DNA from: a bacterium
GTDB taxonomy: Bacteria; Electryoneota; RPQS01
Direction of reading: 5' to 3'
Length of the DNA stretch: 64,000 nucleotides
Assembly: GCA_013360195.1 (NCBI GenBank)
Contig: JABWCQ010000002.1
Span: 374,932 to 438,931, forward strand
The translations under genes were made by a program, and so were the position numbers. The notes under the pieces are model-generated. The model worked only from the letters and a program-made list of their open reading frames with translations. It was not told the origin of the DNA and did not search any database. Numbering within the stretch: position 1 is the first letter of the stretch; each line of letters begins with the position of its first letter. This document shows, piece by piece, positions 1-64,000 of the stretch.

Positions 1-5
1 AAGTC

Positions 6-1379
6 GTGCTTTCCGATTCGCCTGCGATATTCGACGTATCAGACAGCGACTTTGCAATTTTCGACCGGGATCTCGCAGTGTTCACTCCGGCTGCGGGAGA
101 TTCAGTGTCCATCGGTTCTATACTGGACATCCAATGGACTGCTGTCAACGTTAGCGGTAATGTTCGCATTGAACTCAAGCGATCACCGTCTACACCTGGA
201 TGGGAATTGCTTTCCTCGTCAACTCCAAACTCGGGCTATTTCGGATGGATTGCAACGATGCCAGCCTCGGACTCGGCAATCGTACGAGTAGTTTCTGTGG
301 CAGCCCAGTCCGTGGGCGACAGCTCTGGCATGTTTAAGATTCGGGACAATTCAGCGAACACGCCTCCTGTAATTCTACATAATCAAGTTTGTGATGCTGT
401 CCCGGGAATTTCCAATTTCTTTTGCCATGTACAGGACGACGGAGATCATGACTTGCCTGCATTATTAATCTCCGCTGACGGCTTTGGTTCGTTGGATAGT
501 GTAACTCTGCTACCCTCATCGCCTGAAGGATTCGCGGTAGGAATTTCATTGGACATTGGAATATATGAGTATTTCCTTCGAGTCACTGACGCCAATGGTC
601 TATCATCGCAGACGGATACTTTCACTTTTGCAGTAACCGAGGAGTGTATCATTGAACTTGCTTATGACGATGGTTCGGCCGAGTCATATCAATGGTCCCC
701 GGATGTCGGGATGTCATGGGCAGTTCGATTTTCGCCAACCTCATTTCCGTTCGTGTTATGCGCTGCAGAAATCGCGATATCCGCCGCCAGACCGGACTCT
801 TTGCACGGCGAGATGGTGGTCGCTGTCCTGGATATCAATGGCATTGGAGGCTTGCCGGGTGATACCATCGGTGTTCGAACAACCGGGACACTTCCCAATT
901 TTCCAGATGGACTGGGGCATCAGGGATTGACTTGGGGACGCTACGCCTTAACAGGATTGGAGTTTGAACCAATTGTGGTAAACTCGGATTTCTACTTAGC
1001 GGTGAGTCAGGCCCGGTGTGCATTTGGCTTGGATACGAGTTCGACAGTCCATAGCCGTTCTTTCTTGTGGGACTCTTGTGAAAACATGTGGTTACAGGAA
1101 GGTGCTGGCCATGGAAATACGAGGACAGGTAATCGAATGATCAGGGCAACCGGGTACTCACTTCTCCCGCCTGACTTAGTGATCCGAGCCTCAGGCAATG
1201 ATATCGTGTTGCATTGGTCCCACACGGGTGCCTCAGAATACCGGATTTTCAAGTCGTTTTCGCCCTTGATCCCGCTCGACCAACCAGTGGCGACAACTGG
1301 TGACTCGACATGGACAGACGTGGGGGTCCTGCAGAGCCACACGACCGCATTCTACGTTGTGACTTCAGCGTTGCCCTAG
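6..1379 (+). CDS. Secreted multi-domain beta-sandwich protein, 5' partial
   Basis: The reading frame is open to the left edge with no upstream stop, so the GTG at 6 is probably internal and the true start lies outside the window. About residues 24-110 ('VFTPAAGDSVSIGSILDIQW' onward) resemble the Ser/Thr-rich Kre9/KNH-type beta-sandwich found in many secreted FCB proteins. The middle (about 215-385) begins with a 'YDDGSAE' stretch often seen in secreted proteins of these phyla. The last 70 residues look like a fibronectin type III fold ('DLVIRASGNDIVLHWSHTGA'). No sorting domain of the YPNPFNP type is visible at the C-terminus. Probably exported; enzymatic function unknown. The frame, composition and stop are clear; the domain names are judged by eye. 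Confidence 0.7.
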   Translation: MLSDSPAIFDVSDSDFAIFDRDLAVFTPAAGDSVSIGSILDIQWTAVNVSGNVRIELKRSPSTPGWELLSSSTPNSGYFGWIATMPASDSAIVRVVSVAAQSVGDSSGMFKIRDNSANTPPVILHNQVCDAVPGISNFFCHVQDDGDHDLPALLISADGFGSLDSVTLLPSSPEGFAVGISLDIGIYEYFLRVTDANGLSSQTDTFTFAVTEECIIELAYDDGSAESYQWSPDVGMSWAVRFSPTSFPFVLCAAEIAISAARPDSLHGEMVVAVLDINGIGGLPGDTIGVRTTGTLPNFPDGLGHQGLTWGRYALTGLEFEPIVVNSDFYLAVSQARCAFGLDTSSTVHSRSFLWDSCENMWLQEGAGHGNTRTGNRMIRATGYSLLPPDLVIRASGNDIVLHWSHTGASEYRIFKSFSPLIPLDQPVATTGDSTWTDVGVLQSHTTAFYVVTSALP

Positions 1380-1447
1380 GCACTTGAAATTCCCATGAAT
1401 AGTTGCTTAATTAGCATTAACTAACAACATACCCGACAGGAACACAC

Positions 1448-1606
1448 ATGAAGTTCGGATGGGTCGAGATACTTTTGATAATGGCGATTGTTCTGCTTCT
1501 TTTCGGTGGAAAGAGAATACCCGAACTGATGCGGGGTCTTGGCCGTGGTGCTCGCGAGTTCAAGGAAGGTCTTCATGGCGAGGGCAATGATCCGAAGAAA
1601 CCGTGA
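1448..1606 (+). CDS. tatA: TatA/E-type twin-arginine translocase subunit
   Basis: A 52-residue protein that is easily missed because of its length. It begins [20 protein letters not shown], one N-terminal membrane helix, followed by the hinge '[20 protein letters not shown]' and a short charged tail. The 'F-G-xx-xLP/IPEL' hinge and amphipathic helix are the hallmark of TatA/TatE, which polymerises with TatC to move folded proteins across the inner membrane. The gene stands alone: no tatC or tatB is adjacent. It follows the secreted protein by 68 bases and precedes the HTH/receiver gene by 79 bases. Whether it behaves as TatA or TatE cannot be told from sequence. At 52 residues it is at the short end of the family. 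Confidence 0.85.
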
Positions 1607-1627
1607 GTGGTTTTGCTGATGCAATCC

Positions 1628-1656
1628 TTGACTTCTGTTCAACGGATGGTTATATT
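1628..1656 (+). promoter_or_regulatory. Sigma70-type promoter of the HTH/receiver gene
   Basis: TTGACT (1628-1633), a 17-base spacer and TATATT (1651-1656) give close to consensus -35 and -10 boxes. The predicted start point, near 1663, lies inside the inverted repeat at 1658-1680 and leaves a leader of about 23 bases before the ATG at 1686. Similar TTGACT boxes occur before mraZ and before the second subtilase. Confidence 0.6.
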
Positions 1657-1657
1657 A

Positions 1658-1680
1658 CTTACTATAACTAATATAGTGAG
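1658..1680. promoter_or_regulatory. Inverted-repeat candidate operator
   Basis: CTtACTATA (1658-1666), spacer ACTAA, TATAGTgAG (1672-1680): eight of nine positions in each arm are complementary. It covers the predicted transcription start of the downstream MerR-type gene, so binding there would block initiation. Autorepression by that protein is inferred. Classical MerR activators bind between -35 and -10, which is not the arrangement here. Confidence 0.5.
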
Positions 1681-1685
1681 GTCCT

Positions 1686-2255
1686 ATGACCGGTCGAGAC
1701 GGTAAGTTCTATTCTTCCAAAGACGTCTGCGAGAACTTGCAGATTTCTAAGTCTACACTTTTCAAATGGGAACGTGAAGGCCTGATTACCAAGGTACGAC
1801 GTGACTGGCGAGGTTGGCGACTCTACGACGAGCGGAATATGGAGGAAATTCGGCAGAATATTGAAAAGCAAAAGGCTGCCGAATCCAAGCCGCGATCCTC
1901 GTATGTCCTTGTAGTAGATGATGATACGATGATTTTGCAGGTCATGTCTGACCTATTGCAAGCGGCCGGATACGACGTCTTAACTGCTTCAAGCGGAGAT
2001 GAGGCGATCGCAATCCATATGGACAAACAGCCGGCGCTGACTTTTCTGGATGTCAAATTGCGGGGAAAGAGCGGAATCGACGTTTTTCGAGAGATAAAGT
2101 CGGCAGATCCAGGTTCGATAATCGTTATCCTGACAGGTTATCCAAAAATCGAGGACACGGTCCAGGTAATCAAAGAAGGGGCGTACAATTATCTTACCAA
2201 GCCCATAAAGAGTGAAGAACTGCTTGAAATGGTTGCTGAAGTCATCCGTCCGTAA
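1686..2255 (+). CDS. MerR-type HTH fused to a response-regulator receiver domain
   Basis: 189 residues in an unusual order. Residues 7-60 form a MerR-like winged helix-turn-helix ('YSSKDVCENLQISKSTLFKW', then a wing 'REGLITKVRRDWRGWRLYD'). A short linker leads to a CheY-like receiver (72-188) with acidic pocket D78-D80, phospho-acceptor D122 ('TFLDVKLRGKSG') and conserved K172 ('YLTKPIK'). All phosphorylation residues are present, so it is probably a true phospho-switch. Most response regulators have the receiver first; here DNA binding comes first. The ATG is preceded by a GAGG motif. No histidine kinase is adjacent, so it would be an orphan regulator. A hairpin terminator follows. Target genes unknown; its own promoter is a likely one because of the inverted repeat. 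Confidence 0.85.
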   Translation: MTGRDGKFYSSKDVCENLQISKSTLFKWEREGLITKVRRDWRGWRLYDERNMEEIRQNIEKQKAAESKPRSSYVLVVDDDTMILQVMSDLLQAAGYDVLTASSGDEAIAIHMDKQPALTFLDVKLRGKSGIDVFREIKSADPGSIIVILTGYPKIEDTVQVIKEGAYNYLTKPIKSEELLEMVAEVIRP

Positions 2256-2293
2256 CCACTTAGCATTTGAATTTAACGATCACTGCGCCCCGT

Positions 2294-2315
2294 CGCCCCG
2301 GCTTCGGGGCGCTTT
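2294..2315 (+). terminator. Hairpin terminator after the HTH/receiver gene
   Basis: CGCCCCG / CGGGGCG stem of 7 bp with loop GCTT (2294-2311), followed by CTTT. The T tract is short, so termination may be partial; the position after the stop at 2255 fits. Confidence 0.55.
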
Positions 2316-2381
2316 CTCCTGCAATTCAGGAAACCTCACTAAGCGTATTTGCGTTCCCAGTAGTAGGATACACTTTTTGGA

Positions 2382-5300
2382 ATGAAAGTCTCAATGTCAC
2401 GTTCGGGAATCCTAGTCCTCGTTCTTCTTGCCTTCTCTGTAGAACTCTTTGCTCAAGGTTTCGGCAAGAATAAAGTACAATACGTCGAGTTTGACTGGAG
2501 ATACATCCAATCAGAACATTTTGACGTCTATTATTCTGCTGGCCAGGAACGAATTGCAGAGTTTACAGCCGAAACGGCTGAAAGAGCATTGAAACTCATC
2601 GAGTCAAGCTGGGATTACACACTTGATGGAAGAATCAAGTTCATCATCTATGCGTCCCACAACAAGTTTCAGCAGACTAACGTTTCACTTTCGATACAAG
2701 AAGAGTCGCTGGGCGGATTCACCGAGTTTCTCAAGAACCGAGTGGTACTGCCTTATACCGGGAATTATGAGGCTTTCAGGCATGTGATTCACCACGAGCT
2801 GACACATGCCGTCAATTTGCGGCTGTTCTACGGTACGGGGTTTCAAAGCATTCTCATTGGCGTGGCGACGTCCGATGTTCCGCTTTGGTTCACGGAGGGA
2901 CTTGCTGAATACGAGTCCCGGGGTGGTTGGGATGTCGAGGCAGACATGTTCATGCGGGATGCCACTATCACCGGCTACCTCCCTCCCATCGATTACCTTG
3001 GCGGCTACTTTGCTTATAAAGGCGGCCAGTCGGTATTCTATTATCTTGACAGGCGATACGGCAAAGAGAAAGTCGGAGAACTGGTCAACAAGGTAAAAAC
3101 GTCACGCGAATTGCCACGCTCACTGAAAAGTGCGACGGGTCTTACGATGGAGGATTTTAACCGCGCGTGGCAAAATTGGCTTCGTAAGATATATTGGCCG
3201 GGAGTCGCCAATTATGAATCACCAGAGGACTTTTCGGAACGGATTACGAATCATCGAAAAATCGGAAACTTTGTGAATAACGGTGGCGCATTGTCACCGG
3301 ACGGACAAAGAGTCGCCTACCTGTCGGACAGGTCAGACTATTTCGACGTTTGGCTTCACGACCTTGATTCCGGGAAATCCAGGCGTTTGCTGCAGGGTGA
3401 ACGCAGTGGTGACTTTGAGCAACTGAAGTGGCTTGATGCGAGAATGTCCTGGTCACCAGATGGCGAACACATTGTCTTTGCGTCCAAGGCAGGTGCACTT
3501 GATGCGATAAACATCCTGAATGTCGATAAACGAGATATTGTCAGAAGATTCCGGCCCCGATTGGAAGGAATATTCAATCCGGTCTATTCTCCGGACGGTT
3601 CGAAAATCGCGTTTGTAGGTCTAAAGTCCGGCCAGTCAGACCTTTATTACTATGAAGTTGCCAGTGAAAAGCTCGTGCAGGTCACAGACGACATCTTCAG
3701 CGACGACGATCCTGCCTGGAGCCATGACGGGACTATGCTGTATTTCGCCTCCGACCGAAAAGACTCTGTAAGAGTTTCAGGGTATGAGCAATCGTTCGAG
3801 ATGTGGAATTTCGACTATCATACCATGGACGTTTATCGAATTAGGATCGATTCCGATAAATGCGAAAGATTGACAGCGAGTGAATTCACCGAAAAGAATC
3901 CCACTCTGTCACCCGATGGAAGATTCTTGGTTTACGTTTCCGACTCAACTGGAATCTCCAATCTTTACAGGATGGATCTGGAAACCAAAGTGTCTGTCGC
4001 AATAACCAATGGACTGACTGGCAGTTTTCAACCGAGTTATTCAGCTCGTGCCAATAAGCTTGTCTTTACTTCTTTCTTTGAAGGCGGCTATGACCTTTAT
4101 CTGTTGAAGTCGCCTGATCAAATTGAACCTAAGTCACCAGCGTTGACGGCGTTTAGACAGCACGGCACTCCGGAAGCAATTGAACCGGTGGGAGAACAAG
4201 CCGAGATCAGTTCGGAATCTATGGAGTTCCGTGACAACACGAGAGAGTTTGCACGGTATGTTTTTGCTGATGGAATTGGACAAATTTCGGATCATGGTGA
4301 ACAGACCTTGCCGGACACAACGAACACCCGCAATCCCGGCGGAGGATTCTTCAGCAAGAAGTACAAGGTTAAGTTCACGCCGGACTACGTGTACGCGACT
4401 GCAGCTTACAGTTCGTTCTTTGGTGCGCAGGGAACCGGTCAAATCTTGTTTAGCGATGTGCTGGGTAATCAGCTAATAGTGGTCAACACAGATTTGTACT
4501 ATGATTTCAATAATCTCGACAACTCAAACTTTTCTGCGCAGTATTTTTACTTACCAAATCGCATCAATTACGGTATTGGACTTTTCAGGTACGTCTATTA
4601 CCTCGATGCGGGAAATGTTCGCGATCAGACCCTGCAAATCCAACTTGATGCAAGCTATCCATTCTCGAAATACACACGCGCCGAGTTGATAGTTGGCGGG
4701 TACGGAATAGATCGATCCGAGTGGCAGCCCAATCAGGATCAGTACTACGATTACTATAAGACGGCTCGGCGGCGGATTCTTCTTCCCGAGCTTGGTTATG
4801 TCCACGATACGGTGGTCTGGGGCAGCACAGGACCTGTAAACGGCACTCGTTACCGCGTTTCCGCATCATACAGCCCAAATCTTCAGAGTGACAGAAAAAA
4901 CCGTGAGGTTTGGAGTTCAGAGTTCTATACTGCGAAAGCAGACATGCGTCAGTATTTTAGAATGGGCAGAGATTACTCCTGGGCATCCCGTCTTACGGCA
5001 GGTCTTAGCGGCGGACCTGAGCCGCAAAGATTCTTCATGGGCGGTGTTTCAAACTGGATAAATCGAAGGTTTGAGAACGACGAGATTCCGACGGAAGAAA
5101 TTAATGACTTCTACTTCTCTTCATTCATTACGCCATTCCGAGGCGGTGATTACTTCGAACGCCGGGGAACAGGCAATCGCTATTTTCTCACGAATCAAGA
5201 ATTCCGTTTTCCGTTGATCAGATACTTACAGTTAGGATGGCCTCTTCCAATCACCTTGGGAGATGTCAGAGGAGCTCTTTTTACAGATCTGGGCGCGGCG

Positions 5301-5498
5301 TGGTTTGATGACGCATTCCGACTTACCTCTGTGGGAAAAGACGGTAACAGGCGTCTTCATGACCTTCAAGCGGCGTACGGTTTTGGATGGCGTTCAAATC
5401 TCGGATTCCTGCTGCTTCGTTGGGATGTGGCATGGTCAACCGACGGAATAGATACTTCAAAGCCGAGATACTATTTCTCTTTAGGTGCGGAGTACTAA
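2382..5498 (+). CDS. Metallopeptidase / TolB-like propeller / outer-membrane barrel fusion
   Basis: 1038 residues. An N-terminal signal sequence (1-24, 'ILVLVLLAFSVELFAQG') leads to a gluzincin-type peptidase domain with H138-E139-L-T-H142 and a downstream 'WFTEGLAEYE' whose glutamate (about residue 172) would be the third zinc ligand (peptidase MA-like). Residues about 280-590 hold at least five WD40-like PD40 blades ('SPDGQRVAYLSD', 'SPDGSKIAFVG', 'SPDGRFLVYVSD'), as in TolB. Residues about 650-1038 look like an Omp85/BamA-type surface-antigen barrel, ending in '...YFSLGAEY' with the terminal aromatic residue typical of outer-membrane proteins. Probably surface or periplasm facing and anchored by its own barrel. 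Substrate unknown. The next gene (mlaE-like) begins 3 bases after the stop, so the three may be co-transcribed. ATG 2394 is an alternative start that keeps the signal peptide. Confidence 0.85.
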   Translation: MKVSMSRSGILVLVLLAFSVELFAQGFGKNKVQYVEFDWRYIQSEHFDVYYSAGQERIAEFTAETAERALKLIESSWDYTLDGRIKFIIYASHNKFQQTNVSLSIQEESLGGFTEFLKNRVVLPYTGNYEAFRHVIHHELTHAVNLRLFYGTGFQSILIGVATSDVPLWFTEGLAEYESRGGWDVEADMFMRDATITGYLPPIDYLGGYFAYKGGQSVFYYLDRRYGKEKVGELVNKVKTSRELPRSLKSATGLTMEDFNRAWQNWLRKIYWPGVANYESPEDFSERITNHRKIGNFVNNGGALSPDGQRVAYLSDRSDYFDVWLHDLDSGKSRRLLQGERSGDFEQLKWLDARMSWSPDGEHIVFASKAGALDAINILNVDKRDIVRRFRPRLEGIFNPVYSPDGSKIAFVGLKSGQSDLYYYEVASEKLVQVTDDIFSDDDPAWSHDGTMLYFASDRKDSVRVSGYEQSFEMWNFDYHTMDVYRIRIDSDKCERLTASEFTEKNPTLSPDGRFLVYVSDSTGISNLYRMDLETKVSVAITNGLTGSFQPSYSARANKLVFTSFFEGGYDLYLLKSPDQIEPKSPALTAFRQHGTPEAIEPVGEQAEISSESMEFRDNTREFARYVFADGIGQISDHGEQTLPDTTNTRNPGGGFFSKKYKVKFTPDYVYATAAYSSFFGAQGTGQILFSDVLGNQLIVVNTDLYYDFNNLDNSNFSAQYFYLPNRINYGIGLFRYVYYLDAGNVRDQTLQIQLDASYPFSKYTRAELIVGGYGIDRSEWQPNQDQYYDYYKTARRRILLPELGYVHDTVVWGSTGPVNGTRYRVSASYSPNLQSDRKNREVWSSEFYTAKADMRQYFRMGRDYSWASRLTAGLSGGPEPQRFFMGGVSNWINRRFENDEIPTEEINDFYFSSFITPFRGGDYFERRGTGNRYFLTNQEFRFPLIRYLQLGWPLPITLGDVRGALFTDLGAAWFDDAFRLTSVGKDGNRRLHDLQAAYGFGWRSNLGFLLLRWDVAWSTDGIDTSKPRYYFSLGAEY

Positions 5499-5501
5499 GT
5501 A

Positions 5502-6302
5502 TTGGGCAAGACTTCTGATGTCGCGACCGCAATTGCCGCGCCAATACAGCTAATGGGCAAACTGATTCTTGAGTTCACAACGGAACTCGGGAGATTCGGT
5601 TTGCTTATGGGCAGAGTTTTCACTGAAATTGGCGCAGTTTTCTCACGAAGATCATTATTCATGCGTGAGTGCGTTCGCCTCGGAGTGGACTCTTTGCCGC
5701 TTGTACTCATGGTCGGGCTATTCACTGGCGCGGTCTCAGGCTGGCAGTTACATTATCAGTTAGAAGGGTACATGCCCTTCGACATGATCGGACCGGGCGT
5801 CTTCAAGAGTATTGTGCTTGAAATGGGCCCGGTGCTGACGGGTTTGATAATTTCGGGACGCGTCTCGGCGTCTATCGCAGCAGAACTCGGAACGATGAAA
5901 GTGACCGAGCAGATAGATGCCCTGGAATCCATGGCGATTTCGAGCACTAGATACTTAGCGGTACCGAGAATAGCGGCGATGACTGCAATGATGCCGGTTC
6001 TCGTGACACAGGTAAACTTCATTGCCATTATGGGTGCGTGGTTTGTTACAACGGTGTTCCTGAGTCTCACATCGGCACAGTTCTTTGGATTGATACCCAA
6101 CTTCTTTCACGTATATGATATCTTTTCCGGTCTTTTGAAGTCGGTGTTTTTCGGGATGAGTTCGGCAATGATTGGCTGTTATGTTGGGTTTGACACTTCC
6201 GGCGGCGCTGAAGGCGTCGGCAGCGCGACCATAAAAGCGTTTGTGTGGAGTTCGCTGACAGTTTTGGTTCTCGATTTCCTGCTCGCGATGATCTTGTTCT
6301 AA
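5502..6302 (+). CDS. mlaE: MlaE/YrbE-type ABC permease
   Basis: 266 residues, the family's normal length. It matches the MlaE permease of lipid-transporting ABC systems: several hydrophobic helices and the conserved core 'VLEMGPVLTGLIISGRVSASIAAELGTM' region followed by 'QIDALESMAI'. The family moves phospholipids between inner and outer membrane. The start shown is TTG, 3 bases after the previous stop; the in-frame ATG at 5553 would give a 249-residue form still containing all helices. The ATPase gene overlaps its stop by one base (TAATG). The MCE/MlaD substrate-binding partner is not next to it, which is unusual. Confidence 0.9.
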   Translation: MGKTSDVATAIAAPIQLMGKLILEFTTELGRFGLLMGRVFTEIGAVFSRRSLFMRECVRLGVDSLPLVLMVGLFTGAVSGWQLHYQLEGYMPFDMIGPGVFKSIVLEMGPVLTGLIISGRVSASIAAELGTMKVTEQIDALESMAISSTRYLAVPRIAAMTAMMPVLVTQVNFIAIMGAWFVTTVFLSLTSAQFFGLIPNFFHVYDIFSGLLKSVFFGMSSAMIGCYVGFDTSGGAEGVGSATIKAFVWSSLTVLVLDFLLAMILF

Positions 6303-7054
6303 TGATTGTTTCACGCGGAATAAAGAAGAGCTTTGGAAGCAAGCAAGTGCTTCGCGGTGTGGACATGGAAATCCAGACCGGAGAGTCGCTCGTGATCATA
6401 GGTCAATCCGGCTGCGGCAAGTCGGTCTTTCTGAAGCACCTTGTCGGCCTTCTCAATCCGGACGAAGGGGAAATAAGGGTGGACGGGGATTTGATCTCAA
6501 ATGCAAAGCGCGCGGACGTCTATCGAATTCGCATGAAATTCGGCGTACTATTTCAAAGTGCCGCGTTGTTTGATTCAATGACAGTCGAGCAGAATATCGG
6601 GCTTGGACTAACCGAACATACAAGGATGTCCAGATCCGAGATAGACAAACGAGTCGCTGAGTGTTTGGACATGGTGAGCTTATCCGGGACCCAGAAGCAG
6701 ATGCCCGCAGAGCTGTCCGGCGGAATGCGGAAACGTGTTGGACTTGCGCGTGCAATTGCTATGAAGCCGCAATACATCTTGTATGATGAACCTACTACCG
6801 GGCTCGATCCGATAACAGCCGACTCAATCAATGACCTGATAATCCAGTTGCAACGCGAGCTCAAAGTGACATCGATTATCGTCACGCATGATATGGTCTC
6901 GGCCTTTAAGATTGCCGACCGCATCGTAATGCTTCATCTTGGTCGCGTCATTTTTTCCGGAACTGAACAGCAAATCAAGACGGAAAGCATAGACATCGTC
7001 CGGCGGTTTATCGCCGGAGAGTCTGAGGACAGGCAAGTTGTGACCCATTATTAA
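6302..7054 (+). CDS. mlaF: MlaF-type ABC transporter ATPase
   Basis: 250 residues from the ATG at 6302, which overlaps the permease stop by one base. The frame can be read from 6245 but that would overlap the permease by 58 bases. Walker A 'GQSGCGKS', ABC signature 'LSGGMRKRVGLARAI', Walker B 'ILYDEPTTGLDP' and the switch histidine in 'IIVTHDM' are all intact, so it should hydrolyse ATP. 'SGGMRKRV' is typical of the MlaF/Ttg2A branch. It pairs with the upstream permease for lipid transport at the inner membrane. A strong bidirectional terminator follows at once. Confidence 0.92.
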   Translation: MIVSRGIKKSFGSKQVLRGVDMEIQTGESLVIIGQSGCGKSVFLKHLVGLLNPDEGEIRVDGDLISNAKRADVYRIRMKFGVLFQSAALFDSMTVEQNIGLGLTEHTRMSRSEIDKRVAECLDMVSLSGTQKQMPAELSGGMRKRVGLARAIAMKPQYILYDEPTTGLDPITADSINDLIIQLQRELKVTSIIVTHDMVSAFKIADRIVMLHLGRVIFSGTEQQIKTESIDIVRRFIAGESEDRQVVTHY

Positions 7055-7068
7055 AGTATCTGACCGAA

Positions 7069-7098
7069 AAAAAGCCCCGCTGATCAGCGGGGCTTTTT
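7069..7098. terminator. Bidirectional terminator between convergent genes
   Basis: Perfect 20-base palindrome GCCCCGCTGATCAGCGGGGC (7074-7093), flanked by an A tract on the left and TTTTT on the right. It serves mlaF on the plus strand and the lipoprotein gene on the minus strand. Confidence 0.9.
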
Positions 7099-7116
7099 GC
7101 TTTTGCGCGATGAGGC

Positions 7117-8088
7117 TTAATCAAAAATGAGTCGATAGATGCCGAGCTGACCCGTGGCAAGAACGAGCTGCTTCGAGTTCGCCGAAGCATCATAAAGGGA
7201 ATCGCTGACGACCGTTTCATTGCCGTTTACACATAGAACGAGCGGACCAAGCTGATTCGAAGTTATCCGATTGTATATGAGACTTCCATCTTGCAGCACA
7301 ATGACATCCGTGGCAGGATTTGCAATGAACTGGAGCTGTGCAGATTGAGTTGGATCTACTCGATAGATTGCAGTAGTGTTCAGGACGTCGTCAGGGTTGG
7401 TGACAACTTCGAGTCCAAGTGCGGATAAATGGAATCGGCAGTCTATTCCGGCAACATGGTCAATTGTTAGAATGATGCTGTCTGATTCGGCAATCTGCAC
7501 CTGAAGACTCAATCCGCTTGAATGTGGCTTTGGTTCAAGAAATGCAAATAGCTGACCATTGGAGAATGCGCGACAGGATAGAGCATTGGCACTTAATCTT
7601 ACTCGTGACAAGTCACTTAAATTGAATTTCCAGACTCCGTTCTCCGTGGAATCACCTTGAGGTTCGGCACAGAGTAAATAGCCCTCGTTGACATTCAAGT
7701 AAGGGTTAGATCCCCTGTCCCATACAGAGAACGATTCGCCAGCTAAACTTGCAACAGTAACACTGCCGTCACCGGGAGCCCCTGGAACAGAATAGGCGAA
7801 ATATCCGTCGTCAGATACGGACCAAGTGTAGTCGGCTCGCACTACAACTCCTGAATCCGTAACTCGATGCTCTTGACCGCTTCGCCACAAGTTGAGACTC
7901 CCATCGATTCCGGTAAACAGAAAAGCATCGCCGTTGGGCGACAATACGGGATGAAAACCTCCTGGGACAAGCAGTTCCGCATGCCAGGCAGTCTGGCTTT
8001 GGTGAGAATCCCCTTCATCGTCATCACAGCTCGCAAGCAGCATCACCATGGCAAGTAATTGAGTTAAAACTAACGTCTTACTACTCAT
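7117..8088 (-). CDS. Lipoprotein with beta-propeller-like repeats
   Basis: 323 residues. The N-terminus is a lipoprotein signal with lipobox 'LLASC' followed by an acidic 'DDDEGD' stretch. The mature part has degenerate propeller-like blades ('HPVLSPNGDAFLFTGIDGSLN', 'SVSDDGYFAYSVPGAPGDGS') resembling PD40/TolB repeats. No catalytic motif is visible. It is the last gene of a three-gene operon: its start overlaps the end of the permease gene by 8 bases, implying translational coupling. It could be an accessory protein of the efflux complex; this is inferred only from operon position. Confidence 0.75.
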   Translation of the reverse strand: MSSKTLVLTQLLAMVMLLASCDDDEGDSHQSQTAWHAELLVPGGFHPVLSPNGDAFLFTGIDGSLNLWRSGQEHRVTDSGVVVRADYTWSVSDDGYFAYSVPGAPGDGSVTVASLAGESFSVWDRGSNPYLNVNEGYLLCAEPQGDSTENGVWKFNLSDLSRVRLSANALSCRAFSNGQLFAFLEPKPHSSGLSLQVQIAESDSIILTIDHVAGIDCRFHLSALGLEVVTNPDDVLNTTAIYRVDPTQSAQLQFIANPATDVIVLQDGSLIYNRITSNQLGPLVLCVNGNETVVSDSLYDASANSKQLVLATGQLGIYRLIFD

Positions 8089-9313
8089 GATGAAGTGCTT
8101 GTATTGGGTTCACTCGCGCGGCGCGAATTGCCGGGTAGAGACCGGAGAATATTGTCACGAGTCCTATCATGCCGGCTGAGATCAACATTGTGGTTTCGGA
8201 TAAAATCGGAGGTGACACACCGTCCGGCAGAGTAACACTATTCATGAGTTCTATCAATCCCCAACCAACCAGCATCCCGCCTGATCCTGCAAGTACAGTG
8301 ATAATCAGGCATTCCAGGAAGAACTGTTTCACAATGTCAAATGCGTTTGCACCAATTGCCCTGCGAATACCAATTTCGCGTGTCCGTTCAACAACTGACA
8401 CAAGCATGATGTTCATGACGCCTAATCCGCCGATCATTAACGTTATGGCTCCGATAGCAACCATAAGCGCATTAATGGCATCAAAAACCTTGGCGGTCTC
8501 CATTGCGTCCTTATGAGTATCCCAAAGGTTCAGCGCTTCCGGGTCGGCGGGATCAAACTTGTGCACTTTGGCAACAATACTCTTGAATTCCGCCACCGCC
8601 AACTCATGCTTTTGAACATCGTTTGGTGAAAAAATGAAGTTTCCGAACCAATACCGATCGTACAATGCAAGTTGGGTCGAATAAGGAATCCAGACCACGT
8701 CGTTGTCAGGTCCATAGTAGGACGACCCTTGCTTCTTGGCAGATTTCCAACCTACAATGAGGAACTCCCTGCCGCCAACAAGCACACGTTCGTGTAACGG
8801 ATTTGATTCTTCACCGAAGAGCTTCTTTCTCACTTCGTCCCCGATGACACACACACGCCTCGCTTCAATGATATCGCGACGTGAAATCCACCGTCCGTGA
8901 TCCGGAATGACATTTCGCAATTCACCGTACTTTTCCCCCACACCAGCCAGACGCGTATTGAAAATTCTCGGGCCGGCTCGCATTTCCGTGCTCCATGCGG
9001 ATACTTCCGGAGAGAAGGTAAAGAGTTGTGCCTTGGCTTCCAATGCCTGAAGAGTCTTTTCGTCAAATCGAACCGTCTCGCCTTTCCTCGCCGAACCCGT
9101 CGCAAGACTTTTTCTCCCCCCCCAAACGACCACGACATCCTTGCCAAGCGACCTGATATTGCTCAAAGCGCCTTCTGAGAATCCGGTCGCAAGTCCTGAC
9201 AATAGCATAACGGACGCAATGCCCCAAGTGATCCCGAACATCGTCAGGGCACTTCGGAGTTTGTTGGTGCCGAGTGTGCCAAATACTTGTCGAACGAGTT
9301 CCAGAAAGCTCAC
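8081..9313 (-). CDS. MacB/FtsX-type ABC permease without ATPase domain
   Basis: 410 residues from a GTG start located 2 bases after the stop of the HlyD adaptor gene. Four predicted helices: one near the N-terminus ('TMFGITWGIASVMLLSGLA'), a large periplasmic MacB_PCD domain (about 45-260), then three C-terminal helices with the FtsX pattern ('IGGLGVMNIMLVSVVERTRE', 'EIGIRRAIGA'). MacB normally carries its ATPase in the same chain; here it is only the permease half, like the LolC/E and FtsX group. Together with the adaptor it would form a tripartite efflux or lipoprotein-moving system, but no ATPase gene is adjacent. Confidence 0.88.
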   Translation of the reverse strand: MSFLELVRQVFGTLGTNKLRSALTMFGITWGIASVMLLSGLATGFSEGALSNIRSLGKDVVVVWGGRKSLATGSARKGETVRFDEKTLQALEAKAQLFTFSPEVSAWSTEMRAGPRIFNTRLAGVGEKYGELRNVIPDHGRWISRRDIIEARRVCVIGDEVRKKLFGEESNPLHERVLVGGREFLIVGWKSAKKQGSSYYGPDNDVVWIPYSTQLALYDRYWFGNFIFSPNDVQKHELAVAEFKSIVAKVHKFDPADPEALNLWDTHKDAMETAKVFDAINALMVAIGAITLMIGGLGVMNIMLVSVVERTREIGIRRAIGANAFDIVKQFFLECLIITVLAGSGGMLVGWGLIELMNSVTLPDGVSPPILSETTMLISAGMIGLVTIFSGLYPAIRAARVNPIQALHHE

Positions 9314-9315
9314 GC

Positions 9316-10428
9316 CTAATTCTCCTGCTGGACTTGGCCTGCGCTGACTATCTCACCTCCACTCAATCCGCTTGTCACCTCTGTCCGGATTCCGTCCGAA
9401 ATCCCCAACGTGACCGGTCTGTCTTCCGTTGCCTGTGTGGAAGTATCGACTACGACTTTGACATAGGCAGAATCTCCCTTGAAGAACAAGGCCATTTCAT
9501 CGAGAATCGGGACATCCTTGCGCTCGTCTACAACAATGCGTGCCGTGGCACTCATTCCGACTTTCAGAAGTTCCTCGGAATTATCGACCAGCGCCTTGAC
9601 GTTGAAAACAATCTGCTGCTCCTTGTCGCTATACCGTCCGACAGGAGATATATGGTATATCTCTCCTTGAAAAGTCCGACCTTGGTATGCCTGTACCGTG
9701 ACATTTGCCGTAAGTCCCGTTTTCAGCTTCCCGATGTCTGCTTCATCGACATCTCCTCTGAACTCGATTTTTGTATGGTCTCCCATCGTAATAACAACTG
9801 TGCCCCCGGAGGCTGAGGTTGTCGGTGTAACAGAAGCCCCTTCATCCAATTCTCGGGTAAATATTAAACCGGTAATCGGCGCAACGACCGTGGTCGAAGT
9901 CTGAACAATGTCCATTTCTTTGTCCGTCTCGCCAATTTGCTCACGTTGAATCAGAGCCCATTCTGCCTTTGCCGCCGATAGTCGGGCATTTACACGTTCG
10001 AGTTCTCGCTCAGCATCCCGGAGGTTCTGCTCGGGAAGCAAATTCTTCGAGTGAAGCTCCTTCGCAATTCGAAGATCATCTTCGGCCTGTCTGACCTCAA
10101 CCTCTGAAGTTCTCAGTTCTTCTCTGGCCCGCACTTGTTCTGTCGGAGACGCTTCCGGTGTAATTTCGAACAGGCGCTGCCCCGCCGTCACCCAATCTCC
10201 CTCTTCGACAAAGAACTTCCTTACTGTTCCACCTGTTTTAGACCGAATCTCAATTTGGTGCAAAGGTTTAATGCTCCCTGTGGCGACAACGGTTTGAGTC
10301 ATGTCCCCTCGCTCAACGGTACTCAAATTGAGTCGTGGTTTCGCTTGACTATCAGACTTGCAGCCCAAGGAAACCCAATTGACGAGTATCAGGATAAGGA
10401 GCGTACGGAAATGCTGGCTGAATCTCAT
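9316..10428 (-). CDS. HlyD/MacA-type periplasmic adaptor lipoprotein
   Basis: The ATG at 10428 was chosen because it gives a proper lipoprotein signal ('LLILILVNWVSLGC') and 370 residues; the open frame reaches 10569 but the extra part has no signal. A biotinyl/lipoyl-like half ('IKPLHQIEIRSKTGGTVRKF'), a long coiled-coil hairpin (about residues 80-150, heptads such as 'EQNLRDAERELERVNARLSA'), the second lipoyl half and a beta-barrel domain ('ITMGDHTKIEFRGDVDEADI') follow in the order usual for MacA/HlyD. It should bridge the permease to an outer-membrane channel. First gene of the operon; its long leader holds two hairpins. Confidence 0.9.
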   Translation of the reverse strand: MRFSQHFRTLLILILVNWVSLGCKSDSQAKPRLNLSTVERGDMTQTVVATGSIKPLHQIEIRSKTGGTVRKFFVEEGDWVTAGQRLFEITPEASPTEQVRAREELRTSEVEVRQAEDDLRIAKELHSKNLLPEQNLRDAERELERVNARLSAAKAEWALIQREQIGETDKEMDIVQTSTTVVAPITGLIFTRELDEGASVTPTTSASGGTVVITMGDHTKIEFRGDVDEADIGKLKTGLTANVTVQAYQGRTFQGEIYHISPVGRYSDKEQQIVFNVKALVDNSEELLKVGMSATARIVVDERKDVPILDEMALFFKGDSAYVKVVVDTSTQATEDRPVTLGISDGIRTEVTSGLSGGEIVSAGQVQQEN

Positions 10429-10498
10429 TGGTAAACAGGAGTTTTTGTTGCTTAAGCTCTTAGAGGGAAATCCATAGCAATTTGTTGCTGCGAAGCCG

Positions 10499-10550
10499 AA
10501 AAAAAGACCAGTCGCTAAACTGGCCGTACTCTCAGAGGCAAGTTTGCCTC
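10499..10550 (-). ncRNA. Two tandem hairpins ending in a U tract (leader attenuator or small RNA)
   Basis: Read on the minus strand: GAGGCAA-AC-TTGCCTC (10550-10535) is a perfect 7-bp hairpin with a 2-base centre. After 11 bases comes GGCCAGT-TTAGCG-ACTGGTC (10523-10506), seven pairs with one G-U, then seven T (10505-10499). The second element has the form of an intrinsic terminator yet lies 70 bases upstream of the adaptor start. With a -10 at 10602-10607 the transcript would be about 95 nt if stopped here. No known riboswitch class was recognised. Confidence 0.45.
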
Positions 10551-10656
10551 CCATAATCGCAAACGTCACTAGAATTTCAGGGAAATCAATCAGTAAGGTA
10601 AATTATATCAAAATGTTAAAAATGGGTTAGCAATATATAAAGATGCGCACTTCCGC

Positions 10657-10685
10657 TTGACTTTCGCGTCATCTGGAGTTATCTT
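10657..10685 (+). promoter_or_regulatory. Sigma70-type promoter of the dcw cluster
   Basis: TTGACT (10657-10662), 17-base spacer, TATCTT (10680-10685). The predicted start, near 10692, is directly over the first MraZ boxes, so bound MraZ would repress it. The mraZ ATG follows at 10732. Confidence 0.6.
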
Positions 10686-10721
10686 GGGTGCAAAGTGGAG
10701 CAAAAAGGGATATTGTGGGTC
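10685..10721 (+). promoter_or_regulatory. MraZ binding boxes (four direct repeats)
   Basis: TGGGTG (10685), TGGAGC (10696), AGGGAT (10706) and TGGGTC (10716) repeat with 11, 10 and 10 base spacing. MraZ operators in other bacteria are three to four TGGGN boxes separated by five bases, upstream of mraZ itself. The match in sequence, spacing and place is good, so autoregulation is expected. Confidence 0.65.
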
Positions 10722-10731
10722 AACCACCCAA

Positions 10732-11202
10732 ATGGGCATTCTTCCTTTCGTAGGTAAACATGAGGCAGCGGTCGATGATAAAGGCCGATTGTCAATACCC
10801 GCCGAGTTCCGGAACGCGCTTCCAGGAGATACTCAGCGGCACGTCGTACTCACGGTCGGAAGTTCAGATTTTATAAATGTTTTCCCAATTGATTATTTCA
10901 ATGCGATTTATGCGCCATCGGAGAACGAGACCGCCAATTTCGCGTTGGATGAGAACATAGACCGGGACATGGTGCTTCTTTCAGAAGCCGCAGTCCGGCC
11001 AATCGATGCCCAAGGCCGTGTGACTCTCCCCCAAACTCTCTTAAGACAAGCAAACATCGGACAAAAGGTGGTCTTTTTCGGCCGCCAGAAGTTCTTCACA
11101 ATATGGAACGCTGACGCCTTTCAAGCTCGATTGGAAAAAGTTAATCTCTCCAAATCTGATGCCTGGAACATGTTGGCGGACAAGAGCAAACCAAAGGTCT
11201 AA
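10732..11202 (+). CDS. mraZ: Transcriptional regulator MraZ
   Basis: 156 residues from the ATG at 10732; this start was chosen because MGILPFVGKHEAAVDDKGRL aligns with the beginning of the family and leaves the MraZ boxes upstream. Two SpoVT/AbrB-like swapped-hairpin halves are visible, each with the 'D-x-x-G-R' signature ('VDDKGRLSIPAEFR' and 'IDAQGRVTLPQTLL'). MraZ forms a ring-shaped oligomer that binds DNA upstream of the dcw cluster and represses it. First gene of the cluster here. Confidence 0.95.
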   Translation: MGILPFVGKHEAAVDDKGRLSIPAEFRNALPGDTQRHVVLTVGSSDFINVFPIDYFNAIYAPSENETANFALDENIDRDMVLLSEAAVRPIDAQGRVTLPQTLLRQANIGQKVVFFGRQKFFTIWNADAFQARLEKVNLSKSDAWNMLADKSKPKV

Positions 11203-11204
11203 AG

Positions 11205-11420
11205 ATGGGACTTCACCTGCACACGGAACAGCGCAACGATCAAGCCTTAATCGCCGTTTACGGAGAAATAACAGCCCGGTCGGCACGTCAGCTTGAAGCA
11301 GCAGTCGAACACTTCAGGACGCGAGGCTGTTCCGTGGTCAACGTCGAAATTAGATCTGACGGCCTCGACCGATCGCTAAACAAGTGGAATTCGCCATCCG
11401 TTAGGCCGTCAGAGCCGTAA
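11205..11420 (+). CDS. Small STAS-like protein
   Basis: 71 residues, starting 2 bases after mraZ. The core 'ALIAVYGEITARSARQLEAA...GCSVVNVEI' follows the pattern of the first half of a STAS domain (strand, helix, strand as in anti-anti-sigma factors), but the second half with the phosphorylatable serine is missing and the tail ('SLNKWNSPSVRPSEP') looks like non-domain sequence. It is either a truncated gene remnant or a small protein of its own. Close spacing to mraZ favours translation. A strong hairpin follows directly after the stop. Confidence 0.45.
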   Translation: MGLHLHTEQRNDQALIAVYGEITARSARQLEAAVEHFRTRGCSVVNVEIRSDGLDRSLNKWNSPSVRPSEP

Positions 11421-11423
11421 CGG

Positions 11424-11463
11424 AGTCCCTGCGGTCACCGCAGATGACCGCAGGGGACTTTTA
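11424..11463 (+). terminator. Hairpin with T tract inside the dcw cluster
   Basis: CCCTGCGGTCA (11427-11437) pairs perfectly over 11 bp with TGACCGCAGGG (11445-11455); the stem extends through AGTC/GACT with one bulged G and is followed by TTTTATT. It lies 29 bases before rsmH, so it could separate mraZ expression from the rest of the cluster or act as an attenuator. Confidence 0.7.
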
Positions 11464-11492
11464 TTCGGGGCATCTAATGCAGGAGACAAAGA

Positions 11493-12416
11493 GTGGCGCT
11501 GAAGTCAGGCTATCATACTCCTGTCATGGGCCAAGAGGTGGTCAATTGGTTAGTCACTGACCCATACGGACTCTATGCCGATTTCACGATCGGCGGGGGC
11601 GGGCACTCAAAGCTAATTGCCGGAGCTCTCCGCGAGACGGGTAAGATTTGCGGCCTTGACCGGGACCCAGATGCGATTGCGGAAGTGCGGTTGAATCTGC
11701 CGGAAGTCAAAGAACTCTGGAATATACGATTCTCAGAGGCAGAGAGCAAGCTTCTTTCACGTTTTGGCGCGAGTTTTTCCGGCGTGCTGTTGGATCTTGG
11801 AGTTTCTTCCCATCAACTCGACGATGTAAAAAGAGGATTCAGCTACCGTCTGGACGGTCCACTGGATCTTCGAATGTCCAAGTCCCATGGAGAGACAGCA
11901 GCGCAGCTTCTTGCCCGGATGACCGAAACGGACCTAAAAGGGATTTTTAAGTCATTCGGCGAGGATCCCCAAGCAGGCAGAATCGCACGAGCCGTTGCCC
12001 GAGCCCAGCGAGACGAACCAATCGAAACAACGGGTCGACTTGCTGAGGTCGTAAGAAGCGCCGTTCCGTCCACTGCACATAAGTCACTGCCGCGCGTTTT
12101 CCAGGCATTGAGGATCGCAGTGAATCGCGAACTTGAAGAACTTGTCTCGGGGTTGAACGCGGGCTGGACCCTTTTGAAGCCTGGTGGACGTCTGGTTGTA
12201 TTGACCTACCATTCACTCGAAGACCGGCCGGTAAAACGCTTCATGCAGGGACTGGTGCATCCACCATCCTCGCTCATACCTTTTCCGGAGGCACAAGTTT
12301 CCCGTCCAAAAGGTAAATACCCGGTCCGCGGGCCTCTCCTTCCAACTCCTCAAGAAATTGCCGATAACCCGCGGTCACGAAGCGCCAAGCTTCGAGTAAT
12401 TGAAAAACTTCCCTAA
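11493..12416 (+). CDS. rsmH: 16S rRNA (cytosine-1402 N4) methyltransferase RsmH
   Basis: 307 residues, GTG start preceded by GGAG ('gcaggagacaaagaGTG'). The N-terminal 'YHTPVM' and the SAM-binding 'ADFTIGGGGHS' motif are diagnostic of RsmH (MraW), as is 'LLDLGVSSHQLDD' and the C-terminal 'RSRSAKLRVIEK'. It methylates N4 of C1402 in the ribosomal P site, using S-adenosylmethionine, and is a standard second gene of dcw clusters. Full length, all motifs intact. Confidence 0.96.
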   Translation: MALKSGYHTPVMGQEVVNWLVTDPYGLYADFTIGGGGHSKLIAGALRETGKICGLDRDPDAIAEVRLNLPEVKELWNIRFSEAESKLLSRFGASFSGVLLDLGVSSHQLDDVKRGFSYRLDGPLDLRMSKSHGETAAQLLARMTETDLKGIFKSFGEDPQAGRIARAVARAQRDEPIETTGRLAEVVRSAVPSTAHKSLPRVFQALRIAVNRELEELVSGLNAGWTLLKPGGRLVVLTYHSLEDRPVKRFMQGLVHPPSSLIPFPEAQVSRPKGKYPVRGPLLPTPQEIADNPRSRSAKLRVIEKLP

Positions 12417-12431
12417 GTAAACTTTCCATCG

Positions 12432-12806
12432 GTGTCCACTCTTTCCGTGCCCACATCCATTTACCGCCCGAAGCGCGTTCCCAAGGTTCTCCGAAGGCAA
12501 GCTGCTCTTATTCGGCTTCTTGGATTTCTTGCCTTGGCGGCCGGGTTTGGACTGCTAATCGCATGGCGAAATTTCACTGTCCAGCAGCTCACAATTGACA
12601 TCGCAAGACAGCGATCTCAATTACTGAATCTGGATCAAGAAATCAGGCACCTGACAGGATCGATCGAGTCAGCAGCACCGTACAACGAAGTCAGCGACTG
12701 GGCTGAGCGAACCCACGGCTGGAAGCTTCGATCATCGCACGTTGACACCCTATTTGTTCCACAGGCAACATCCAATTCAAAAGATGGCGACGTTGAGTTA
12801 CGCTGA
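12432..12806 (+). CDS. ftsL: FtsL-like cell division protein
   Basis: 124 residues from a GTG. A basic N-terminus ('YRPKRVPKVLRR') is followed by one membrane helix (about 26-46, 'LIRLLGFLALAAGFGLLIAW') and a periplasmic coiled coil ('LTIDIARQRSQLLNLDQEIR'). Sequence identity in this family is always low; size, single-pass topology, coiled coil and position between rsmH and ftsI identify it. It would join FtsQ and FtsB in activating FtsW-FtsI at the septum. The ftsI start lies inside its 3' end. Confidence 0.75.
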   Translation: MSTLSVPTSIYRPKRVPKVLRRQAALIRLLGFLALAAGFGLLIAWRNFTVQQLTIDIARQRSQLLNLDQEIRHLTGSIESAAPYNEVSDWAERTHGWKLRSSHVDTLFVPQATSNSKDGDVELR

Positions 12807-14808
12807 CGGTTCCCCAAACAGAAATAGAAAGCGTGAGAGACTGGTTGCTGCGGCCTTCCTGCTCGTGTTGACCGCCTTCTGCGCTCGACTAGTTCAGTTG
12901 CAGGTCATTGAACACGAAAGGTGGAAAAGTCTGGCAGAGAAGCAGGTCTATAATACTGTGCGTGAACCGATGCCGCGGGGCGAGATTCGTGACCGACATG
13001 GCATGCCTCTCGCGGTTACGTTGCCGATGTCTTATGCTATTGGTTTCAGACCCACGGAAGGCATTAACCGCGACAGCATAGCAGAAGTCCTGGCGAACGT
13101 ACTGCCGATATCGGAAAACGCATTACGACACAAGATCGGAGCATCTTCATATACATATTTGGCTCGGCGGGTTGACTGGCAAGTACAGCAACAGCTTGTG
13201 AATCTGAATCTACCGGGAATTGAATTCGTGCGCGAAGCACGACGGAGTTATCCGGCTACGATGGCCGCAGGGACGGCGGTTGGATTCACAAATGTTGACG
13301 GTATTGGCCAGGACGGAATTGAGCGGGCACTGGACTCATTGCTGAGTGGTGACAAACGGGATATAGTGGTTTGGAATGATGCCCGGCGCATCGTACCGGC
13401 GGTAATGAGTCCAATGGAGGATGCGGTTGCGCATTCAGGTGCCAATGTGCAGTTGACTATCGATCTGCAGCTGCAAACAATTCTGGACAGGTGCATGATC
13501 GAAGGACTCTCAGACAGGATTTTCGAAAAAGCTTGTGCAATCCTGCTTGATCCTCACACGGGTGAGATTCTTGGAATATCGACTCTTCCGACGTTTGATC
13601 CGAATAATCCCGCTGAAATAGACGGGGATTTTCGCCGTTGTTGGCCAATTCTGGATCTTTTTGAGCCAGGCTCCATTTTCAAAATTGTAACGGTCGGAGC
13701 CGGTCTCGAAGAGGGAGTTGTGACTCCCAGCAGCCTGGTAGACTGTGAAGGCGGTAAGTACCGTGTGCCGGGTAAAGTTCTGAACGATGCGCATGCGTAC
13801 GGAACACTAAGTGTTGCAGAGGTTTTCGCCAAGTCTTCTAACATTGGATGCGCCAAGATCGCGGAACGGATGACGGCCGACGACGTGTATTCATGGATTG
13901 GCAAATTCGGGTTTGGTGCAAGAACCGAAGTGGGATTACTTTTTGAGCCCTCTGGATTCGTTCCCAAACCGTCAAACTGGAGCGGACCGACTCGTTCAAA
14001 TCTTGCTATTGGACAAGGAGTCTCAGTGACAGCCCTGCAGGTAGCCGCGGCATACGCGGCAATCGCGAACGGTGGATTGCTCATGCAGCCGAAACTTGTG
14101 AAGGCTCTGGAGTTTCCCACAGGCGAGAAGGTTACGTTTGATCCGGTTGGCTTGAGGCCGGTAATCCGCGAAACCGTTGCCAAAGAGTTGACACGAATGA
14201 TGACGCTTGCCGTTGAAGACGGAACCGGCAAGGCCGCAAAGATTGACGGTGTTAAGATTGCAGGTAAGACCGGTACTGCACAGAAAGTGAATTTGAAAGA
14301 CGGTGGTTATTATCAGAATCGGTATGTAAGTTCTTTTGCAGGTTTCTTTCCGGCTGACAATCCGCTGTATGTGCTACTAGTCGTTGTCGATGATCCTCGC
14401 GGCGGTAACTACTACGGTGGTCAGATTTCAGCACCCGTTTTTGCAAGTATCACGCGTGAAATTCTCGAAGCGAGACATCCTGAATTGCTGCCTAAGCCCG
14501 AGAAAGCCAATGAAGTGCAGGACTCCCTTTCAAATGACTCGAGTACTGACTCCACTGCTAAGCCAGTGTTTGTATTCGATTCACTGAAGTATGCAAATGT
14601 ACCAACTGTAACGATGCCGAGTTTGCTTGGATTACCGTTGAGAGCCGCTGTGGAACGCTCGACTAATGCTGGATTGTCTGTTCGGTTGGAAGGATTCGGG
14701 GTTGTGGACACTCAGTTTCCGCCGGCAGGTGTTCAGGTGCCGCAAGGGTATGAATGCAGTGTGATTGCACGGCCAGTTGTCAACACGCGATATGCCTCGA
14801 CTAATTGA
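12784..14808 (+). CDS. ftsI: Septal peptidoglycan transpeptidase FtsI (PBP3) with PASTA domain
   Basis: 674 residues; ATG 12784 overlaps the ftsL end by 23 bases and gives a short cytoplasmic tail before the membrane helix ('LVAAAFLLVLTAFCARLVQL'). The PBP dimer domain follows ('EPMPRGEIRDRHG'). The transpeptidase domain has the three catalytic motifs: S297-I-F-K ('EPGSIFK'), SSN ('KSSNIG') and K495-T-G-T. Residues about 600-665 form one PASTA domain ('VTMPSLLGLPLRAAVE'), seen in many FtsI proteins of Gram-positives and some Gram-negatives. It cross-links septal peptidoglycan together with FtsW. Expected inhibitor target: beta-lactams. Confidence 0.95.
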   Translation: MATLSYADGSPNRNRKRERLVAAAFLLVLTAFCARLVQLQVIEHERWKSLAEKQVYNTVREPMPRGEIRDRHGMPLAVTLPMSYAIGFRPTEGINRDSIAEVLANVLPISENALRHKIGASSYTYLARRVDWQVQQQLVNLNLPGIEFVREARRSYPATMAAGTAVGFTNVDGIGQDGIERALDSLLSGDKRDIVVWNDARRIVPAVMSPMEDAVAHSGANVQLTIDLQLQTILDRCMIEGLSDRIFEKACAILLDPHTGEILGISTLPTFDPNNPAEIDGDFRRCWPILDLFEPGSIFKIVTVGAGLEEGVVTPSSLVDCEGGKYRVPGKVLNDAHAYGTLSVAEVFAKSSNIGCAKIAERMTADDVYSWIGKFGFGARTEVGLLFEPSGFVPKPSNWSGPTRSNLAIGQGVSVTALQVAAAYAAIANGGLLMQPKLVKALEFPTGEKVTFDPVGLRPVIRETVAKELTRMMTLAVEDGTGKAAKIDGVKIAGKTGTAQKVNLKDGGYYQNRYVSSFAGFFPADNPLYVLLVVVDDPRGGNYYGGQISAPVFASITREILEARHPELLPKPEKANEVQDSLSNDSSTDSTAKPVFVFDSLKYANVPTVTMPSLLGLPLRAAVERSTNAGLSVRLEGFGVVDTQFPPAGVQVPQGYECSVIARPVVNTRYASTN

Positions 14809-16258
14809 AGTCGTACGAGAAGTCAGGGGCACGCTGCTTGACGCTGATGGATCCGAGAATGTCACAGGAGTTAGTTACGACTCGCGTTCAGTGTCTCAGG
14901 GGGAGATATTTGCCGCGATAAACGGGTTCAAAACCAATGGAACAAGCTTTGTCGGAGAGGCGCTTGCCAAAGGCGCCATTGCAATTCTCTGCGATCGCCA
15001 TGCCGAATTCCAGTCAGCAGTACCGCGCATAGTCGTTGACAATACGAGAGTCGCTTTGGCACAGGCTGCTTGGATGCTTGCCGGCAATCCACACAAATCG
15101 TTGAAGTTGATCGGCGTGACGGGCACAAATGGCAAAACGACGATTACAAATGCGCTTGCGCAACTGCTAAACCTTTGTGGTCATCCGACAGGGGTAACTG
15201 GCACTCTTGGAATGATCTTCGACGATCACAAGTTCGATAGTGATCGCACGACCGCAGAGGCACCGGACTTGGCACGAGTGTTTTCCTCAATGGTCCAGAG
15301 TGGTGCGACGCATGTCGCGATGGAAGCGACTTCAATTGGCCTTCACCTCCACCGTCTGGATTGCCTGACGTTTGAAGTAGGCGTCTTCTCGAATCTGACT
15401 CGAGACCACCTGGACTTTCACGAAACATGGGAAAACTACCGACAAGCAAAAGGACTGTTGTTTAGTCCAGAGAAGCTGGCAGGTACTGGCATTGTCAACG
15501 TGGATGACCCGGAAGCGGAGTATTTCCTCTCTCTTGCCCGGGGCAGATGCATAACATATGGAATACAGACTGTCGCGGACTTTCTTGCCAGCGAAATCGA
15601 TTTGAGCACAAGCGGATCCAAGTTCCGGTTGCATGCACGAGAAGTTGTTTTTCAGGTACAGACCTCCCTTATCGGAAAATTTAATGTTTACAATGTGCTT
15701 GCCGTAATTGCAGGTGCTTCAGCCCTTGGCATTCCTCTTGGTGAAATCGTTTCGAAACTTCCGCAGATCCGACCGGTCAGAGGCCGGGCCGAAATCGTTC
15801 CCTCAACCGCCGGTTTTGATGTGATAGTTGACTATGCTCATACACCGGATGCCTTGGAAAAGATACTCTCAACAATTAGAGAGTTGACAAAGAACAGGTT
15901 AATCTGTGTAATTGGCGCGGGCGGTGACCGTGATCGGGGGAAACGTCCATTCATGGCACAAGTAGCGGAATCCTATGCCGACCTCATCTATCTTACTTCT
16001 GACAATCCGCGAACTGAAGACCCGGAATCAATACTCCGCGATTTGATGTCAGGAATTCGAAGTGCTTCGAAGGCAAGAGTGATAGAAAACCGCAAAGAAG
16101 CAATAAGAGGGGCGTTGCGTAGTGCAAGCAACCACGACGTCGTTGTAATTGCCGGCAAAGGGCACGAAACTTATCAGGAGATTCGCGGTGTCAAGCATCC
16201 GTTTGACGACCGCGAAGTCGTGCTTGAATGGTTGAATGAGAATGGACTTGGCCAATGA
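14792..16258 (+). CDS. murE: UDP-MurNAc-tripeptide ligase MurE (meso-DAP type)
   Basis: 488 residues from ATG 14792, overlapping ftsI by 17 bases; a TTG at 14765 is the longer alternative. ATP-binding 'GVTGTNGKTT' and the three Mur ligase domains are present. The substrate loop reads 'SDNPRTEDP': the DNPR form is the signature of enzymes adding meso-diaminopimelate rather than lysine, so the organism should have a DAP-type wall. Cytoplasmic. The murF start overlaps its stop (ATGA). Confidence 0.95.
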   Translation: MPRLIEVVREVRGTLLDADGSENVTGVSYDSRSVSQGEIFAAINGFKTNGTSFVGEALAKGAIAILCDRHAEFQSAVPRIVVDNTRVALAQAAWMLAGNPHKSLKLIGVTGTNGKTTITNALAQLLNLCGHPTGVTGTLGMIFDDHKFDSDRTTAEAPDLARVFSSMVQSGATHVAMEATSIGLHLHRLDCLTFEVGVFSNLTRDHLDFHETWENYRQAKGLLFSPEKLAGTGIVNVDDPEAEYFLSLARGRCITYGIQTVADFLASEIDLSTSGSKFRLHAREVVFQVQTSLIGKFNVYNVLAVIAGASALGIPLGEIVSKLPQIRPVRGRAEIVPSTAGFDVIVDYAHTPDALEKILSTIRELTKNRLICVIGAGGDRDRGKRPFMAQVAESYADLIYLTSDNPRTEDPESILRDLMSGIRSASKARVIENRKEAIRGALRSASNHDVVVIAGKGHETYQEIRGVKHPFDDREVVLEWLNENGLGQ

Positions 16259-17625
16259 CTTTGCCGACCCTTGGCTGGCTGGTTGAAATATTCCGGTCCC
16301 GCGCTATAGTCACCCCTGATTCTGCACTCAGAATATGTTTTGACAGCCGAAAACTTAACGCTGGAGAAGTTTTCTGGGCAATTGAGGGAAGGCGTGACGG
16401 GCACAGTTTCGTGGAGACGGCGTTGCAGCAGGGTGCGGCAGCCGCCGTAGTAAGAGCAGGATTTCATCTCAAGAATCCCGAACTGTCTACAAAGCTCATT
16501 CATGTTGAGAATACCTCAAGGGCGTTAGGCGAAGCGGCAAGAAGTTGGCGTGAAAAACTCTCCTGTAACGTTGTTGGACTCACAGGCTCCGTTGGAAAGA
16601 CGACAACGAAGGACTTCGTAATTGCTGCTCTAAGTTCAAAGTTCAGGGCGAGTGCCACGAACGCGAATTTTAACAATGAGATTGGGGTACCACTGACGGT
16701 CCTCGAGACACCGCTTGAATCGCTGCATCTGGTTTGTGAAATGGGCGCAGCAAAGCGAGGCGACATAAAACACTTATGTGAAATCGCCAAACCGGATTGC
16801 GGACTTGTAACCGCCATCGGAGAAGCTCATCTCGAATCTTTCGGATCAATTGAGATGGTAAGAGTAACAAAGAAGGAGCTATACGATTATGTGGCCGAAA
16901 CTGGGAGGGCTTTTGTCCCGACAAGCGACGCAAATTGTGTCGCGGCAAGTATGCACTGTCGTTCCAAGTTCGGCTACGGTTTCGAGTCTGCTCCTGTTGG
17001 CTGGAAAGGTGAGTTTTTGCAGGGTGTGAATCTCCGTTTTGACGAGTTTGTACGCCCAAGTTTCGAGATTCGTGGTGAGAATGTAAGTCTGGCAATTCCC
17101 GGCCAAGCAGCGGCACAGGCAGCGCTGGCGGCTGCAGCAATCTCCTTGTCGTTTGGTGTTCATGCGAAAGACGCTGCAAGGGCACTTTCCACTGCCGTTC
17201 CGTCACCGGGACGTGCCATTCTAAAGCGCACGTCTTCGCTTGTGATCATTGATGACAGCTACAATGCCAACCCGTCGAGTATGAAGTCCGCGATTGAGAC
17301 ATTGAGCAAGTTTCGAACGGGCAGAAAAGTCGCTATTCTCGGTGACATGCTTGAACTTGGGGAAGCAACGGAACGTTCGCACAAGGATATGTTCGATTTA
17401 TTAACGAGATCCGGTATTTCCGACGTTTCTCTTGTGGGAGAGAATTTCGCTGCTGTTGCTCCAAAGGGCACACTGAGTTTCAAACTGCACCTGTATCCCG
17501 ATTCTCAGTCTGCAGCTCAGTCAATTCTCGAAATCGTCAAGCCGGGTGACACAGTATTGGTGAAAGGATCCCGCGGAATTGCCCTTGAGCAAGTTGTACG
17601 GCGACTCGAAGAGGTATATCAGTAA
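16255..17625 (+). CDS. murF: UDP-MurNAc-tripeptide D-Ala-D-Ala ligase MurF
   Basis: 456 residues, the usual length. ATG 16255 overlaps the murE stop by 4 bases. P-loop 'GLTGSVGKTTTKD', the family signature 'VIIDDSYNANPSSM' and 'VAILGDMLELGE' are all present. It adds D-Ala-D-Ala to complete the UDP-MurNAc-pentapeptide. The ddl gene that makes the dipeptide is not in this window. TAATG junction with mraY. Confidence 0.96.
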   Translation: MTLPTLGWLVEIFRSRAIVTPDSALRICFDSRKLNAGEVFWAIEGRRDGHSFVETALQQGAAAAVVRAGFHLKNPELSTKLIHVENTSRALGEAARSWREKLSCNVVGLTGSVGKTTTKDFVIAALSSKFRASATNANFNNEIGVPLTVLETPLESLHLVCEMGAAKRGDIKHLCEIAKPDCGLVTAIGEAHLESFGSIEMVRVTKKELYDYVAETGRAFVPTSDANCVAASMHCRSKFGYGFESAPVGWKGEFLQGVNLRFDEFVRPSFEIRGENVSLAIPGQAAAQAALAAAAISLSFGVHAKDAARALSTAVPSPGRAILKRTSSLVIIDDSYNANPSSMKSAIETLSKFRTGRKVAILGDMLELGEATERSHKDMFDLLTRSGISDVSLVGENFAAVAPKGTLSFKLHLYPDSQSAAQSILEIVKPGDTVLVKGSRGIALEQVVRRLEEVYQ

Positions 17626-18743
17626 TGCTATATCATCTTCTCGTTCCACTTCGAGATGAGATAATTGGGGCGAATCTGTTTCGTTACCTGACGTTTCGAT
17701 CGGCTCTCGCTGCGGTTCTGGGACTTTTGATCTCCTTTCTCGTCGGGCCATGGCTTATCCGCAAACTGAAGTCGCATCAAATAGGCGAAGAAATCCGCCA
17801 GGATGGCCCGCAAACGCATCTCAGCAAATCTGGCACGCCCACGATGGGCGGACTTATGATTCTGGCTGCCGTCGCGATTCCGACATTGCTACTCGCAAAC
17901 CTCACGAATTTCTATGTTTTGTTAACATTGCTTGCTTTTCTGTGGATGGGAGCAATCGGTTTCTGGGATGATTATCTGAAGACAGTAAAGAAGAAAAAAG
18001 CCGGACTTGTGGCGCGGCAAAAGCTCGTTGCACAAGTTGGATTAGGATTAATCATTGGATTCTTTATTCTGAACTACTCTCATCTTTTCGGACAGAACTT
18101 TCATCAAAATGTGACCCAAACAACTGTTCCATTCGTAAAGCACGTTATGTTCGACTTCGGATGGTTTTTCCCGATTGTCGTAATGATCGTGATCACCGGC
18201 TCGTCAAATGGCACGAACTTGACCGACGGACTGGATGGACTCGCGATCGGTGTAACATCTATCGCGGCGGCCGCATTCGCAGTAATGAGTTATGTCACAG
18301 GAAACGTTAACTTCTCCAATTACTTGAACATAATATACCTTGATGGCGCTGGTGAATTAACGATCTTCTGTTCTGCGCTACTTGGTGCCGGACTTGGCTT
18401 CTTGTGGTATAACAGCTATCCTGCTCAGGTCTTTATGGGTGACACCGGAGCACTGGCACTCGGCTCAGCACTTGGAACGATGTCGGTTCTGCTCAAGAAG
18501 GAGTTCTTTCTCATCGTAATCGGCGGCATTTTTGTGGCGGAAGCACTGAGTGTTATTCTGCAGCGAGGTTACTTCAAGTACACGAAACGCAAATTCGGGC
18601 TTGGGAAGAGAATCTTTCGAATGGCTCCATTGCATCACCACTTTGAGCAACAGGGTTTGCACGAGACAAAGGTCGTCGTTAGATTCTGGATTGTCCAGGT
18701 CCTGCTCGTCCTGATAAGCCTGACAATGTTCAAGGTCCGTTGA
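17625..18743 (+). CDS. mraY: Phospho-MurNAc-pentapeptide transferase MraY
   Basis: 372 residues, about ten membrane helices. Conserved family stretches: 'KSGTPTMGGLMIL', the metal-binding 'GFWDDYLKTVKKKKAGL', 'NLTDGLDGLAIG' and the histidine loop 'MAPLHHHFE'. It attaches phospho-MurNAc-pentapeptide to undecaprenyl phosphate, making lipid I at the inner membrane. One-base overlap with murF and a one-base overlap with the ATG of murD. Confidence 0.97.
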   Translation: MLYHLLVPLRDEIIGANLFRYLTFRSALAAVLGLLISFLVGPWLIRKLKSHQIGEEIRQDGPQTHLSKSGTPTMGGLMILAAVAIPTLLLANLTNFYVLLTLLAFLWMGAIGFWDDYLKTVKKKKAGLVARQKLVAQVGLGLIIGFFILNYSHLFGQNFHQNVTQTTVPFVKHVMFDFGWFFPIVVMIVITGSSNGTNLTDGLDGLAIGVTSIAAAAFAVMSYVTGNVNFSNYLNIIYLDGAGELTIFCSALLGAGLGFLWYNSYPAQVFMGDTGALALGSALGTMSVLLKKEFFLIVIGGIFVAEALSVILQRGYFKYTKRKFGLGKRIFRMAPLHHHFEQQGLHETKVVVRFWIVQVLLVLISLTMFKVR

Positions 18744-20086
18744 TGCCGCCCGATTATAGTGGCAAACGATTTGGAATTCTTGGTATCGGAAAAAGCGGTA
18801 TTGCAGCTGCACGACTAATACAAAGGCTCGGTGGAATTGCGCTTCTCTCAGATGTGAAGTCATCGGAGCAGATTGGCCCGGTTGTGGAACAACTCACGCT
18901 TGATGGGTTCACCCTTGAGTTGGGCGGTCACAGAAGAGTGTTGACCGAGAAATTCGACTTTGTCGTCGTGTCGCCGGGCATTACACTTGATCGCGATTGG
19001 ATTGATACGTGGAGCTCGCGGGGAATCCCTGTAATATCTGAACTCGAACTAGCTTCGCTATGCTACAATGGAAAATGGATTGCGGTTACCGGCAGCAATG
19101 GCAAAACAACCACGGTTACTCTGATAACGGATATTTTGCGAAGCGCAGGCATCCAAGTTCAATCAGCAGGAAACATTGGGAAAGCTTGGAGTGACTTTTT
19201 GCCGCAAGACGGTAATTCAGTATTCGTCATTGAGGTCTCAAGCTTTCAAATGGAGCATACGCATACGGCTCGTCCGTCTGTCGCGGTCTTCCTTAACGTC
19301 CTGGAGAATCATTTGGAAAGACATGGAGATCTGATTACATACGGACTCTTGAAACTAAAGCTCGCTGCGAACTGTGGACCGGAAGACGTGATCGTATACA
19401 ATGCGGACGACACATTTCTTAGCGAACACTGTCGGTCACTCAAAGCTACGAAAGTCACATTTGGGCGAACTTGCGCGGACTTCGTTGTACATAATGGTGT
19501 CATATATCGCCAGCATTCTCAATCAGCGGAGAAGGTGTTTAGCGGTTCCGAATGGAAGTTGATTGGCGACCATAATTTACTTAACGCTTCTGCAGCGCTG
19601 GCGGTGTCACAGTGCTTTGGAATTAATGATTCGATTGCGCAACGATCGTTGCGCGCCGCTACTCCAGTTGAACATAGAATCGAGTTTCTAGGTATGATAG
19701 ACGGAGTCTCGTACATTAATGATTCAAAGAGCACAAATCTTGCCGCAACAGTTACTGCTATAAGCGCAGTGAAGGGAAGCATAATTCTCCTGTTTGGCGG
19801 ACGACCAAAGCAAGAAAACTTCTCATCATTAGGAGACCTGTTGGGTAAGGATTTGAAGGGGCTGATCGTTTTTGGAGAGGCAACGGAAAAGGTCAAGAAC
19901 GAACTGCCCGACGCACTTTCTATCGAGTATTGCAGCAATCTGGAAGAAGCGCTGCATGCTGGACGACGCTTGGCATCTGAGGGAGACAGTATTCTGCTGT
20001 CACCTGGCTGTGCGTCGTACGACCAGTATCAGAATTTTGAACAGCGTGGCATCCATTTTAAGACTTTGGTAAGGAACTTGAAGTAA
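18743..20086 (+). CDS. murD: UDP-MurNAc-L-Ala D-glutamate ligase MurD
   Basis: 447 residues from ATG 18743, whose A is the last base of the mraY stop; a TTG three bases upstream is also open but not needed. N-terminal nucleotide-like fold 'FGILGIGKSGIAAARL', P-loop 'AVTGSNGKTTTV', 'EVSSFQME' and 'YINDSKSTNLAAT' are the MurD motifs. It adds D-glutamate to UDP-MurNAc-L-alanine. Full length. Confidence 0.96.
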   Translation: MPPDYSGKRFGILGIGKSGIAAARLIQRLGGIALLSDVKSSEQIGPVVEQLTLDGFTLELGGHRRVLTEKFDFVVVSPGITLDRDWIDTWSSRGIPVISELELASLCYNGKWIAVTGSNGKTTTVTLITDILRSAGIQVQSAGNIGKAWSDFLPQDGNSVFVIEVSSFQMEHTHTARPSVAVFLNVLENHLERHGDLITYGLLKLKLAANCGPEDVIVYNADDTFLSEHCRSLKATKVTFGRTCADFVVHNGVIYRQHSQSAEKVFSGSEWKLIGDHNLLNASAALAVSQCFGINDSIAQRSLRAATPVEHRIEFLGMIDGVSYINDSKSTNLAATVTAISAVKGSIILLFGGRPKQENFSSLGDLLGKDLKGLIVFGEATEKVKNELPDALSIEYCSNLEEALHAGRRLASEGDSILLSPGCASYDQYQNFEQRGIHFKTLVRNLK

Positions 20087-20093
20087 ACGCGTA

Positions 20094-21260
20094 ATGGGAA
20101 GTGCTTACACACCACTAAGGATCGAAAAATCTCTCATTGATTTTCCAGTCTTGGCATCAGTCGCTGTACTATGTATTGCCGGCGTCATCTTTGTCTTTAC
20201 ATCATCTGCCGCCCATTCTTGGCAGTCGGCCAGCGGAGACTCGATACAATTCTTGTTGAACCATGTACAGCGTCTGATGGCGGGAATTGTAGCGCTCGTT
20301 TTCTTCTATCATGTGCGTTATCAGTTTCTGGAAAGGCTTGCCAGACCAGCATTAATTATCGCCCTTGTTGCTCTCGCCATTGTATTACTGCTGCCACAAC
20401 TTCCAGGAACGACTGCAAAGAGATGGATCTCACTGTTTGGAGTTAGCTTTCAACCGGCAGAATTCGCAAAGTACGCACTTATAATTTACTGCTCCAAGAG
20501 ACTCTCTGAAATTGATGAGTCTTCCTTTCCTGCCGAGAGACAGAGGAAGCTGAACGCCCTTCTAATTGTAATATCCGTTTCGCTCATTTTGATTGTTGCA
20601 GAACCAAATTTGTCAACGGTGATACTGATAAGTGGAATCTGCTCAGTCATGTTGTTCTTGCATGGAATTGCTTGGAAGAGAATTGCGTTGCTCATACCCG
20701 TAGCCGTAATAGGTTTGGGAATGGTGGTTCTGCTGAAGCCGTACATGCTACAACGTATCACAGCATTTATCGACGGAATCTCAAATCCTCTTAATGCCAG
20801 TTACCATATCCGACAGTCGCTGATTGCGATCGGTCAAGGGGGGATTAGTGGACTTGGCTTGGGACAATCTACACAGAAGCATTACTATTTGCCTGAACCT
20901 TACAACGATTCGATTTTCAGCATTATCGCGGAAGAAATCGGTCTTGTTGGAGCTCTAATGATTCTGGCCGCATTCTCTGTGCTGATTCTACGAGGCTGGA
21001 AAATCGCGTTAAGTGCGCAGGATCGATTCTCTTACTACCTCTCTGCCGGAATTACCGTGTCTCTCGCACTTTCGATGGTTACAAACATCGGAGTCAATCT
21101 TGCGTTGCTGCCAGCGACAGGACAACCGCTTCCATTCATAAGTTACGGTGGAACATCAATTGTTATGTCGCTGGCGGCAATTGGAATATTGTTGAACGTT
21201 TCCAAGCAACAGAGTTCAAGAGTCAGATGGCAGGGCTCACCGCGGCCGTTTCTTAACTGA
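20094..21260 (+). CDS. ftsW: Lipid II polymerase FtsW (SEDS family)
   Basis: 388 residues, about ten membrane helices. The SEDS signatures are present: 'GTTAKRWISLFGVSFQPAEFAK' region, 'ISGLGLGQSTQKHYYLPEP', 'DSIFSIIAEEIGLVGAL' and the C-terminal 'GQPLPFISYGGTS'. The aspartate in 'PYNDSIF' corresponds to the catalytic residue of the glycosyltransferase. Works with FtsI at the septum. 7 bases after murD, 3 bases before murG. Confidence 0.95.
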   Translation: MGSAYTPLRIEKSLIDFPVLASVAVLCIAGVIFVFTSSAAHSWQSASGDSIQFLLNHVQRLMAGIVALVFFYHVRYQFLERLARPALIIALVALAIVLLLPQLPGTTAKRWISLFGVSFQPAEFAKYALIIYCSKRLSEIDESSFPAERQRKLNALLIVISVSLILIVAEPNLSTVILISGICSVMLFLHGIAWKRIALLIPVAVIGLGMVVLLKPYMLQRITAFIDGISNPLNASYHIRQSLIAIGQGGISGLGLGQSTQKHYYLPEPYNDSIFSIIAEEIGLVGALMILAAFSVLILRGWKIALSAQDRFSYYLSAGITVSLALSMVTNIGVNLALLPATGQPLPFISYGGTSIVMSLAAIGILLNVSKQQSSRVRWQGSPRPFLN

Positions 21261-21263
21261 GCG

Positions 21264-22340
21264 ATGAAGGTAGTTCTGACAGGCGGAGGTACTGGCGGTC
21301 ACGTGTTCCCCGCACTTGCTATTGCTGAAGCATTGCGGGAGTGTGACTCAACGGTGAAATTGCACTACATTGGTACCGCAACCGGTTTTGAGGCACAAGC
21401 TGTTCCGCAATCAGGGATTGACTTTCACGACATTCGATCTTCGGGAGTTATTGGAAGATCCAAAGTTGCGCAACTCGTTAGTTTGGCTCAAGTAAGCTTC
21501 GGCATAGTGCAATCATTGCGAATTCTCTCCCGAATTGGACCTGATGCGGTGGTGGGAACGGGTGGCTACGTAATGGCGCCGGTCTTAGTCGCTGCGCGAC
21601 TTCTGAGGATTCCATACTATCTACAGGAACAGAATTCTTTTCCTGGATACACAACAAGAAAGTTTGCGTCTGGCGCTGCAAAAGTATTTGTTGGATTTCC
21701 TGCCGCAGAACGCCATCTCAGCCAAGGAAACCTTTTGGTAACTGGCAATCCTATTCGTTCTCAGATGCTTTCAGCGCAGAAATCGAGTGGCAATACAACT
21801 CAAGTCGACAAGAACATGATACTAATTACCGGCGGATCACTTGGCGCGAAGTCAATAAACGACGCGGTCGCCGCAGCGCTTAGATCCCTTTGTCAGCTTG
21901 GGCTTGTGGCCTGGCAATACGGAAAGACCGGCTTGCCCAAAACTGTCAATTCCGATTCTGAAGAACTCACCCAATCAGGGAAACTCATTGCGGCACCATT
22001 TTTCGCAGACATGCCGGACAAGTTGAAAGCGGCAAGAATTGTGGTTTGCAGATCAGGTGCAATGACGCTCTCCGAAATCTCAACGTTTGGCGTTCCGGCC
22101 GTGCTGATTCCCTTTCCACATTCAGCCAATGACCACCAGTCCCTGAACGCACAGTACTTTGTGGATCATGAAGCTGCACTGGTAATTCGTGACGATAAAC
22201 TTGACGCTGATTCACTTTCATCTGCGGTCACCAAGATACTTGCGGATCGAGTATTGTACGAGAAGATGTCTTCATCGATGAGACTGCTCTCGAAGCCCGA
22301 TGCAGCAAAACTAATCGCTACGACTGTGTTAAGTCGATAA
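21264..22340 (+). CDS. murG: Lipid II synthase MurG
   Basis: 358 residues. Opens with the family motif 'LTGGGTGGHVFPALAIAEAL', followed by 'GVIGRSKVAQL', 'VVGTGGYV' and the donor-binding 'CRSGAMTLSEISTFGVPAVL...NDHQSLNAQ'. Transfers GlcNAc from UDP-GlcNAc to lipid I on the inner face of the membrane. Normal length, intact. Confidence 0.96.
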   Translation: MKVVLTGGGTGGHVFPALAIAEALRECDSTVKLHYIGTATGFEAQAVPQSGIDFHDIRSSGVIGRSKVAQLVSLAQVSFGIVQSLRILSRIGPDAVVGTGGYVMAPVLVAARLLRIPYYLQEQNSFPGYTTRKFASGAAKVFVGFPAAERHLSQGNLLVTGNPIRSQMLSAQKSSGNTTQVDKNMILITGGSLGAKSINDAVAAALRSLCQLGLVAWQYGKTGLPKTVNSDSEELTQSGKLIAAPFFADMPDKLKAARIVVCRSGAMTLSEISTFGVPAVLIPFPHSANDHQSLNAQYFVDHEAALVIRDDKLDADSLSSAVTKILADRVLYEKMSSSMRLLSKPDAAKLIATTVLSR

Positions 22341-22347
22341 CTTATCC

Positions 22348-23733
22348 ATGCGATCGCCTTCAACGTTTCGGCACGTACGAAAAATACATATGGTAGGGAT
22401 TGGCGGCGCAGGAATGTGTGGCATCGCTGAAGTGTTGTCCACAATGGGATTCGATGTGACAGGCTCCGATCTAGTGAAAAGCGAGGTAACCATGCGATTA
22501 GAATCGCTTGGAATTCAAGTCTATTATGAGCACAGAGCTGAGCTTGCCGCAGGTGCCGATGTAGTTGTGTTTTCTTCTGCAGTTCGGCCTGAAAACGAAG
22601 AAGTGCGATTTGCGAGGGAGAATCGGATTCCAACGATACCGAGAAGCGAAATGCTTGGGGAGCTAATGCGGTTGAAACGTGGAATTGCGGTTTCAGGCAC
22701 TCATGGAAAAACCACCACGACATCGATGATTGGCTCACTTTTTTCCTTTGCCGGACTTGCTCCAACGATCATCGTTGGTGGTAAAGTGCGAGATCTTGGA
22801 ACGGGGGCATCTGTCGGAGCTGGCGAGTTTCTTGTTGCAGAAGCTGATGAGTTCGATCGCTCTTTCCTTCGGTTGTCACCAACACTTGCTGTAATAACTA
22901 CTATTGAAGCAGAGCACTTGGACACTTACCTTGACCTCGTTGGTATCAAGGACGCATTCGTTGAGTTCGCGAACAAAGTTCCATTCTATGGACTAGTTGT
23001 TGCATGCAGCGATGACACTCATACGCGCGACATCCTGCCCCGAATAAAGCGGCAGGTCGTCACTTATGGAAGAAACGAGAACGCGATGTTTCGCGTCAAG
23101 AATGAGAGTTTTTCAGGCTTGAGTTCTCAATTTCAGATTCAAACGCCGGAAAACGAGCTAATTGAAATCGAGATTAAGGTTCCAGGCAGGCACAATGTAT
23201 TGAACGCAACTGCGGCTGCGACTATCGCCCTGGAAACCGGCATTCCCCCGGTTACAATAAAGGAAGGGCTTGGACGCTTCAATGGCGTCCACCGGCGGTT
23301 TGAGTGCAAAGGTACAATTGATGGTGCTCTTGTCTTTGACGATTATGCACATCATCCTACTGAGGTCAGAGTGACGCTGGAAGCCGCGCGGCAATGTTGG
23401 CCGGAACGCAGAATAGTAGCAGTTTTTCAGCCGCACCTCTATTCAAGGACAAGGGATTTCGCGAAGGAATTTGCGAGTTCCTTGAGTCTTGCCGACAAAG
23501 TCTTAATTCTTGACATTTACCCTTCGCGCGAACGACCTATAGAGGGCATCACATCCGGTCTTATAGCAGATCAGCTTGGACTGCTTGGTATCGAAACTTC
23601 GCTCGTCAGTTCGTCTATGCCTCTTGTGAACCAAATAAGATCGACGATTCGAAACGGCGATATCGTTATGGCAATGGGCGCCGGATCGATTTCTGACATA
23701 ATTCAGCAATTAGTGGATGAAGCAACTCCTTGA
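22348..23733 (+). CDS. murC: UDP-MurNAc L-alanine ligase MurC
   Basis: 461 residues. 'HMVGIGGAGMCGIAEVL' at the N-terminus, P-loop 'AVSGTHGKTTTTSM', 'EADEFDRSFL' and 'FDDYAHHPTEV' identify MurC. First amino-acid ligase of the pathway, adding L-alanine to UDP-MurNAc. Its last 17 bases overlap the start of murB. Confidence 0.96.
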   Translation: MRSPSTFRHVRKIHMVGIGGAGMCGIAEVLSTMGFDVTGSDLVKSEVTMRLESLGIQVYYEHRAELAAGADVVVFSSAVRPENEEVRFARENRIPTIPRSEMLGELMRLKRGIAVSGTHGKTTTTSMIGSLFSFAGLAPTIIVGGKVRDLGTGASVGAGEFLVAEADEFDRSFLRLSPTLAVITTIEAEHLDTYLDLVGIKDAFVEFANKVPFYGLVVACSDDTHTRDILPRIKRQVVTYGRNENAMFRVKNESFSGLSSQFQIQTPENELIEIEIKVPGRHNVLNATAAATIALETGIPPVTIKEGLGRFNGVHRRFECKGTIDGALVFDDYAHHPTEVRVTLEAARQCWPERRIVAVFQPHLYSRTRDFAKEFASSLSLADKVLILDIYPSRERPIEGITSGLIADQLGLLGIETSLVSSSMPLVNQIRSTIRNGDIVMAMGAGSISDIIQQLVDEATP

Positions 23734-24655
23734 TACTAGAGTAGACGAGCTGATTGCAAGATGCCCTTGCAAGCTTACAACAGCGGTACAGATAGCACCG
23801 CTGACGACGTTTCGCGTCGGCGGAATGGCAAGAGTGCTCGCTGAGCCATCAACGGAATCTGAGTTAGTAAATTTACTTGTCGTATTACGCGATCTTGAAT
23901 TGCCGTACTTTTATCTGGGCTTGGGATCGAACATTCTTGTCTCTGATCACGGTTTCAAGGGAGTAGTGATACGATCTCGCGGCGAACTTGGTCGCATAGA
24001 GGTAAGCGGAAGCATTATAAAGGCCGGCCCTGCAGCACGACTTCTGATGTTAACAACATGTGCCGCCCGGCATTCCTTAACCGGACTTGAACAATTGTCG
24101 GGAATACCTGGAACAGTGGCTGGCGCTTTGTTCATGAATGCGGGTGCTTATGGCGGCGAGATTTCCGATCATCTCGTTGATGTACGAATTGTGTCACGCG
24201 ACTTAAGTATTCAGGTAATGAAGAAGTCAGATATTGCGTTTGGGTACCGGTCGGCACCTGAACTGCGTGATGTCATTGTGTTATCGAGTAGATATGAACT
24301 GATTCCAGGCGACAGAAGTGCGATCTACAAGGAGATGCGTCGAGTCTGGCAACTCAGGCGGGAGAAGCAACCTATAGCTTTCCCGAGCGCAGGATCAATT
24401 TTCAAGAGACCGCCTGGCGATTATGCTGGCAGACTCATCGAAGAAGCCGGACTGAAAGGTCATAGAGTTGGTGGCGCAGTTGTTCCTACAGCACATGCGG
24501 GGATTTTTATCAATGATAGAGGCGCTCAGGCATCGGAGATTGCGGAACTCATTCGAAAAGTTCGCAGTGACGTCTACAGGAAGTTTGCTGTCATGTTGGA
24601 GAATGAGATAATACCCGTCGGATTTGATGTCGATCCATTCCAGATCCATGTCTAA
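23717..24655 (+). CDS. murB: UDP-N-acetylenolpyruvoylglucosamine reductase MurB
   Basis: 312 residues. FAD-binding signatures 'TTFRVGGMARVLAEP', 'GLGSNILVSD' and 'GLEQLSGIPGTVAGALFMNAGAYG', then the catalytic 'PSAGSIFKRP' serine region and 'AGLKGHRVGGA'. At this size and without the extra tyrosine loop it is the shorter type II form. It reduces the enolpyruvyl group to make UDP-MurNAc. Overlaps murC upstream and the ftsQ-like gene downstream. Confidence 0.95.
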   Translation: MKQLLDTRVDELIARCPCKLTTAVQIAPLTTFRVGGMARVLAEPSTESELVNLLVVLRDLELPYFYLGLGSNILVSDHGFKGVVIRSRGELGRIEVSGSIIKAGPAARLLMLTTCAARHSLTGLEQLSGIPGTVAGALFMNAGAYGGEISDHLVDVRIVSRDLSIQVMKKSDIAFGYRSAPELRDVIVLSSRYELIPGDRSAIYKEMRRVWQLRREKQPIAFPSAGSIFKRPPGDYAGRLIEEAGLKGHRVGGAVVPTAHAGIFINDRGAQASEIAELIRKVRSDVYRKFAVMLENEIIPVGFDVDPFQIHV

Positions 24656-25454
24656 GAAAGGTAAAGGGAAGGCACGTTTCAAGGTAGCGGCTATTTTGAT
24701 GCTGATTGCTAGCCTTGTCATTGTAACGTTGTTCGCAGATCGACTCATGCGCAATAGTGCCGAGCATTTGGCGGCAAGTATGACAGAATGGACGTGCGAA
24801 AATATTGATGTAGTATGTGGTCCGGAGTTAACCCGGGATTCAGTTTTGGCTATTGCCGGCTGTAAACTGAATCACCCCTTAACCTCATATTCAACTGAGT
24901 CGATCAAGCGGAAATTGCTGACAAACCCTTGGATAAAGAGTGTGCACGTCGAGCGGCAGCCTCCGAATTCCTTAATCATTCAAATAGTCGAACGAAGAGG
25001 CATAGCAGTCGTTCGAGACGGATCAGAACTTGCAGTTAGTGAGGATCTGGTTTTCGTTCCTGCAGCGCTGAAATCGTGGAAAAATCGTTTGCCGTGGATC
25101 TCCTCAGACGTACCATTCAATCGAGTTGCCGGTCCAATGTCAGAAAAGGACCCGCTCTTTCATATCGCTCAGAAGTTTGCCGAATTGAGTAATTCCGTTC
25201 CGGAACTCTCAGGGAACATTGCAGAGCTATATCGCGTTGATGGTACTCTTGGAGCAGTGACTATGAATCCTGTCTTGACAATTGAGCTAACACCCGACAC
25301 TCAAATCGAAAGCTGGATGGCTCTTGACAGACTTCTTAGCAGCCAATCATTCCAGAGCAAACTGGACTCAAATGCAATTATTGACCTGACACAGCCCGGT
25401 TTTGTAACACTTCAACTGCCAGATATTCGGGAGGAGAGAGATACACGGCTATGA
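24648..25454 (+). CDS. ftsQ: FtsQ-like division protein with POTRA domain
   Basis: 268 residues from ATG 24648, overlapping murB by 8 bases; earlier TTG/ATG codons at 24624/24627 are alternatives. Basic N-terminus, one membrane helix ('VAAILMLIASLVIVTLFA'), then a POTRA domain (about 55-130: 'DSVLAIAGCKLNHPLTSYST...LLTNPWIKSVHVERQPPNSLI') and a beta-rich C-terminal domain. Position between murB and ftsA matches ftsQ in most dcw clusters. It would recruit FtsL/FtsB to the septum. Overall sequence is divergent, as usual. Confidence 0.85.
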   Translation: MSKKGKGKARFKVAAILMLIASLVIVTLFADRLMRNSAEHLAASMTEWTCENIDVVCGPELTRDSVLAIAGCKLNHPLTSYSTESIKRKLLTNPWIKSVHVERQPPNSLIIQIVERRGIAVVRDGSELAVSEDLVFVPAALKSWKNRLPWISSDVPFNRVAGPMSEKDPLFHIAQKFAELSNSVPELSGNIAELYRVDGTLGAVTMNPVLTIELTPDTQIESWMALDRLLSSQSFQSKLDSNAIIDLTQPGFVTLQLPDIREERDTRL

Positions 25455-26710
25455 AACATCCTCATTCAAATCTAGACATAATTTGCGGATTGGACATCGG
25501 GACGACAAAGATTGCGGCTATTATCGCTGCTCCAAGTATTGATGGCAGTCCGCAATTGCTCGGAATGGGATGCGTCCCATCGAGAGGGTTGCGCCGCGGT
25601 GTCGTTGTGAATCTTGAGCAAACCGCACATGATATCACCGAAGCAATTGGTTTGGCGCAGGAAAAGGCGGGCACGGAAGTCGAGTCTGTCTGGGTGGGAA
25701 TAGCAGGTGAACATGTGAAAAGCTTGAATTCCAGAGGTGTCATTCCGATTACGAGGTGGCGAGGCGAACAGACTGGCGAAGTAACGACCGGTGACGTCGA
25801 CAAGGTCGTTGAAGCGGCGCGAACAATACTCCTTCCTCCAGACCGAAGAGTCCTTCATGTACTTCCTCAAGAATACATGGTTGACGCTGAAGGCGGCATT
25901 AGAATGCCTATTGGAATGGCCGGTGTTCGGCTGGAGGCGGATGTCCACATAGTCCACTGTGCGGTATCCTCCGCTCAGAATATTGTCGCCTGCTGCAAAC
26001 GCGCCGGTGTTTCGGTGATTGACTTGATACTGGAGCCTCTTGCGTCGGCCGAAAGTGTGCTGACCGAAGACGAGAAGGAGCTCGGGGTGATTCTCCTCGA
26101 CTTTGGCGGTGGCACAACTGACGTCGCTGCATTCCAAGGAGGTTCAATTCGCCATACTGCGGTAATCGGATACGGCGGCGATTACATCACGCGTGACATT
26201 GCGATGGGATTGAGAACTCCGATGGATTCCGCTGAACAGATTAAAATCGAGCACGGCGCAGCCCACCACAGAGCGATTAGTCAGAATGACTTTCTCGAGA
26301 TACCTGGCATAGGCGGTCGTGAGCCGCGCGAGCTAAGCCGATCAATGCTGGTATCAATTATTGGTCCGCGCGTTGAAGAGATATTCGGAATTGCACGCGA
26401 TGAGCTGAAAAAGACACGAGTTCTGGAGCACATTGGTGCAGGTATAGTATTGACTGGTGGAGGTGCTTCTATGTCCGGCATGGCTGAAATTGCCGAAGAG
26501 ATCTTCGCATTGCCGGTTCGGATCGGTGCACCACAAGACATCATGATTCCCAATGACCTCGGGTTGGGTCCAAAGTTCGCTACCGCCGTTGGACTGGTGA
26601 AGCATGGCAATCGTCAATGGACGGAAGCAGCCAGAAGCGGCAGCAGATCCGAGTCTTGGACGACACGCACAACCTTTAGGGTCCGAAAGTTCTTTTCCGA
26701 GATTTTCTAA
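25451..26710 (+). CDS. ftsA: Cell division protein FtsA
   Basis: 419 residues, ATG overlapping the ftsQ stop by 4 bases. Actin-fold phosphate motifs 'CGLDIGTTKIAAIIA' and 'GVILLDFGGGTTDVAAF' and adenosine motif 'GIVLTGGGASMSGM' are present. A subdomain 1C stretch ('VWVGIAGEHVKSLNSRGVIP') is typical. The basic/aromatic end 'TTFRVRKFFSEIF' fits the amphipathic membrane-targeting helix. FtsA ties FtsZ filaments to the membrane. Confidence 0.96.
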   Translation: MKHPHSNLDIICGLDIGTTKIAAIIAAPSIDGSPQLLGMGCVPSRGLRRGVVVNLEQTAHDITEAIGLAQEKAGTEVESVWVGIAGEHVKSLNSRGVIPITRWRGEQTGEVTTGDVDKVVEAARTILLPPDRRVLHVLPQEYMVDAEGGIRMPIGMAGVRLEADVHIVHCAVSSAQNIVACCKRAGVSVIDLILEPLASAESVLTEDEKELGVILLDFGGGTTDVAAFQGGSIRHTAVIGYGGDYITRDIAMGLRTPMDSAEQIKIEHGAAHHRAISQNDFLEIPGIGGREPRELSRSMLVSIIGPRVEEIFGIARDELKKTRVLEHIGAGIVLTGGGASMSGMAEIAEEIFALPVRIGAPQDIMIPNDLGLGPKFATAVGLVKHGNRQWTEAARSGSRSESWTTRTTFRVRKFFSEIF

Positions 26711-26740
26711 CAGATTCACATATTTGAAGGAGTAACATCA

Positions 26741-27964
26741 ATGGCAGCTATGCAATTCATGTTCGCAGACAATTCTCTCGGCGCAAAAATGAAAGTGGTC
26801 GGAGTCGGTGGTGCCGGCGGAAATGCGCTGAATTGGATGATAGAGGCAGGCCTTAAAAACGTGGACTTCATCGCGGTCAATACCGACGCCCAGGCTCTGG
26901 ACACCAATTCCGCACCGCGCAAAATTCAAATTGGCACAGCATCAACGCGTGGTCTAGGGGCAGGCGCCAACCCGGCAGTTGGACGCGAGGCTGTCGAAGA
27001 GAATCGCGAAGAAATAAAGCAACTCCTTTCCGGAGCAGACATGGTGTTTGTGACGGCGGGAATGGGCGGCGGGACAGGGACGGGAGCGGCCCCGACAGTT
27101 GCTCAGATTGCAAGGGAGTGCGGAGCTCTTACGGTTGGAATTGTCACAAAACCATTCTCGTTCGAAGGTAAGAAGCGAATGGCGCATGCCATGGAGGGTA
27201 TTGAAGAGCTCCGAAGCCAGGTCGATACGTTGATAGTGATTCCAAATCAGAGATTAATCTCACTTGTCGATCGAAATACGTCGCTTGTTGACGCGTTCAA
27301 GCTGGCCGATAACGTATTATTGCACGCAACTCGGGGAATTTCGGACTTAATCACCGAGCCCGGTATGGTGAATCTTGATTTTGCCGATGTCCGTACTGTG
27401 ATGGCGGCCAAAGGTGATGCGCTTATGGGCGTTGGAGTTGGAACCGGAGAGCACAGAGCAGTTGAAGCGGCACAGCAAGCAATTTCCTCCCCCCTGCTCG
27501 AGGAGGTATCTATTGACGGCGCACGTTCGGTCTTGGTAAACATAACCGGCGGGAGCAACCTGACCTTAATGGATGTCGCCGATGCGACAACAGTTATTAC
27601 TGAAGCCGCAGGCGAGGAAGCAGAAGTGATCTTTGGAGCGGTTATTGACAAAAGTATTGACGATGAAGTTCGTGTTACCGTGATTGCCACGGGATTTAAC
27701 CGTGCCTCATCAACGTCTAGATCAAACGGTGCATTCAAGACCGCTTCATTGAACCGTCCGATTGCAATACAAGCAGAAGGATCTTCGGTAATCCGCAGAG
27801 AACCTGTGAGAATCGAGAAAGTCCTGGAGAGCTTTCCGATAAATGTGCAGCCCCTGACAAGGGAGGTCAATGGACGCCTCGAACCGGTAGTCGTTGGTGA
27901 TGAAGGTGAAGGCACCTTGGACGACTTCGAAGTTCCAACCTTTCTTCGCAGGCAAATGGACTAA
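26741..27964 (+). CDS. ftsZ: Cell division GTPase FtsZ
   Basis: 407 residues. A good ribosome-binding site (GAAGGAG, 26726-26732) with 8-base spacing supports the ATG. The tubulin signature is '[13 protein letters not shown]'; '[14 protein letters not shown]' and 'NTDAQALD' bind GTP and the T7 loop reads '[11 protein letters not shown]'. A variable linker ends in the conserved C-terminal peptide '[15 protein letters not shown]', which binds FtsA. Forms the division ring. Last gene of the cluster, followed by a terminator. Confidence 0.97.
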
Positions 27965-27987
27965 GCGTATCGCTTTGTTAGACATAG

Positions 27988-28014
27988 AAAGGCCTCGGAT
28001 CTCCGAGGCCTTTT
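27988..28014 (+). terminator. Terminator after ftsZ
   Basis: GGCCTCGGA (27991-27999) and TCCGAGGCC (28002-28010) form a 9-bp stem with a 2-base centre, flanked by AAA and TTTT. It marks the end of the dcw transcription unit. Confidence 0.85.
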
Positions 28015-28067
28015 CGCTTGCCATTCAGCAGGATTTTGGTTATTTTCCAGTAAGGCATTCTAACAAC

Positions 28068-29132
28068 ATGAATCGAGGGAAAATGGACTTCAAACTCCTG
28101 AAAAAGTTATGTGAAAGTCACGCGGTTTCCGGACGCGAAGAAGGTATTCGCGCCTTAATCAGATCGGAATTTGAACGACTCGGGCTTTCAGTTTCTGTTG
28201 ATGCGATGGGTAACATGACCGCGCTCAAGAAAGGGACCGGCAAGAAGAAGGTGATGCTGGCTGGGCACATGGATGAAATCGGATTCATAGTCTCACACAT
28301 CGACAAAGATGGCTTCTTGAGATTTCAACCCCTCGGGGGCTTCGATGCTCGAACTCTAATGAGCCAACGAGTATATGTACACACTTCCAAAAAAAGGCTT
28401 CTTGGCGTAATGGGAACGCGCCCGGTGCATGTCTTGAAGGATGAAGAAAAGAAAAAGATTCTGGATGTTACTGATTACTACGTGGATCTCGGTTTACCGG
28501 CAAAGGAAGTCGAGAAACTGGTTGAGTTAGGCGATCCAATCACAATGGCACGGGAACTGGACGAAATCGGCGCGTGTCTGACCGGAAAGTCAATTGACAA
28601 TCGATTCGGTGTGTGGCTTATGATTGAAGCGCTTAAGCTTGTCAAGAAGCACTCCGTAAACATCTACGCAGTTGCAACAACACAGGAAGAAGTTGGTATA
28701 CGCGGTGCCATTGCGGCCGCCCGCGACGTGCATCCCGACGTTGGCATTGCGCTGGACGTAACCATCGCCTCTGACATTCCCGGTTCTGCTCCGCAAGATT
28801 ATGTCACGAAAATAGGCGGCGGCGCGTGTATCAAGGTCATGGACGGTTCCATGATCTCGAATCCCAAAATTGTCAGAGAGCTGAAGGATATCGCAACAAA
28901 AAAGAAAATTCCTTGGCAATATGAGATCCTGCCGCGTGGTGGAACCGATGGCGGCGGCATGCGGATGGTCTCGGGCAATACAGCTGTGGCTGCAATCTCA
29001 GTTGCCCTCAGATATGTGCATTCTACAGTAGAAATGGTTAGCAAGTCGGATCTTGAAGCCTGTGTGAAGCTGCTTGCGGCTTACTTGGAGGGTACTTCAG
29101 GAGACGGCTATGTCTTAGACGAAAAACTGTAG
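28068..29132 (+). CDS. M42 family aminopeptidase
   Basis: 354 residues from ATG 28068; ATG 28083 is a second possibility with GAGGGA too close upstream. The frame is open further left, but that part overlaps ftsZ and its terminator. Metal-binding motifs of the M42 (glutamyl/deblocking aminopeptidase, 'CelM') family are visible: 'MLAGHMDEIGF', 'SIDNRFGVWLM', the catalytic glutamate pair 'TTQEEVGIRGA', 'ALDVT' and the C-terminal 'LRYVHSTVE' histidine. A cytoplasmic two-metal enzyme forming 12-subunit tetrahedra in known members; it trims peptides. Not functionally tied to the dcw cluster. Confidence 0.92.
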   Translation: MNRGKMDFKLLKKLCESHAVSGREEGIRALIRSEFERLGLSVSVDAMGNMTALKKGTGKKKVMLAGHMDEIGFIVSHIDKDGFLRFQPLGGFDARTLMSQRVYVHTSKKRLLGVMGTRPVHVLKDEEKKKILDVTDYYVDLGLPAKEVEKLVELGDPITMARELDEIGACLTGKSIDNRFGVWLMIEALKLVKKHSVNIYAVATTQEEVGIRGAIAAARDVHPDVGIALDVTIASDIPGSAPQDYVTKIGGGACIKVMDGSMISNPKIVRELKDIATKKKIPWQYEILPRGGTDGGGMRMVSGNTAVAAISVALRYVHSTVEMVSKSDLEACVKLLAAYLEGTSGDGYVLDEKL

Positions 29133-29153
29133 CCGATGCAGTAGGGCAAAACA

Positions 29154-29183
29154 CGAAAGCCCCGCCGATTGGCGGGGCTTTCG
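29154..29183. terminator. Bidirectional terminator between M42 peptidase and subtilase
   Basis: CGAAAGCCCCGCC (29154-29166), loop GATT, GGCGGGGCTTTCG (29171-29183): a perfect 13-bp stem between convergent genes. Same GCCCCG core as the terminator at 7074. Confidence 0.85.
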
Positions 29184-29200
29184 TGCAATCTAACCTATAT

Positions 29201-31924
29201 CTACTTGAGCAATATCACACGTTGCGTATGGCTCCGTCTGTCAACGGAAACATTCAGCCAGTATGAACCGCTTGACAGGTTACTGCCATCAATATGAACT
29301 TTATGCTGACCTGCGGGGACATCTCGATCGGCGATTAGGGTAACCTGACGGCCCAGGACATCGTGAAGAGTTACACGAACTCGAGCGTTTCTGGCAAGTT
29401 CAAGCTCAACCGATGCCTCTGGATTGAAAGGATTGGGGTACGCAGAGGATACACTGAAATCAAGCGGAAGTTGACCGGGATTCTCGTCAACGTCTGATAC
29501 GGCGCCAAACCAGTTCATCACCCTTCGAATAACCTCTCTGTGATGCGCCGTGCCAACGGCCCCGCATGCTGCCTCAAGCGCGAAACCGAAATAAACTGTC
29601 TTGTACGTGGAATTCTCGTATCTAATCGCACCGCCAAGACCGTTTGAGTTGTATGTGTAACAAATCACTCCGCCGTTTGCAGCTGACAGAACAGATGGGC
29701 TCGCACTGCCGTTTCCGCCGCAACCACCGCCAATCAGGACGAGATTTGCGCCGTCTGAAATAGGATCACCGCTCACTCCCGTCAACTGAGTTGAACCGGA
29801 TGCCCCTCCGCTTTGACTATGAAGGTAATCGCTGTAGAAAGTACTGTTGCGAACATCTGTATCTTCATCAATTCCTTGCCCGGCAAGAAATAGATTGCCT
29901 CCGGCATCGAGAAATGATTGCAACGCACTCCTGTCTCCAGCCGTCAATGTATTACTCTGCTCATTGCCGCAGGCCCAGATAACGTTGTCATAATGATTCA
30001 ACAATGCAGATGTCACAGAACCATTCAACACCGTTGAATGATCGTCATAATTGAATCCGCCGGCGGCCAAAGCTGTGCCGTAAAATGCCGAAAAAAAAGT
30101 TCCGTTGTCGTCATCGACAACAAGGGTCGGTGCCCGTCCAATTCGAAGTGTCGCGGTTCTATTCAGTCTCACATTTCCGTCAAGAATGAACTCAACATTC
30201 AACGATGCTGTATAGGCCCAAGGAACGTTCGAACCACAGGAAATCGTGGCAGTGGGGCTTGTTAACACGGTTGACTCGCCGCTGCCAAGTGACTGTATCG
30301 TGTAATTGACGTTATTCAGAGTCAAGTTAGGATCATCGGTTGATACATTCACAACCGTGTTCAGAGCCGGAAACCACCCTTCAGCATTGCTCACCTCAAA
30401 ATGCAGCTGCGCCGTCTCATTCATCTCTAATCTTCCGTCCGCGTCAGGATCGCCGCTGATTGTCGTAGCGTCTACGCTCAGATTCGGCAGGAGTGACGCA
30501 AGTGCATTTGCAGCATCCACCCTGCCCCAACCCAAATCGGTCGAGTCATAGTCCGGGTTTTCATCCTGTATGTCTTCGGCACTTTGAAGAACAACATCCC
30601 GCAATTGACCGTTATTCAGGTCAGGCAGAATCGACCAAACAAGCGCAAAGATGCCCGCAGCATTCGGGCTAGCCATGGACGTGCCTTGAGAATTTGCGTA
30701 TCCGTTATTCGTGCTGAGTGATTGGACTCCGCCGCCCGGTGCAAAGCAATCCACATGCGATCCAAAATTCGAGAAGCTGGAAACCAGGTCATTCTGGTCA
30801 ACGGAACCCACGCACACAACATTCTGGTATCCGCATGGATACTGCATCTGGTTATTACCGTCGTTTCCGGATGCCGCACAGATCAAAGCGCCGCTCGCCC
30901 ATGCCGCTTGAATCGTATTGTTCACTTGATTGCTGAATCCCGGCCCCCCGTAGGACAGATTGATAATGTCAACACCGTGCGCCACAGCCCAATTCATAGT
31001 AGAAATGGCAGCCGACGTAACAATCAAACCTTCACCATTTGCAGGTTGGTAACCGGCGCGGCTAGCCATGATCTTCAAGTTCCAGCAAACTCCGGCTACT
31101 CCGATTTCATTGTTCCCGACTGCTCCAATCAATCCCAGAACATGCGTGCCATGATTACCCGTGCTCCTTGTATCATTGTCAGGAGTGTCAACATCTTCCC
31201 CCGGAGCACCGCCTCCAATGTTGTCAATGAAATCCCAGCCGATTAAGTCGTCGGGATATCCATTTCCGTCGTCGTCGGCTCCGTTCAAGTCATCTATGTC
31301 ACCGGGATAATCACCGTCCCAGTATGGATCATTGTCATTGTCAAGATCCTCACCAGGATTTACCCAAAGATTCCCTCGGGCATCCGGATGCGGCCACCAG
31401 AATCCGTTGTCTACCGCGACTGCTTGGAGATCCATACTTCCTTGACCAAAATCCCATGCTTCCGGACAGCTCATGAGGACCTTATCCCACTGCTGATTCC
31501 ATTGAATGTCATTGGGTATTTGTTCCATCGAACGGAGCAAAAAGTCCGGCTCCGCATCAACTACTTCCGGTAAAGAAAGAAAAGCCTCTCGCACTTCGAG
31601 AACATCAAAGTGTTCCGGAAAGCGGAGGACAACCAGTCGCTCCGCATCAGGTGCGACGGGCAACCGCGATAACACGCCGTCGGGCACAATGCGATAGATT
31701 CCATTCACTTGAAATCGCGTCAGCAGCATGTCTACATTCGAAACCCCTAAAGAAAGCGCACCTACTCCCTTTTCGACGGTTTGGATGGAGCCAACGGAGC
31801 TTTGGAAGTTCACCATTAATCTGCCCGGCAGCCATTCCGTGCCGTCCGGGTATGGACTACTTGAAGCCAGTGCCCATAAGGGCATTAGCACAACGCTTAG
31901 AAACAAGCGAAAACTGCGATTCAC
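29201..31924 (-). CDS. Secreted S8 subtilisin-like peptidase with C-terminal sorting domain
   Basis: 907 residues. Signal peptide (1-20), an inhibitor-like propeptide (about 25-130), then the S8 domain with D172, H258 ('HGTHVLG'), oxyanion N354 and S416 ('GTSMASPNAAG'). The catalytic aspartate sits in 'AVDNGF' rather than the usual DTG/DSG. An acidic, Ca-binding-like insertion (about 190-250, 'DDLNGADDDGNGYPDD') lies between D and H. After the peptidase come a beta-sandwich, a DUF-like region resembling a glutamine-amidotransferase fold ('LVVDDDNGTFFSAFYG', 'NLFLAGQGIDED') and a C-terminal FlgD-like domain starting 'YPNPFNPEASVELEL'. Paralogue of the upstream gene; the two may form an operon. 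Substrate unknown. Confidence 0.9.
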   Translation of the reverse strand: MNRSFRLFLSVVLMPLWALASSSPYPDGTEWLPGRLMVNFQSSVGSIQTVEKGVGALSLGVSNVDMLLTRFQVNGIYRIVPDGVLSRLPVAPDAERLVVLRFPEHFDVLEVREAFLSLPEVVDAEPDFLLRSMEQIPNDIQWNQQWDKVLMSCPEAWDFGQGSMDLQAVAVDNGFWWPHPDARGNLWVNPGEDLDNDNDPYWDGDYPGDIDDLNGADDDGNGYPDDLIGWDFIDNIGGGAPGEDVDTPDNDTRSTGNHGTHVLGLIGAVGNNEIGVAGVCWNLKIMASRAGYQPANGEGLIVTSAAISTMNWAVAHGVDIINLSYGGPGFSNQVNNTIQAAWASGALICAASGNDGNNQMQYPCGYQNVVCVGSVDQNDLVSSFSNFGSHVDCFAPGGGVQSLSTNNGYANSQGTSMASPNAAGIFALVWSILPDLNNGQLRDVVLQSAEDIQDENPDYDSTDLGWGRVDAANALASLLPNLSVDATTISGDPDADGRLEMNETAQLHFEVSNAEGWFPALNTVVNVSTDDPNLTLNNVNYTIQSLGSGESTVLTSPTATISCGSNVPWAYTASLNVEFILDGNVRLNRTATLRIGRAPTLVVDDDNGTFFSAFYGTALAAGGFNYDDHSTVLNGSVTSALLNHYDNVIWACGNEQSNTLTAGDRSALQSFLDAGGNLFLAGQGIDEDTDVRNSTFYSDYLHSQSGGASGSTQLTGVSGDPISDGANLVLIGGGCGGNGSASPSVLSAANGGVICYTYNSNGLGGAIRYENSTYKTVYFGFALEAACGAVGTAHHREVIRRVMNWFGAVSDVDENPGQLPLDFSVSSAYPNPFNPEASVELELARNARVRVTLHDVLGRQVTLIADRDVPAGQHKVHIDGSNLSSGSYWLNVSVDRRSHTQRVILLK

Positions 31925-31977
31925 GGTTGATCCCTTTCCTGTATCCAGCTGATTCCCGGGAGAGAACCAAGATTAGT

Positions 31978-34692
31978 CTATTTCAGCAGCACCATTTTGA
32001 CGGTTTGCACTTTGTCATTTCCGGCCAGACGTGCGAAGTACACGCCAGTGGAAAGCCCTTCGCCGTTAAATTGCACTGAATGCATGCCCGGTTGAACGAC
32101 GCCGTTAACAAGCGTCTGAACAAGCCGCCCCTGAATATCATAAACACTCAATTCGACGTTCGTAGACGAAGAGACCTCAAACCGGACGTCGCTTGTAGGA
32201 TTGAATGGATTGGGGTAATTCCCAATCAAAGTGAATGAAGCAGGGATGCTGGCTGGCACAAACTCCTCAGCGTCAAGCGAGACTCCCCACCAGTCAAGCG
32301 TGCGCTGCAACACAACGGAGTAGTGACTCGTTCCTGCCAGACCGCACGCGGCCTCAAGAGAAAATGCGAAATACAAGACCTTGTGAGCGCCGTCATACAT
32401 CACCGCACCGACTCCGCCGACATTCGTGTATTCAAAGGCGGCAATACTTCCATTCACTGGCAGAATCTTATCGGGTCCAATCTGTCCGTTGTTGGCACAG
32501 CTGCCGCCTTGAAGAAGTAGATTAAGATCGCCAAATGTCGTGTTGCCGGTTGCGCCGCGAACCACACGATCGCCTGCGGCATCACCGTCAGAAGCGGCAT
32601 GCAAATAATCTGCAAAAAAGGACTCACCGGAAATATCGTTACGAATACCTTGTCCGCTGATAAGCAGTTTTCCGCCGCCGTTCAAATAGTTTGCCAACGC
32701 ATTCCTTTCGTCTTGCGAAAGTGTGTTGGCAGTCTCATTGCCGCATACCCAAAACACTGCGGGATAATGCACAAGTTCACTGCCAGGAACACTGCCGTCA
32801 AGCGAACTCGACCACATATCGGGAACGGCTCCCATCTCGTCAAGCTCATCGAACATGAATCTCTGGAAGTTGGCCGAACCGTCATCGTCAACCACGAGGA
32901 CCCTTCCCCGTCCCACACGCATTGTGTAATTGACTGTACGATCAAATCCTTCGGCTGTTGTGATTGCAACATCCAACGTAAGCCAGAATGCGTCCGGGAT
33001 CGTCCCGGCTGTGAGGGTCACTTCAACGCTTTGCGCCTGTCCGGGAGCCAGCATGGCGATTGATTGAGATCCGTTTGACACAGTTACTGACGGATCGCTG
33101 GAAGTCACATTAAGTTGAATATTTGTTGCCGTTGCCCAGTTTGGATCCGCGGCAATAACCATTGTAAGAGTACCGCTCTCACCTGTTTCCAGTCGACCGT
33201 CGCTGTCGCCGGAATTGTCAAGGAGTGAGCTCGAGGTGACGGACAGGCTGGGAAGAAGCATTGAGGCTGCTGTCTCAACGTCCACTCGCCCGGCGCCGAG
33301 CAACCCTATATAGTTTGGATTGATCGCATCGATATTTGTTGCAGACACATAGATCAAATCGCGAAGCGAAGAATTCGTGAAGTCAGGGAACAGCGCCCAC
33401 AACAATGCCGCCGCACCGGCTGCATTGGGCGAAGCCATGGACGTCCCATCCCACGCCTGGTATCCGCCTTCCCGCACGGTGCTCATAATGCCCACGCCCG
33501 GCGCCGAAATGTCCGTCCAGGCGCCATAATTTGAAAAGCCGGCCTTCTGGTCATTGGAATTGGTTGCGTTAACTGCAATGACATCATTGTATCCCGCCGG
33601 GTAGTGAATCCCACTGACGTTGTCATTCCCTGAAGCACCAAACAGAAGCAATCCTGCTTGCCAGGCCGCTACAGTTGCCGATGAAGCAATATTCGAAAAT
33701 CCTGGTCCACCGTAGGACATGTTGATGATATCAGCACCGTTGGCAATAGAGTAATATGTTCCCGGGACGGTGGCGGATTGCGGCATGTAACCTTGACCGT
33801 CGCTGGCCAGATATCCGCAGCGCAGGGCCATCAATTTGCCTACCCAGGAGAAGCCGGCAATACCAATCTCATTATTCCCCTGAGCGACCATGATTCCTCC
33901 GACATGGGTACCATGCGACTCAAGTCCGTACATATCATTGTCCTGCTGTGTATCACAATCTTCACCACCGGCACAGCCTCCGATGCCTGAAATGAAGTCC
34001 CAGCCAAGGAAATCATCCGCATAGCCGTTGCCATCATCATCGGCACCGTTCAGGTCATCGATGTCCCCTGGGTAATCAGACTCTGTAAAAGGCTCCTGAT
34101 CGCCGTCAAGGTCTTCACCGGGGTTGACCCAGAGTATATCACGCAAATCGGGATGCCTCCAATCCACACCGGTGTCCAAGCCCGAACAGATGATTTCGGG
34201 GCTTCCGGTCGTCAAATCCCATACAGCTGGCGCGCCCATTAACGACTTGTCATATTGGCTGTTCCAACGATCATCATTCGGTATTCTAAATAGCCTTTGC
34301 AAGACGTCAGGCTCAGCGTACTTAACGTAAGGAGTAGCCAGTAACGCGTCCAGGAACGCCAACACGGGGTACTCAGTTCTGAACTTCAGCAAGTACGTCC
34401 TGTATGCGTCAGGCGAAGCTGTTGGCACCTTGTCAAGGATTGCATCCGGTATCAACCGGGACATGGACGTGCACTCAAATTCTCTGAAAACCGCGTCCAA
34501 CTGTTCGGAACCGACACTAACGATTCCATCCCCGCCAATTACCGGCTCCATTTCTTCTCCGGCATCAGACAGCACTACCAGTGCTCTGCCGTTCAAATAA
34601 TCGACTCCGTACCAACGCTCGCCGGAACCTGCGGCAGCGATTGTACACAGACCCAAAACCCAAATAGCCAATCCCACGTTCCTCAGCTTCAT
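31978..34692 (-). CDS. Secreted S8 subtilisin-like peptidase, paralogue
   Basis: 904 residues from ATG 34692, chosen because it puts a signal peptide ('VGLAIWVLGLCTIAAAG') at the N-terminus. Catalytic D173 ('GLDTGVDWRHPD'), H260 ('HGTHVGG') and S418 ('GTSMASPNAAG'). The same domain order as its neighbour: propeptide, S8 domain with acidic insertion, beta-sandwich, 'VLVVDDDGSANFQ' domain and a C-terminal 'YPNPFNPTSDVRFEVS' domain. Proteins with this tail are exported and anchored or released by type IX-like machinery in Bacteroidota; whether that machinery exists here cannot be seen. A tandem duplication with substantial divergence. Confidence 0.9.
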   Translation of the reverse strand: MKLRNVGLAIWVLGLCTIAAAGSGERWYGVDYLNGRALVVLSDAGEEMEPVIGGDGIVSVGSEQLDAVFREFECTSMSRLIPDAILDKVPTASPDAYRTYLLKFRTEYPVLAFLDALLATPYVKYAEPDVLQRLFRIPNDDRWNSQYDKSLMGAPAVWDLTTGSPEIICSGLDTGVDWRHPDLRDILWVNPGEDLDGDQEPFTESDYPGDIDDLNGADDDGNGYADDFLGWDFISGIGGCAGGEDCDTQQDNDMYGLESHGTHVGGIMVAQGNNEIGIAGFSWVGKLMALRCGYLASDGQGYMPQSATVPGTYYSIANGADIINMSYGGPGFSNIASSATVAAWQAGLLLFGASGNDNVSGIHYPAGYNDVIAVNATNSNDQKAGFSNYGAWTDISAPGVGIMSTVREGGYQAWDGTSMASPNAAGAAALLWALFPDFTNSSLRDLIYVSATNIDAINPNYIGLLGAGRVDVETAASMLLPSLSVTSSSLLDNSGDSDGRLETGESGTLTMVIAADPNWATATNIQLNVTSSDPSVTVSNGSQSIAMLAPGQAQSVEVTLTAGTIPDAFWLTLDVAITTAEGFDRTVNYTMRVGRGRVLVVDDDGSANFQRFMFDELDEMGAVPDMWSSSLDGSVPGSELVHYPAVFWVCGNETANTLSQDERNALANYLNGGGKLLISGQGIRNDISGESFFADYLHAASDGDAAGDRVVRGATGNTTFGDLNLLLQGGSCANNGQIGPDKILPVNGSIAAFEYTNVGGVGAVMYDGAHKVLYFAFSLEAACGLAGTSHYSVVLQRTLDWWGVSLDAEEFVPASIPASFTLIGNYPNPFNPTSDVRFEVSSSTNVELSVYDIQGRLVQTLVNGVVQPGMHSVQFNGEGLSTGVYFARLAGNDKVQTVKMVLLK

Positions 34693-34787
34693 CCATTCAC
34701 TCCGTTTTGCGGGCAGACACCAAACCATCCCCCAGAGCTGCCCCAATGGGAGAACGAGCTGAAAGCTCACGACAGTTTCAATCTTCT

Positions 34788-34816
34788 AAACTAACGATAC
34801 CATGCAATAAAGTCAA
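34788..34816 (-). promoter_or_regulatory. Possible promoter of the subtilase pair
   Basis: On the minus strand TTGACT (34816-34811), 17-base spacer and TAGTTT (34793-34788). The -35 equals those before mraZ and the HTH/receiver gene; the -10 is weak. It gives a leader of about 90 bases before ATG 34692. Confidence 0.35.
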
Positions 34817-34874
34817 TGTTTACACTAACTTTCAGCACATCATGGGCCATCACAAATCAAGTACTTAAATTAAT

Positions 34875-34913
34875 AAAAAACAAGCGGCAAGTCCTCTTAT
34901 TGCGACTTGCCGC
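34875..34913 (-). terminator. Terminator after pilQ
   Basis: GCGGCAAGT and ACTTGCCGC form a 9-bp stem (34884-34892 with 34905-34913) with a 12-base loop; on the minus strand it is followed by TTGTTTTTTATT. It closes the long pilus gene series. The rest of the 285-base gap to 34692 holds only the possible promoter above. Confidence 0.8.
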
Positions 34914-34977
34914 CATGCAATCCGTGCATGATTGCGTGCAGGGGAATGCGATGTCCTCCTACACCTGTTTATCTATA

Positions 34978-36210
34978 CTAATTCTTGGCCATCTCAGCCG
35001 GGATAACCCTTGGTGTCACAAAAACCAAGATTTCCGACTTGTCAGAGGTCTCGACCTCATAGTCGAACAGGCGTCCAAACAATGGAATCGCGTGCAACAG
35101 CGGCACCCTCCGGTTCAGCTTGCCTTCCTTGGAACGAATTACACCGCCGATGACAACAGTCTCGCCATCCTTGACCAGCAATGTGGTCTTGACTTCTGAG
35201 GTCAGGATGATGATTCCGCCCGCAACAGTCGCTTCGCCGGACAAATCGGCTACTTCCGGATTCAGCGTCATCAGGACTTCGTTGTCAGGGTTGATATGCG
35301 GTGTGACGTTTAACTTCACGGCCACATCGTAAAATTCCGTGACGATATTGCCGGACTCGTCAATTCTGTTAATCGGAATTCTCTTGCCCGATGTGATCTG
35401 AGCGGACTCATTGTCGTTTATGAGTACGGACGGCTGCGAAAGCACTTCCGCTGCATTGTCCTCCTCAAGCGCACTTAAAGTGGCGTTGATGTCCACTCCG
35501 TTATGCAATTTTCCAAATGTAAACGAACCAGTGGGATTAACTACTCCAAGATCGACGCTTGCGCCTGCTTGCGTGTTAGATAGCGGATTATTGAGATTTC
35601 CCACCCCCCAGGCTACACCAAGCTCTCTGCTGCGTGAAGCGTCAACCTGTACTATCTTCGCCTCCACCAGGACCTGCGAGGTCGGTTGATCAAGGTTCTC
35701 TACCAACATATCCATGGACGAAATGACATTGGGGATATCCGTGACAATAAGCGTGTTTGCGCGGGTGTCCGACTCCATTTTCCCTCGTTCACTAAGCAGC
35801 TTTGACAGAGTCTTCTTCAGGGTCTCTGCTCGAGCATACTTCACTTTGTAGATGTTCGTCTGAAGCGCTTCCAACTTCTCTGCGCTGGCGATGTCTTTAT
35901 GAGTCGTGACTCGAATAACACCTTTCTCCTCCACGGCCACAAAGTCGTTGATGCGAAGGACGTTGTCGAGAGCCTCGCGCCAAGGCACGTTGTTCAGGAG
36001 AACCGTCACGGGACCTGTTACTTCAGAGCCGGCGACAATATTTGTGCCTGAGAATTCTGCAATCGAGCGCAGTACGGTTCTGATATCCGCCTGCTCGACA
36101 TTCATGGATATTCGCCGTTCGTATCCCGCGTCCCTTGTACTTTGAGCCAACAACGGTGAGCTTGCCGTCATCGACATCAGAATGAGTATGATCCAAATGC
36201 GCTGCATCAT
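34978..36210 (-). CDS. pilQ: Type IV pilus secretin PilQ (short form)
   Basis: 410 residues, shorter than most PilQ proteins (600-750) and similar to HofQ: the N-terminal AMIN domains are missing. Signal peptide (1-22), STN/N0 domain ('MNVEQADIRTVLRSIAEFSG', about 35-100), one N1-type domain ('YKVKYARAETLKKTLSKLLS'), and the secretin domain (about 190-405) with 'VLSQPSVLINDNESAQITSGK' and the closing signature 'VPLLHAIPLFGRLFDYE'. It forms the outer-membrane pore through which the pilus emerges. Last gene of the pilMN-lipoprotein-pilO-pilP-pilQ series. Confidence 0.95.
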   Translation of the reverse strand: MMQRIWIILILMSMTASSPLLAQSTRDAGYERRISMNVEQADIRTVLRSIAEFSGTNIVAGSEVTGPVTVLLNNVPWREALDNVLRINDFVAVEEKGVIRVTTHKDIASAEKLEALQTNIYKVKYARAETLKKTLSKLLSERGKMESDTRANTLIVTDIPNVISSMDMLVENLDQPTSQVLVEAKIVQVDASRSRELGVAWGVGNLNNPLSNTQAGASVDLGVVNPTGSFTFGKLHNGVDINATLSALEEDNAAEVLSQPSVLINDNESAQITSGKRIPINRIDESGNIVTEFYDVAVKLNVTPHINPDNEVLMTLNPEVADLSGEATVAGGIIILTSEVKTTLLVKDGETVVIGGVIRSKEGKLNRRVPLLHAIPLFGRLFDYEVETSDKSEILVFVTPRVIPAEMAKN

Positions 36211-36247
36211 TGCACCTTTCGAATTTTATGCCGGAATACTGCCGGAC

Positions 36248-36829
36248 CTATGATCCTTGAACCTTCAGGGTAATTCTCGCGTAATCACCGAATTCAGTTA
36301 CTTCGAAGACAGCTTCGGTTTGTCCTACATACAGAACTTTGCCGCTGTATACACTGTCGCCTTCTCGAAGGAAGAAACTCTTCCCGTCCTTGTCACGAAC
36401 CATTGCCAGGTACTTCCCGTCGGACCACACTACACCGGTAAGGATCGCATCTTCGAGCCGAAGCAGGTCCGTCTTAACCTCGCCTTCCTTCTTCTCATCA
36501 TTCACAAGCGCACGAAACGGATCACGGAGGTCCGTCGCCAGATAATATACTGGCTCATGCCGCTTGAATATGGTCGTTTCAAGTTTTACCCTTCGGGTAC
36601 CACCATTGCTTCGTGTCTCAACTTCAGTAGGCAGGACACCCAGCGAGTCCAATCCTTCCGTTGCAGTAGTCAGGGTCTCGCCTTCTCTGGGAAGAAAATC
36701 CTCTTGCTGTGCCGGCCGCGGCTCGCTCGGAGCGAGCTTTTTCCGCTTAACTGGATTGTCCGCCTCCTCTGCAATCGCAACCGTGACGCAAAAGGTCATT
36801 ACTAACGTAAGAATGCCCGTTCTCATCAT
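36248..36829 (-). CDS. pilP: PilP-like pilus assembly protein
   Basis: 193 residues. Signal sequence ('GILTLVMTFCVTVAIAEE') without a lipobox cysteine, a low-complexity Pro/Glu linker, and a C-terminal beta domain with 'DLRDPFRALV' and 'LTGVVWSDGKYLAMVRDKDGK', the pattern of PilP/HofP. PilP links PilO-PilN to PilQ in the periplasm. The usual PilP lipobox is absent, so it may be soluble. ATG overlaps the pilO stop by 4 bases. Confidence 0.8.
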   Translation of the reverse strand: MMRTGILTLVMTFCVTVAIAEEADNPVKRKKLAPSEPRPAQQEDFLPREGETLTTATEGLDSLGVLPTEVETRSNGGTRRVKLETTIFKRHEPVYYLATDLRDPFRALVNDEKKEGEVKTDLLRLEDAILTGVVWSDGKYLAMVRDKDGKSFFLREGDSVYSGKVLYVGQTEAVFEVTEFGDYARITLKVQGS

Positions 36830-37464
36830 GCGTCCTCCTCGACGTTCTTCTTGCGCTTGCCCTTCTTATCGTCTTCCTTCGGCGTAACTTGCACGGGTGA
36901 GCCTAGTTCCTTGAAGACGTAAATTGTCGCCATGAACTCGGCCTCCACGGTGTTCGGACTTCTCCCTTTACTCGGTCGATACGCATTCAACTTTAGATTG
37001 CGCACATTCACAATTCGCTCCAAGCCGGCAATACTGGAAATGAATCTGCCTAAGTTGTGGTACTGTGAAAGCGTCTTGATTTGAATCGGGTACTCCCAGT
37101 AATAGGGTTGCTCCACGGGATCCAACGGCCGGAACAGGAGGAAGTTTACATTTCGCTTGCTGCCTTCTTCTGAAATGCTCTTGAGAAGCGCATCCATTTC
37201 CTGCTGTGTTGGCAGCAGCTCGATCGCGACTTCCCAGCTTTCCATAAGCCGTGCATAGTCTTCCTGCACAGTCTGGAAATTCGCTGCAACGCGCTTTCCT
37301 TTCGTCAGCATCTCTTGCTCTTCGGCAATGCTCTTCTCGAGCCGTGCAGCAAGGTCCTTCCGCGGTGTGTACACAAAATTTGAGTAGGCATACACAGCGC
37401 CGAATAGCAGAAAAACTACAATCAGCAGTTTCTGCGTGCTCGGGCTTCGGAGGTTGATAGACAT
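36826..37464 (-). CDS. pilO: PilO-like pilus assembly protein
   Basis: 212 residues. One N-terminal membrane helix ('LLIVVFLLFGAVYAYSNFVY'), a coiled coil ('LAARLEKSIAEEQEMLTKGK') and a ferredoxin-like domain ('NVNFLLFRPLDPVEQPYYWEYPIQI', 'YHNLGRFISSIAGLERIVNV'). This is the PilO layout: inner-membrane alignment complex with PilN. The lysine-rich C-terminus is unusual. Followed at once by pilP. Confidence 0.88.
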   Translation of the reverse strand: MSINLRSPSTQKLLIVVFLLFGAVYAYSNFVYTPRKDLAARLEKSIAEEQEMLTKGKRVAANFQTVQEDYARLMESWEVAIELLPTQQEMDALLKSISEEGSKRNVNFLLFRPLDPVEQPYYWEYPIQIKTLSQYHNLGRFISSIAGLERIVNVRNLKLNAYRPSKGRSPNTVEAEFMATIYVFKELGSPVQVTPKEDDKKGKRKKNVEEDA

Positions 37465-37476
37465 TTATGTAGTCCT

Positions 37477-37878
37477 TTAGTTCAGATAAAGCGGCGGCAT
37501 CAGGAAATGGGAACCCGGCGAAAGGGTGATTCCGCCGGAACCGCCGTAGGATCTGTCGTCGTAGAAATACTGCACAAAAGCGTCGCCGACATAGAGAAAT
37601 TCTCCGCTCTCAGGGTCTGAACCCAGAAAAATGTAGGCTTCAAAGTAGCCGTTTTCGTCCGTCTCAAACCATCTGTCCGGCCCAAGATACGGATTCTCTG
37701 CCTCCGGATCAGCCTCGACAATAACCCGAACGCCACGGACTCCCGTCGGATCCGCGTGTGACAAATAGACATACCCTGAAATCTTTGCCGAACTGTTGTC
37801 TTCGTCAATGTCTTTGTCGCAAGACACGGCAAACAAGCCTGCAAACAGGATAACGCCCGTAATGATGATGCTCCGCAT
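37477..37878 (-). CDS. Lipoprotein with carboxypeptidase-regulatory-like fold in the pil operon
   Basis: 133 residues from ATG 37878, which puts the lipobox 'LFAVSC' at the right distance. The mature part ('KISGYVYLSHADPTGVRGVRVIVEADPEAENPY...FETDENGYFEAYIFLG') fits a CarboxypepD-regulatory/transthyretin-like beta-sandwich. It sits between pilMN and pilO, where no lipoprotein is expected (PilP is usually the lipoprotein). It might replace the missing lipid anchor of PilP or act as a pilotin for PilQ; both are guesses from position. Confidence 0.65.
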   Translation of the reverse strand: MRSIIITGVILFAGLFAVSCDKDIDEDNSSAKISGYVYLSHADPTGVRGVRVIVEADPEAENPYLGPDRWFETDENGYFEAYIFLGSDPESGEFLYVGDAFVQYFYDDRSYGGSGGITLSPGSHFLMPPLYLN

Positions 37879-37906
37879 GGAACCTCCCGTCATATCTATA
37901 TACAAT

Positions 37907-39628
37907 TTATTTTTTTCCGCTTTCCCGCTTGGCTTCGTCCAAAGCCTTGTTCTTCTCTTTCACCGCCTCAGCGCCTTTCTTCAAGAGATTCTCCTTCTTG
38001 GGCTTTACTGTCTGCATTTCAATTTCAGGCAGCGTCACTTGCAGAGTGAAATCCGTGACCTCTGTCTCTGCAATTTTGTTGATCTGCGTAACGAGCAGGT
38101 CAACACCTTTCACACGCGACTCCTGCAGCAGAGCGGTCATGAACTCAGCTACTTTTGTGTTCGAACTGGTGACTCCGGAGATATGAATTCCCGCTCCACC
38201 CGGAGTAGGTGATTCCTTGACCTCCGTAAGCCACGTCAGCGAAGGTAAACGCCTTGCCAGCATCTCAAGCACTTCGACTCTGGCGAATCTGTTCCGATCG
38301 AGCTCACGAATAACGTCAATTCGCTCGGACACGTCCGCGCGCTTCACAGTTAAATCCTCGACGACCGCAATCTTATCGCGGTACAAATCAGTTTCCGAAC
38401 GAATAGCCTCGAGCTTTGCCTCGAGTGCCGATATCCTGTTTTGTTGACTCAGATGCACAATGGTCATGCCAAGCAGAACGGCCGACACTCCCATGATTGG
38501 AACAACAGCTTTAGCGCCTAAGTAGTTCGCCCTCTTGCTTTCCGGTCGGTCCTCTCGGTTGATCAAGTTGAATCCGGGATGATTGCCTCCCATAGACCGA
38601 AGGGCTAATCCTACTGCACATGCATATCCCGCACCTGATCCGTCGGATGGAGCTTCGCTGCCCTTGTCACTCTCAACCATTCGACGGAATGGGTTGACGA
38701 CATCTACCTCGAGACCAAACCTTCGTCTCATTGCCGGTTGAAGGAACGGAAGCTCAGCGCCTCCGCCGCAGAGCAAGAGCTTGGATATTGGCTTCTCGGC
38801 AAGTACTCCCAGATACTCGGGCAGGCCTCGCTCAATCTGTTCCGCCAATCGCTCGCTTACGGATCGCGCAACGGCATCGAGAGCTTCTTGCTCTTCCTCG
38901 TTCAGAGAGTGCTTTGACAGCAGACTTAACGCCTTGTCGAAACCGAACCCGCAACGGCGGATCAATCCTTCTACATAAGTTTTGCCGCCAATAGGAACAC
39001 TGCGACTCGTTTCGAACTGTGACATGTCATACAGCATCACCTCCGTGCTCTGAAAGCCGATGTGAAGAACGCCGATGACGCCCTCCTCATCCAAGTATCC
39101 GGCTTCGGTCAAGGCCGCCTGTATGGCAAAAGGCGCGGCCTCAACCAGTTTGGGCTTCATACCGGCCCAGAACATCGGCTCCACGGCGTCAAACACGACT
39201 TCATTCTTAGCGGCAACAAGCAACACATCCATTCGCCCGCTGTCCACGTCCTGCTGCAGACGCGCGTAATCCAGCGATACTTGGCTAATGCTGAACGGCA
39301 AGTTGGCGTCTGCTTCGTACTCAATCGCACCGCGAAGCTCCTGGTCCGACATGTCGTCAGTGGTAATCTTCTTGATCATCAATTGACGGCCGCCAATCGC
39401 GAGTGCAACATCTTTGCCTTTTAGGCCGTTGTCCTTTACCAGGTGGCTGAGAGCTTCCGTGACAACGATGTTGTCCATCAGAGCGCCGTCTACGATTGCA
39501 TCTTGCGGAAGATCCACGCAGGCTAACTTGTCCAATGCCACACTGTCACCGACACTCTTGAGTACAGCCAGGCGCATGCGCTTGCTGCCCACATCAATAC
39601 CGATTCCAATCTTGTTTCTCTTCGCCAT
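37907..39628 (-). CDS. pilM: PilM-PilN fusion protein
   Basis: 573 residues from ATG 39628 ('MAKRNKIGIGIDVGSKRMRL'). Residues 1 to about 345 are the actin-like PilM with nucleotide motifs 'GIGIDVGSKRMRLAV' and 'KLLLCGGGAELPFLQPAM'. From about residue 352 it reads as PilN: an N-terminal 'GFNLINREDRP' peptide (the part that docks into PilM when the proteins are separate), a membrane helix ('VVPIMGVSAVLLGMTIVHL'), a coiled coil and a ferredoxin-like periplasmic domain. The lysine-rich tail follows. The normal pilM and pilN genes are thus one chain spanning cytoplasm and periplasm. No stop or frameshift is seen at the junction. Confidence 0.9.
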   Translation of the reverse strand: MAKRNKIGIGIDVGSKRMRLAVLKSVGDSVALDKLACVDLPQDAIVDGALMDNIVVTEALSHLVKDNGLKGKDVALAIGGRQLMIKKITTDDMSDQELRGAIEYEADANLPFSISQVSLDYARLQQDVDSGRMDVLLVAAKNEVVFDAVEPMFWAGMKPKLVEAAPFAIQAALTEAGYLDEEGVIGVLHIGFQSTEVMLYDMSQFETSRSVPIGGKTYVEGLIRRCGFGFDKALSLLSKHSLNEEEQEALDAVARSVSERLAEQIERGLPEYLGVLAEKPISKLLLCGGGAELPFLQPAMRRRFGLEVDVVNPFRRMVESDKGSEAPSDGSGAGYACAVGLALRSMGGNHPGFNLINREDRPESKRANYLGAKAVVPIMGVSAVLLGMTIVHLSQQNRISALEAKLEAIRSETDLYRDKIAVVEDLTVKRADVSERIDVIRELDRNRFARVEVLEMLARRLPSLTWLTEVKESPTPGGAGIHISGVTSSNTKVAEFMTALLQESRVKGVDLLVTQINKIAETEVTDFTLQVTLPEIEMQTVKPKKENLLKKGAEAVKEKNKALDEAKRESGKK

Positions 39629-39659
39629 GGCTTGCCCTATTCTTAACGGTAACAGTTTG

Positions 39660-40778
39660 CTAGATTGAAACCGCCGCTTCGGCGGCATTGTCTCGTCCAA
39701 ACACAATACTACTGCGCGGAAACATAACCGTAAAACGCAGGCCGCGCTCGTCCAGCGGCTCCGCAGTTATTCCTCCGCCCATGGAATTTGCCAGAAGTCG
39801 TGCGACTTCCAAATCGAATTTGCTGCCTGAGCTAACTGTCTCTTCGGTATTGAGCACGCGATTTGCGCTCAATAGCCATTCCGCTTGCTCAGGAGTTATT
39901 GCCGGACCCGAGTCCTCAATAACGACTTCGATGTATTCTAGCGAATCGCTGAGGCTTAATTTGATCTCACCTGCATGAGTTACCCTCAGCATACAAAACT
40001 CAATCAGGTTCTCAACAATACGAGTCACCGCAAGAGGCTGACCGTAGAAGCTCAACTCTGAATCGGGCCTTTGAAGCGATAGCTTTACGCTCCTGCGGAC
40101 CGCTTCTGACTGCAAGCCGTGCATCCCTTCAATAATCGCGTCCCAAGGATCAAAAAGTTCCTGTTCAGCCCGAATCTCTCCGTTACCTCGTCCGTAGAGC
40201 AAATTCTCAATTCCCCGACTCATTGCGTCCACTTCATCGGCGATGATTCTGACAAAACGGCTGCGCTTTTCCGCGGGCATGTCATCGAGCTTGTGCAGCG
40301 AATACACATAGCCCTTGACAAGCCCCAGCGACGCTCTTACGGAATATTCAAGAGCCGACTCACGTGCATCTATGGAACTCCAGAGCTTCTCTTCAATGGC
40401 GAACTCTTCCGAAACATCGCGCCCGATTCCAATGATAAGCCCGCGGTCACCGTCATCCTGCAGTGGTGCTTCATTGACGTCGAACACCTTTAAGTCACCA
40501 CGCTTGGTTTTGAATCGAATCGTCGAGCGCATCGGCTTCCGGAACTGGGTTATCGCAGCCCACGTGCGCAAGGCGGCTTGCCTGTACTCTTCACTCATCA
40601 AGCCAAGCAATGCAGCAGGCCCGGCAGAGTCCCTTGACAAACCGCTCTCCGTCCAGAACTTGTCATTTCCTTCACGGATACTGCCTGACTTGTCCACCAC
40701 GTAGATAATGTCAGGTGCCCAGCGAGCAAGTCCCTCGCAAAGCGAGAATGTATCTTTATCTTTTTGATCAGTCATCAT
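39660..40778 (-). CDS. PAS-containing, degenerate histidine-kinase-like protein
   Basis: 372 residues from ATG 40778, overlapping the receiver gene by 11 bases. Residues about 15-125 form a PAS domain ('ARWAPDIIYVVDKSGSIREGN', 'GIGRDVSEE'). The dimerisation helix reads 'ALEYSVRASLGLVKGY', where the usual 'SHELRTPL' has no histidine. The ATPase-like region keeps 'VTRIVENLIEFC' in place of the N-box, 'EDSGPAITPEQ' for G1 and 'GSKFDLEVARLLANSMGGG' for G2; several nucleotide-binding residues are changed. No membrane helix, so soluble. It is probably a pseudokinase or a scaffold/phosphatase-type partner of the adjacent receiver. Confidence 0.8.
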   Translation of the reverse strand: MMTDQKDKDTFSLCEGLARWAPDIIYVVDKSGSIREGNDKFWTESGLSRDSAGPAALLGLMSEEYRQAALRTWAAITQFRKPMRSTIRFKTKRGDLKVFDVNEAPLQDDGDRGLIIGIGRDVSEEFAIEEKLWSSIDARESALEYSVRASLGLVKGYVYSLHKLDDMPAEKRSRFVRIIADEVDAMSRGIENLLYGRGNGEIRAEQELFDPWDAIIEGMHGLQSEAVRRSVKLSLQRPDSELSFYGQPLAVTRIVENLIEFCMLRVTHAGEIKLSLSDSLEYIEVVIEDSGPAITPEQAEWLLSANRVLNTEETVSSGSKFDLEVARLLANSMGGGITAEPLDERGLRFTVMFPRSSIVFGRDNAAEAAVSI

Positions 40779-41160
40779 ACTTTTCGACGCGAAGCTTTCC
40801 ACTCTTCACCAACAACGTTTCAATTGAATCGGTCAGTTCACGAACTGTAAAAGGCTTATAAAGCTTATTGCTGTTGCTTGGAAGCCTGTGGTGTCCAACA
40901 CCGGTCCAAGCGCTCATGAATACAATCGGAATGTCTGCGTACATGTGATCAAGCCGAATTGAACCCGCAAGATCAATTCCACTGATGCTCCCGATTAGAA
41001 TATCGATAACCAAAGCATCGGGCTTGAACTCATTGAGTGCAGTAATGAACTGATCAGGCTTGGTACAAGACTTGACCTCAAATCCGTGATCTTCTAACAT
41101 CATTGCGAGCAAGTCAAGGTATCTGGCATCATCATCTATCATCAAGACCTTGCAACTCAT
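40768..41160 (-). CDS. Single-domain response regulator
   Basis: 130 residues, receiver domain only. Acidic pocket D9-D11 ('MIDDDAR'), phospho-acceptor D53 ('ALVIDILIGSISGID'), conserved T/S ('FMSAWTG') and lysine in 'LYKPFTVREL'. The short tail 'LRVEKYDD' has no output domain. It lies between the MshEN/ATPase gene and the degenerate kinase and overlaps the latter, so they form a pair. A CheY-like output protein acting on the pilus motor is plausible from location. Confidence 0.88.
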   Translation of the reverse strand: MSCKVLMIDDDARYLDLLAMMLEDHGFEVKSCTKPDQFITALNEFKPDALVIDILIGSISGIDLAGSIRLDHMYADIPIVFMSAWTGVGHHRLPSNSNKLYKPFTVRELTDSIETLLVKSGKLRVEKYDD

Positions 41161-41186
41161 GCTATTGCCTTCGTGAATGATGCGAA

Positions 41187-42344
41187 CTACTTAATCTCAA
41201 GGACGAAGTTGCGTACTGCACTTATGCATACGTCATCATCATTGAGTCTGTCAATAATTTCGATAGCTGCTGAACAGTTCTTTCCCTGCGAGGCGTTCAA
41301 GACCATTTTCTTCAGACTGTCTCGGGAGGGCTTTCCAAGTATGACCTCCGTTCCATTGCCAAACAGCTCCTTGAGTGACACGGAACTTGGTCCGGCAATG
41401 TAGGCTTCATCGGTCATGGTAAGTGCGACAACGCCACCCTTTTTCAGCATTACATTAATGAGATTCTCAAGCTCGCGCTCACACAAGCTGGAGCTGTACA
41501 AATCTGCGACATCGTCGATCAGGACGAGATCCCGGTCGCGAAGGTCAAACCGAAATGCCTCGACGGTACCCGCTATGTAATGACTTGCCAAACTCTCCGC
41601 AAACTGAGCCCCGGTACAATAAAGCCCCCTGGTCGTCGGTTCATTGGAGGAGACGTAGTTTCTCACCGCCTTGAGAATATGCGATTTACCGCAACCTTTT
41701 GGTCCGACAAATAGAATCGGTGATTTGCTGCATTCGGATTGCCTGGACGCGATTTGTTTGGCAATCTCACGGCCTTTTACGATTCCGTCATGCTCAATCA
41801 AAGTGTCAAAAGTCAAGCGCCACGCCATTGGAATCCCCCACGCCGGCTGGAATGGAACGGCGGGCATGGCGGTTCCTGCATTGACCGTCGAGATGTCGGT
41901 CGAATCTCCATAGTGAATGAACTGCGCGTGCTCAAGGGCCGACTGCTCAGCCGCAAGCACGACAATATCAAAATCAGTTACCGCGCGAAGCGCTTCTCTG
42001 ACTGCCTCAAAATCTCCTCCGCCATAGGCAACTACCAGCGTGTTGCCCGTTCGTCTCACAGGCAGGCATCGATTCGCAAGTGCCACACGCTTGGGAACAT
42101 GCCGCACCGCATTCGGATCAATCTGTATCTGTTCAAGTTTAACTGTTCGCAATTCGTTGACTGAATGGATAATTCTTTCCATTTCCCGATCACTGAGCAA
42201 CTCAAGCTGAACAAGCGCTTCTGCAAGCCCAATCGCCGTGCTGCTCTGCAACTCGCGGACAACTCCCAAATCAGCCTCTGTGACAATTTCCGTTTCCAGG
42301 AGTCTTGCTGCAAGTGTCTCGTCAAATTGCTGGCTCTTACTCAT
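41187..42344 (-). CDS. MshEN domain fused to a DnaA-like AAA+ ATPase
   Basis: 385 residues. About 10-150: an MshEN (GspE/PilB N-terminal) domain, 'RLLETEIVTEADLGVVRELQ...GLAEALVQLELLSDREMERI' and 'VPKRVALANRCLPVRRTGNTLVVAYGG'. MshEN domains in assembly ATPases can bind cyclic di-GMP. About 175-385: an AAA+ domain whose entry 'RLTFDTLIEHDGIVKGREIA', Walker A 'VGPKGCGKSHIL' and Walker B 'RDLVLIDDVADL' resemble DnaA/Hda/DnaC rather than pilus ATPases. No DNA-binding DnaA domain IV is present. It overlaps the upstream DUF4388 gene by 8 bases. I know no named family with this pairing; a nucleotide-sensing ATPase for pilus control is inferred. Confidence 0.8.
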   Translation of the reverse strand: MSKSQQFDETLAARLLETEIVTEADLGVVRELQSSTAIGLAEALVQLELLSDREMERIIHSVNELRTVKLEQIQIDPNAVRHVPKRVALANRCLPVRRTGNTLVVAYGGGDFEAVREALRAVTDFDIVVLAAEQSALEHAQFIHYGDSTDISTVNAGTAMPAVPFQPAWGIPMAWRLTFDTLIEHDGIVKGREIAKQIASRQSECSKSPILFVGPKGCGKSHILKAVRNYVSSNEPTTRGLYCTGAQFAESLASHYIAGTVEAFRFDLRDRDLVLIDDVADLYSSSLCERELENLINVMLKKGGVVALTMTDEAYIAGPSSVSLKELFGNGTEVILGKPSRDSLKKMVLNASQGKNCSAAIEIIDRLNDDDVCISAVRNFVLEIK

Positions 42345-42975
42345 TCTCAGTTCTTCCCTGCGCTTCAGTCAACAGTTCCTTCCAAAGTTCATTCCCTGCC
42401 CACATGAGTTCGGCCGTTGTTATATTCTCGTCGCCACGCACGATAAGCTGCTGCACTCCCAGCTTATGGATGTATGTCGACCCCATCGGATCTCTCTCCA
42501 CAACAATCCGGTCTCGTGTGCCCTCTGACATGCTAATGTCAGGCGTTTGACGCGGATCATGAGCACTAAGTCCGGTTTCGTAGCTGCGCAATCCGGAACT
42601 CTTCTTCCTGAGCGCGGCAAACTTCGCCTGCAATCTTGAGTGTAATGGCACAGGAACATACATCCTCTGGATGCTCCTGCTTCCGACAACCGAACGCACC
42701 GCTTTCAGAAGCTTCCCGGTGTCAACTCGAATGGACCTTTCAGGCGGCAATGTACCTTCGGACTCTTCAACAATTTCACTTATGCTTCCGCATGACCCTT
42801 CCAGCGCCTTCCAGCCGGTTTCGCCGGTGCTGCTTGTGGCATGCGCCAGGTTTCCGCGAACAAACCAGAGCTGAATGGCGGACTGTCCGTCATATACGGT
42901 CAACGCTCCGGTGTAATTGCCATTGCTCTTTTGTCCGACGATGTCAAGTAAAGAGGGCTGCGCAGAAGTTCTCAT
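42337..42975 (-). CDS. DUF4388 (PATAN-like) domain protein
   Basis: 212 residues. The N-terminal 95 residues match the DUF4388/PATAN pattern: 'SLLDIVGQKSNGNYTGALTVY' then 'IQLWFVRGNLAHATSSTGETGWKALE'. Such domains occur in signalling proteins of gliding and twitching bacteria and often link to receivers or Roadblock proteins. The C-terminal half (about 120-212) is not recognised. Its start overlaps the pilU-like stop by 4 bases and its end overlaps the MshEN/ATPase gene by 8, so the three are tightly coupled. Confidence 0.7.
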   Translation of the reverse strand: MRTSAQPSLLDIVGQKSNGNYTGALTVYDGQSAIQLWFVRGNLAHATSSTGETGWKALEGSCGSISEIVEESEGTLPPERSIRVDTGKLLKAVRSVVGSRSIQRMYVPVPLHSRLQAKFAALRKKSSGLRSYETGLSAHDPRQTPDISMSEGTRDRIVVERDPMGSTYIHKLGVQQLIVRGDENITTAELMWAGNELWKELLTEAQGRTENE

Positions 42976-44069
42976 TGTACCTCCGCCAGCCGCGATCCGG
43001 ACGACTTGATGCCGCGTACGGCCATTTCAAGGTCATTGGGATTGTTCGCATTCTCTATCGCAGTTTCAAACGATATGATGCCCTGTTTATACAGGCTAAG
43101 AATGGACTGATCGAATGACTGCATTCCGTGCGTTCCCTGGTCATCTTCAATCAGGCCGTGCACCAGGTGCATTTTTTCCGGTACCGTGAGACATTCACGA
43201 ACAGCGGCCGTATTGACAAGAATTTCACAAAGCGGCACACGACCTCTGCTGTCCTTCCTGCTCACTAGTCTTTGCGAAATCACAGCTTGCAATGAACCTG
43301 CAAGCATTGTACGAATTTGAGTTTGCTCATTCAATGGAAAGAAGGAGATGATACGGTTGACAGCCTCTACCGCATTCAGCGTGTGCAACGACGTCAGTAC
43401 AAGGTGCCCCGTTTCCGCTGCCTGCAGAGCGATCTTCATTGTCATCTGGTCGCGGATCTCACCGACCATGATGATGTCCGGGTCCTCACGCAAGGCATGT
43501 GTCAACGCGGCCAGAAATGACTCCGTATCGATCAAGACTTCGCGTTGGGCTATCAGAGACTTCTTGTTTGAGAATACGTACTCTATTGGATCTTCGATGG
43601 TCAGAATGTTTACACTTCGCGTCTGATTGATATGTTCTATCATCGACGCCATCGTTGTAGACTTGCCGGATCCGGTGGCACCGGTCAGGAGGATGATGCC
43701 ACGCTTGTTTGAGCACATCTTTTCAATCGCGGTCGGCAGGCCAAGTTCTTTAAAACCGGGAATTACCGTCTTGATTGCGCGAAATGCGAGTGCAGGCGTC
43801 CCCTTTTGAAAATAGGCGTTGACACGCACTCGGCCATGCCCGGGGACAGTAAGCGCCATATCAAGTTCCTTGTCGTGCAAGAATCTTTCGAGCTGTCCTG
43901 AGGTCAGACACTCGTTCAAGAGTGCGCTCATCTCCCGCTCAGCGACTGGTTCCGGTCTCGTACCGAAAAGATTACCGTCAATCCTGAGCACAGGCACACT
44001 TCCAACTCTCAGGTGGAGGTCAGACGCCTTCTTTGTAAACAGTAATTCCAGCAGGCCCTTGAGTTCCAT
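42972..44069 (-). CDS. pilU: PilT/PilU-type retraction ATPase
   Basis: 365 residues. Walker A 'LTGATGSGKSTTMASM', Asp box 'ILTIEDPIEY', Walker B 'IIMVGEIRDQMT' and His box 'GHLVLTSLHTLNAVEA' are intact. The C-terminal 'AVRECLTVPEKMHLVHGLIE' replaces PilT's AIRNLIRE, and 'GMQSFDQSILSLYKQGIISF' is typical of PilU, so it is assigned as the second, PilU-like retraction motor. The other PilT lies at 59444. Its neighbours are regulatory genes rather than the pilB-pilC series. Confidence 0.88.
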   Translation of the reverse strand: MELKGLLELLFTKKASDLHLRVGSVPVLRIDGNLFGTRPEPVAEREMSALLNECLTSGQLERFLHDKELDMALTVPGHGRVRVNAYFQKGTPALAFRAIKTVIPGFKELGLPTAIEKMCSNKRGIILLTGATGSGKSTTMASMIEHINQTRSVNILTIEDPIEYVFSNKKSLIAQREVLIDTESFLAALTHALREDPDIIMVGEIRDQMTMKIALQAAETGHLVLTSLHTLNAVEAVNRIISFFPLNEQTQIRTMLAGSLQAVISQRLVSRKDSRGRVPLCEILVNTAAVRECLTVPEKMHLVHGLIEDDQGTHGMQSFDQSILSLYKQGIISFETAIENANNPNDLEMAVRGIKSSGSRLAEVQ

Positions 44070-44087
44070 TTGCCCTTGCCCTTTTCC

Positions 44088-45254
44088 CTAATTGCTCTGC
44101 ACCGATGTGCGTGACATCCTCAGCGCTGCATCGGCTGCGTGTGCCGAGTCGGGTGCGACCTTTTCAAAGCATTGCTTCGCGGCTGACCCGTTTCCAAGTA
44201 CTTCATTGAGCAATCCCATGTGATAGAATAGCTCACTTTGCGCCTCGGCTTCGTTCCCGTTCGAGTTGGACTCTTCCTCTAGAACTCGCAGTGCGCGGTG
44301 GGGATCATTCGAATTCTTCAAGCAGTTTGCCAGTTCAATTGTGGCCCTGCTGCGCAAGCTTCGGTCGCGTCGTGCGGTCTGAAATTCTGTTATTGCCGCG
44401 TCCCAAAGCTTCATTTCTGAATACACCACCCCTAAGTCATAATGGTCCTTTCCTTGTCCAATCGGCAGATCATCTTCCTGCTGAACTTCAATCGATTCGA
44501 ACGCAGGTTGTGAGTGGTCCTCGACAGGATGGGACTGCATGGGCTGATATCCGTTGGAATCCTGCTTAAGAATGGAGAAGTCATTGCTTGTCCAGTCCGA
44601 TTCAATAGACATCAGGCCGTCTGCTGCCGGCTCATAGACCTCTGATTGCTTTTCAATCGGCGTTTCAAATACTTCGGCCTCGTCTGCTGTTGTTGCCGTA
44701 TCAATGCTTTCCTGCATTCTTCTGACATAAGCCTGAATATCCCGCTGTAATTCGATATCTTCTAGTCCGCATTCCTCATAGATGTGCAACAATTCCTCAT
44801 GCAGGTGCGGCTGTCGAATTTCGCACTGCATTATCTTTCTGAACCAGCTTTTCTTCTCAGAAATTGATGAGTGCTTCGCAAGTTTCACGAATGACCTGAA
44901 CGAGGAGATTGCGTCGGCGAAGTATTCCAGTCCCAGTAGTGCTTCGGAGATGTCGCGATGAACGCCCGTTTCCTCCGGACATCTCTTCGCTATCTTCCGG
45001 CCGATGCCCAGAACGTTTTCATGCAAACTCTCCTGGGCATAGCCGTTCATTGCTTTCTGCCACGACTCCAAAGCTGCGACCATGTCGCCGGCACGATACT
45101 GTATGTCGCCCAGCAGGTTCCATTGCGCGTAGTTTTGCTCGTTGACATTTGCCTGTTCCGTGAAGAACGGAAGAGCCGCCTTCCACTTGCCATTTCTCAG
45201 AGCAAGCCTTGCCTTTAGGTCAGGTTTCTTCGGAGTGCTGAATGACAGATTCAT
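44088..45254 (-). CDS. TPR-repeat protein
   Basis: 388 residues from ATG 45254; the open frame begins earlier but overlaps the pilX-like gene. TPR-like helical pairs at the N-terminus ('LALRNGKWKAALPFFTEQANVNEQN', 'AQWNLLGDIQYRAGDMVAALESW') and again near the C-terminus ('DHYDLGVVYSEMKLWDAAITEF', 'LFYHMGLLNEVLGNGSAAKQCF'), separated by a glutamate/serine-rich linker. No signal peptide, so cytoplasmic. It sits between the minor pilins and pilU. A scaffold role in the pilus motor control block is possible, but the sequence does not show a partner. Confidence 0.75.
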   Translation of the reverse strand: MNLSFSTPKKPDLKARLALRNGKWKAALPFFTEQANVNEQNYAQWNLLGDIQYRAGDMVAALESWQKAMNGYAQESLHENVLGIGRKIAKRCPEETGVHRDISEALLGLEYFADAISSFRSFVKLAKHSSISEKKSWFRKIMQCEIRQPHLHEELLHIYEECGLEDIELQRDIQAYVRRMQESIDTATTADEAEVFETPIEKQSEVYEPAADGLMSIESDWTSNDFSILKQDSNGYQPMQSHPVEDHSQPAFESIEVQQEDDLPIGQGKDHYDLGVVYSEMKLWDAAITEFQTARRDRSLRSRATIELANCLKNSNDPHRALRVLEEESNSNGNEAEAQSELFYHMGLLNEVLGNGSAAKQCFEKVAPDSAHAADAALRMSRTSVQSN

Positions 45255-45265
45255 CCTAATGTCCT

Positions 45266-46921
45266 TTAACTGGTCTGGCGCCAGGCGCCGCGTTGAACTG
45301 TGTGTACCTTCGGAGTTCCCGGAGGCCAATTGTCGGGGTCAAGCAAGTCGGTATCAAATCCCCAATTTCGCTTAGGCGCTGTATAGTAGCTTCCATAGCT
45401 CCAGGGTCGCGTGTGGAATCGGCTGTACCAAAGATCGATCATGCTGCCTCTGTACGTCACCCATTGACTGCTCCAATTTTCAAGAAAACGCAGCAGATTT
45501 TCAAGACCGCCGCTGTAATTGCCCCCATCAATTGTCGGCACGTGTCCCGTCATGATGCAGGCATTTACGTTCATATTGGAGGGAACGCGATTGCTCAAAG
45601 AGCGGTTCGAGTTTGCGTCGTTCCAGTTGGGCGACAGAAATGTGATCGCGTCACAAAGTAGCGCCGAACCACGCTTGTTAACCGTATTGTAGTGTCCCCA
45701 TACGTATAATGGGAGGTCTGTTGCGATGGTTAGACCGTTTGACGGCAGCGTTGAACCGTTCTTGATTCGCACGACTGTATTGGACGTTCGATAGTCGCTG
45801 ATGTAAATGATGCCGTTGTCAGGCCAAAGACTGTCCGTGATCATCCTTGCGATGTCGACGTTTATTACGTCCATCCAGCGGTCTTCTCGGTCATCATACA
45901 TTTGAGCAAGATTCCTCACGAATGTCAGGCCGGGCGCAACGGCAACTCCGGCGCTGTCAACGAGGTTTCCGTCAACATACCGGAGTCCTGCTTTGTACCA
46001 GTACTTTACTTCTCGCTCTTGGTCCCCGTCATTTACAGAGTCTGCACGCTCAACAATTTCATGCTGATCTGCCGCAGGAGGCAAAGGCAGCCTTAAGGTA
46101 GACATACCATGCGCTCTGTCGCGCATCTGTCCGCCCCATAAGGTTAATGACTGTTCCGCCCAGTCCGGGCGCCGGTTATCAAGCCAGTAGGTGCCGCGCC
46201 AAACGTTCTGGTAAACACCAAGGTTGTCCTTGATTCTCACCGGTCCGGTCTCGTCTATGTGGCCATTGTCTTTACGATGATGCCAGTAATACCCTCCGGC
46301 CGTCACATACGAATTGCAGTTAATTCCGGTCTGCGCCCCCATATACAGATCGGCATTCGTATGAATACGTCCCTCGAATGTCATCGTAGGTCCGGGAAAG
46401 ATCTCCAGATCCTCATCATAGAACACACCAAACTGAAAGAGCGGAATGAACTGATGTTGGACTTCCCTGTTGATCGTTGTCGACGACCGCCCTGATTGCG
46501 CTCTTGCAGTGATATTGTACCGATTGACAAAACCAATGAGACCCTGGTAGTCGCCTGTGGTAATGATCTCTTCAGTCGTCCCCGGCAGCCGGGTGACCTC
46601 ATACAAATCATACTGGTAGCCGTCCATATTCGGCGCCGGCAGTGAATCCAGCGTCCCTTGTTCAGGATCAAGATTCGTCATCAAGAGATCCCTTAGTTGG
46701 TCGGCACCCCACTCAATCGCCGCCTCGGACGCATAAAATGTTCTGGTTTCGTCAAGCGCGGTGGTCTCGACTTTTGAAGTACCAATTGAGCGCAAGGAAG
46801 ATGTGGTAGCCACAAACATCAACCCCGCAAGCATCACGACCGCTGCAATCATGATAACGCCCTGCTGACCTTTTAGTCGCCCGTTCTTGCCGCCCTTCGT
46901 TTGTTCATGTAGGTTTTTCAT
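45266..46921 (-). CDS. PilX-like minor pilin / pilus-tip protein
   Basis: 551 residues. A basic leader 'GGKNGRLKGQQG' precedes a hydrophobic helix ('VIMIAAVVMLAGLMFVATTSSL') and the 'YASEAAIEWGADQL' stretch typical of PilX N-terminal proteins. The helix lacks the usual glutamate at mature position 5. The remaining 450 residues form a large beta-rich domain ('GPTMTFEGRIHTNADLYMGA'), well beyond normal minor pilins, so it may be a pilus-tip adhesin or priming subunit. Part of the pilV-pilW-pilX order. Confidence 0.75.
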   Translation of the reverse strand: MKNLHEQTKGGKNGRLKGQQGVIMIAAVVMLAGLMFVATTSSLRSIGTSKVETTALDETRTFYASEAAIEWGADQLRDLLMTNLDPEQGTLDSLPAPNMDGYQYDLYEVTRLPGTTEEIITTGDYQGLIGFVNRYNITARAQSGRSSTTINREVQHQFIPLFQFGVFYDEDLEIFPGPTMTFEGRIHTNADLYMGAQTGINCNSYVTAGGYYWHHRKDNGHIDETGPVRIKDNLGVYQNVWRGTYWLDNRRPDWAEQSLTLWGGQMRDRAHGMSTLRLPLPPAADQHEIVERADSVNDGDQEREVKYWYKAGLRYVDGNLVDSAGVAVAPGLTFVRNLAQMYDDREDRWMDVINVDIARMITDSLWPDNGIIYISDYRTSNTVVRIKNGSTLPSNGLTIATDLPLYVWGHYNTVNKRGSALLCDAITFLSPNWNDANSNRSLSNRVPSNMNVNACIMTGHVPTIDGGNYSGGLENLLRFLENWSSQWVTYRGSMIDLWYSRFHTRPWSYGSYYTAPKRNWGFDTDLLDPDNWPPGTPKVHTVQRGAWRQTS

Positions 46922-46936
46922 GTCAATCCTCGGGCG

Positions 46937-47710
46937 TTACGATGCATCCAAGTTTAAGTTCCGTCCCCGTACCATGAAGCGATAAACTTCACGGTGAAAG
47001 TTGTCGTACCAGTATCTTCCGTCAGGCAGCATTACATACTCTCGGTGTTCGCCTTGCGCCTCTTCATCCGAACGCACTACCATGGTGATTTCCACGGCCG
47101 TGACTAGCATGCGTTGACCGGAAGTCAGAACATGTCCCCCGGGAGGTATCGGACCGGCTTGAGGCAGCTCATTGCCGTCCATATCAAAGTACCTGAACAG
47201 CACGCCGTCGATGTTCTGGCCGATCACGCGGGCATTTCGAATTCCCCACTCAACTGAATCCCGCTGCCATTCCCAGATGTCCTGCTGAATGCCGTCAGCA
47301 TTCGCCCATAGTCCGATTGTTTCAGTGATGGAATCATTGTCGATATCACAGCTGAAAACCAGACTATAGCTCGTGGCATGCTCGACCGGTTCATGTACTC
47401 CGTTGCTCCAATCAATGTCAGGCACGTCTCGGTTGATGTCATTCGTGTCACCGTCAATGTCTTCCGTGGCGAATAGTCCCATCAAACGGACATCTCTGAC
47501 GAGCTTCATGGCCATTAGTCGCCCCTCGGACGTTGCCGCAGCTCTGCTAGCTTCTTTTGTTGCTGAGGCTGCTGCGACGTAATACAGCGAGAATAGCGAA
47601 ACCAGCACGACCGCACCAAGGGTCATTGCAATTGTCATCTCAAGAAGGGATCCGCCCTTCTGTGCCCGGTTCACCGCCCAGTAATCGCCGCTTTGTAACG
47701 TGCGATTCAT
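46937..47710 (-). CDS. pilW: PilW-like minor pilin
   Basis: 257 residues from ATG 47710; preferred because AAGG lies 9-10 bases upstream, while the ATG at 47719 has no such spacing. The prepilin motif is 'AQKG/GSLLEMTIAMTLGAVVLVSLF', with the glutamate at position 5 of the mature helix (G/GSLLE). The C-terminal domain is beta-rich ('NIDGVLFRYFDMDGNELP'). This layout fits PilW/ComGF-type minor pilins that start pilus assembly. It lies between pilV and the pilX-like gene. Confidence 0.8.
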   Translation of the reverse strand: MNRTLQSGDYWAVNRAQKGGSLLEMTIAMTLGAVVLVSLFSLYYVAAASATKEASRAAATSEGRLMAMKLVRDVRLMGLFATEDIDGDTNDINRDVPDIDWSNGVHEPVEHATSYSLVFSCDIDNDSITETIGLWANADGIQQDIWEWQRDSVEWGIRNARVIGQNIDGVLFRYFDMDGNELPQAGPIPPGGHVLTSGQRMLVTAVEITMVVRSDEEAQGEHREYVMLPDGRYWYDNFHREVYRFMVRGRNLNLDAS

Positions 47711-47723
47711 TGTGTTCATCCTT

Positions 47724-48104
47724 TTATAATTGGGCAACCATTGTAGTCGCTTCTGCCTGGTGCCGGTCGGAATCAAACAGAATGCGAACGCGAACTCGTT
47801 TCACGTTACCAAGATCGGTAACCTCAACCACGCGGCGGAAGTCTGGTTGGTCCAGAAACGAATTGCCATAATCTGAATCACTGGAAATTATGTCGACAAA
47901 ACGGTCATTCCGCAAAGTCTCCATTTCCAGCCGCAGCAAGCTGTTCGCAGTTTCCATCTTTTCGACATAACGGTTTGACTTTGCAATGCCGACGAATGAC
48001 GCCATCACGACAACCAGCCCTCCGGTCACAATAAGCACTGTAACCAAGACTTCCAGCAAACTGATGCCCGCTTGCCACTTTCTCATGATTCTTCTGACAT
48101 TCAT
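47724..48104 (-). CDS. pilV: PilV-like minor pilin
   Basis: 126 residues from ATG 48104. Prepilin leader 'MNVRRIMRKWQAG' followed by the class III helix 'ISLLEVLVTVLIVTGGLVVV' with glutamate at position 5. The remaining domain is small. PilV-type minor pilin that would prime the pilus with PilW and PilX. The open frame extends 60 bases upstream, but this start places the leader length correctly. Confidence 0.82.
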   Translation of the reverse strand: MNVRRIMRKWQAGISLLEVLVTVLIVTGGLVVVMASFVGIAKSNRYVEKMETANSLLRLEMETLRNDRFVDIISSDSDYGNSFLDQPDFRRVVEVTDLGNVKRVRVRILFDSDRHQAEATTMVAQL

Positions 48105-48124
48105 CGCAAACCCCTTGAGCGCTC

Positions 48125-48874
48125 TTAGCGCAATGCTTGAGAAAGACCTATTGAAACATTCCAATTCCCGTTTTCGCCGCTGGATGCTTCCCCTGTGACG
48201 GAGTATCCATCAGGCAAGTGCCATTCAAGTCCAACAAGCGGGGAAATCGGCTGCTCTCCGTCACTGTACGACCCGCTCCCGGATGCAGCCTCTAGAAATT
48301 CCCCATTGTATGAAACCTTGTAGTCGCGCTTACCGGTCAAGTAAACTTTCGTCGCGCCAACATAAGGAGTCACTTCGGAAATCCGGTATCCAACTGTCAG
48401 AGAGGGTTGAACCTCCTGCCATAGGTACTTGTTCGAAACGGTTCGACCACTTCTCGTGACGTCACCTTCGGCACCAAAACCCAAATAGGAAATCCCCAGA
48501 TTGATCTGCAAAGGACTCGATATGGGAAATCCTGCTTTCAGTCCTGCACCCCAGGCGAGCGATGGACTGCTGGAAAACGGCGAGAAACCGTTATTGAATT
48601 CATTGAAGTCCAGGTTTGCAACTCCAAACTTGAGTTGGCCGTCCAGAAAATCTGTCAGTCCGTAGCGTCCCGATAAGAACAACCGCTGGGATTCAGTACC
48701 GCCGAAACCGCTTGCTTCGCTCTCCATGGGCACATCGAACGACGATCGTTCTGCTTCAACGGTCATGCTTGTGACCTGGTTGCCAACACAGAATGTCGGA
48801 CCACCTACCATAGCTTGGACGCTCCCGCTAATCGCGAGCGAAAGGCCAATGATTGTCAAAGTAGCTATTTTCAT
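48125..48874 (-). CDS. Outer-membrane beta-barrel-like protein
   Basis: 249 residues from ATG 48874 with AGGAGAT upstream (a clear ribosome-binding site). Signal peptide 'IATLTIIGLSLAISGSVQAM'. The rest alternates polar/hydrophobic strands ('RLFLSGRYGLTDFLDGQLKFG', 'LQINLGISYLGFGAEG', 'PSLTVGYRISEVTPYVGATKV'), and it ends 'WNVSIGLSQALR', suggesting a small 8-10 strand barrel. No known family was recognised. It lies 10 bases after the giant Ig protein, so the two are likely co-expressed. A role in its surface display is a guess. Confidence 0.7.
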   Translation of the reverse strand: MKIATLTIIGLSLAISGSVQAMVGGPTFCVGNQVTSMTVEAERSSFDVPMESEASGFGGTESQRLFLSGRYGLTDFLDGQLKFGVANLDFNEFNNGFSPFSSSPSLAWGAGLKAGFPISSPLQINLGISYLGFGAEGDVTRSGRTVSNKYLWQEVQPSLTVGYRISEVTPYVGATKVYLTGKRDYKVSYNGEFLEAASGSGSYSDGEQPISPLVGLEWHLPDGYSVTGEASSGENGNWNVSIGLSQALR

Positions 48875-48884
48875 CTTACATCTC

Positions 48885-51800
48885 CTATTGATTGATCTCG
48901 TCGTCACGCGACGGCGGCGCGGCATTCGGTGGGAACGATGTCAGGAGTGAGAACGTTTCCGTGAATGCATAGGCAGCGCCGTACTCGGCCTCGACATTTA
49001 TGAGCACCGGAGTCGCCGCAGGATCGTCGTTTGTTGTCAGGTTGTTAAAGAAGCTGACGGTATACGTCGTGTCACCTGGACATCCTAGAGTGATTGAGCT
49101 TGGGTAGACGCTACCTGAGCTTGCACTGAACGAAATCGTCGTGCCGGCCACCATTGGCCAGTAGTTGTAGTCGTAAAGTGAGAGCCTGATCAGCGCGTTT
49201 TCGCCAATGTGCAGTTCACGCTCGTTGGGATCACCGTTAACGGTTACTTCACGAATGTTAAGAATGGGCTGCGAATAGTCAAACACAACGTTTGTCGTCG
49301 CCCATACCCACACGCTGTCACCGGTTTCATCGACACCGGCCGTCCGGCAAAGCACTTTGGCCATTCCGTTCTGATCCGGAACGTCGCTGCAGAGAATGGT
49401 CGTGCCTAAGTTCGGATCGGTAAGTGTGTTGAGCCACCGGTTGATTGTGGGCAGCGGATTGCCGCTGTACAGTCTTACGCGCGCAAAGCCGGCCGAATCC
49501 GTGTAACCCGTCGCGGTTGTAATGACACCGCCTGACGTCGTGAAGTAAACGGCTGTCCCTGGCGTTACCGGATTGTTGTAACGGTCGCCGACGAGACATA
49601 CGATCTCAACGCTCTCCCCGACAACGTCCATTCCGAACATGTTGCACGGCGAGGCGCCGATTGCCATATGGCTTGATGCACATCCGTCCGCAATGTTCTC
49701 AATGAACGCTGGGCCGGCATAAATAAGAATTTCGGTGGAAACCGCACTAATGCCCGAGCATACAGCCCTGACTCTCGCAGTTCCGGAAACTGTACCGCTG
49801 TTGTATGCAACCGTTGCCTGACCGTTTATCGTCGGAATCGCACCGGTGCTCGAAAGGAAGTCTCCGCCGCCTGGCGAATTGTTGATGTTAAAGTATACTT
49901 CGGTGCCGTCGAGCACGGGGTTGTTGTTGGCATCCCGGACTGTCGCAGTGATGAGTAACGTCTCGTTTCTGCCGCTGCCCCGAACGCCTACCGAATTAGG
50001 TGTGAAGGATAGCTGAATGCTGTTCGGGTTTCCTGGCAGCAGGTACAACGTGTAGTTTGCGGAGGCGGCCCCGGCAGTTGCGGTCACGATCGCAGTTCCC
50101 GTCTGCGATGAACTGAACGGCACGGTGGCGTCTCCATTGGCGTTTGTTACTCTGCTCGACGTGATATTGCCTATTGTTGTTGTGAACTGTACTTCAATAT
50201 TGGCCAACGGATGTCCGACAGCATCGGTGACATGCGCGGTAATACTGTCGGTTTGTATACCGTCAGCAGGCAAACTGTCAATCAGTGCGGACAAGGTGAT
50301 TATCGACGGATCACCAACGCGATAGATAACTTGCACGCTATCCCGCACGCTCTGGTTCTCTTCTGCCCAAGCTGCCACCCAAAACGTATCCGGCGTCGCA
50401 CTTGAAATCAGCGTATTCGTCGCAACTCCTCCGACCGTTGTTCGCAAATTCTCCAGCGTTCCCGATTGAGGCGGAATACTGAATCTGACTTGCGTTCCAT
50501 TCGGAACGGGATTTCCATTCTGATCTGTCACGTTTGCCGTGAGAATCGATTGCGAACTATTGTCGGCGAATAAGATCGTCGGCGACGCCGTCAGCGACAA
50601 TGTGGTCGGCGTGGACGCTGCAAAAGCTACATTTGCCTGCGCGGTGAGAGTTTGGCCGTAAGTTGCCGTTACTGTCGCTGTCCCGGTCTGAGTCGAGGCC
50701 TGCAGATTGACCGTCGCAACACCGCTTTCGTCCGTGGTGGCGCTTGCAGGTATGGTTCCTCTGCTCGTCCCGAAAAAGACCGTGGCTTCAGGAATTGCAA
50801 TTAGCGAAGTTGTTTCGTAGACGTGGACGCTTATCTCTGACGTTGAATTTCCATCTGCGATCACCATTTCGGGAACCGCATTTGCGGCAACGGTCACCCC
50901 GCGTAAGGTGATTGCCGTCGTTCCTTGGGCTGTGCCGGAGCTTGCCAGAATGTTCGATAAAAGGTTTGTGCTTCTTCCCGGCGGTGTGAATAAGAGCGTC
51001 GCTACACCATTGCTGTTCGTTGTTGTAATGGCCGGGGCAAAGGTGATTCCGGACGCGGTCCAAGTGACGTTCGCGTTCGCAAGCGGGACTCCCATCGCGT
51101 CATAAACCGTTGCACTGATCGGAAGAGAAGACAATCCGTCCGCGCGCACGGAGTTCGCTTGTGGCGACACTGACACTGATTGCGGGGTCGGAGCATACAT
51201 CGTCACTGCGACAGTATCAGCCAGTTGACTGCCCATGCCGCACACGATCATGGCATTCCCGCTAAGTGAGGATGCAACAAGATTTGCGGTCGCGATACCC
51301 GAAGCATTTGTTACGATGCTGTTAGGAATTGAACCAAGACTTGTTCCGAAACTCACACTGCGACCGGACACCGCGACCAGACTGGTGGTCTCGCGCACTT
51401 GTGCCTGAATTGTATTCGTCGAAACTCCGTTTGCAGGCATTGCATCATATTGTGAAGACGCTGTGATTGTCACACCGCGCAGACCGATCGAGATTGAATC
51501 TGATGCGGATTGAGAGGACACTCTTATCAAAGTCTGCGTGTCCGTCACGCGGCCTGTCGAGGTATAGGTATTAGCTGCATTTCCTTCGGCATCCGTGTAG
51601 CTTGTTCCTTGTGCCAAGCTGCCGGGACCGGTGATTGACCACACGATTGCCGTATTGGCGATCGGATTTCCACTCTGGTCAAGCAGCCTGCATGACAAAT
51701 TCGAGGTACTTTGACCGTCAGCGAGCAGCGAGCTGGCCGAAGCCGTCAAATCCAGTCCGGATGGCGATGGCGAGAATAGATTCAATTGCACTGTATCACG

Positions 51801-54800
51801 AAGCTGATTGCCGTACCGGACAATGATGCTTGCTTGACCGACCTCGTTTCCGGCCGTATAGACAAAAGTTGCGACACCAGATTCAGAGGTGACACCACTG
51901 GACGCTATGGAACCGAGTGAAGCGCCGCACTGAATCGTAGCCCCGGGAATAGCAATCGTGCTTGACGTTTCCCGTAGTGTCACGGTAATGTTGGCGGTCG
52001 CGGCACCGTTGGCAGGCAGCATCTCAACGTCACTGTAAGCGTTTAATGTCACTCCAAGCAGTGACAGAGTGTCTTGAACTGCGCTTCGTTCAATCGCGAC
52101 ATCAATTGGCGCCGTGAGGTCAAGCAAGGACGCGGGCGCCGTGAATGTTGACATCGCAATACCGTCTTGATCCGTCACTGCCGTTACCGGCGAGAACACA
52201 CCGTGCTCAATTGCCGTGAATGTGACAGTTGTTGACGGTACCGGCAATCCTCCTTCATCGAGGATAAGCGCGCTAACGACTGTCGAGGCCACGCCGTTGG
52301 CAAGCAACTCAGTGGTTCCCATTGTCAGCACGATTGTCTCAGCATCTGTATTCGTAAGCGGCAAAAACACGTGCGCGCGCAAAGTATCGCCGTAAGTGGC
52401 AGTAACTTGATCAGTACCGGATTCGTTACCGGCTTGATAAGTCGCGATTGCAATTCCGCTTTCATTTGTTTCGACAAATTGCTGGACGGAACCCAGCGTC
52501 GCCGCGAATCGCACAGGTGCGTTCACGACGGCCATGCCGCTTGACGTTTCACGTACGGTCGCACTGATGTCGGTGGTGGAAACGCCGTCGGCCGGCAAAC
52601 TTCCGGCTGCGGAATTCACCAACACCGTCACACCGCGCATTGTCACCGAATACGTGCCTTCTTCGCCATCCGATTCAGCCGTCACGAGCTGCGACGCGTC
52701 AGTAGATGAAGCACCGCTGAAGAAGTTCGCATGAACCTGCCCGCTCGAGTCGGTACGCGAAGTTAGGGGCTGCAGCCAGCCAATCCCGTCTTCAGCACTC
52801 CAGTTGACATTGCGGCCGCTGATCGGCAGACCGAATTCGTCTCGAACCGTTGCCGTCACCTGCGTAAAGGAGAGGCCGTCCGCAAGAATCGACGAGTTCG
52901 CGCTTGAGAGAACGATTCCTGCGATTTGCGGTGACGAGAACTGAACTTCTCCGTAACCGCTCGCAGTGCCGGTGGTTGCCACGATAGCACAATTGCCGAC
53001 TTGACGCGAGCTTGTCAAATTTGTTACGAAAATTCCTGAAGGATTTGTCAATCCTGATGCAGGCAGTAATGTACCAAGCGTGCTGGTTACGGTTACGGCA
53101 ACTCCGCCGCCGAGGGGATTGCCAAATGCGTCAAACACTTGACAAACAACTTGTGTACCTGAAACTCCGTCCGCCGGAATGTCCTCAGACTGTGGCGTCA
53201 CCTCAATGGTGGCAGCCGCGCCGGCAACATATGTCGCCGTCTGTTCAGCAATTAATCCATTCGTCTCTGCGGTAATCAGGTCATTGGATGCGGTCGTCGA
53301 GCTGATAAGCGTCGCAGTTGCATATCCATCGATTGTAACGGCATTGACAACGCTTGAAATGGGTGTTCCCCTTCGATCAGGACCGCGGCCGGCCTTAGGC
53401 AGCCCCGATACTCTGTCACTGAATCCGCGTGAAACTGCGTTGTCAAAAGTTGATCTCGACGTGTGACTGCCCTTGCCGTTATTCGTAAGAGTGCCGCCGA
53501 TGTCAAGTTGCCCCAGTTCAGATGTGAATGTAACGGTTGTGCCGTTTGAAACAGGACGGTTTTCCTGGTCAAGAACTTGCGCACGGAGAATTGCCGTGCT
53601 TTGACCGTCCGCAATCAACTGTCTTGGCGTAACGGAAAGAGTAATCTGTTCCGGTTCTGTTGCTTGAAGGTAAATTGAAGTACTTCCGGCAATGGTGCCA
53701 TTTAGAGCAGTCACAGTTGCATTGCCCGGGTTTAGCCCGGCTCGGAACACGACAGTCGCATATCCTTGCGCGTCTGTGGAGGCGGATTCGGTTATATACC
53801 CGTTGACGCTGCTGAACGCGACGATGGTACCGGGAAGCGCTGCGTTCCCATAGGTATCTCTCGCCAAAGCACGAATGACAGTCTCACTTGAATTATCCGC
53901 TGAAAGCGTATCCTGATCCCGGGTCAAGGTCAAAGACGCTAATGCACCGGGCATAACATCAATTTCGGTGTTGCCGGTTACGGTCCCGGTGGTCGCAGTA
54001 ATCGTGACGTGACCGGTCGTGACAGGTGCCCGGAACGTTGTCGTGGCAATTCCATTGACAGTCGTTACCGCTTGAGAAGCGAAGGAACCCATGTTCGCCG
54101 AAAACGTGACGATCACGTTGCTGCGCAGGTTTTGTCCGTCCTCGCCGATGACTCGTGCGCTGATGACGGACGAGTCAAGGCCTGCTGTCATCGAAGAAAG
54201 TGATGTGTTCACCTGAATCGATGAAGCCGCGTAGGGCTGCAAGAACTCGACAAAGACGGTATCGGAATTGTCATTGTATCTCGCAATCACCATGGACCGT
54301 CCGACCACTTCGGTCGAAGTCAGCGTCGCTAATGCAGTTCCGGTCTGTGCATCCGTAATTGCAGGTGAAGTGATGACACCATGAGAGGTCGAAAAGGACA
54401 CTTCGACCCCGCCGACTGGGTTGTTCTGCATGTTGCGTACGCGCGCCCGAATCTGTGTGGACGATGCCCCGTTGTCCGCGAACAGCGTATCTTCATCCGC
54501 CGTAACGCTCACCAAGCCGTTGAGCGTTGGTGCGCCGTCCGAAACGCGAATCTGGCGGGATTGCGCGGTCTGCATGCTCACCAGTTCTACATGAAGGGAT
54601 ACATTCCCCGTATCCTCGGGTGCCGTGTAAAGTGTTCGCGCGACGCCATAATTGTCTGTTTCAATCATGACGTCTGAGCCCGCTTCATCAAAGCTTCCGC
54701 GAGTAGCGGTGAAACGGATATTCTCGCCAGGCGCTGGCTCGTCTTGCTCATTTACTACTCGAGCTTCAACCCAAGCTGTACCAAGCGGGCTGATAGTCGG

Positions 54801-54953
54801 CGGATCGATGATGATCGTGTCAATAAACGCCAGATTGTCTCGTGCTGACGTTACGGGACTCAGATCACCTTTTTGTTCACACCCGTACCACAGGGCGACG
54901 CTGAGCAACGTACCCATGGGTAACCAAAATCCTAATGGCAAACGGCGCTGCAT
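48885..54953 (-). CDS. Giant Ig-repeat (invasin-like) lipoprotein
   Basis: 2022 residues from ATG 54953, chosen because it gives a lipoprotein signal ('LSVALWYGC'). After a short N-terminal region come about 18 bacterial Ig-like group 1 (Big_1, invasin/intimin) domains of about 95 residues. Each opens with a '(S/T)xxxLxADGxSxTxIxAxV' strand pair and holds 'GxAT...A' near its end. Residues about 770-1540 contain four alternating two-domain units. The last two domains are divergent ('CNMFGMDVVGESVEIVCLVG' and 'ELHIGENALIRLSLYDYNYW'). No T9SS tail, transmembrane barrel or LPXTG is seen. Probably anchored by its lipid and reaching far from the cell, as a stalk or adhesin. Located inside the type IV pilus series after a sigma54 activator gene. 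Confidence 0.88.
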   Translation of the reverse strand: MQRRLPLGFWLPMGTLLSVALWYGCEQKGDLSPVTSARDNLAFIDTIIIDPPTISPLGTAWVEARVVNEQDEPAPGENIRFTATRGSFDEAGSDVMIETDNYGVARTLYTAPEDTGNVSLHVELVSMQTAQSRQIRVSDGAPTLNGLVSVTADEDTLFADNGASSTQIRARVRNMQNNPVGGVEVSFSTSHGVITSPAITDAQTGTALATLTSTEVVGRSMVIARYNDNSDTVFVEFLQPYAASSIQVNTSLSSMTAGLDSSVISARVIGEDGQNLRSNVIVTFSANMGSFASQAVTTVNGIATTTFRAPVTTGHVTITATTGTVTGNTEIDVMPGALASLTLTRDQDTLSADNSSETVIRALARDTYGNAALPGTIVAFSSVNGYITESASTDAQGYATVVFRAGLNPGNATVTALNGTIAGSTSIYLQATEPEQITLSVTPRQLIADGQSTAILRAQVLDQENRPVSNGTTVTFTSELGQLDIGGTLTNNGKGSHTSRSTFDNAVSRGFSDRVSGLPKAGRGPDRRGTPISSVVNAVTIDGYATATLISSTTASNDLITAETNGLIAEQTATYVAGAAATIEVTPQSEDIPADGVSGTQVVCQVFDAFGNPLGGGVAVTVTSTLGTLLPASGLTNPSGIFVTNLTSSRQVGNCAIVATTGTASGYGEVQFSSPQIAGIVLSSANSSILADGLSFTQVTATVRDEFGLPISGRNVNWSAEDGIGWLQPLTSRTDSSGQVHANFFSGASSTDASQLVTAESDGEEGTYSVTMRGVTVLVNSAAGSLPADGVSTTDISATVRETSSGMAVVNAPVRFAATLGSVQQFVETNESGIAIATYQAGNESGTDQVTATYGDTLRAHVFLPLTNTDAETIVLTMGTTELLANGVASTVVSALILDEGGLPVPSTTVTFTAIEHGVFSPVTAVTDQDGIAMSTFTAPASLLDLTAPIDVAIERSAVQDTLSLLGVTLNAYSDVEMLPANGAATANITVTLRETSSTIAIPGATIQCGASLGSIASSGVTSESGVATFVYTAGNEVGQASIIVRYGNQLRDTVQLNLFSPSPSGLDLTASASSLLADGQSTSNLSCRLLDQSGNPIANTAIVWSITGPGSLAQGTSYTDAEGNAANTYTSTGRVTDTQTLIRVSSQSASDSISIGLRGVTITASSQYDAMPANGVSTNTIQAQVRETTSLVAVSGRSVSFGTSLGSIPNSIVTNASGIATANLVASSLSGNAMIVCGMGSQLADTVAVTMYAPTPQSVSVSPQANSVRADGLSSLPISATVYDAMGVPLANANVTWTASGITFAPAITTTNSNGVATLLFTPPGRSTNLLSNILASSGTAQGTTAITLRGVTVAANAVPEMVIADGNSTSEISVHVYETTSLIAIPEATVFFGTSRGTIPASATTDESGVATVNLQASTQTGTATVTATYGQTLTAQANVAFAASTPTTLSLTASPTILFADNSSQSILTANVTDQNGNPVPNGTQVRFSIPPQSGTLENLRTTVGGVATNTLISSATPDTFWVAAWAEENQSVRDSVQVIYRVGDPSIITLSALIDSLPADGIQTDSITAHVTDAVGHPLANIEVQFTTTIGNITSSRVTNANGDATVPFSSSQTGTAIVTATAGAASANYTLYLLPGNPNSIQLSFTPNSVGVRGSGRNETLLITATVRDANNNPVLDGTEVYFNINNSPGGGDFLSSTGAIPTINGQATVAYNSGTVSGTARVRAVCSGISAVSTEILIYAGPAFIENIADGCASSHMAIGASPCNMFGMDVVGESVEIVCLVGDRYNNPVTPGTAVYFTTSGGVITTATGYTDSAGFARVRLYSGNPLPTINRWLNTLTDPNLGTTILCSDVPDQNGMAKVLCRTAGVDETGDSVWVWATTNVVFDYSQPILNIREVTVNGDPNERELHIGENALIRLSLYDYNYWPMVAGTTISFSASSGSVYPSSITLGCPGDTTYTVSFFNNLTTNDDPAATPVLINVEAEYGAAYAFTETFSLLTSFPPNAAPPSRDDEINQ
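50320..52640 (-). repeat. Four tandem ~580-bp two-domain Ig units in the giant protein
   Basis: Unit boundaries recur at a '(R/L)GVT(V/I/L)' strand encoded near 52640, 52055, 51475 and 50900, spaced 575-585 bases. Each unit has a first domain with 'ETSS/ETTS' after the opening strand and 'SLGS' or 'SRGT' later, then a second domain with 'Dx(G/N)(G/N)xP' and a closing 'RGVT'. The alternation shows that pairs, not single domains, were duplicated. Confidence 0.65.
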
Positions 54954-54972
54954 CACATGCACTCCTTGCGCT

Positions 54973-55953
54973 TTATCCACAATTGTAGCTTTTCAATTTA
55001 TATAACAGCGAGCGATGAGATATCTCCAGCAGTTTCGCCGCGCGTGTTCGGTTGTTTCCGGTAAGACGAAGTGCCCTCTTGATCAATTCGCTTTCGACCT
55101 CGGGAACCACTTTTGCCAATGCTTGCTTGATACTAAGTTCGTCTTCGGGAATTGTAAGGTTCACGTGCTCATTCACAGTCCGTCTCTTGGATCTGGGGAC
55201 TTGCAATTCCACTCTGCCCCCCGCCGACATGATGACGCTGCGCTCAACCACGTTCTGCAACTCTCGTACATTGCCCGGCCAGGAATAATTCAGAAGGTCC
55301 TGGATAACGGAGTCTTCAAATGGTTTTGCCCGCTCACTTGCTCCAAGTTCAACCAGAAAGTTCTGTACCAATGGTACAATGTCTTCTTTCCTTTCTCTAA
55401 GCGGCCTGACTTCGAGCGGTACAATATTCAGCCGGTAGAATAAGTCCTGTCTGAACCGTCCCTCCGCGACTGCTTTGTTGAGATCCTCTGATGTTGTCGC
55501 GACGATTCGTGCCAAGGACTTGCTCTCCGTCAGCGCCCCAAGTTGACGGTAGGTGCCTTCCTGCAGGACTCGCAGCAGCTTTGCTTGAGAAGCGAGCGGT
55601 ATTTCCCCAACCTCTTCCAACACAAGGGTGCCGTTGCTGGCCGCGGCGAAGTGCCCGGGCTTGTCCTTGACCGCACCGCTGAACGCGCCGCGGGTGTGTC
55701 CGAACAGTTCGGATTCAAAGAGTGTCGCCGGAAGCGCTGCACAATTGACGGAGACAAATGGATTATTCCTGTACGGACTGCATACATGAATTGCTTTCGC
55801 AATCAAATCTTTGCCTGTACCGGATTCGCCGCTTATCAGAACAGTCGTGTGAAAACTGGCAATGCGTTCAACCTTTTCCATAAGGTCTCGCATATGCGCC
55901 GATTCCGCCACGACGAACTTTCGTACTGTTTCAAAATCAAGTACTTTGGACAA
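54973..55953 (-). CDS. Sigma54-dependent activator without receiver domain
   Basis: 326 residues from a TTG preceded by GGAG at good spacing. There is no sensory or receiver domain: the AAA+ core begins almost at once. Walker A 'ISGESGTGKD', the sigma54 contact loop 'RGAFSGAVKDKPG' (GAFSGA in place of GAFTGA), Walker B 'GTLVLEEVGE' (normally LDE) and a Fis-type helix-turn-helix at the C-terminus ('TRAAKLLEISHRSLLYKL') are visible. The substitutions could alter ATPase or sigma54 contact. It lies under its own consensus -24/-12 promoter and directly precedes the giant Ig protein. Activity would depend on expression or on a partner protein. Confidence 0.9.
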   Translation of the reverse strand: MSKVLDFETVRKFVVAESAHMRDLMEKVERIASFHTTVLISGESGTGKDLIAKAIHVCSPYRNNPFVSVNCAALPATLFESELFGHTRGAFSGAVKDKPGHFAAASNGTLVLEEVGEIPLASQAKLLRVLQEGTYRQLGALTESKSLARIVATTSEDLNKAVAEGRFRQDLFYRLNIVPLEVRPLRERKEDIVPLVQNFLVELGASERAKPFEDSVIQDLLNYSWPGNVRELQNVVERSVIMSAGGRVELQVPRSKRRTVNEHVNLTIPEDELSIKQALAKVVPEVESELIKRALRLTGNNRTRAAKLLEISHRSLLYKLKSYNCG

Positions 55954-56004
55954 GCGCTACTCCAGAAGGACATTCTTACCTATCTCAATACCCATGAATC
56001 TGTT

Positions 56005-56020
56005 TGCAAGGCATGTGCCA
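56005..56020 (-). promoter_or_regulatory. Sigma54 (-24/-12) promoter upstream of the second activator
   Basis: Minus-strand TGGCACATGCCTTGCA, a full match to TGGCAC-N5-TTGCA with GG and GC separated by 10 bases. It lies about 52 bases upstream of the TTG start at 55953. Sigma54 needs an activator with an AAA+ domain: two are encoded beside it. Confidence 0.8.
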
Positions 56021-56160
56021 TGCACATCTTGCCGGGTATCGTCTAGATTTTCAATTAGTTCAGAACTGTGTGCAAACCCGCGCTTTGTCAACATGCAATC
56101 AGTTTCGTAGTTTTTGCCGCTTTCAGCCAGATAGGACGAACTTTATTGCATGTTGCAAAA

Positions 56161-56194
56161 AAGAAACCCGCGGCCATCGGGCCGCGGGTTTCTT
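56161..56194 (-). terminator. Terminator after pilA
   Basis: AAGAAACCCGCGGCC and GGCCGCGGGTTTCTT form a 15-bp stem with loop ATCG; on the minus strand it is followed by a TTTTTT tract. It lies 16 bases after the pilA stop and isolates pilA from the activator gene. Confidence 0.9.
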
Positions 56195-56209
56195 CAAGCC
56201 GGAACGAGC

Positions 56210-56626
56210 TTACTGAATACCTTCAGGTGAGGCAGTCAGTACCGTACCTTGGTTGTCTTCGCACTCAACTTCTATTTCATATGAAGTCGGGTTCGATGCA
56301 CCGTCATAGGTGTAGGTGAACGATGCGAAGTTGTCACCTGTCGGCAACGACATATACGGATTGCCTTGCGGATCCACAAGTACCGTCGCAGCGGTAGCAA
56401 GGGTCAGCGCAGCCGGGTAGTCCGCATTGTCAATTTCGAACATACCTAGGGCCTGACGGAACAGATCGAGGTCTGCGCGTGCTGCGCCGATGCGGGCGCG
56501 ATCCTGCGCACCCATGAAGCGCGGTACGGCGACAGCGGCCAAGATACCGATAATCACGATCACGACCAAAAGTTCGATGAGCGTGAATCCCTTTTGATTC
56601 TTCTTGTTGCGGATTTGCTTAAGCAT
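56210..56626 (-). CDS. pilA: Major type IV pilin
   Basis: 138 residues. Prepilin leader 'MLKQIRNKKNQKG' then 'FTLIELLVVIVIIGILAAVA', with F at +1 and glutamate at +5: a canonical class III/type IVa signal. The globular part is short and of the GspG/TfpA type ('RIGAARADLDLFRQALGMFEIDNADYP'), ending in a beta domain with one cysteine ('VECEDNQG'). Either the main pilin or, less likely, a pseudopilin. It has a strong ribosome-binding site (AGGAGA), its own sigma54 promoter and its own terminator, which fits high expression. Confidence 0.88.
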   Translation of the reverse strand: MLKQIRNKKNQKGFTLIELLVVIVIIGILAAVAVPRFMGAQDRARIGAARADLDLFRQALGMFEIDNADYPAALTLATAATVLVDPQGNPYMSLPTGDNFASFTYTYDGASNPTSYEIEVECEDNQGTVLTASPEGIQ

Positions 56627-56688
56627 AATGGTCTCCTAACTTACTTTTACGGACACTTGGTGATTCATACGTGTTCAGATTAGGGTTT

Positions 56689-56704
56689 AGCAACACATAT
56701 GCCA
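56689..56704 (-). promoter_or_regulatory. Sigma54 (-24/-12) promoter of pilA
   Basis: Minus-strand TGGCATATGTGTTGCT: TGGCAT, five bases, TTGCT; GG and GC are 10 bases apart. It differs from the consensus by one base. The start would be near 56678, about 52 bases before the ATG. pilA is sigma54- and PilR-dependent in Pseudomonas and relatives (known for the family). Confidence 0.75.
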
Positions 56705-56705
56705 G

Positions 56706-56764
56706 CAAGTGACATTTGAATTGGTTTCACATTTTCAAAGAGTTGCAACACAAGTGACACTTTG
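56706..56764 (-). promoter_or_regulatory. Repeated TGTCACTTG motifs upstream of pilA
   Basis: TGTCACTTG occurs twice on the minus strand (56714-56706 and 56759-56751), 45 bases apart, preceded by CAAA or CAAAG. PilR sites in Pseudomonas contain TGTC; these are candidate activator sites near -35 and -80 relative to the predicted start. The upstream copy also resembles half a -24/-12 element. Confidence 0.4.
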
Positions 56765-56825
56765 CAATCTGCGAGTTGTTGATATTTGTTATCGCCAAAA
56801 GCAAACGACGGCAATTCTTCAACGC

Positions 56826-58193
56826 CTACAGCGGCGCCTTGATTCCGTATCTTTGCAGCTTCCGATAAATGGTAGATGGGTCAATACCAAGTATCTCAGA
56901 TGCCTTTTTCTTTTGCCAACCTGACTCTTCGAGAACCTGGAGCAGATATGCCCTTTCCATTTCATCAAGCGTTCTGCTCGCCGGAACTCGATGTGCCATT
57001 GCGGTCGACGGACCCTGCACACCGCCCAACCTTTCAGGCAGGTTTGCAACGCCGATGACTTCAGAATCACTCAAGATGACGATCCTCTCTATCGTATTCT
57101 CCAGTTCGCGAACATTGCCCGGCCAGCCGTAATGCAGCAGCTTATTCATGGCTTCCGGAGAAAATCTCCTCTCTGCAACATTCAACTTGCGGCATGATCT
57201 GCTCAGGAAGAAGTTGGCCAGTTCTTCGATGTCGCCTGTCCGCTCCCGCAGAGGCTTGATGTGAATCGGAATAACGGAAAGCCGGTAGTACAAATCCGGG
57301 CGAAACTCGCCCGTCTGCTGCTTGCTTTCCAGGTCTGCATTCGTCGCAGCAATCACTCGTACATCGATCTTTACCGGTTTGGTCGCCCCGATCGGGAGAA
57401 TTTCCCGTTCCTGCAAGGCTCGCAATAGTTTCACCTGTAATGCCGGTGACATGTCTCCGATTTCGTCAAGAAACAAGGTTCCTCCGCTTGCTACCTTGAA
57501 CAAACCGTCCTTGTCGCGAACAGCTCCTGTGAAACTGCCTCTCCGGTGTCCAAACAGCTCACTCTCAAGGAGAGTATCCGGCAGTGCGGCACAATTCACC
57601 GTTACAAACTCTCCGCGCGCCCGGTCGGAATAATGATGCAGCACCTGCGCAATTAACTCCTTGCCTGTTCCGGACTCGCCGGTTATCAAAATCGTGGAAT
57701 CCGAAGGCGCGACTCGGCGCACTAATTCCATCAAGGCAAGGGACTCCTGTGAGCTTCCGACAATTTTCGGCTCACCGGTCTCTGCGCTGAGTTTTGCTTT
57801 TAGTCGGCGGTTTTCTCGTTTAAGTTCGAGGCTCTCGATGGCCTTGCGAAGCACAACTTGAATTTCTTGCACATGCAGCGGCTTCGTGATGTAGTCCATT
57901 GCTCCCAGTCGCAAAGCTTCGACTGCCGTTTCCAGCGACGCAAACGCGGTCATCACGATAACCCCGAGCTGAGGATCACGTTCACGGACCCTTCGCAGGA
58001 GTTCGAGCCCATCCATCTCCGGCATTCTCAAGTCCGTGATGATGAGTTGAAACGCCTCCTCTTCAAGCGCCGCAAGTGCCTCCGTGGCCGACTGGACTTT
58101 ACGCACGCGGAACCCCTCCTCACGCACGACCTCCTCAAGGTAGGCCGACAGTCCAGGTTCGTCGTCCACCAATAGGATTTTCTCTCGTAACAT
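56826..58193 (-). CDS. pilR: PilR-like NtrC-family response regulator
   Basis: 455 residues from ATG 58193. N-terminal receiver with D10/D11 and phospho-acceptor D54 ('IITDLRMPEMDG') and 'YITKPLHVQE'; AAA+ domain with Walker A 'GESGTGKE', the sigma54 loop 'RGSFTGAVRDKDGLF', Walker B 'GTLFLDEIGD'; C-terminal Fis helix-turn-helix ('KKASEILGIDPSTIYRKL'). It should activate sigma54 RNA polymerase when phosphorylated. The pilS kinase is not adjacent. Gene order pilB-x-pilT-pilC-pilR with a 28-base gap to pilC supports the name. Confidence 0.9.
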   Translation of the reverse strand: MLREKILLVDDEPGLSAYLEEVVREEGFRVRKVQSATEALAALEEEAFQLIITDLRMPEMDGLELLRRVRERDPQLGVIVMTAFASLETAVEALRLGAMDYITKPLHVQEIQVVLRKAIESLELKRENRRLKAKLSAETGEPKIVGSSQESLALMELVRRVAPSDSTILITGESGTGKELIAQVLHHYSDRARGEFVTVNCAALPDTLLESELFGHRRGSFTGAVRDKDGLFKVASGGTLFLDEIGDMSPALQVKLLRALQEREILPIGATKPVKIDVRVIAATNADLESKQQTGEFRPDLYYRLSVIPIHIKPLRERTGDIEELANFFLSRSCRKLNVAERRFSPEAMNKLLHYGWPGNVRELENTIERIVILSDSEVIGVANLPERLGGVQGPSTAMAHRVPASRTLDEMERAYLLQVLEESGWQKKKASEILGIDPSTIYRKLQRYGIKAPL

Positions 58194-58221
58194 TACTGTT
58201 TTCTCCACGTCGTGCTTTCTG

Positions 58222-59424
58222 TTACTTGATTGCACCAATCATGTCGAACATCGGAAGATACATTGATACCAGCAATCCGCCGATGACGCCGCCCATGAGT
58301 ACAATGACAACAGGTTCGATTAACGACGTCATTGCAGCAACAGCCGCGTCCACCTCTTCATCGTAGAAGTCGGCAATCTTTTCAAGCATTTCAGCCAGAC
58401 GTCCGGTTTGCTCACCGACAGCAATAAGCTGACAGACCATTGCCGGAAAGACCGCCGTTTCCATTAAAGGTGCCGTGATGTTTCGGCCCTCGCTGACATC
58501 CTTGCGGACTTTGTCCACGGCCCGTTGAATGACTGTGTTTCCAGCTGTTTTGGCCGTAATTTCCAGACCATGCAGAATCGGCACACCGGAGGAGATTAGC
58601 ACACCCAGTGTTCGCGTGAATCTTGCCACTGCCGTCTTTCGAATCACGGATCCGATCACGGGTGTCTTGAGCAGAAATTTATCTACGGTAGCTTTTCCGT
58701 TGGCGGTTTTATGCCACTTCCTGAAAACCAGAAATCCGATAATCATGACTCCCAGCGCCGGGAAAAATGTCTTCTGTACGACATCTGAAAGCGCAAGCAC
58801 GAATTGCGTCGGCTTTGGCAGTTCAGCGCCCAGGTCCTTGAACATATTGGCGAAGACCGGAATGACTTTCATCAAGAGAAAGACAGTAGCGCCAACTGCG
58901 ACACAGGCAATAACCGCGGGATAGATCATCGCGCCTTTGACTTTGCGCCTTAAAGCGTCCGCCTTTTCCAAATACACCGCAAGCCGGTTAAATACCATTG
59001 CCAGTGCACCGCCCGTCTCACCGGCGGACACCATGTGCACAAACAAGTTGTCAAAGACATCTTTATGCTTGCTCATTGCTTCGGAAAGCGACTCGCCGCC
59101 TGCAACTTGATTATGAATTTCTGCAATCGTGCGCCGGAATTTCTTATTCTGCATCTGATCCACAAGAATCTGAATGCACTGGTCTATCGGCAAACCTGCA
59201 TTTATCATGGTACCGAACAAGCGTGCGAAAATCTTGAGGTCTTTGACACCTACCCCGCCGCCCAGGCCTCCGACTTTGATTTCCTTGGGCTTTGTTCTAA
59301 GATCCTGCACAACAACGCGGCGCTGTCTGAGCTTAGACATTGCCTCTTGCTTGTCGGCAGCCTCAATTTCGCCGCTAATCAGCTTGGCGCCTGTTCCTCG
59401 ACCTGTATAGACAAAAACTGGCAT
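58222..59424 (-). CDS. pilC: Type IV pilus inner-membrane platform protein PilC
   Basis: 400 residues. Two T2SF/GspF-type domains ('FARLFGTMINAGLPIDQCIQ' and 'FTRTLGVLISSGVPILHGLE'), each followed by membrane helices ('AMIYPAVIACVAVGATVFLLMKV' and the C-terminal 'LIEPVVIVLMGGVIGGLLVS'). It couples the PilB/PilT motors to the growing pilus. Located directly after pilT as in most pilus clusters. Confidence 0.95.
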   Translation of the reverse strand: MPVFVYTGRGTGAKLISGEIEAADKQEAMSKLRQRRVVVQDLRTKPKEIKVGGLGGGVGVKDLKIFARLFGTMINAGLPIDQCIQILVDQMQNKKFRRTIAEIHNQVAGGESLSEAMSKHKDVFDNLFVHMVSAGETGGALAMVFNRLAVYLEKADALRRKVKGAMIYPAVIACVAVGATVFLLMKVIPVFANMFKDLGAELPKPTQFVLALSDVVQKTFFPALGVMIIGFLVFRKWHKTANGKATVDKFLLKTPVIGSVIRKTAVARFTRTLGVLISSGVPILHGLEITAKTAGNTVIQRAVDKVRKDVSEGRNITAPLMETAVFPAMVCQLIAVGEQTGRLAEMLEKIADFYDEEVDAAVAAMTSLIEPVVIVLMGGVIGGLLVSMYLPMFDMIGAIK

Positions 59425-59443
59425 CGTCCTGCACTCCTCCTAA

Positions 59444-60559
59444 TTAGCGCGGCTGAATTGCCGGCCTGCCCGGTTGCTGTGTGGGCGTGGCCGCCGGACC
59501 TATCATCCGCTGAAGTTCTTCAGCAGCATTTGCTACCATGAGCGCACGCTCAGGGCTGATTTGCTTCGTCATCACCAAATCATAAAGTGACATATTCAGG
59601 GTCTGCATTCCGTACTTCTGGGATACCTGAAGGATGCCGTACATTTCATGCACCTTGTTCTCGCGAATCAACGCGCGAATGGCTGGCGTCAGGATCATCA
59701 CTTCGGCGGCCAGCACGACGCCTTGTCCGGATCTCTTCGGAATCAGCTTTTGAGTCATCACTGCTTCGAGGGACATCGATAGCTGAGCGCGGACCTGTCC
59801 CTGTTGATGAGGCGGAAAGACGTCGATGATTCTGTTCACCGATTCCGTCGCCGAGTTGGTATGCAAAGTTGCAAAGACAAGGTGTCCTGTTTCTGCCGCC
59901 GTCAGCGCGGCTTGAATGGTCTCCTGATCTCTCATTTCGCCGACAAGAATGACGTCGGGGTCCTGACGCAGCACATATTTGAGAGCGGTCGCAAAGCTCT
60001 TCGTATCCGCTCCAACTTCACGTTGATTCACCAGCGCCCGCTTGTGCGAATGAACGTATTCAACCGGGTCTTCTACTGTGATGATGTGGACGGGGCGTTC
60101 ACTATTGATTCGGTCGATAATCGCCGCAAGGCTTGTTGACTTGCCTGATCCCGTCGGCCCGGTCACCAAAATAAGGCCTTTCGGCTTGTTCGGAAAAGTC
60201 TGACAGATTCTCGGCAGCCGGAGCTGTTCGATTTGCGGAATCGTGAATGGAATCGCTCGGATGACCGTCGTGAGCGATCCGCGCTGAAAGAAGATGTTAC
60301 CGCGAAATCGCGACAATCCCTCTATTCCGAATGCGAAGTCGACTTCGTATTCGAGTTCCAGCTTCTTCTGCTGCTTGTCCGTGAGAATGCTGTAGGCAAG
60401 CGCCTTGCAATCTTCGGGAGTCAGCGGATCATACTTAAGCGGCACAAGCTGCTGGTCAACCCGGACTCGGGGCGGACTGTTCACCGCAATGTGCAAATCG
60501 CTTCCCCGGGCCGCAATCAGCTCTTCGAGCAGTTTGCGAATGTCAATCCTTGCGCTCAT
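59444..60559 (-). CDS. pilT: Twitching motility retraction ATPase PilT
   Basis: 371 residues. Walker A 'VTGPTGSGKSTSLAA', Asp box 'IITVEDPVEY', Walker B 'VILVGEMRDQET', His box 'GHLVFATLHTNSATES', and the PilT-specific C-terminal motif as 'AIRALIRENKVHEMYGILQ', one change from AIRNLIRE. Drives pilus retraction. The tail 'AATPTQQPGRPAIQPR' is low complexity. It lies between the cyclase-like gene and pilC. Confidence 0.95.
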   Translation of the reverse strand: MSARIDIRKLLEELIAARGSDLHIAVNSPPRVRVDQQLVPLKYDPLTPEDCKALAYSILTDKQQKKLELEYEVDFAFGIEGLSRFRGNIFFQRGSLTTVIRAIPFTIPQIEQLRLPRICQTFPNKPKGLILVTGPTGSGKSTSLAAIIDRINSERPVHIITVEDPVEYVHSHKRALVNQREVGADTKSFATALKYVLRQDPDVILVGEMRDQETIQAALTAAETGHLVFATLHTNSATESVNRIIDVFPPHQQGQVRAQLSMSLEAVMTQKLIPKRSGQGVVLAAEVMILTPAIRALIRENKVHEMYGILQVSQKYGMQTLNMSLYDLVMTKQISPERALMVANAAEELQRMIGPAATPTQQPGRPAIQPR

Positions 60560-60571
60560 GAACTTCCTCTC

Positions 60572-61486
60572 TTAGCTTGCCGTAATGTGTGATGCATCTT
60601 CATGCTTAACCAGCCCAAGCCCGACTTCACTGACCATTCCCCTGACTCTCTCCACTTTCTCCGCATAGTCGCTGAGTGCGCACCTGACGGAAAACGACAG
60701 GTTTTTCATTGATAAAGGATCAAATGCCTCAAGCGTGATTACCGCACGCGCCACAGGTTTCGCCCACGCGCTGGTCGTCAGACTGTCGGCGTCTTCGCGC
60801 AGCAGTGAGTATTTGAGAGTCCTTATGCCGCGATCCACAATGCCTTTCAAGAACAACATCAATTGCTCTTCATCCGATCCGCGCTGAATCGCTTCACTTG
60901 CATAAAGCGAAACGCGGTAAACGCTGACACCGTCAATGTCAATCGGCATCCTAATAGCGTCCTTTCGGGGAACCCAGCGCTGCATCGCGAATTCATCAAT
61001 CAGCATCGAACTAGCAGCGGCCTTCCACGCACACTGACCCGCTCGTTTAACCAGCGCTGAGTGGCGGATGGAACGTTTTGATCCTACACTCAGGACTTCG
61101 CTTCCAAAAGCCAAGCCGAGCTTGAGCGTGAGCCGGTTTTCAACTAACCCGAGGCGTCCGTTCAGTTCAGCCAAACCTGTAATCAGTTGCGTTGCCGTTT
61201 TCCCTGCGCTCTGCACATCCTTAAAAAGGAGCAGGGATGCTTCAGGAGAGAATGCCAGCATCACTCCGCTCCCTGATGCAGCGTTTTCATTGTAATAGCG
61301 CTTGAGATCAGAGACAAGATGTACCAGCAGCTCCCGGCGCAGAGAGGTCAGCGTGCGCTGCTCCGTTTGAATCGCCATGACAGCATAGTCATTTCTGAAC
61401 TTCTCCTTCCTGCGCTGAAGCTCTTCCTCGAGAAACATCAGGTCATCCAACGACAAGCGGTCCAAATACAGCGAAATCCTGCTCAT
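60572..61486 (-). CDS. Degenerate nucleotide-cyclase-like protein in the pilBTC operon
   Basis: 304 residues, not recognised as a named family. Residues about 10-50 form an N-terminal coiled coil ('LDDLMFLEEELQRRKEKFR'). About 70-190 ('GSGVMLAFSPEASLLLFKDVQSAGKTATQLI', 'LTLKLGLAFGSEVLSVGSKRSIRHSALVKRAGQCAWKA') follow the strand and helix order of class III nucleotide cyclases, where 'xGDxxxAxF' and 'R(I/L)GIxxGEV' normally occur. The metal-binding aspartates are missing, so it is probably inactive and binds a ligand or a partner. It lies between pilB (2-base gap) and pilT (12-base gap). Confidence 0.6.
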   Translation of the reverse strand: MSRISLYLDRLSLDDLMFLEEELQRRKEKFRNDYAVMAIQTEQRTLTSLRRELLVHLVSDLKRYYNENAASGSGVMLAFSPEASLLLFKDVQSAGKTATQLITGLAELNGRLGLVENRLTLKLGLAFGSEVLSVGSKRSIRHSALVKRAGQCAWKAAASSMLIDEFAMQRWVPRKDAIRMPIDIDGVSVYRVSLYASEAIQRGSDEEQLMLFLKGIVDRGIRTLKYSLLREDADSLTTSAWAKPVARAVITLEAFDPLSMKNLSFSVRCALSDYAEKVERVRGMVSEVGLGLVKHEDASHITAS

Positions 61487-61488
61487 TC

Positions 61489-63186
61489 CTAATGCCCTTC
61501 ACCTGTGATTCTCAGCACTTCCTCAATGGTGGTAATGCCGTTCTTGAATTTTTCGCAAGCGTCCATGCGCAAAGTGAGCATGCCTTCCGCCACGGCCGCC
61601 GCTTCGATTTCGAACGTGTTTTTTCCGTCCAGAACCATTTCTCTGATTTTCGGAGTCATAGGCATCACTTCATATATACCTGTTCTGCCGCGATAGCCGC
61701 CTCCGTTGCACTCGGCGCAGCCGGATCCGTGATGGAACGTGTGGCCTTTCAGTTTTTCCGGGTCCAACCCGACTTCCCGTAATGCTTCCGGATGCACTTC
61801 CACCGGCACCTTGCACTTCTTGCAGATTTTACGGATCAGTCGCTGCGCCAAGACCAGATTCACCGAAGATGACACGAGAAACCTCTCAATTCCCATGTCA
61901 ATCATACGTGTCACTGTTGCGGCGGCTGAGTTCGTGTGCAGGGTTGACAATACCAGGTGGCCTGTCAAGGCGGCGCGCACCGCGATTGAACCGGTTTCAA
62001 GATCACGAATCTCACCAATCATGATGATGTCAGGGTCCTGACGCAGAAACGATTTCAGCGCTGACGCGAATGTCAACCCGACCTCTTCCTTGACTTGCAC
62101 CTGATTCAGTCCGGCGAAGTTATACTCGACAGGATCCTCCGCGGTCATGGTATTGACTGTAGGAGTATTCAGCTTTGAGAGCACGCTGTACAGAGTCGTC
62201 GTTTTACCCGAACCGGTCGGACCTGTCACAAGGATCAGTCCATGCGGCATTCTAATGGCTTTCTCGAAGTCGTTAAGCGCCTTCTCCGGAAAACCGAATG
62301 AGTTCAAATCAAGTGTCAAGTTCGACTTGTCCAGAATACGCATCACGATCTTTTCGCCGAAAAGAGTGGGCAGGGTCGAAACGCGCAAGTCGATTGCCTT
62401 TTCGCCGAGTTTCATCTTGATGTGTCCGTCTTGCGGGACGCGCCGTTCGGCAATGTTTAGTTTCGCCATGATTTTTATGCGCGAAACAATGGCAGCCTTC
62501 AGGTGATTCGGCGGCGACATCACTTCAATTAGTACACCGTCAATACGGAATCTCACGCGAAACTGCGTCTCGTACGGTTCAAGATGGATATCCGAAGCTT
62601 TTCGATTGACCGCGTCCGAGAGAATTCCATCCACCAATTTGACAACGGGAGCAGTCTCGACCTCTTCCTTCAGTCTGTCCAGTTCGGCATCGTTCGACTG
62701 CGTAACGACTTCTACGCCCGCATCCTCGCCCATGTCGGCCAGAATTTTGTTGAGCGTCCCCCCCATCTGGTAGTATCGCTCAATCGCCCGCAGGAATTGC
62801 GTTTCCGTGCAGACCGCCGGCTGAACGTTGAAACCGGTGATGAACTTGATATCTTCGAGTACGAAGTCAATGCTCGGGTCAACAAGCGCAACGCGCAAAG
62901 TTTTGCCAGCACGGCTGAGCGGCAGGACTTGGTACTTCTGAATGAAATCCTTCGAGAGTAGTTTCAGCACCGCTTCCGGCACGGTGACCTTCTCGAGGTC
63001 TACCAGCTCAAGGCTATAGTAATTGCTGATAAACTGCGCTATCTGCTCTTCGGAAATGACGCCAAGCTTCGTCAACTCGGTGATGACCGTGTTGCCGGAG
63101 TCTTTTTGACGTGACTTGAAGATCAGGAATTGTTCTTGCGAAATCAGCTCGTTGCTGATCAGCAGATTCGGCAGTCTCGAACTCAT
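61489..63186 (-). CDS. pilB: Type IV pilus extension ATPase PilB
   Basis: 565 residues. N-terminal MshEN domain ('LLISNELISQEQFLIFKSRQ', 'KYQVLPLSRAGKTLRVALVDP'), AAA+ core with Walker A 'LVTGPTGSGKTTTLYSVL', Asp box 'TMTAEDPVEY', Walker B 'IIMIGEIRDLETG' and His box 'GHLVLSTLHTNSAA', and a zinc-finger-like tetracysteine ('CKKC...CAEC'). It powers pilus extension. First gene of the operon pilB, cyclase-like, pilT, pilC, pilR, with a sigma54 promoter about 60 bases upstream of the predicted start. Confidence 0.96.
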   Translation of the reverse strand: MSSRLPNLLISNELISQEQFLIFKSRQKDSGNTVITELTKLGVISEEQIAQFISNYYSLELVDLEKVTVPEAVLKLLSKDFIQKYQVLPLSRAGKTLRVALVDPSIDFVLEDIKFITGFNVQPAVCTETQFLRAIERYYQMGGTLNKILADMGEDAGVEVVTQSNDAELDRLKEEVETAPVVKLVDGILSDAVNRKASDIHLEPYETQFRVRFRIDGVLIEVMSPPNHLKAAIVSRIKIMAKLNIAERRVPQDGHIKMKLGEKAIDLRVSTLPTLFGEKIVMRILDKSNLTLDLNSFGFPEKALNDFEKAIRMPHGLILVTGPTGSGKTTTLYSVLSKLNTPTVNTMTAEDPVEYNFAGLNQVQVKEEVGLTFASALKSFLRQDPDIIMIGEIRDLETGSIAVRAALTGHLVLSTLHTNSAAATVTRMIDMGIERFLVSSSVNLVLAQRLIRKICKKCKVPVEVHPEALREVGLDPEKLKGHTFHHGSGCAECNGGGYRGRTGIYEVMPMTPKIREMVLDGKNTFEIEAAAVAEGMLTLRMDACEKFKNGITTIEEVLRITGEGH

Positions 63187-63255
63187 TTGTGCTGCAGCCT
63201 GCGGTTTTCCGTTTCCAACATTTCAAAACTGTACCTTTGCATCAAGCCACAGTTT

Positions 63256-63271
63256 TGCAAAGTGCATGCCA
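63256..63271 (-). promoter_or_regulatory. Sigma54 (-24/-12) promoter of the pilB operon
   Basis: Minus-strand TGGCATGCACTTTGCA: TGGCAT, five bases, TTGCA; GG and GC 10 bases apart; one mismatch from consensus. The start would be near 63246, about 60 bases before the pilB ATG at 63186. Position and spacing mirror the pilA promoter. Confidence 0.8.
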
Positions 63272-63360
63272 CGGAATTGCAGGACAACCGGTCATCAGTT
63301 GTGATGATTCGTCCTGAAACGTGCAAGATGCGGCGAATGTATCGATAATGGGGTGAAGAT

Positions 63361-63380
63361 ATGTCGCAAGAGCGCGACAT
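63361..63380. promoter_or_regulatory. Palindromic candidate enhancer upstream of the pilB operon
   Basis: ATGTCGC (63361-63367), spacer AAGAGC, GCGACAT (63374-63380): a perfect inverted repeat at about -115 to -134 of the predicted sigma54 start. That is the distance where activators of the NtrC family bind. It shares TGTC with the pilA motifs. Confidence 0.5.
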
Positions 63381-63394
63381 CGGTGAATTATATT

Positions 63395-63430
63395 GCAAAA
63401 AAAGACCCGCTGCGTTTGCAACGGGTCTTT
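63395..63430 (-). terminator. Terminator after ychF
   Basis: AAAGACCCG (63401-63409) and CGGGTCTTT (63422-63430) form a 9-bp stem, extended inward by TGC/GCA; a run of seven T follows on the minus strand. It lies 22 bases after the ychF stop and ends that gene before the pilB promoter region. Confidence 0.85.
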
Positions 63431-63452
63431 GAATTATTGCTTGAAGTATTTT

Positions 63453-64000
63453 TCAACCGCTGTGCCTGATGACGAGGATGTCACCGTCTTTAACGACGTA
63501 CTCTTTTCCTTCCAATCTGACGAGACCTTTGGCCTTGCAGCCGGGGTAGCCGCCTTCGCGGACGAAGTCGTCATAGTGGACAACCTCTGCGCGGATGAAG
63601 CCTTTTGCGAGGTCGGTGTGGATAACACCTGCGGCATCCACAGCAGTTTCACCTTTGTGGATAGGCCAGGCGCGGGTTTCCTTGTCGCCGGTGGTGAGGA
63701 AACTTTGGAGACCCAGCAAGTTGTAACTTGCTTGAAGGACGCGGTCGCGGGCGGACTCGGTAACGCCTAAATCGGCCATGAATACGGCGCGCTCTTCGTC
63801 GTCAAGTCGAGCGATCTCGGCTTCGATGGCGGCGGACAGACCAATAACTGCCATACCGTCGGCGGCAAATTCGGTCGTGAGTTTGTCGGCGAAACTTAAG
63901 GCGTTGCTCAAATTTCCTTCGGCAAGGTTGAGGACCACCAACATCGGCTTCTCACTCAACAGTTGAAATCCGCGCAGGGCTTTCTTTTCGTGAACGCCGA
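63453..64000 (-). CDS. ychF: YchF-type GTPase, C-terminal part (5' beyond window)
   Basis: The frame runs past the right edge, where the upstream residues read 'GVHEKKALRGFQLLSEKPML'. 'LSEKPMLVVLNLAEGN' and 'AVIGLSAAIEAEIARLD' lie in the GTPase and helical domains, and the last 80 residues form the TGS domain ('LQSFLTTGDKETRAWPIHKG', 'FIRAEVVHYDDF', 'EYVVKDGDILVIRHSG'). YchF (Ola1) is a conserved ATP/GTP hydrolase associated with ribosomes and redox stress. The P-loop lies outside the window. Unrelated to the pilus genes. Confidence 0.95.
   Translation of the reverse strand, partial: GVHEKKALRGFQLLSEKPMLVVLNLAEGNLSNALSFADKLTTEFAADGMAVIGLSAAIEAEIARLDDEERAVFMADLGVTESARDRVLQASYNLLGLQSFLTTGDKETRAWPIHKGETAVDAAGVIHTDLAKGFIRAEVVHYDDFVREGGYPGCKAKGLVRLEGKEYVVKDGDILVIRHSG

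Follow-up and report, generated by a model that had tools for sequence, protein, structure and literature searches.

The N-terminal MshEN module (GSPII_N) of the ATPases PilB, GspE and MshE consists of a four-helix part (MshEN_N) and an alpha/beta part (MshEN_C) and is a high-affinity receptor of cyclic di-GMP (c-di-GMP), with two 24-residue motif units in which R, L, G and Q are critical; V. cholerae MshE carrying G11I no longer binds this messenger (PMC5013675). The N-domain of X. citri PilB does not have the c-di-GMP residues and binds PilZ instead, and in crystal structures of type II secretion system (T2SS) proteins the N1 (MshEN_C) domain of PilB homologues binds PilM homologues (PMC8389850). 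PilB docks in a socket of PilM, and the extension and retraction motors (PilB and PilT, respectively) compete for the stator (PMC8389850, PMC11656802). MshEN is also a portable module outside PilB, with fusions to REC, HD-GYP, CheA, CheX, cyclase and Ser/Thr kinase domains (Wang et al., 2016); a DnaA-type AAA+ domain is not among the fusions given in that main text.

Type IV pilus (T4P) motors are also the targets of PATAN-type regulators, which bind PilB1/PilC in Synechocystis (PMC12288463); the sections considered here describe the cyanobacterial proteins as response regulators and do not mention a DnaA-like AAA+ partner. PATAN genes have been found near some mglA genes (PMC4316618). On the side of the AAA+ proteins, the closest described systems are domain III of DnaA and the proteins Hda and DnaC/IstB, which comprise a single DnaA-family AAA+ domain without domain IV.

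The window (the whole stretch of 64,000 nucleotides analysed, positions 374,932 to 438,931 of contig JABWCQ010000002.1, assembly GCA_013360195.1, phylum Electryoneota) encodes a protein in which both modules are joined. Its parts, all on the minus strand, are as follows.

41187..42344 (-): MshEN-DnaA-type AAA+ fusion gene, ATG start, 385 aa (Pfam and NCBIfam matches; kept in the order)
42162..42335 (-): MshEN_N-like four-helix part, aa 4-61 (NCBIfam PilB alignment, motif scoring, model helices)
41904..42161 (-): MshEN_C part, aa 62-147, presumed PilM-docking domain (Pfam MshEN, 65-140)
41820..41903 (-): disordered linker, aa 148-175 (pLDDT <50 at 150-167 and 170-174)
41190..41819 (-): DnaA domain III-type AAA+ domain, aa 176-385, lid truncated, without domain IV (Bac_DnaA, Foldseek, DnaA alignment)
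41682..41705 (-): Walker A, GPKGCGKS, aa 214-221 (GxxGxGK[ST] in all order members)
41511..41528 (-): Walker B, LVLIDD, aa 273-278 (DD or DE in 8/11 order members)
41364..41366 (-): position of the DnaA arginine finger, here Leu327 (every DnaA compared has Arg at this site, none of the 11 order fusions does)

The initial annotation, made from the letters alone, had described an MshEN domain fused to a DnaA-like ATPase that has no DNA-binding tail, and both statements hold. In the domain-architecture and profile search that it had proposed, Pfam matched MshEN at aa 65-140 (E 3.9e-9, 36.8 bits against a gathering cut-off of 23.1) and Bac_DnaA at aa 176-309 (E 1.5e-18, 68 bits against a cut-off of 23), whereas neither the C-terminal DNA-binding domain of DnaA (domain IV) nor the T2SSE ATPase domain (PF00437) was matched by Pfam in the window protein. 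NCBIfam alignments place the PilB N-terminus at aa 11-151 and DnaA at aa 173-310, and a sequence search of the PDB leads from the first half to PilB/MshE and from the second to DnaA domain III. The AlphaFold2 model (mean pLDDT 79) contains two folded parts separated by a linker (150-174) that is mostly below 50; the helices of the MshEN_N part span residues 3-17, 23-36, 40-46 and 52-63. By Foldseek, the N-terminal part has the MshE fold (5htl) and the AAA+ part that of DnaA domain III (8bv3; TM 0.79 by target, 2.3 A over 211 columns). With no T2SSE domain present, the C-terminal part does not qualify as a PilB ATPase; the annotation had named this reading as one that would overturn its own, and the possibility of a misread PilB ATPase is ruled out by the DnaA-type assignment in Pfam and by Foldseek. 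A chance match or a misread open reading frame is likewise ruled out by conservation in 11 genomes together with both Pfam matches. Compared with PilB, GspE and MshE the fusion has no N2D-T2SSE ATPase, and compared with DnaA it has no domains I, II and IV.

Both Pfam families are matched by all 11 orthologues of the order (best E 4.6e-20 for MshEN and 2.4e-36 for Bac_DnaA). Mean pairwise identity within the order is highest in MshEN_C (57.9%, with 15 invariant columns of 86), followed by the AAA+ core (40.5%), MshEN_N (29.4%) and the linker (18.2%). One orthologue (G005, L035:7265-8983 (-)) carries an additional C-terminal starch-binding CBM_20 domain (E 4.9e-11) and is the only order member extended in this way.

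The AAA+ part shares with DnaA domain III, its best match in sequence and structure, the fold and the Walker A motif. The claim of intact Walker motifs is correct for Walker A and for the DD of Walker B in the window copy, while this copy has lost the DnaA arginine finger and has a truncated lid. Within the order, Walker B is broken in 3/11 members, so that nucleotide switching may not be universal; the sensor 2 Arg is retained in 3/11 and the C-terminal lid is truncated in three copies (window genus and G006). In contrast, finger, Walker B and sensor 2 are kept in the groups f31 and f123 and in several copies of f156 and of the phylum of genome G163. The protein scores 73 bits against the DnaA initiator equivalog TIGR00362 (cut-off 343.9) and 32.6 bits against Hda TIGR03420 (cut-off 194.8), being without domain IV and without the finger of the initiator. 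Its matches to Hda and DnaC/IstB are thus weaker than to DnaA; a simple pattern scan of the fusion found no Hda-type clamp-binding motif, and no transposase or helicase gene is a neighbour. In the helix that presumably contacts single-stranded DNA in DnaA, at the positions that we take to be the contacting Lys and Arg, the Lys occurs in 21/22 DnaA and in 1/11 order fusions; the Arg is present in 10/22 DnaA, and because it is variable even there its loss is not a strong argument against DNA binding. With Walker A intact in all order members and DD or DE in Walker B of 8/11, the AAA+ part may act as an ATP/ADP nucleotide switch.

The initial annotation had also suggested that MshEN reads a second messenger such as c-di-GMP, and this is not borne out here. 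The receptor criterion was two 24-residue motifs of the type RLGxx[LVI][LVI]xxG... with a 5-residue spacer. The window copy scores 12/22 motif positions, with R and G missing from both units; the motif-opening Arg is absent from both units in 11/11 order members, and the Gly of RLG is missing in both motifs in 9/11 (G012 retains it in motif I and G009 in motif II). None of the 11 order fusions passes the relaxed published motif, and NCBIfam NF053729 gives 14.6 against a cut-off of 38. A c-di-GMP receptor in the window lineage is ruled against by this motif test. The c-di-GMP motifs of the genome's own PilB are degenerate as well and read RLP. One GGDEF protein is encoded in the genome, thus c-di-GMP may exist in the cell, and 15-19 of the 22 positions are kept by most f31 and several f156 relatives.

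The genes surrounding the fusion, and the PilB gene of the same genome, are listed below.

61489..63186 (-): the genome's own PilB, with degenerate c-di-GMP motifs (sequence searches and motif scoring)
42972..44069 (-): PilT/PilU-family ATPase, upstream neighbour (TIGR01420, E 1.6e-131)
42337..42975 (-): DUF4388 (PATAN-like) protein, cassette partner (8/8 aligned orthologues match PF14332, best E 9.6e-10)
40768..41160 (-): single-receiver response regulator, cassette partner (Response_reg, E 4.4e-14)
39660..40802 (-): PAS-HATPase sensor-kinase-like protein, cassette partner (phosphoacceptor His changed to Tyr/Phe)
37907..39706 (-): PilM-PilN fusion, whose PilM part is the proposed docking partner (PilM_2, E 6.9e-51; PilN, E 1.3e-11)
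37477-37905 (-): predicted lipoprotein of 142 aa, encoded between pilMN and pilO (without a Pfam match)
34978..37464 (-): pilO, pilP and pilQ (sequence and operon order, conserved synteny)

Throughout the order (11/11 copies) the fusion sits in the same T4P operon, between pilT and pilMNOPQ. In those genomes with contigs of sufficient length, the order of genes is pilin-like genes, TPR protein, pilT, DUF4388 protein, fusion, receiver, PAS/HATPase protein, pilMN, lipoprotein, pilO, pilP and pilQ; a recognised DUF4388 gene is missing in G012 and G002 and the receiver in G001. The first nucleotides of the fusion gene (start at 42344) overlap the 3' end of the DUF4388-like gene that precedes it, whose product in the window scores below the gathering cut-off of PF14332; we take DUF4388 to be the PATAN domain. 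The receiver protein keeps its Asp and Lys sites in nine aligned orthologues. In the PAS-HATPase protein the H-box His is Tyr or Phe in 9/9 aligned orthologues, while the HisKA helix is otherwise conserved; judged by its residues, the protein (39660-40802) is a conserved pseudo-kinase. The DUF4388 partner, the receiver protein and the T4P context are shared with Synechocystis PixG and its relatives.

The four cassette proteins are about 20-40% identical, compared with about 40-86% for most neighbours, and thus diverge much faster. In G011, a member of the sister family that is 96% complete, the same operon runs from pilT directly into pilMN, and because it does so without the cassette, the latter is accessory and not structural. 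Two further conserved products were observed in this region: the 142-aa lipoprotein, kept in the same position across the order as well as in G163's phylum, and a protein of 2031 aa (48885-54980 (-)) encoded upstream of the minor pilin-like genes.

Fusions were counted as matches spanning the whole profile, DnaA matching the second half only, and groups were counted as separate phyla by the phylum setting of the search. The fusion occurs in 10/11 genomes of the family (the genome without it is 56% complete) and in 1/2 genomes of the sister family; a search of the remaining 26 genomes of the phylum found none. The wider set of 386 genomes added seven carriers, all outside the phylum; the fusion is present in 29/120 genomes of the phylum of G163 and in 3/3 genomes of each of the phyla of G208 (f31), G290 (f123) and G324 (f156). 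A profile search of contigs returned mostly ordinary DnaA, together with Gemmatimonadota proteins that have two AAA+ domains. In total about 50 full-length relatives in five groups are available, i.e., at least four groups besides that of the window. The genome of the window also has a canonical dnaA, next to dnaN on another contig, and PilB as a separate gene. Literature searches for MshEN with DnaA, for MglA with DnaA and DUF4388 and for DnaA-like proteins with T4P found no description of the architecture or of a role. That the initial annotation did not know of such an architecture is understandable, yet the protein does not stand alone. Both domains are known, and what is new is their combination and its recurrent link to the pilus.

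This link takes several forms outside the phylum. In the phylum of G163 the usual order is TPR protein, fusion, pilMN, lipoprotein, pilO, pilP and pilQ, with the fusion adjoining pilMN. The f31 copies are direct neighbours of pilB-pilT, and two-component genes and pilC lie further out; at L187, L190 and L223 the fusion is beside pilB-pilT and pilC. In f123 it occurs together with genes for a roadblock protein and an Arf/Ras-like GTPase (MglB/MglA type) as well as two DUF4388 genes, and L186 and L189 show it in an mglB/mglA/DUF4388 cluster. In f156 tandem paralogues, one of 1993 aa, precede pilB. In the 1993-aa protein (L188:9942-15923 (+), with tandem paralogues upstream), MshEN and a DnaA-type AAA+ domain are accompanied by long helical repeats, and another DnaA-type AAA+ match lies close to the C-terminus. 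Two DnaA-type AAA+ domains without MshEN are found in the Gemmatimonadota proteins of L050, L052, L066, L073, L083 and L096, and several of these double-AAA proteins adjoin an MglA-like GTPase, DUF4388-like proteins and che-type genes. At L239:4477-5550 (-) and L240:5686-6744 (+) a DnaA-type AAA+ protein without MshEN lies beside two tandem PilB-type ATPases; these two represent a separate, more recent duplication, since they are nested within the DnaA of their own group.

In the AAA+ tree, built without two misaligned rows, all fusions and the Gemmatimonadota double-AAA proteins split from DnaA with support 95/89, which suggests an old fusion family. As a positive control, DnaA-like proteins of f31 and f123 without MshEN fall inside DnaA beside the copy of their own group. 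Origin from the DnaA of the own lineage is rejected for f31 (p 0.0002), for the finger-bearing copies of the phylum of G163 (p 0.005) and for f123 (p 0.035); for the window order, which has long branches, it is not rejected at p 0.093, and descent of the window lineage from the DnaA of its own genome is disfavoured by the tree. In the MshEN tree 28 fusions, that of the window included, branch apart from PilB (100/99), while a branch separating every fusion from PilB has weak support (80/39). An origin from IstB and a transposon was discarded on the weak score and the lack of transposase context. These trees point to one old fusion event as likely. Because a number of copies in other groups keep the finger, Walker B and sensor 2, and some also most of the c-di-GMP motif, the window lineage has the appearance of a degenerate offshoot from a family that is better preserved elsewhere.

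That the fusion serves the type IV pilus at all is very probable. As to how, the preferred reading is that it is a nucleotide-binding regulatory scaffold docked on PilM, a mechanism to which a probability of roughly 55% is assigned. By domain homology and gene order, MshEN_C of the fusion would dock on PilM and so place a DnaA-type nucleotide switch at the base of the pilus. The fusion would receive input from the DUF4388 protein, the receiver and the histidine-less kinase, and the ATP/ADP occupancy of the switch together with this input would determine if PilB or PilT is able to engage. In the window lineage a scaffold or an occupancy switch would be expected, and not a hydrolysing ring motor or a second-messenger sensor, because the arginine finger and the c-di-GMP motif are missing. 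The place in the pil operon, the adjacency to pilMN in another phylum and to pilB-pilT or mglB/mglA genes elsewhere, the accessory nature of the cassette, the conservation of MshEN_C, the T2SS structures with PilM homologues, the binding of PilB1/PilC by PATAN-type regulators, and the presence of Walker A in all members with the finger lost in 11/11 speak for this mechanism; against it, Walker B is broken in 3/11 order members and the f123 copies adjoin mglA/mglB and not pil structural genes. Conservation of MshEN_C could also reflect another partner (PilZ-like or DUF4388) instead of PilM.

The same f123 copies, with their mglB-, mglA- and two DUF4388-type genes, would suit a polar positioning scaffold with a role like that of SgmX or FrzS of Myxococcus, which would mark the pole and recruit PilB with input from the DUF4388 and receiver proteins. 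This explanation overlaps with docking on PilM and puts localisation first; it is also consistent with the Gemmatimonadota DnaA-AAA protein found with an MglA-like GTPase, DUF4388-like and che-type genes, and with DUF4388 in the window cassette. However, no mglA or mglB was seen adjoining that cassette, and the explanation is considered unlikely.

Somewhat less probable still is an ATP-driven factor that remodels PilB/PilT hexamers by unfolding or exchanging them. The AAA+ fold, the intact Walker A, the tight operon link with the motors and the Walker B, finger and sensor 2 kept by many relatives in other groups would agree with such an activity, but in the order the finger is lost in 11/11 members, the sensor 2 Arg remains in 3/11 and Walker B is lost in 3/11. 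Moreover, DnaA-type AAA+ proteins act as switches and are not known as processive unfoldases. The proposal of the initial annotation that the protein acts in assembly or removal of a pilus regulator is accordingly divided: pilus regulation is pointed to by the pil operon, whereas the lost finger weakens the case for ATP-driven remodelling.

It is improbable that MshEN binds c-di-GMP and controls an ATP-dependent action of the AAA+ domain: the module is a known receptor (PMC5013675), the cell has its GGDEF protein and f31/f156 relatives keep 15-19/22 positions, but the motif counts and the NF053729 score of the window order given above oppose it. Slightly less credible is a decaying relic without function, as fast evolution, the truncated lid and the lost catalytic residues might suggest, since the open reading frame and its operon place are intact in 11 genomes of the order and MshEN_C is on average 58% identical. 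The least probable is an Hda-like or DnaA-titrating factor coupling surface contact to replication, for although DnaA is the nearest solved structure to the AAA+ core, the missing clamp-binding motif (by the simple pattern scan) and domain IV, the helix Lys in 1/11 and the pil operon context throughout the order oppose it.

Returning to the scaffold docked on PilM, a broader and rather doubtful scenario is that the nucleotide-switched, self-assembling AAA+ core of DnaA was recruited once, long ago, for T4P control; f31 and some f156 proteins, which keep the finger, sensor 2 and most of the motif, would assemble on the PilM stator in dependence on c-di-GMP and ATP and thereby gate the exchange of motors, and in the window lineage the docking part would have been kept and the remainder would have become a passive scaffold.

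The finding touches two questions, namely how PilB or PilT is chosen on a single PilM/PilC base and what the N-domain of PilB does when c-di-GMP is not bound by it. The family represents a natural dissection of the motor, in which the docking domain of PilB is kept and the motor replaced by a DnaA-type switch within the same operon; and in several groups the ATPase core of the replication initiator is apparently used outside replication.
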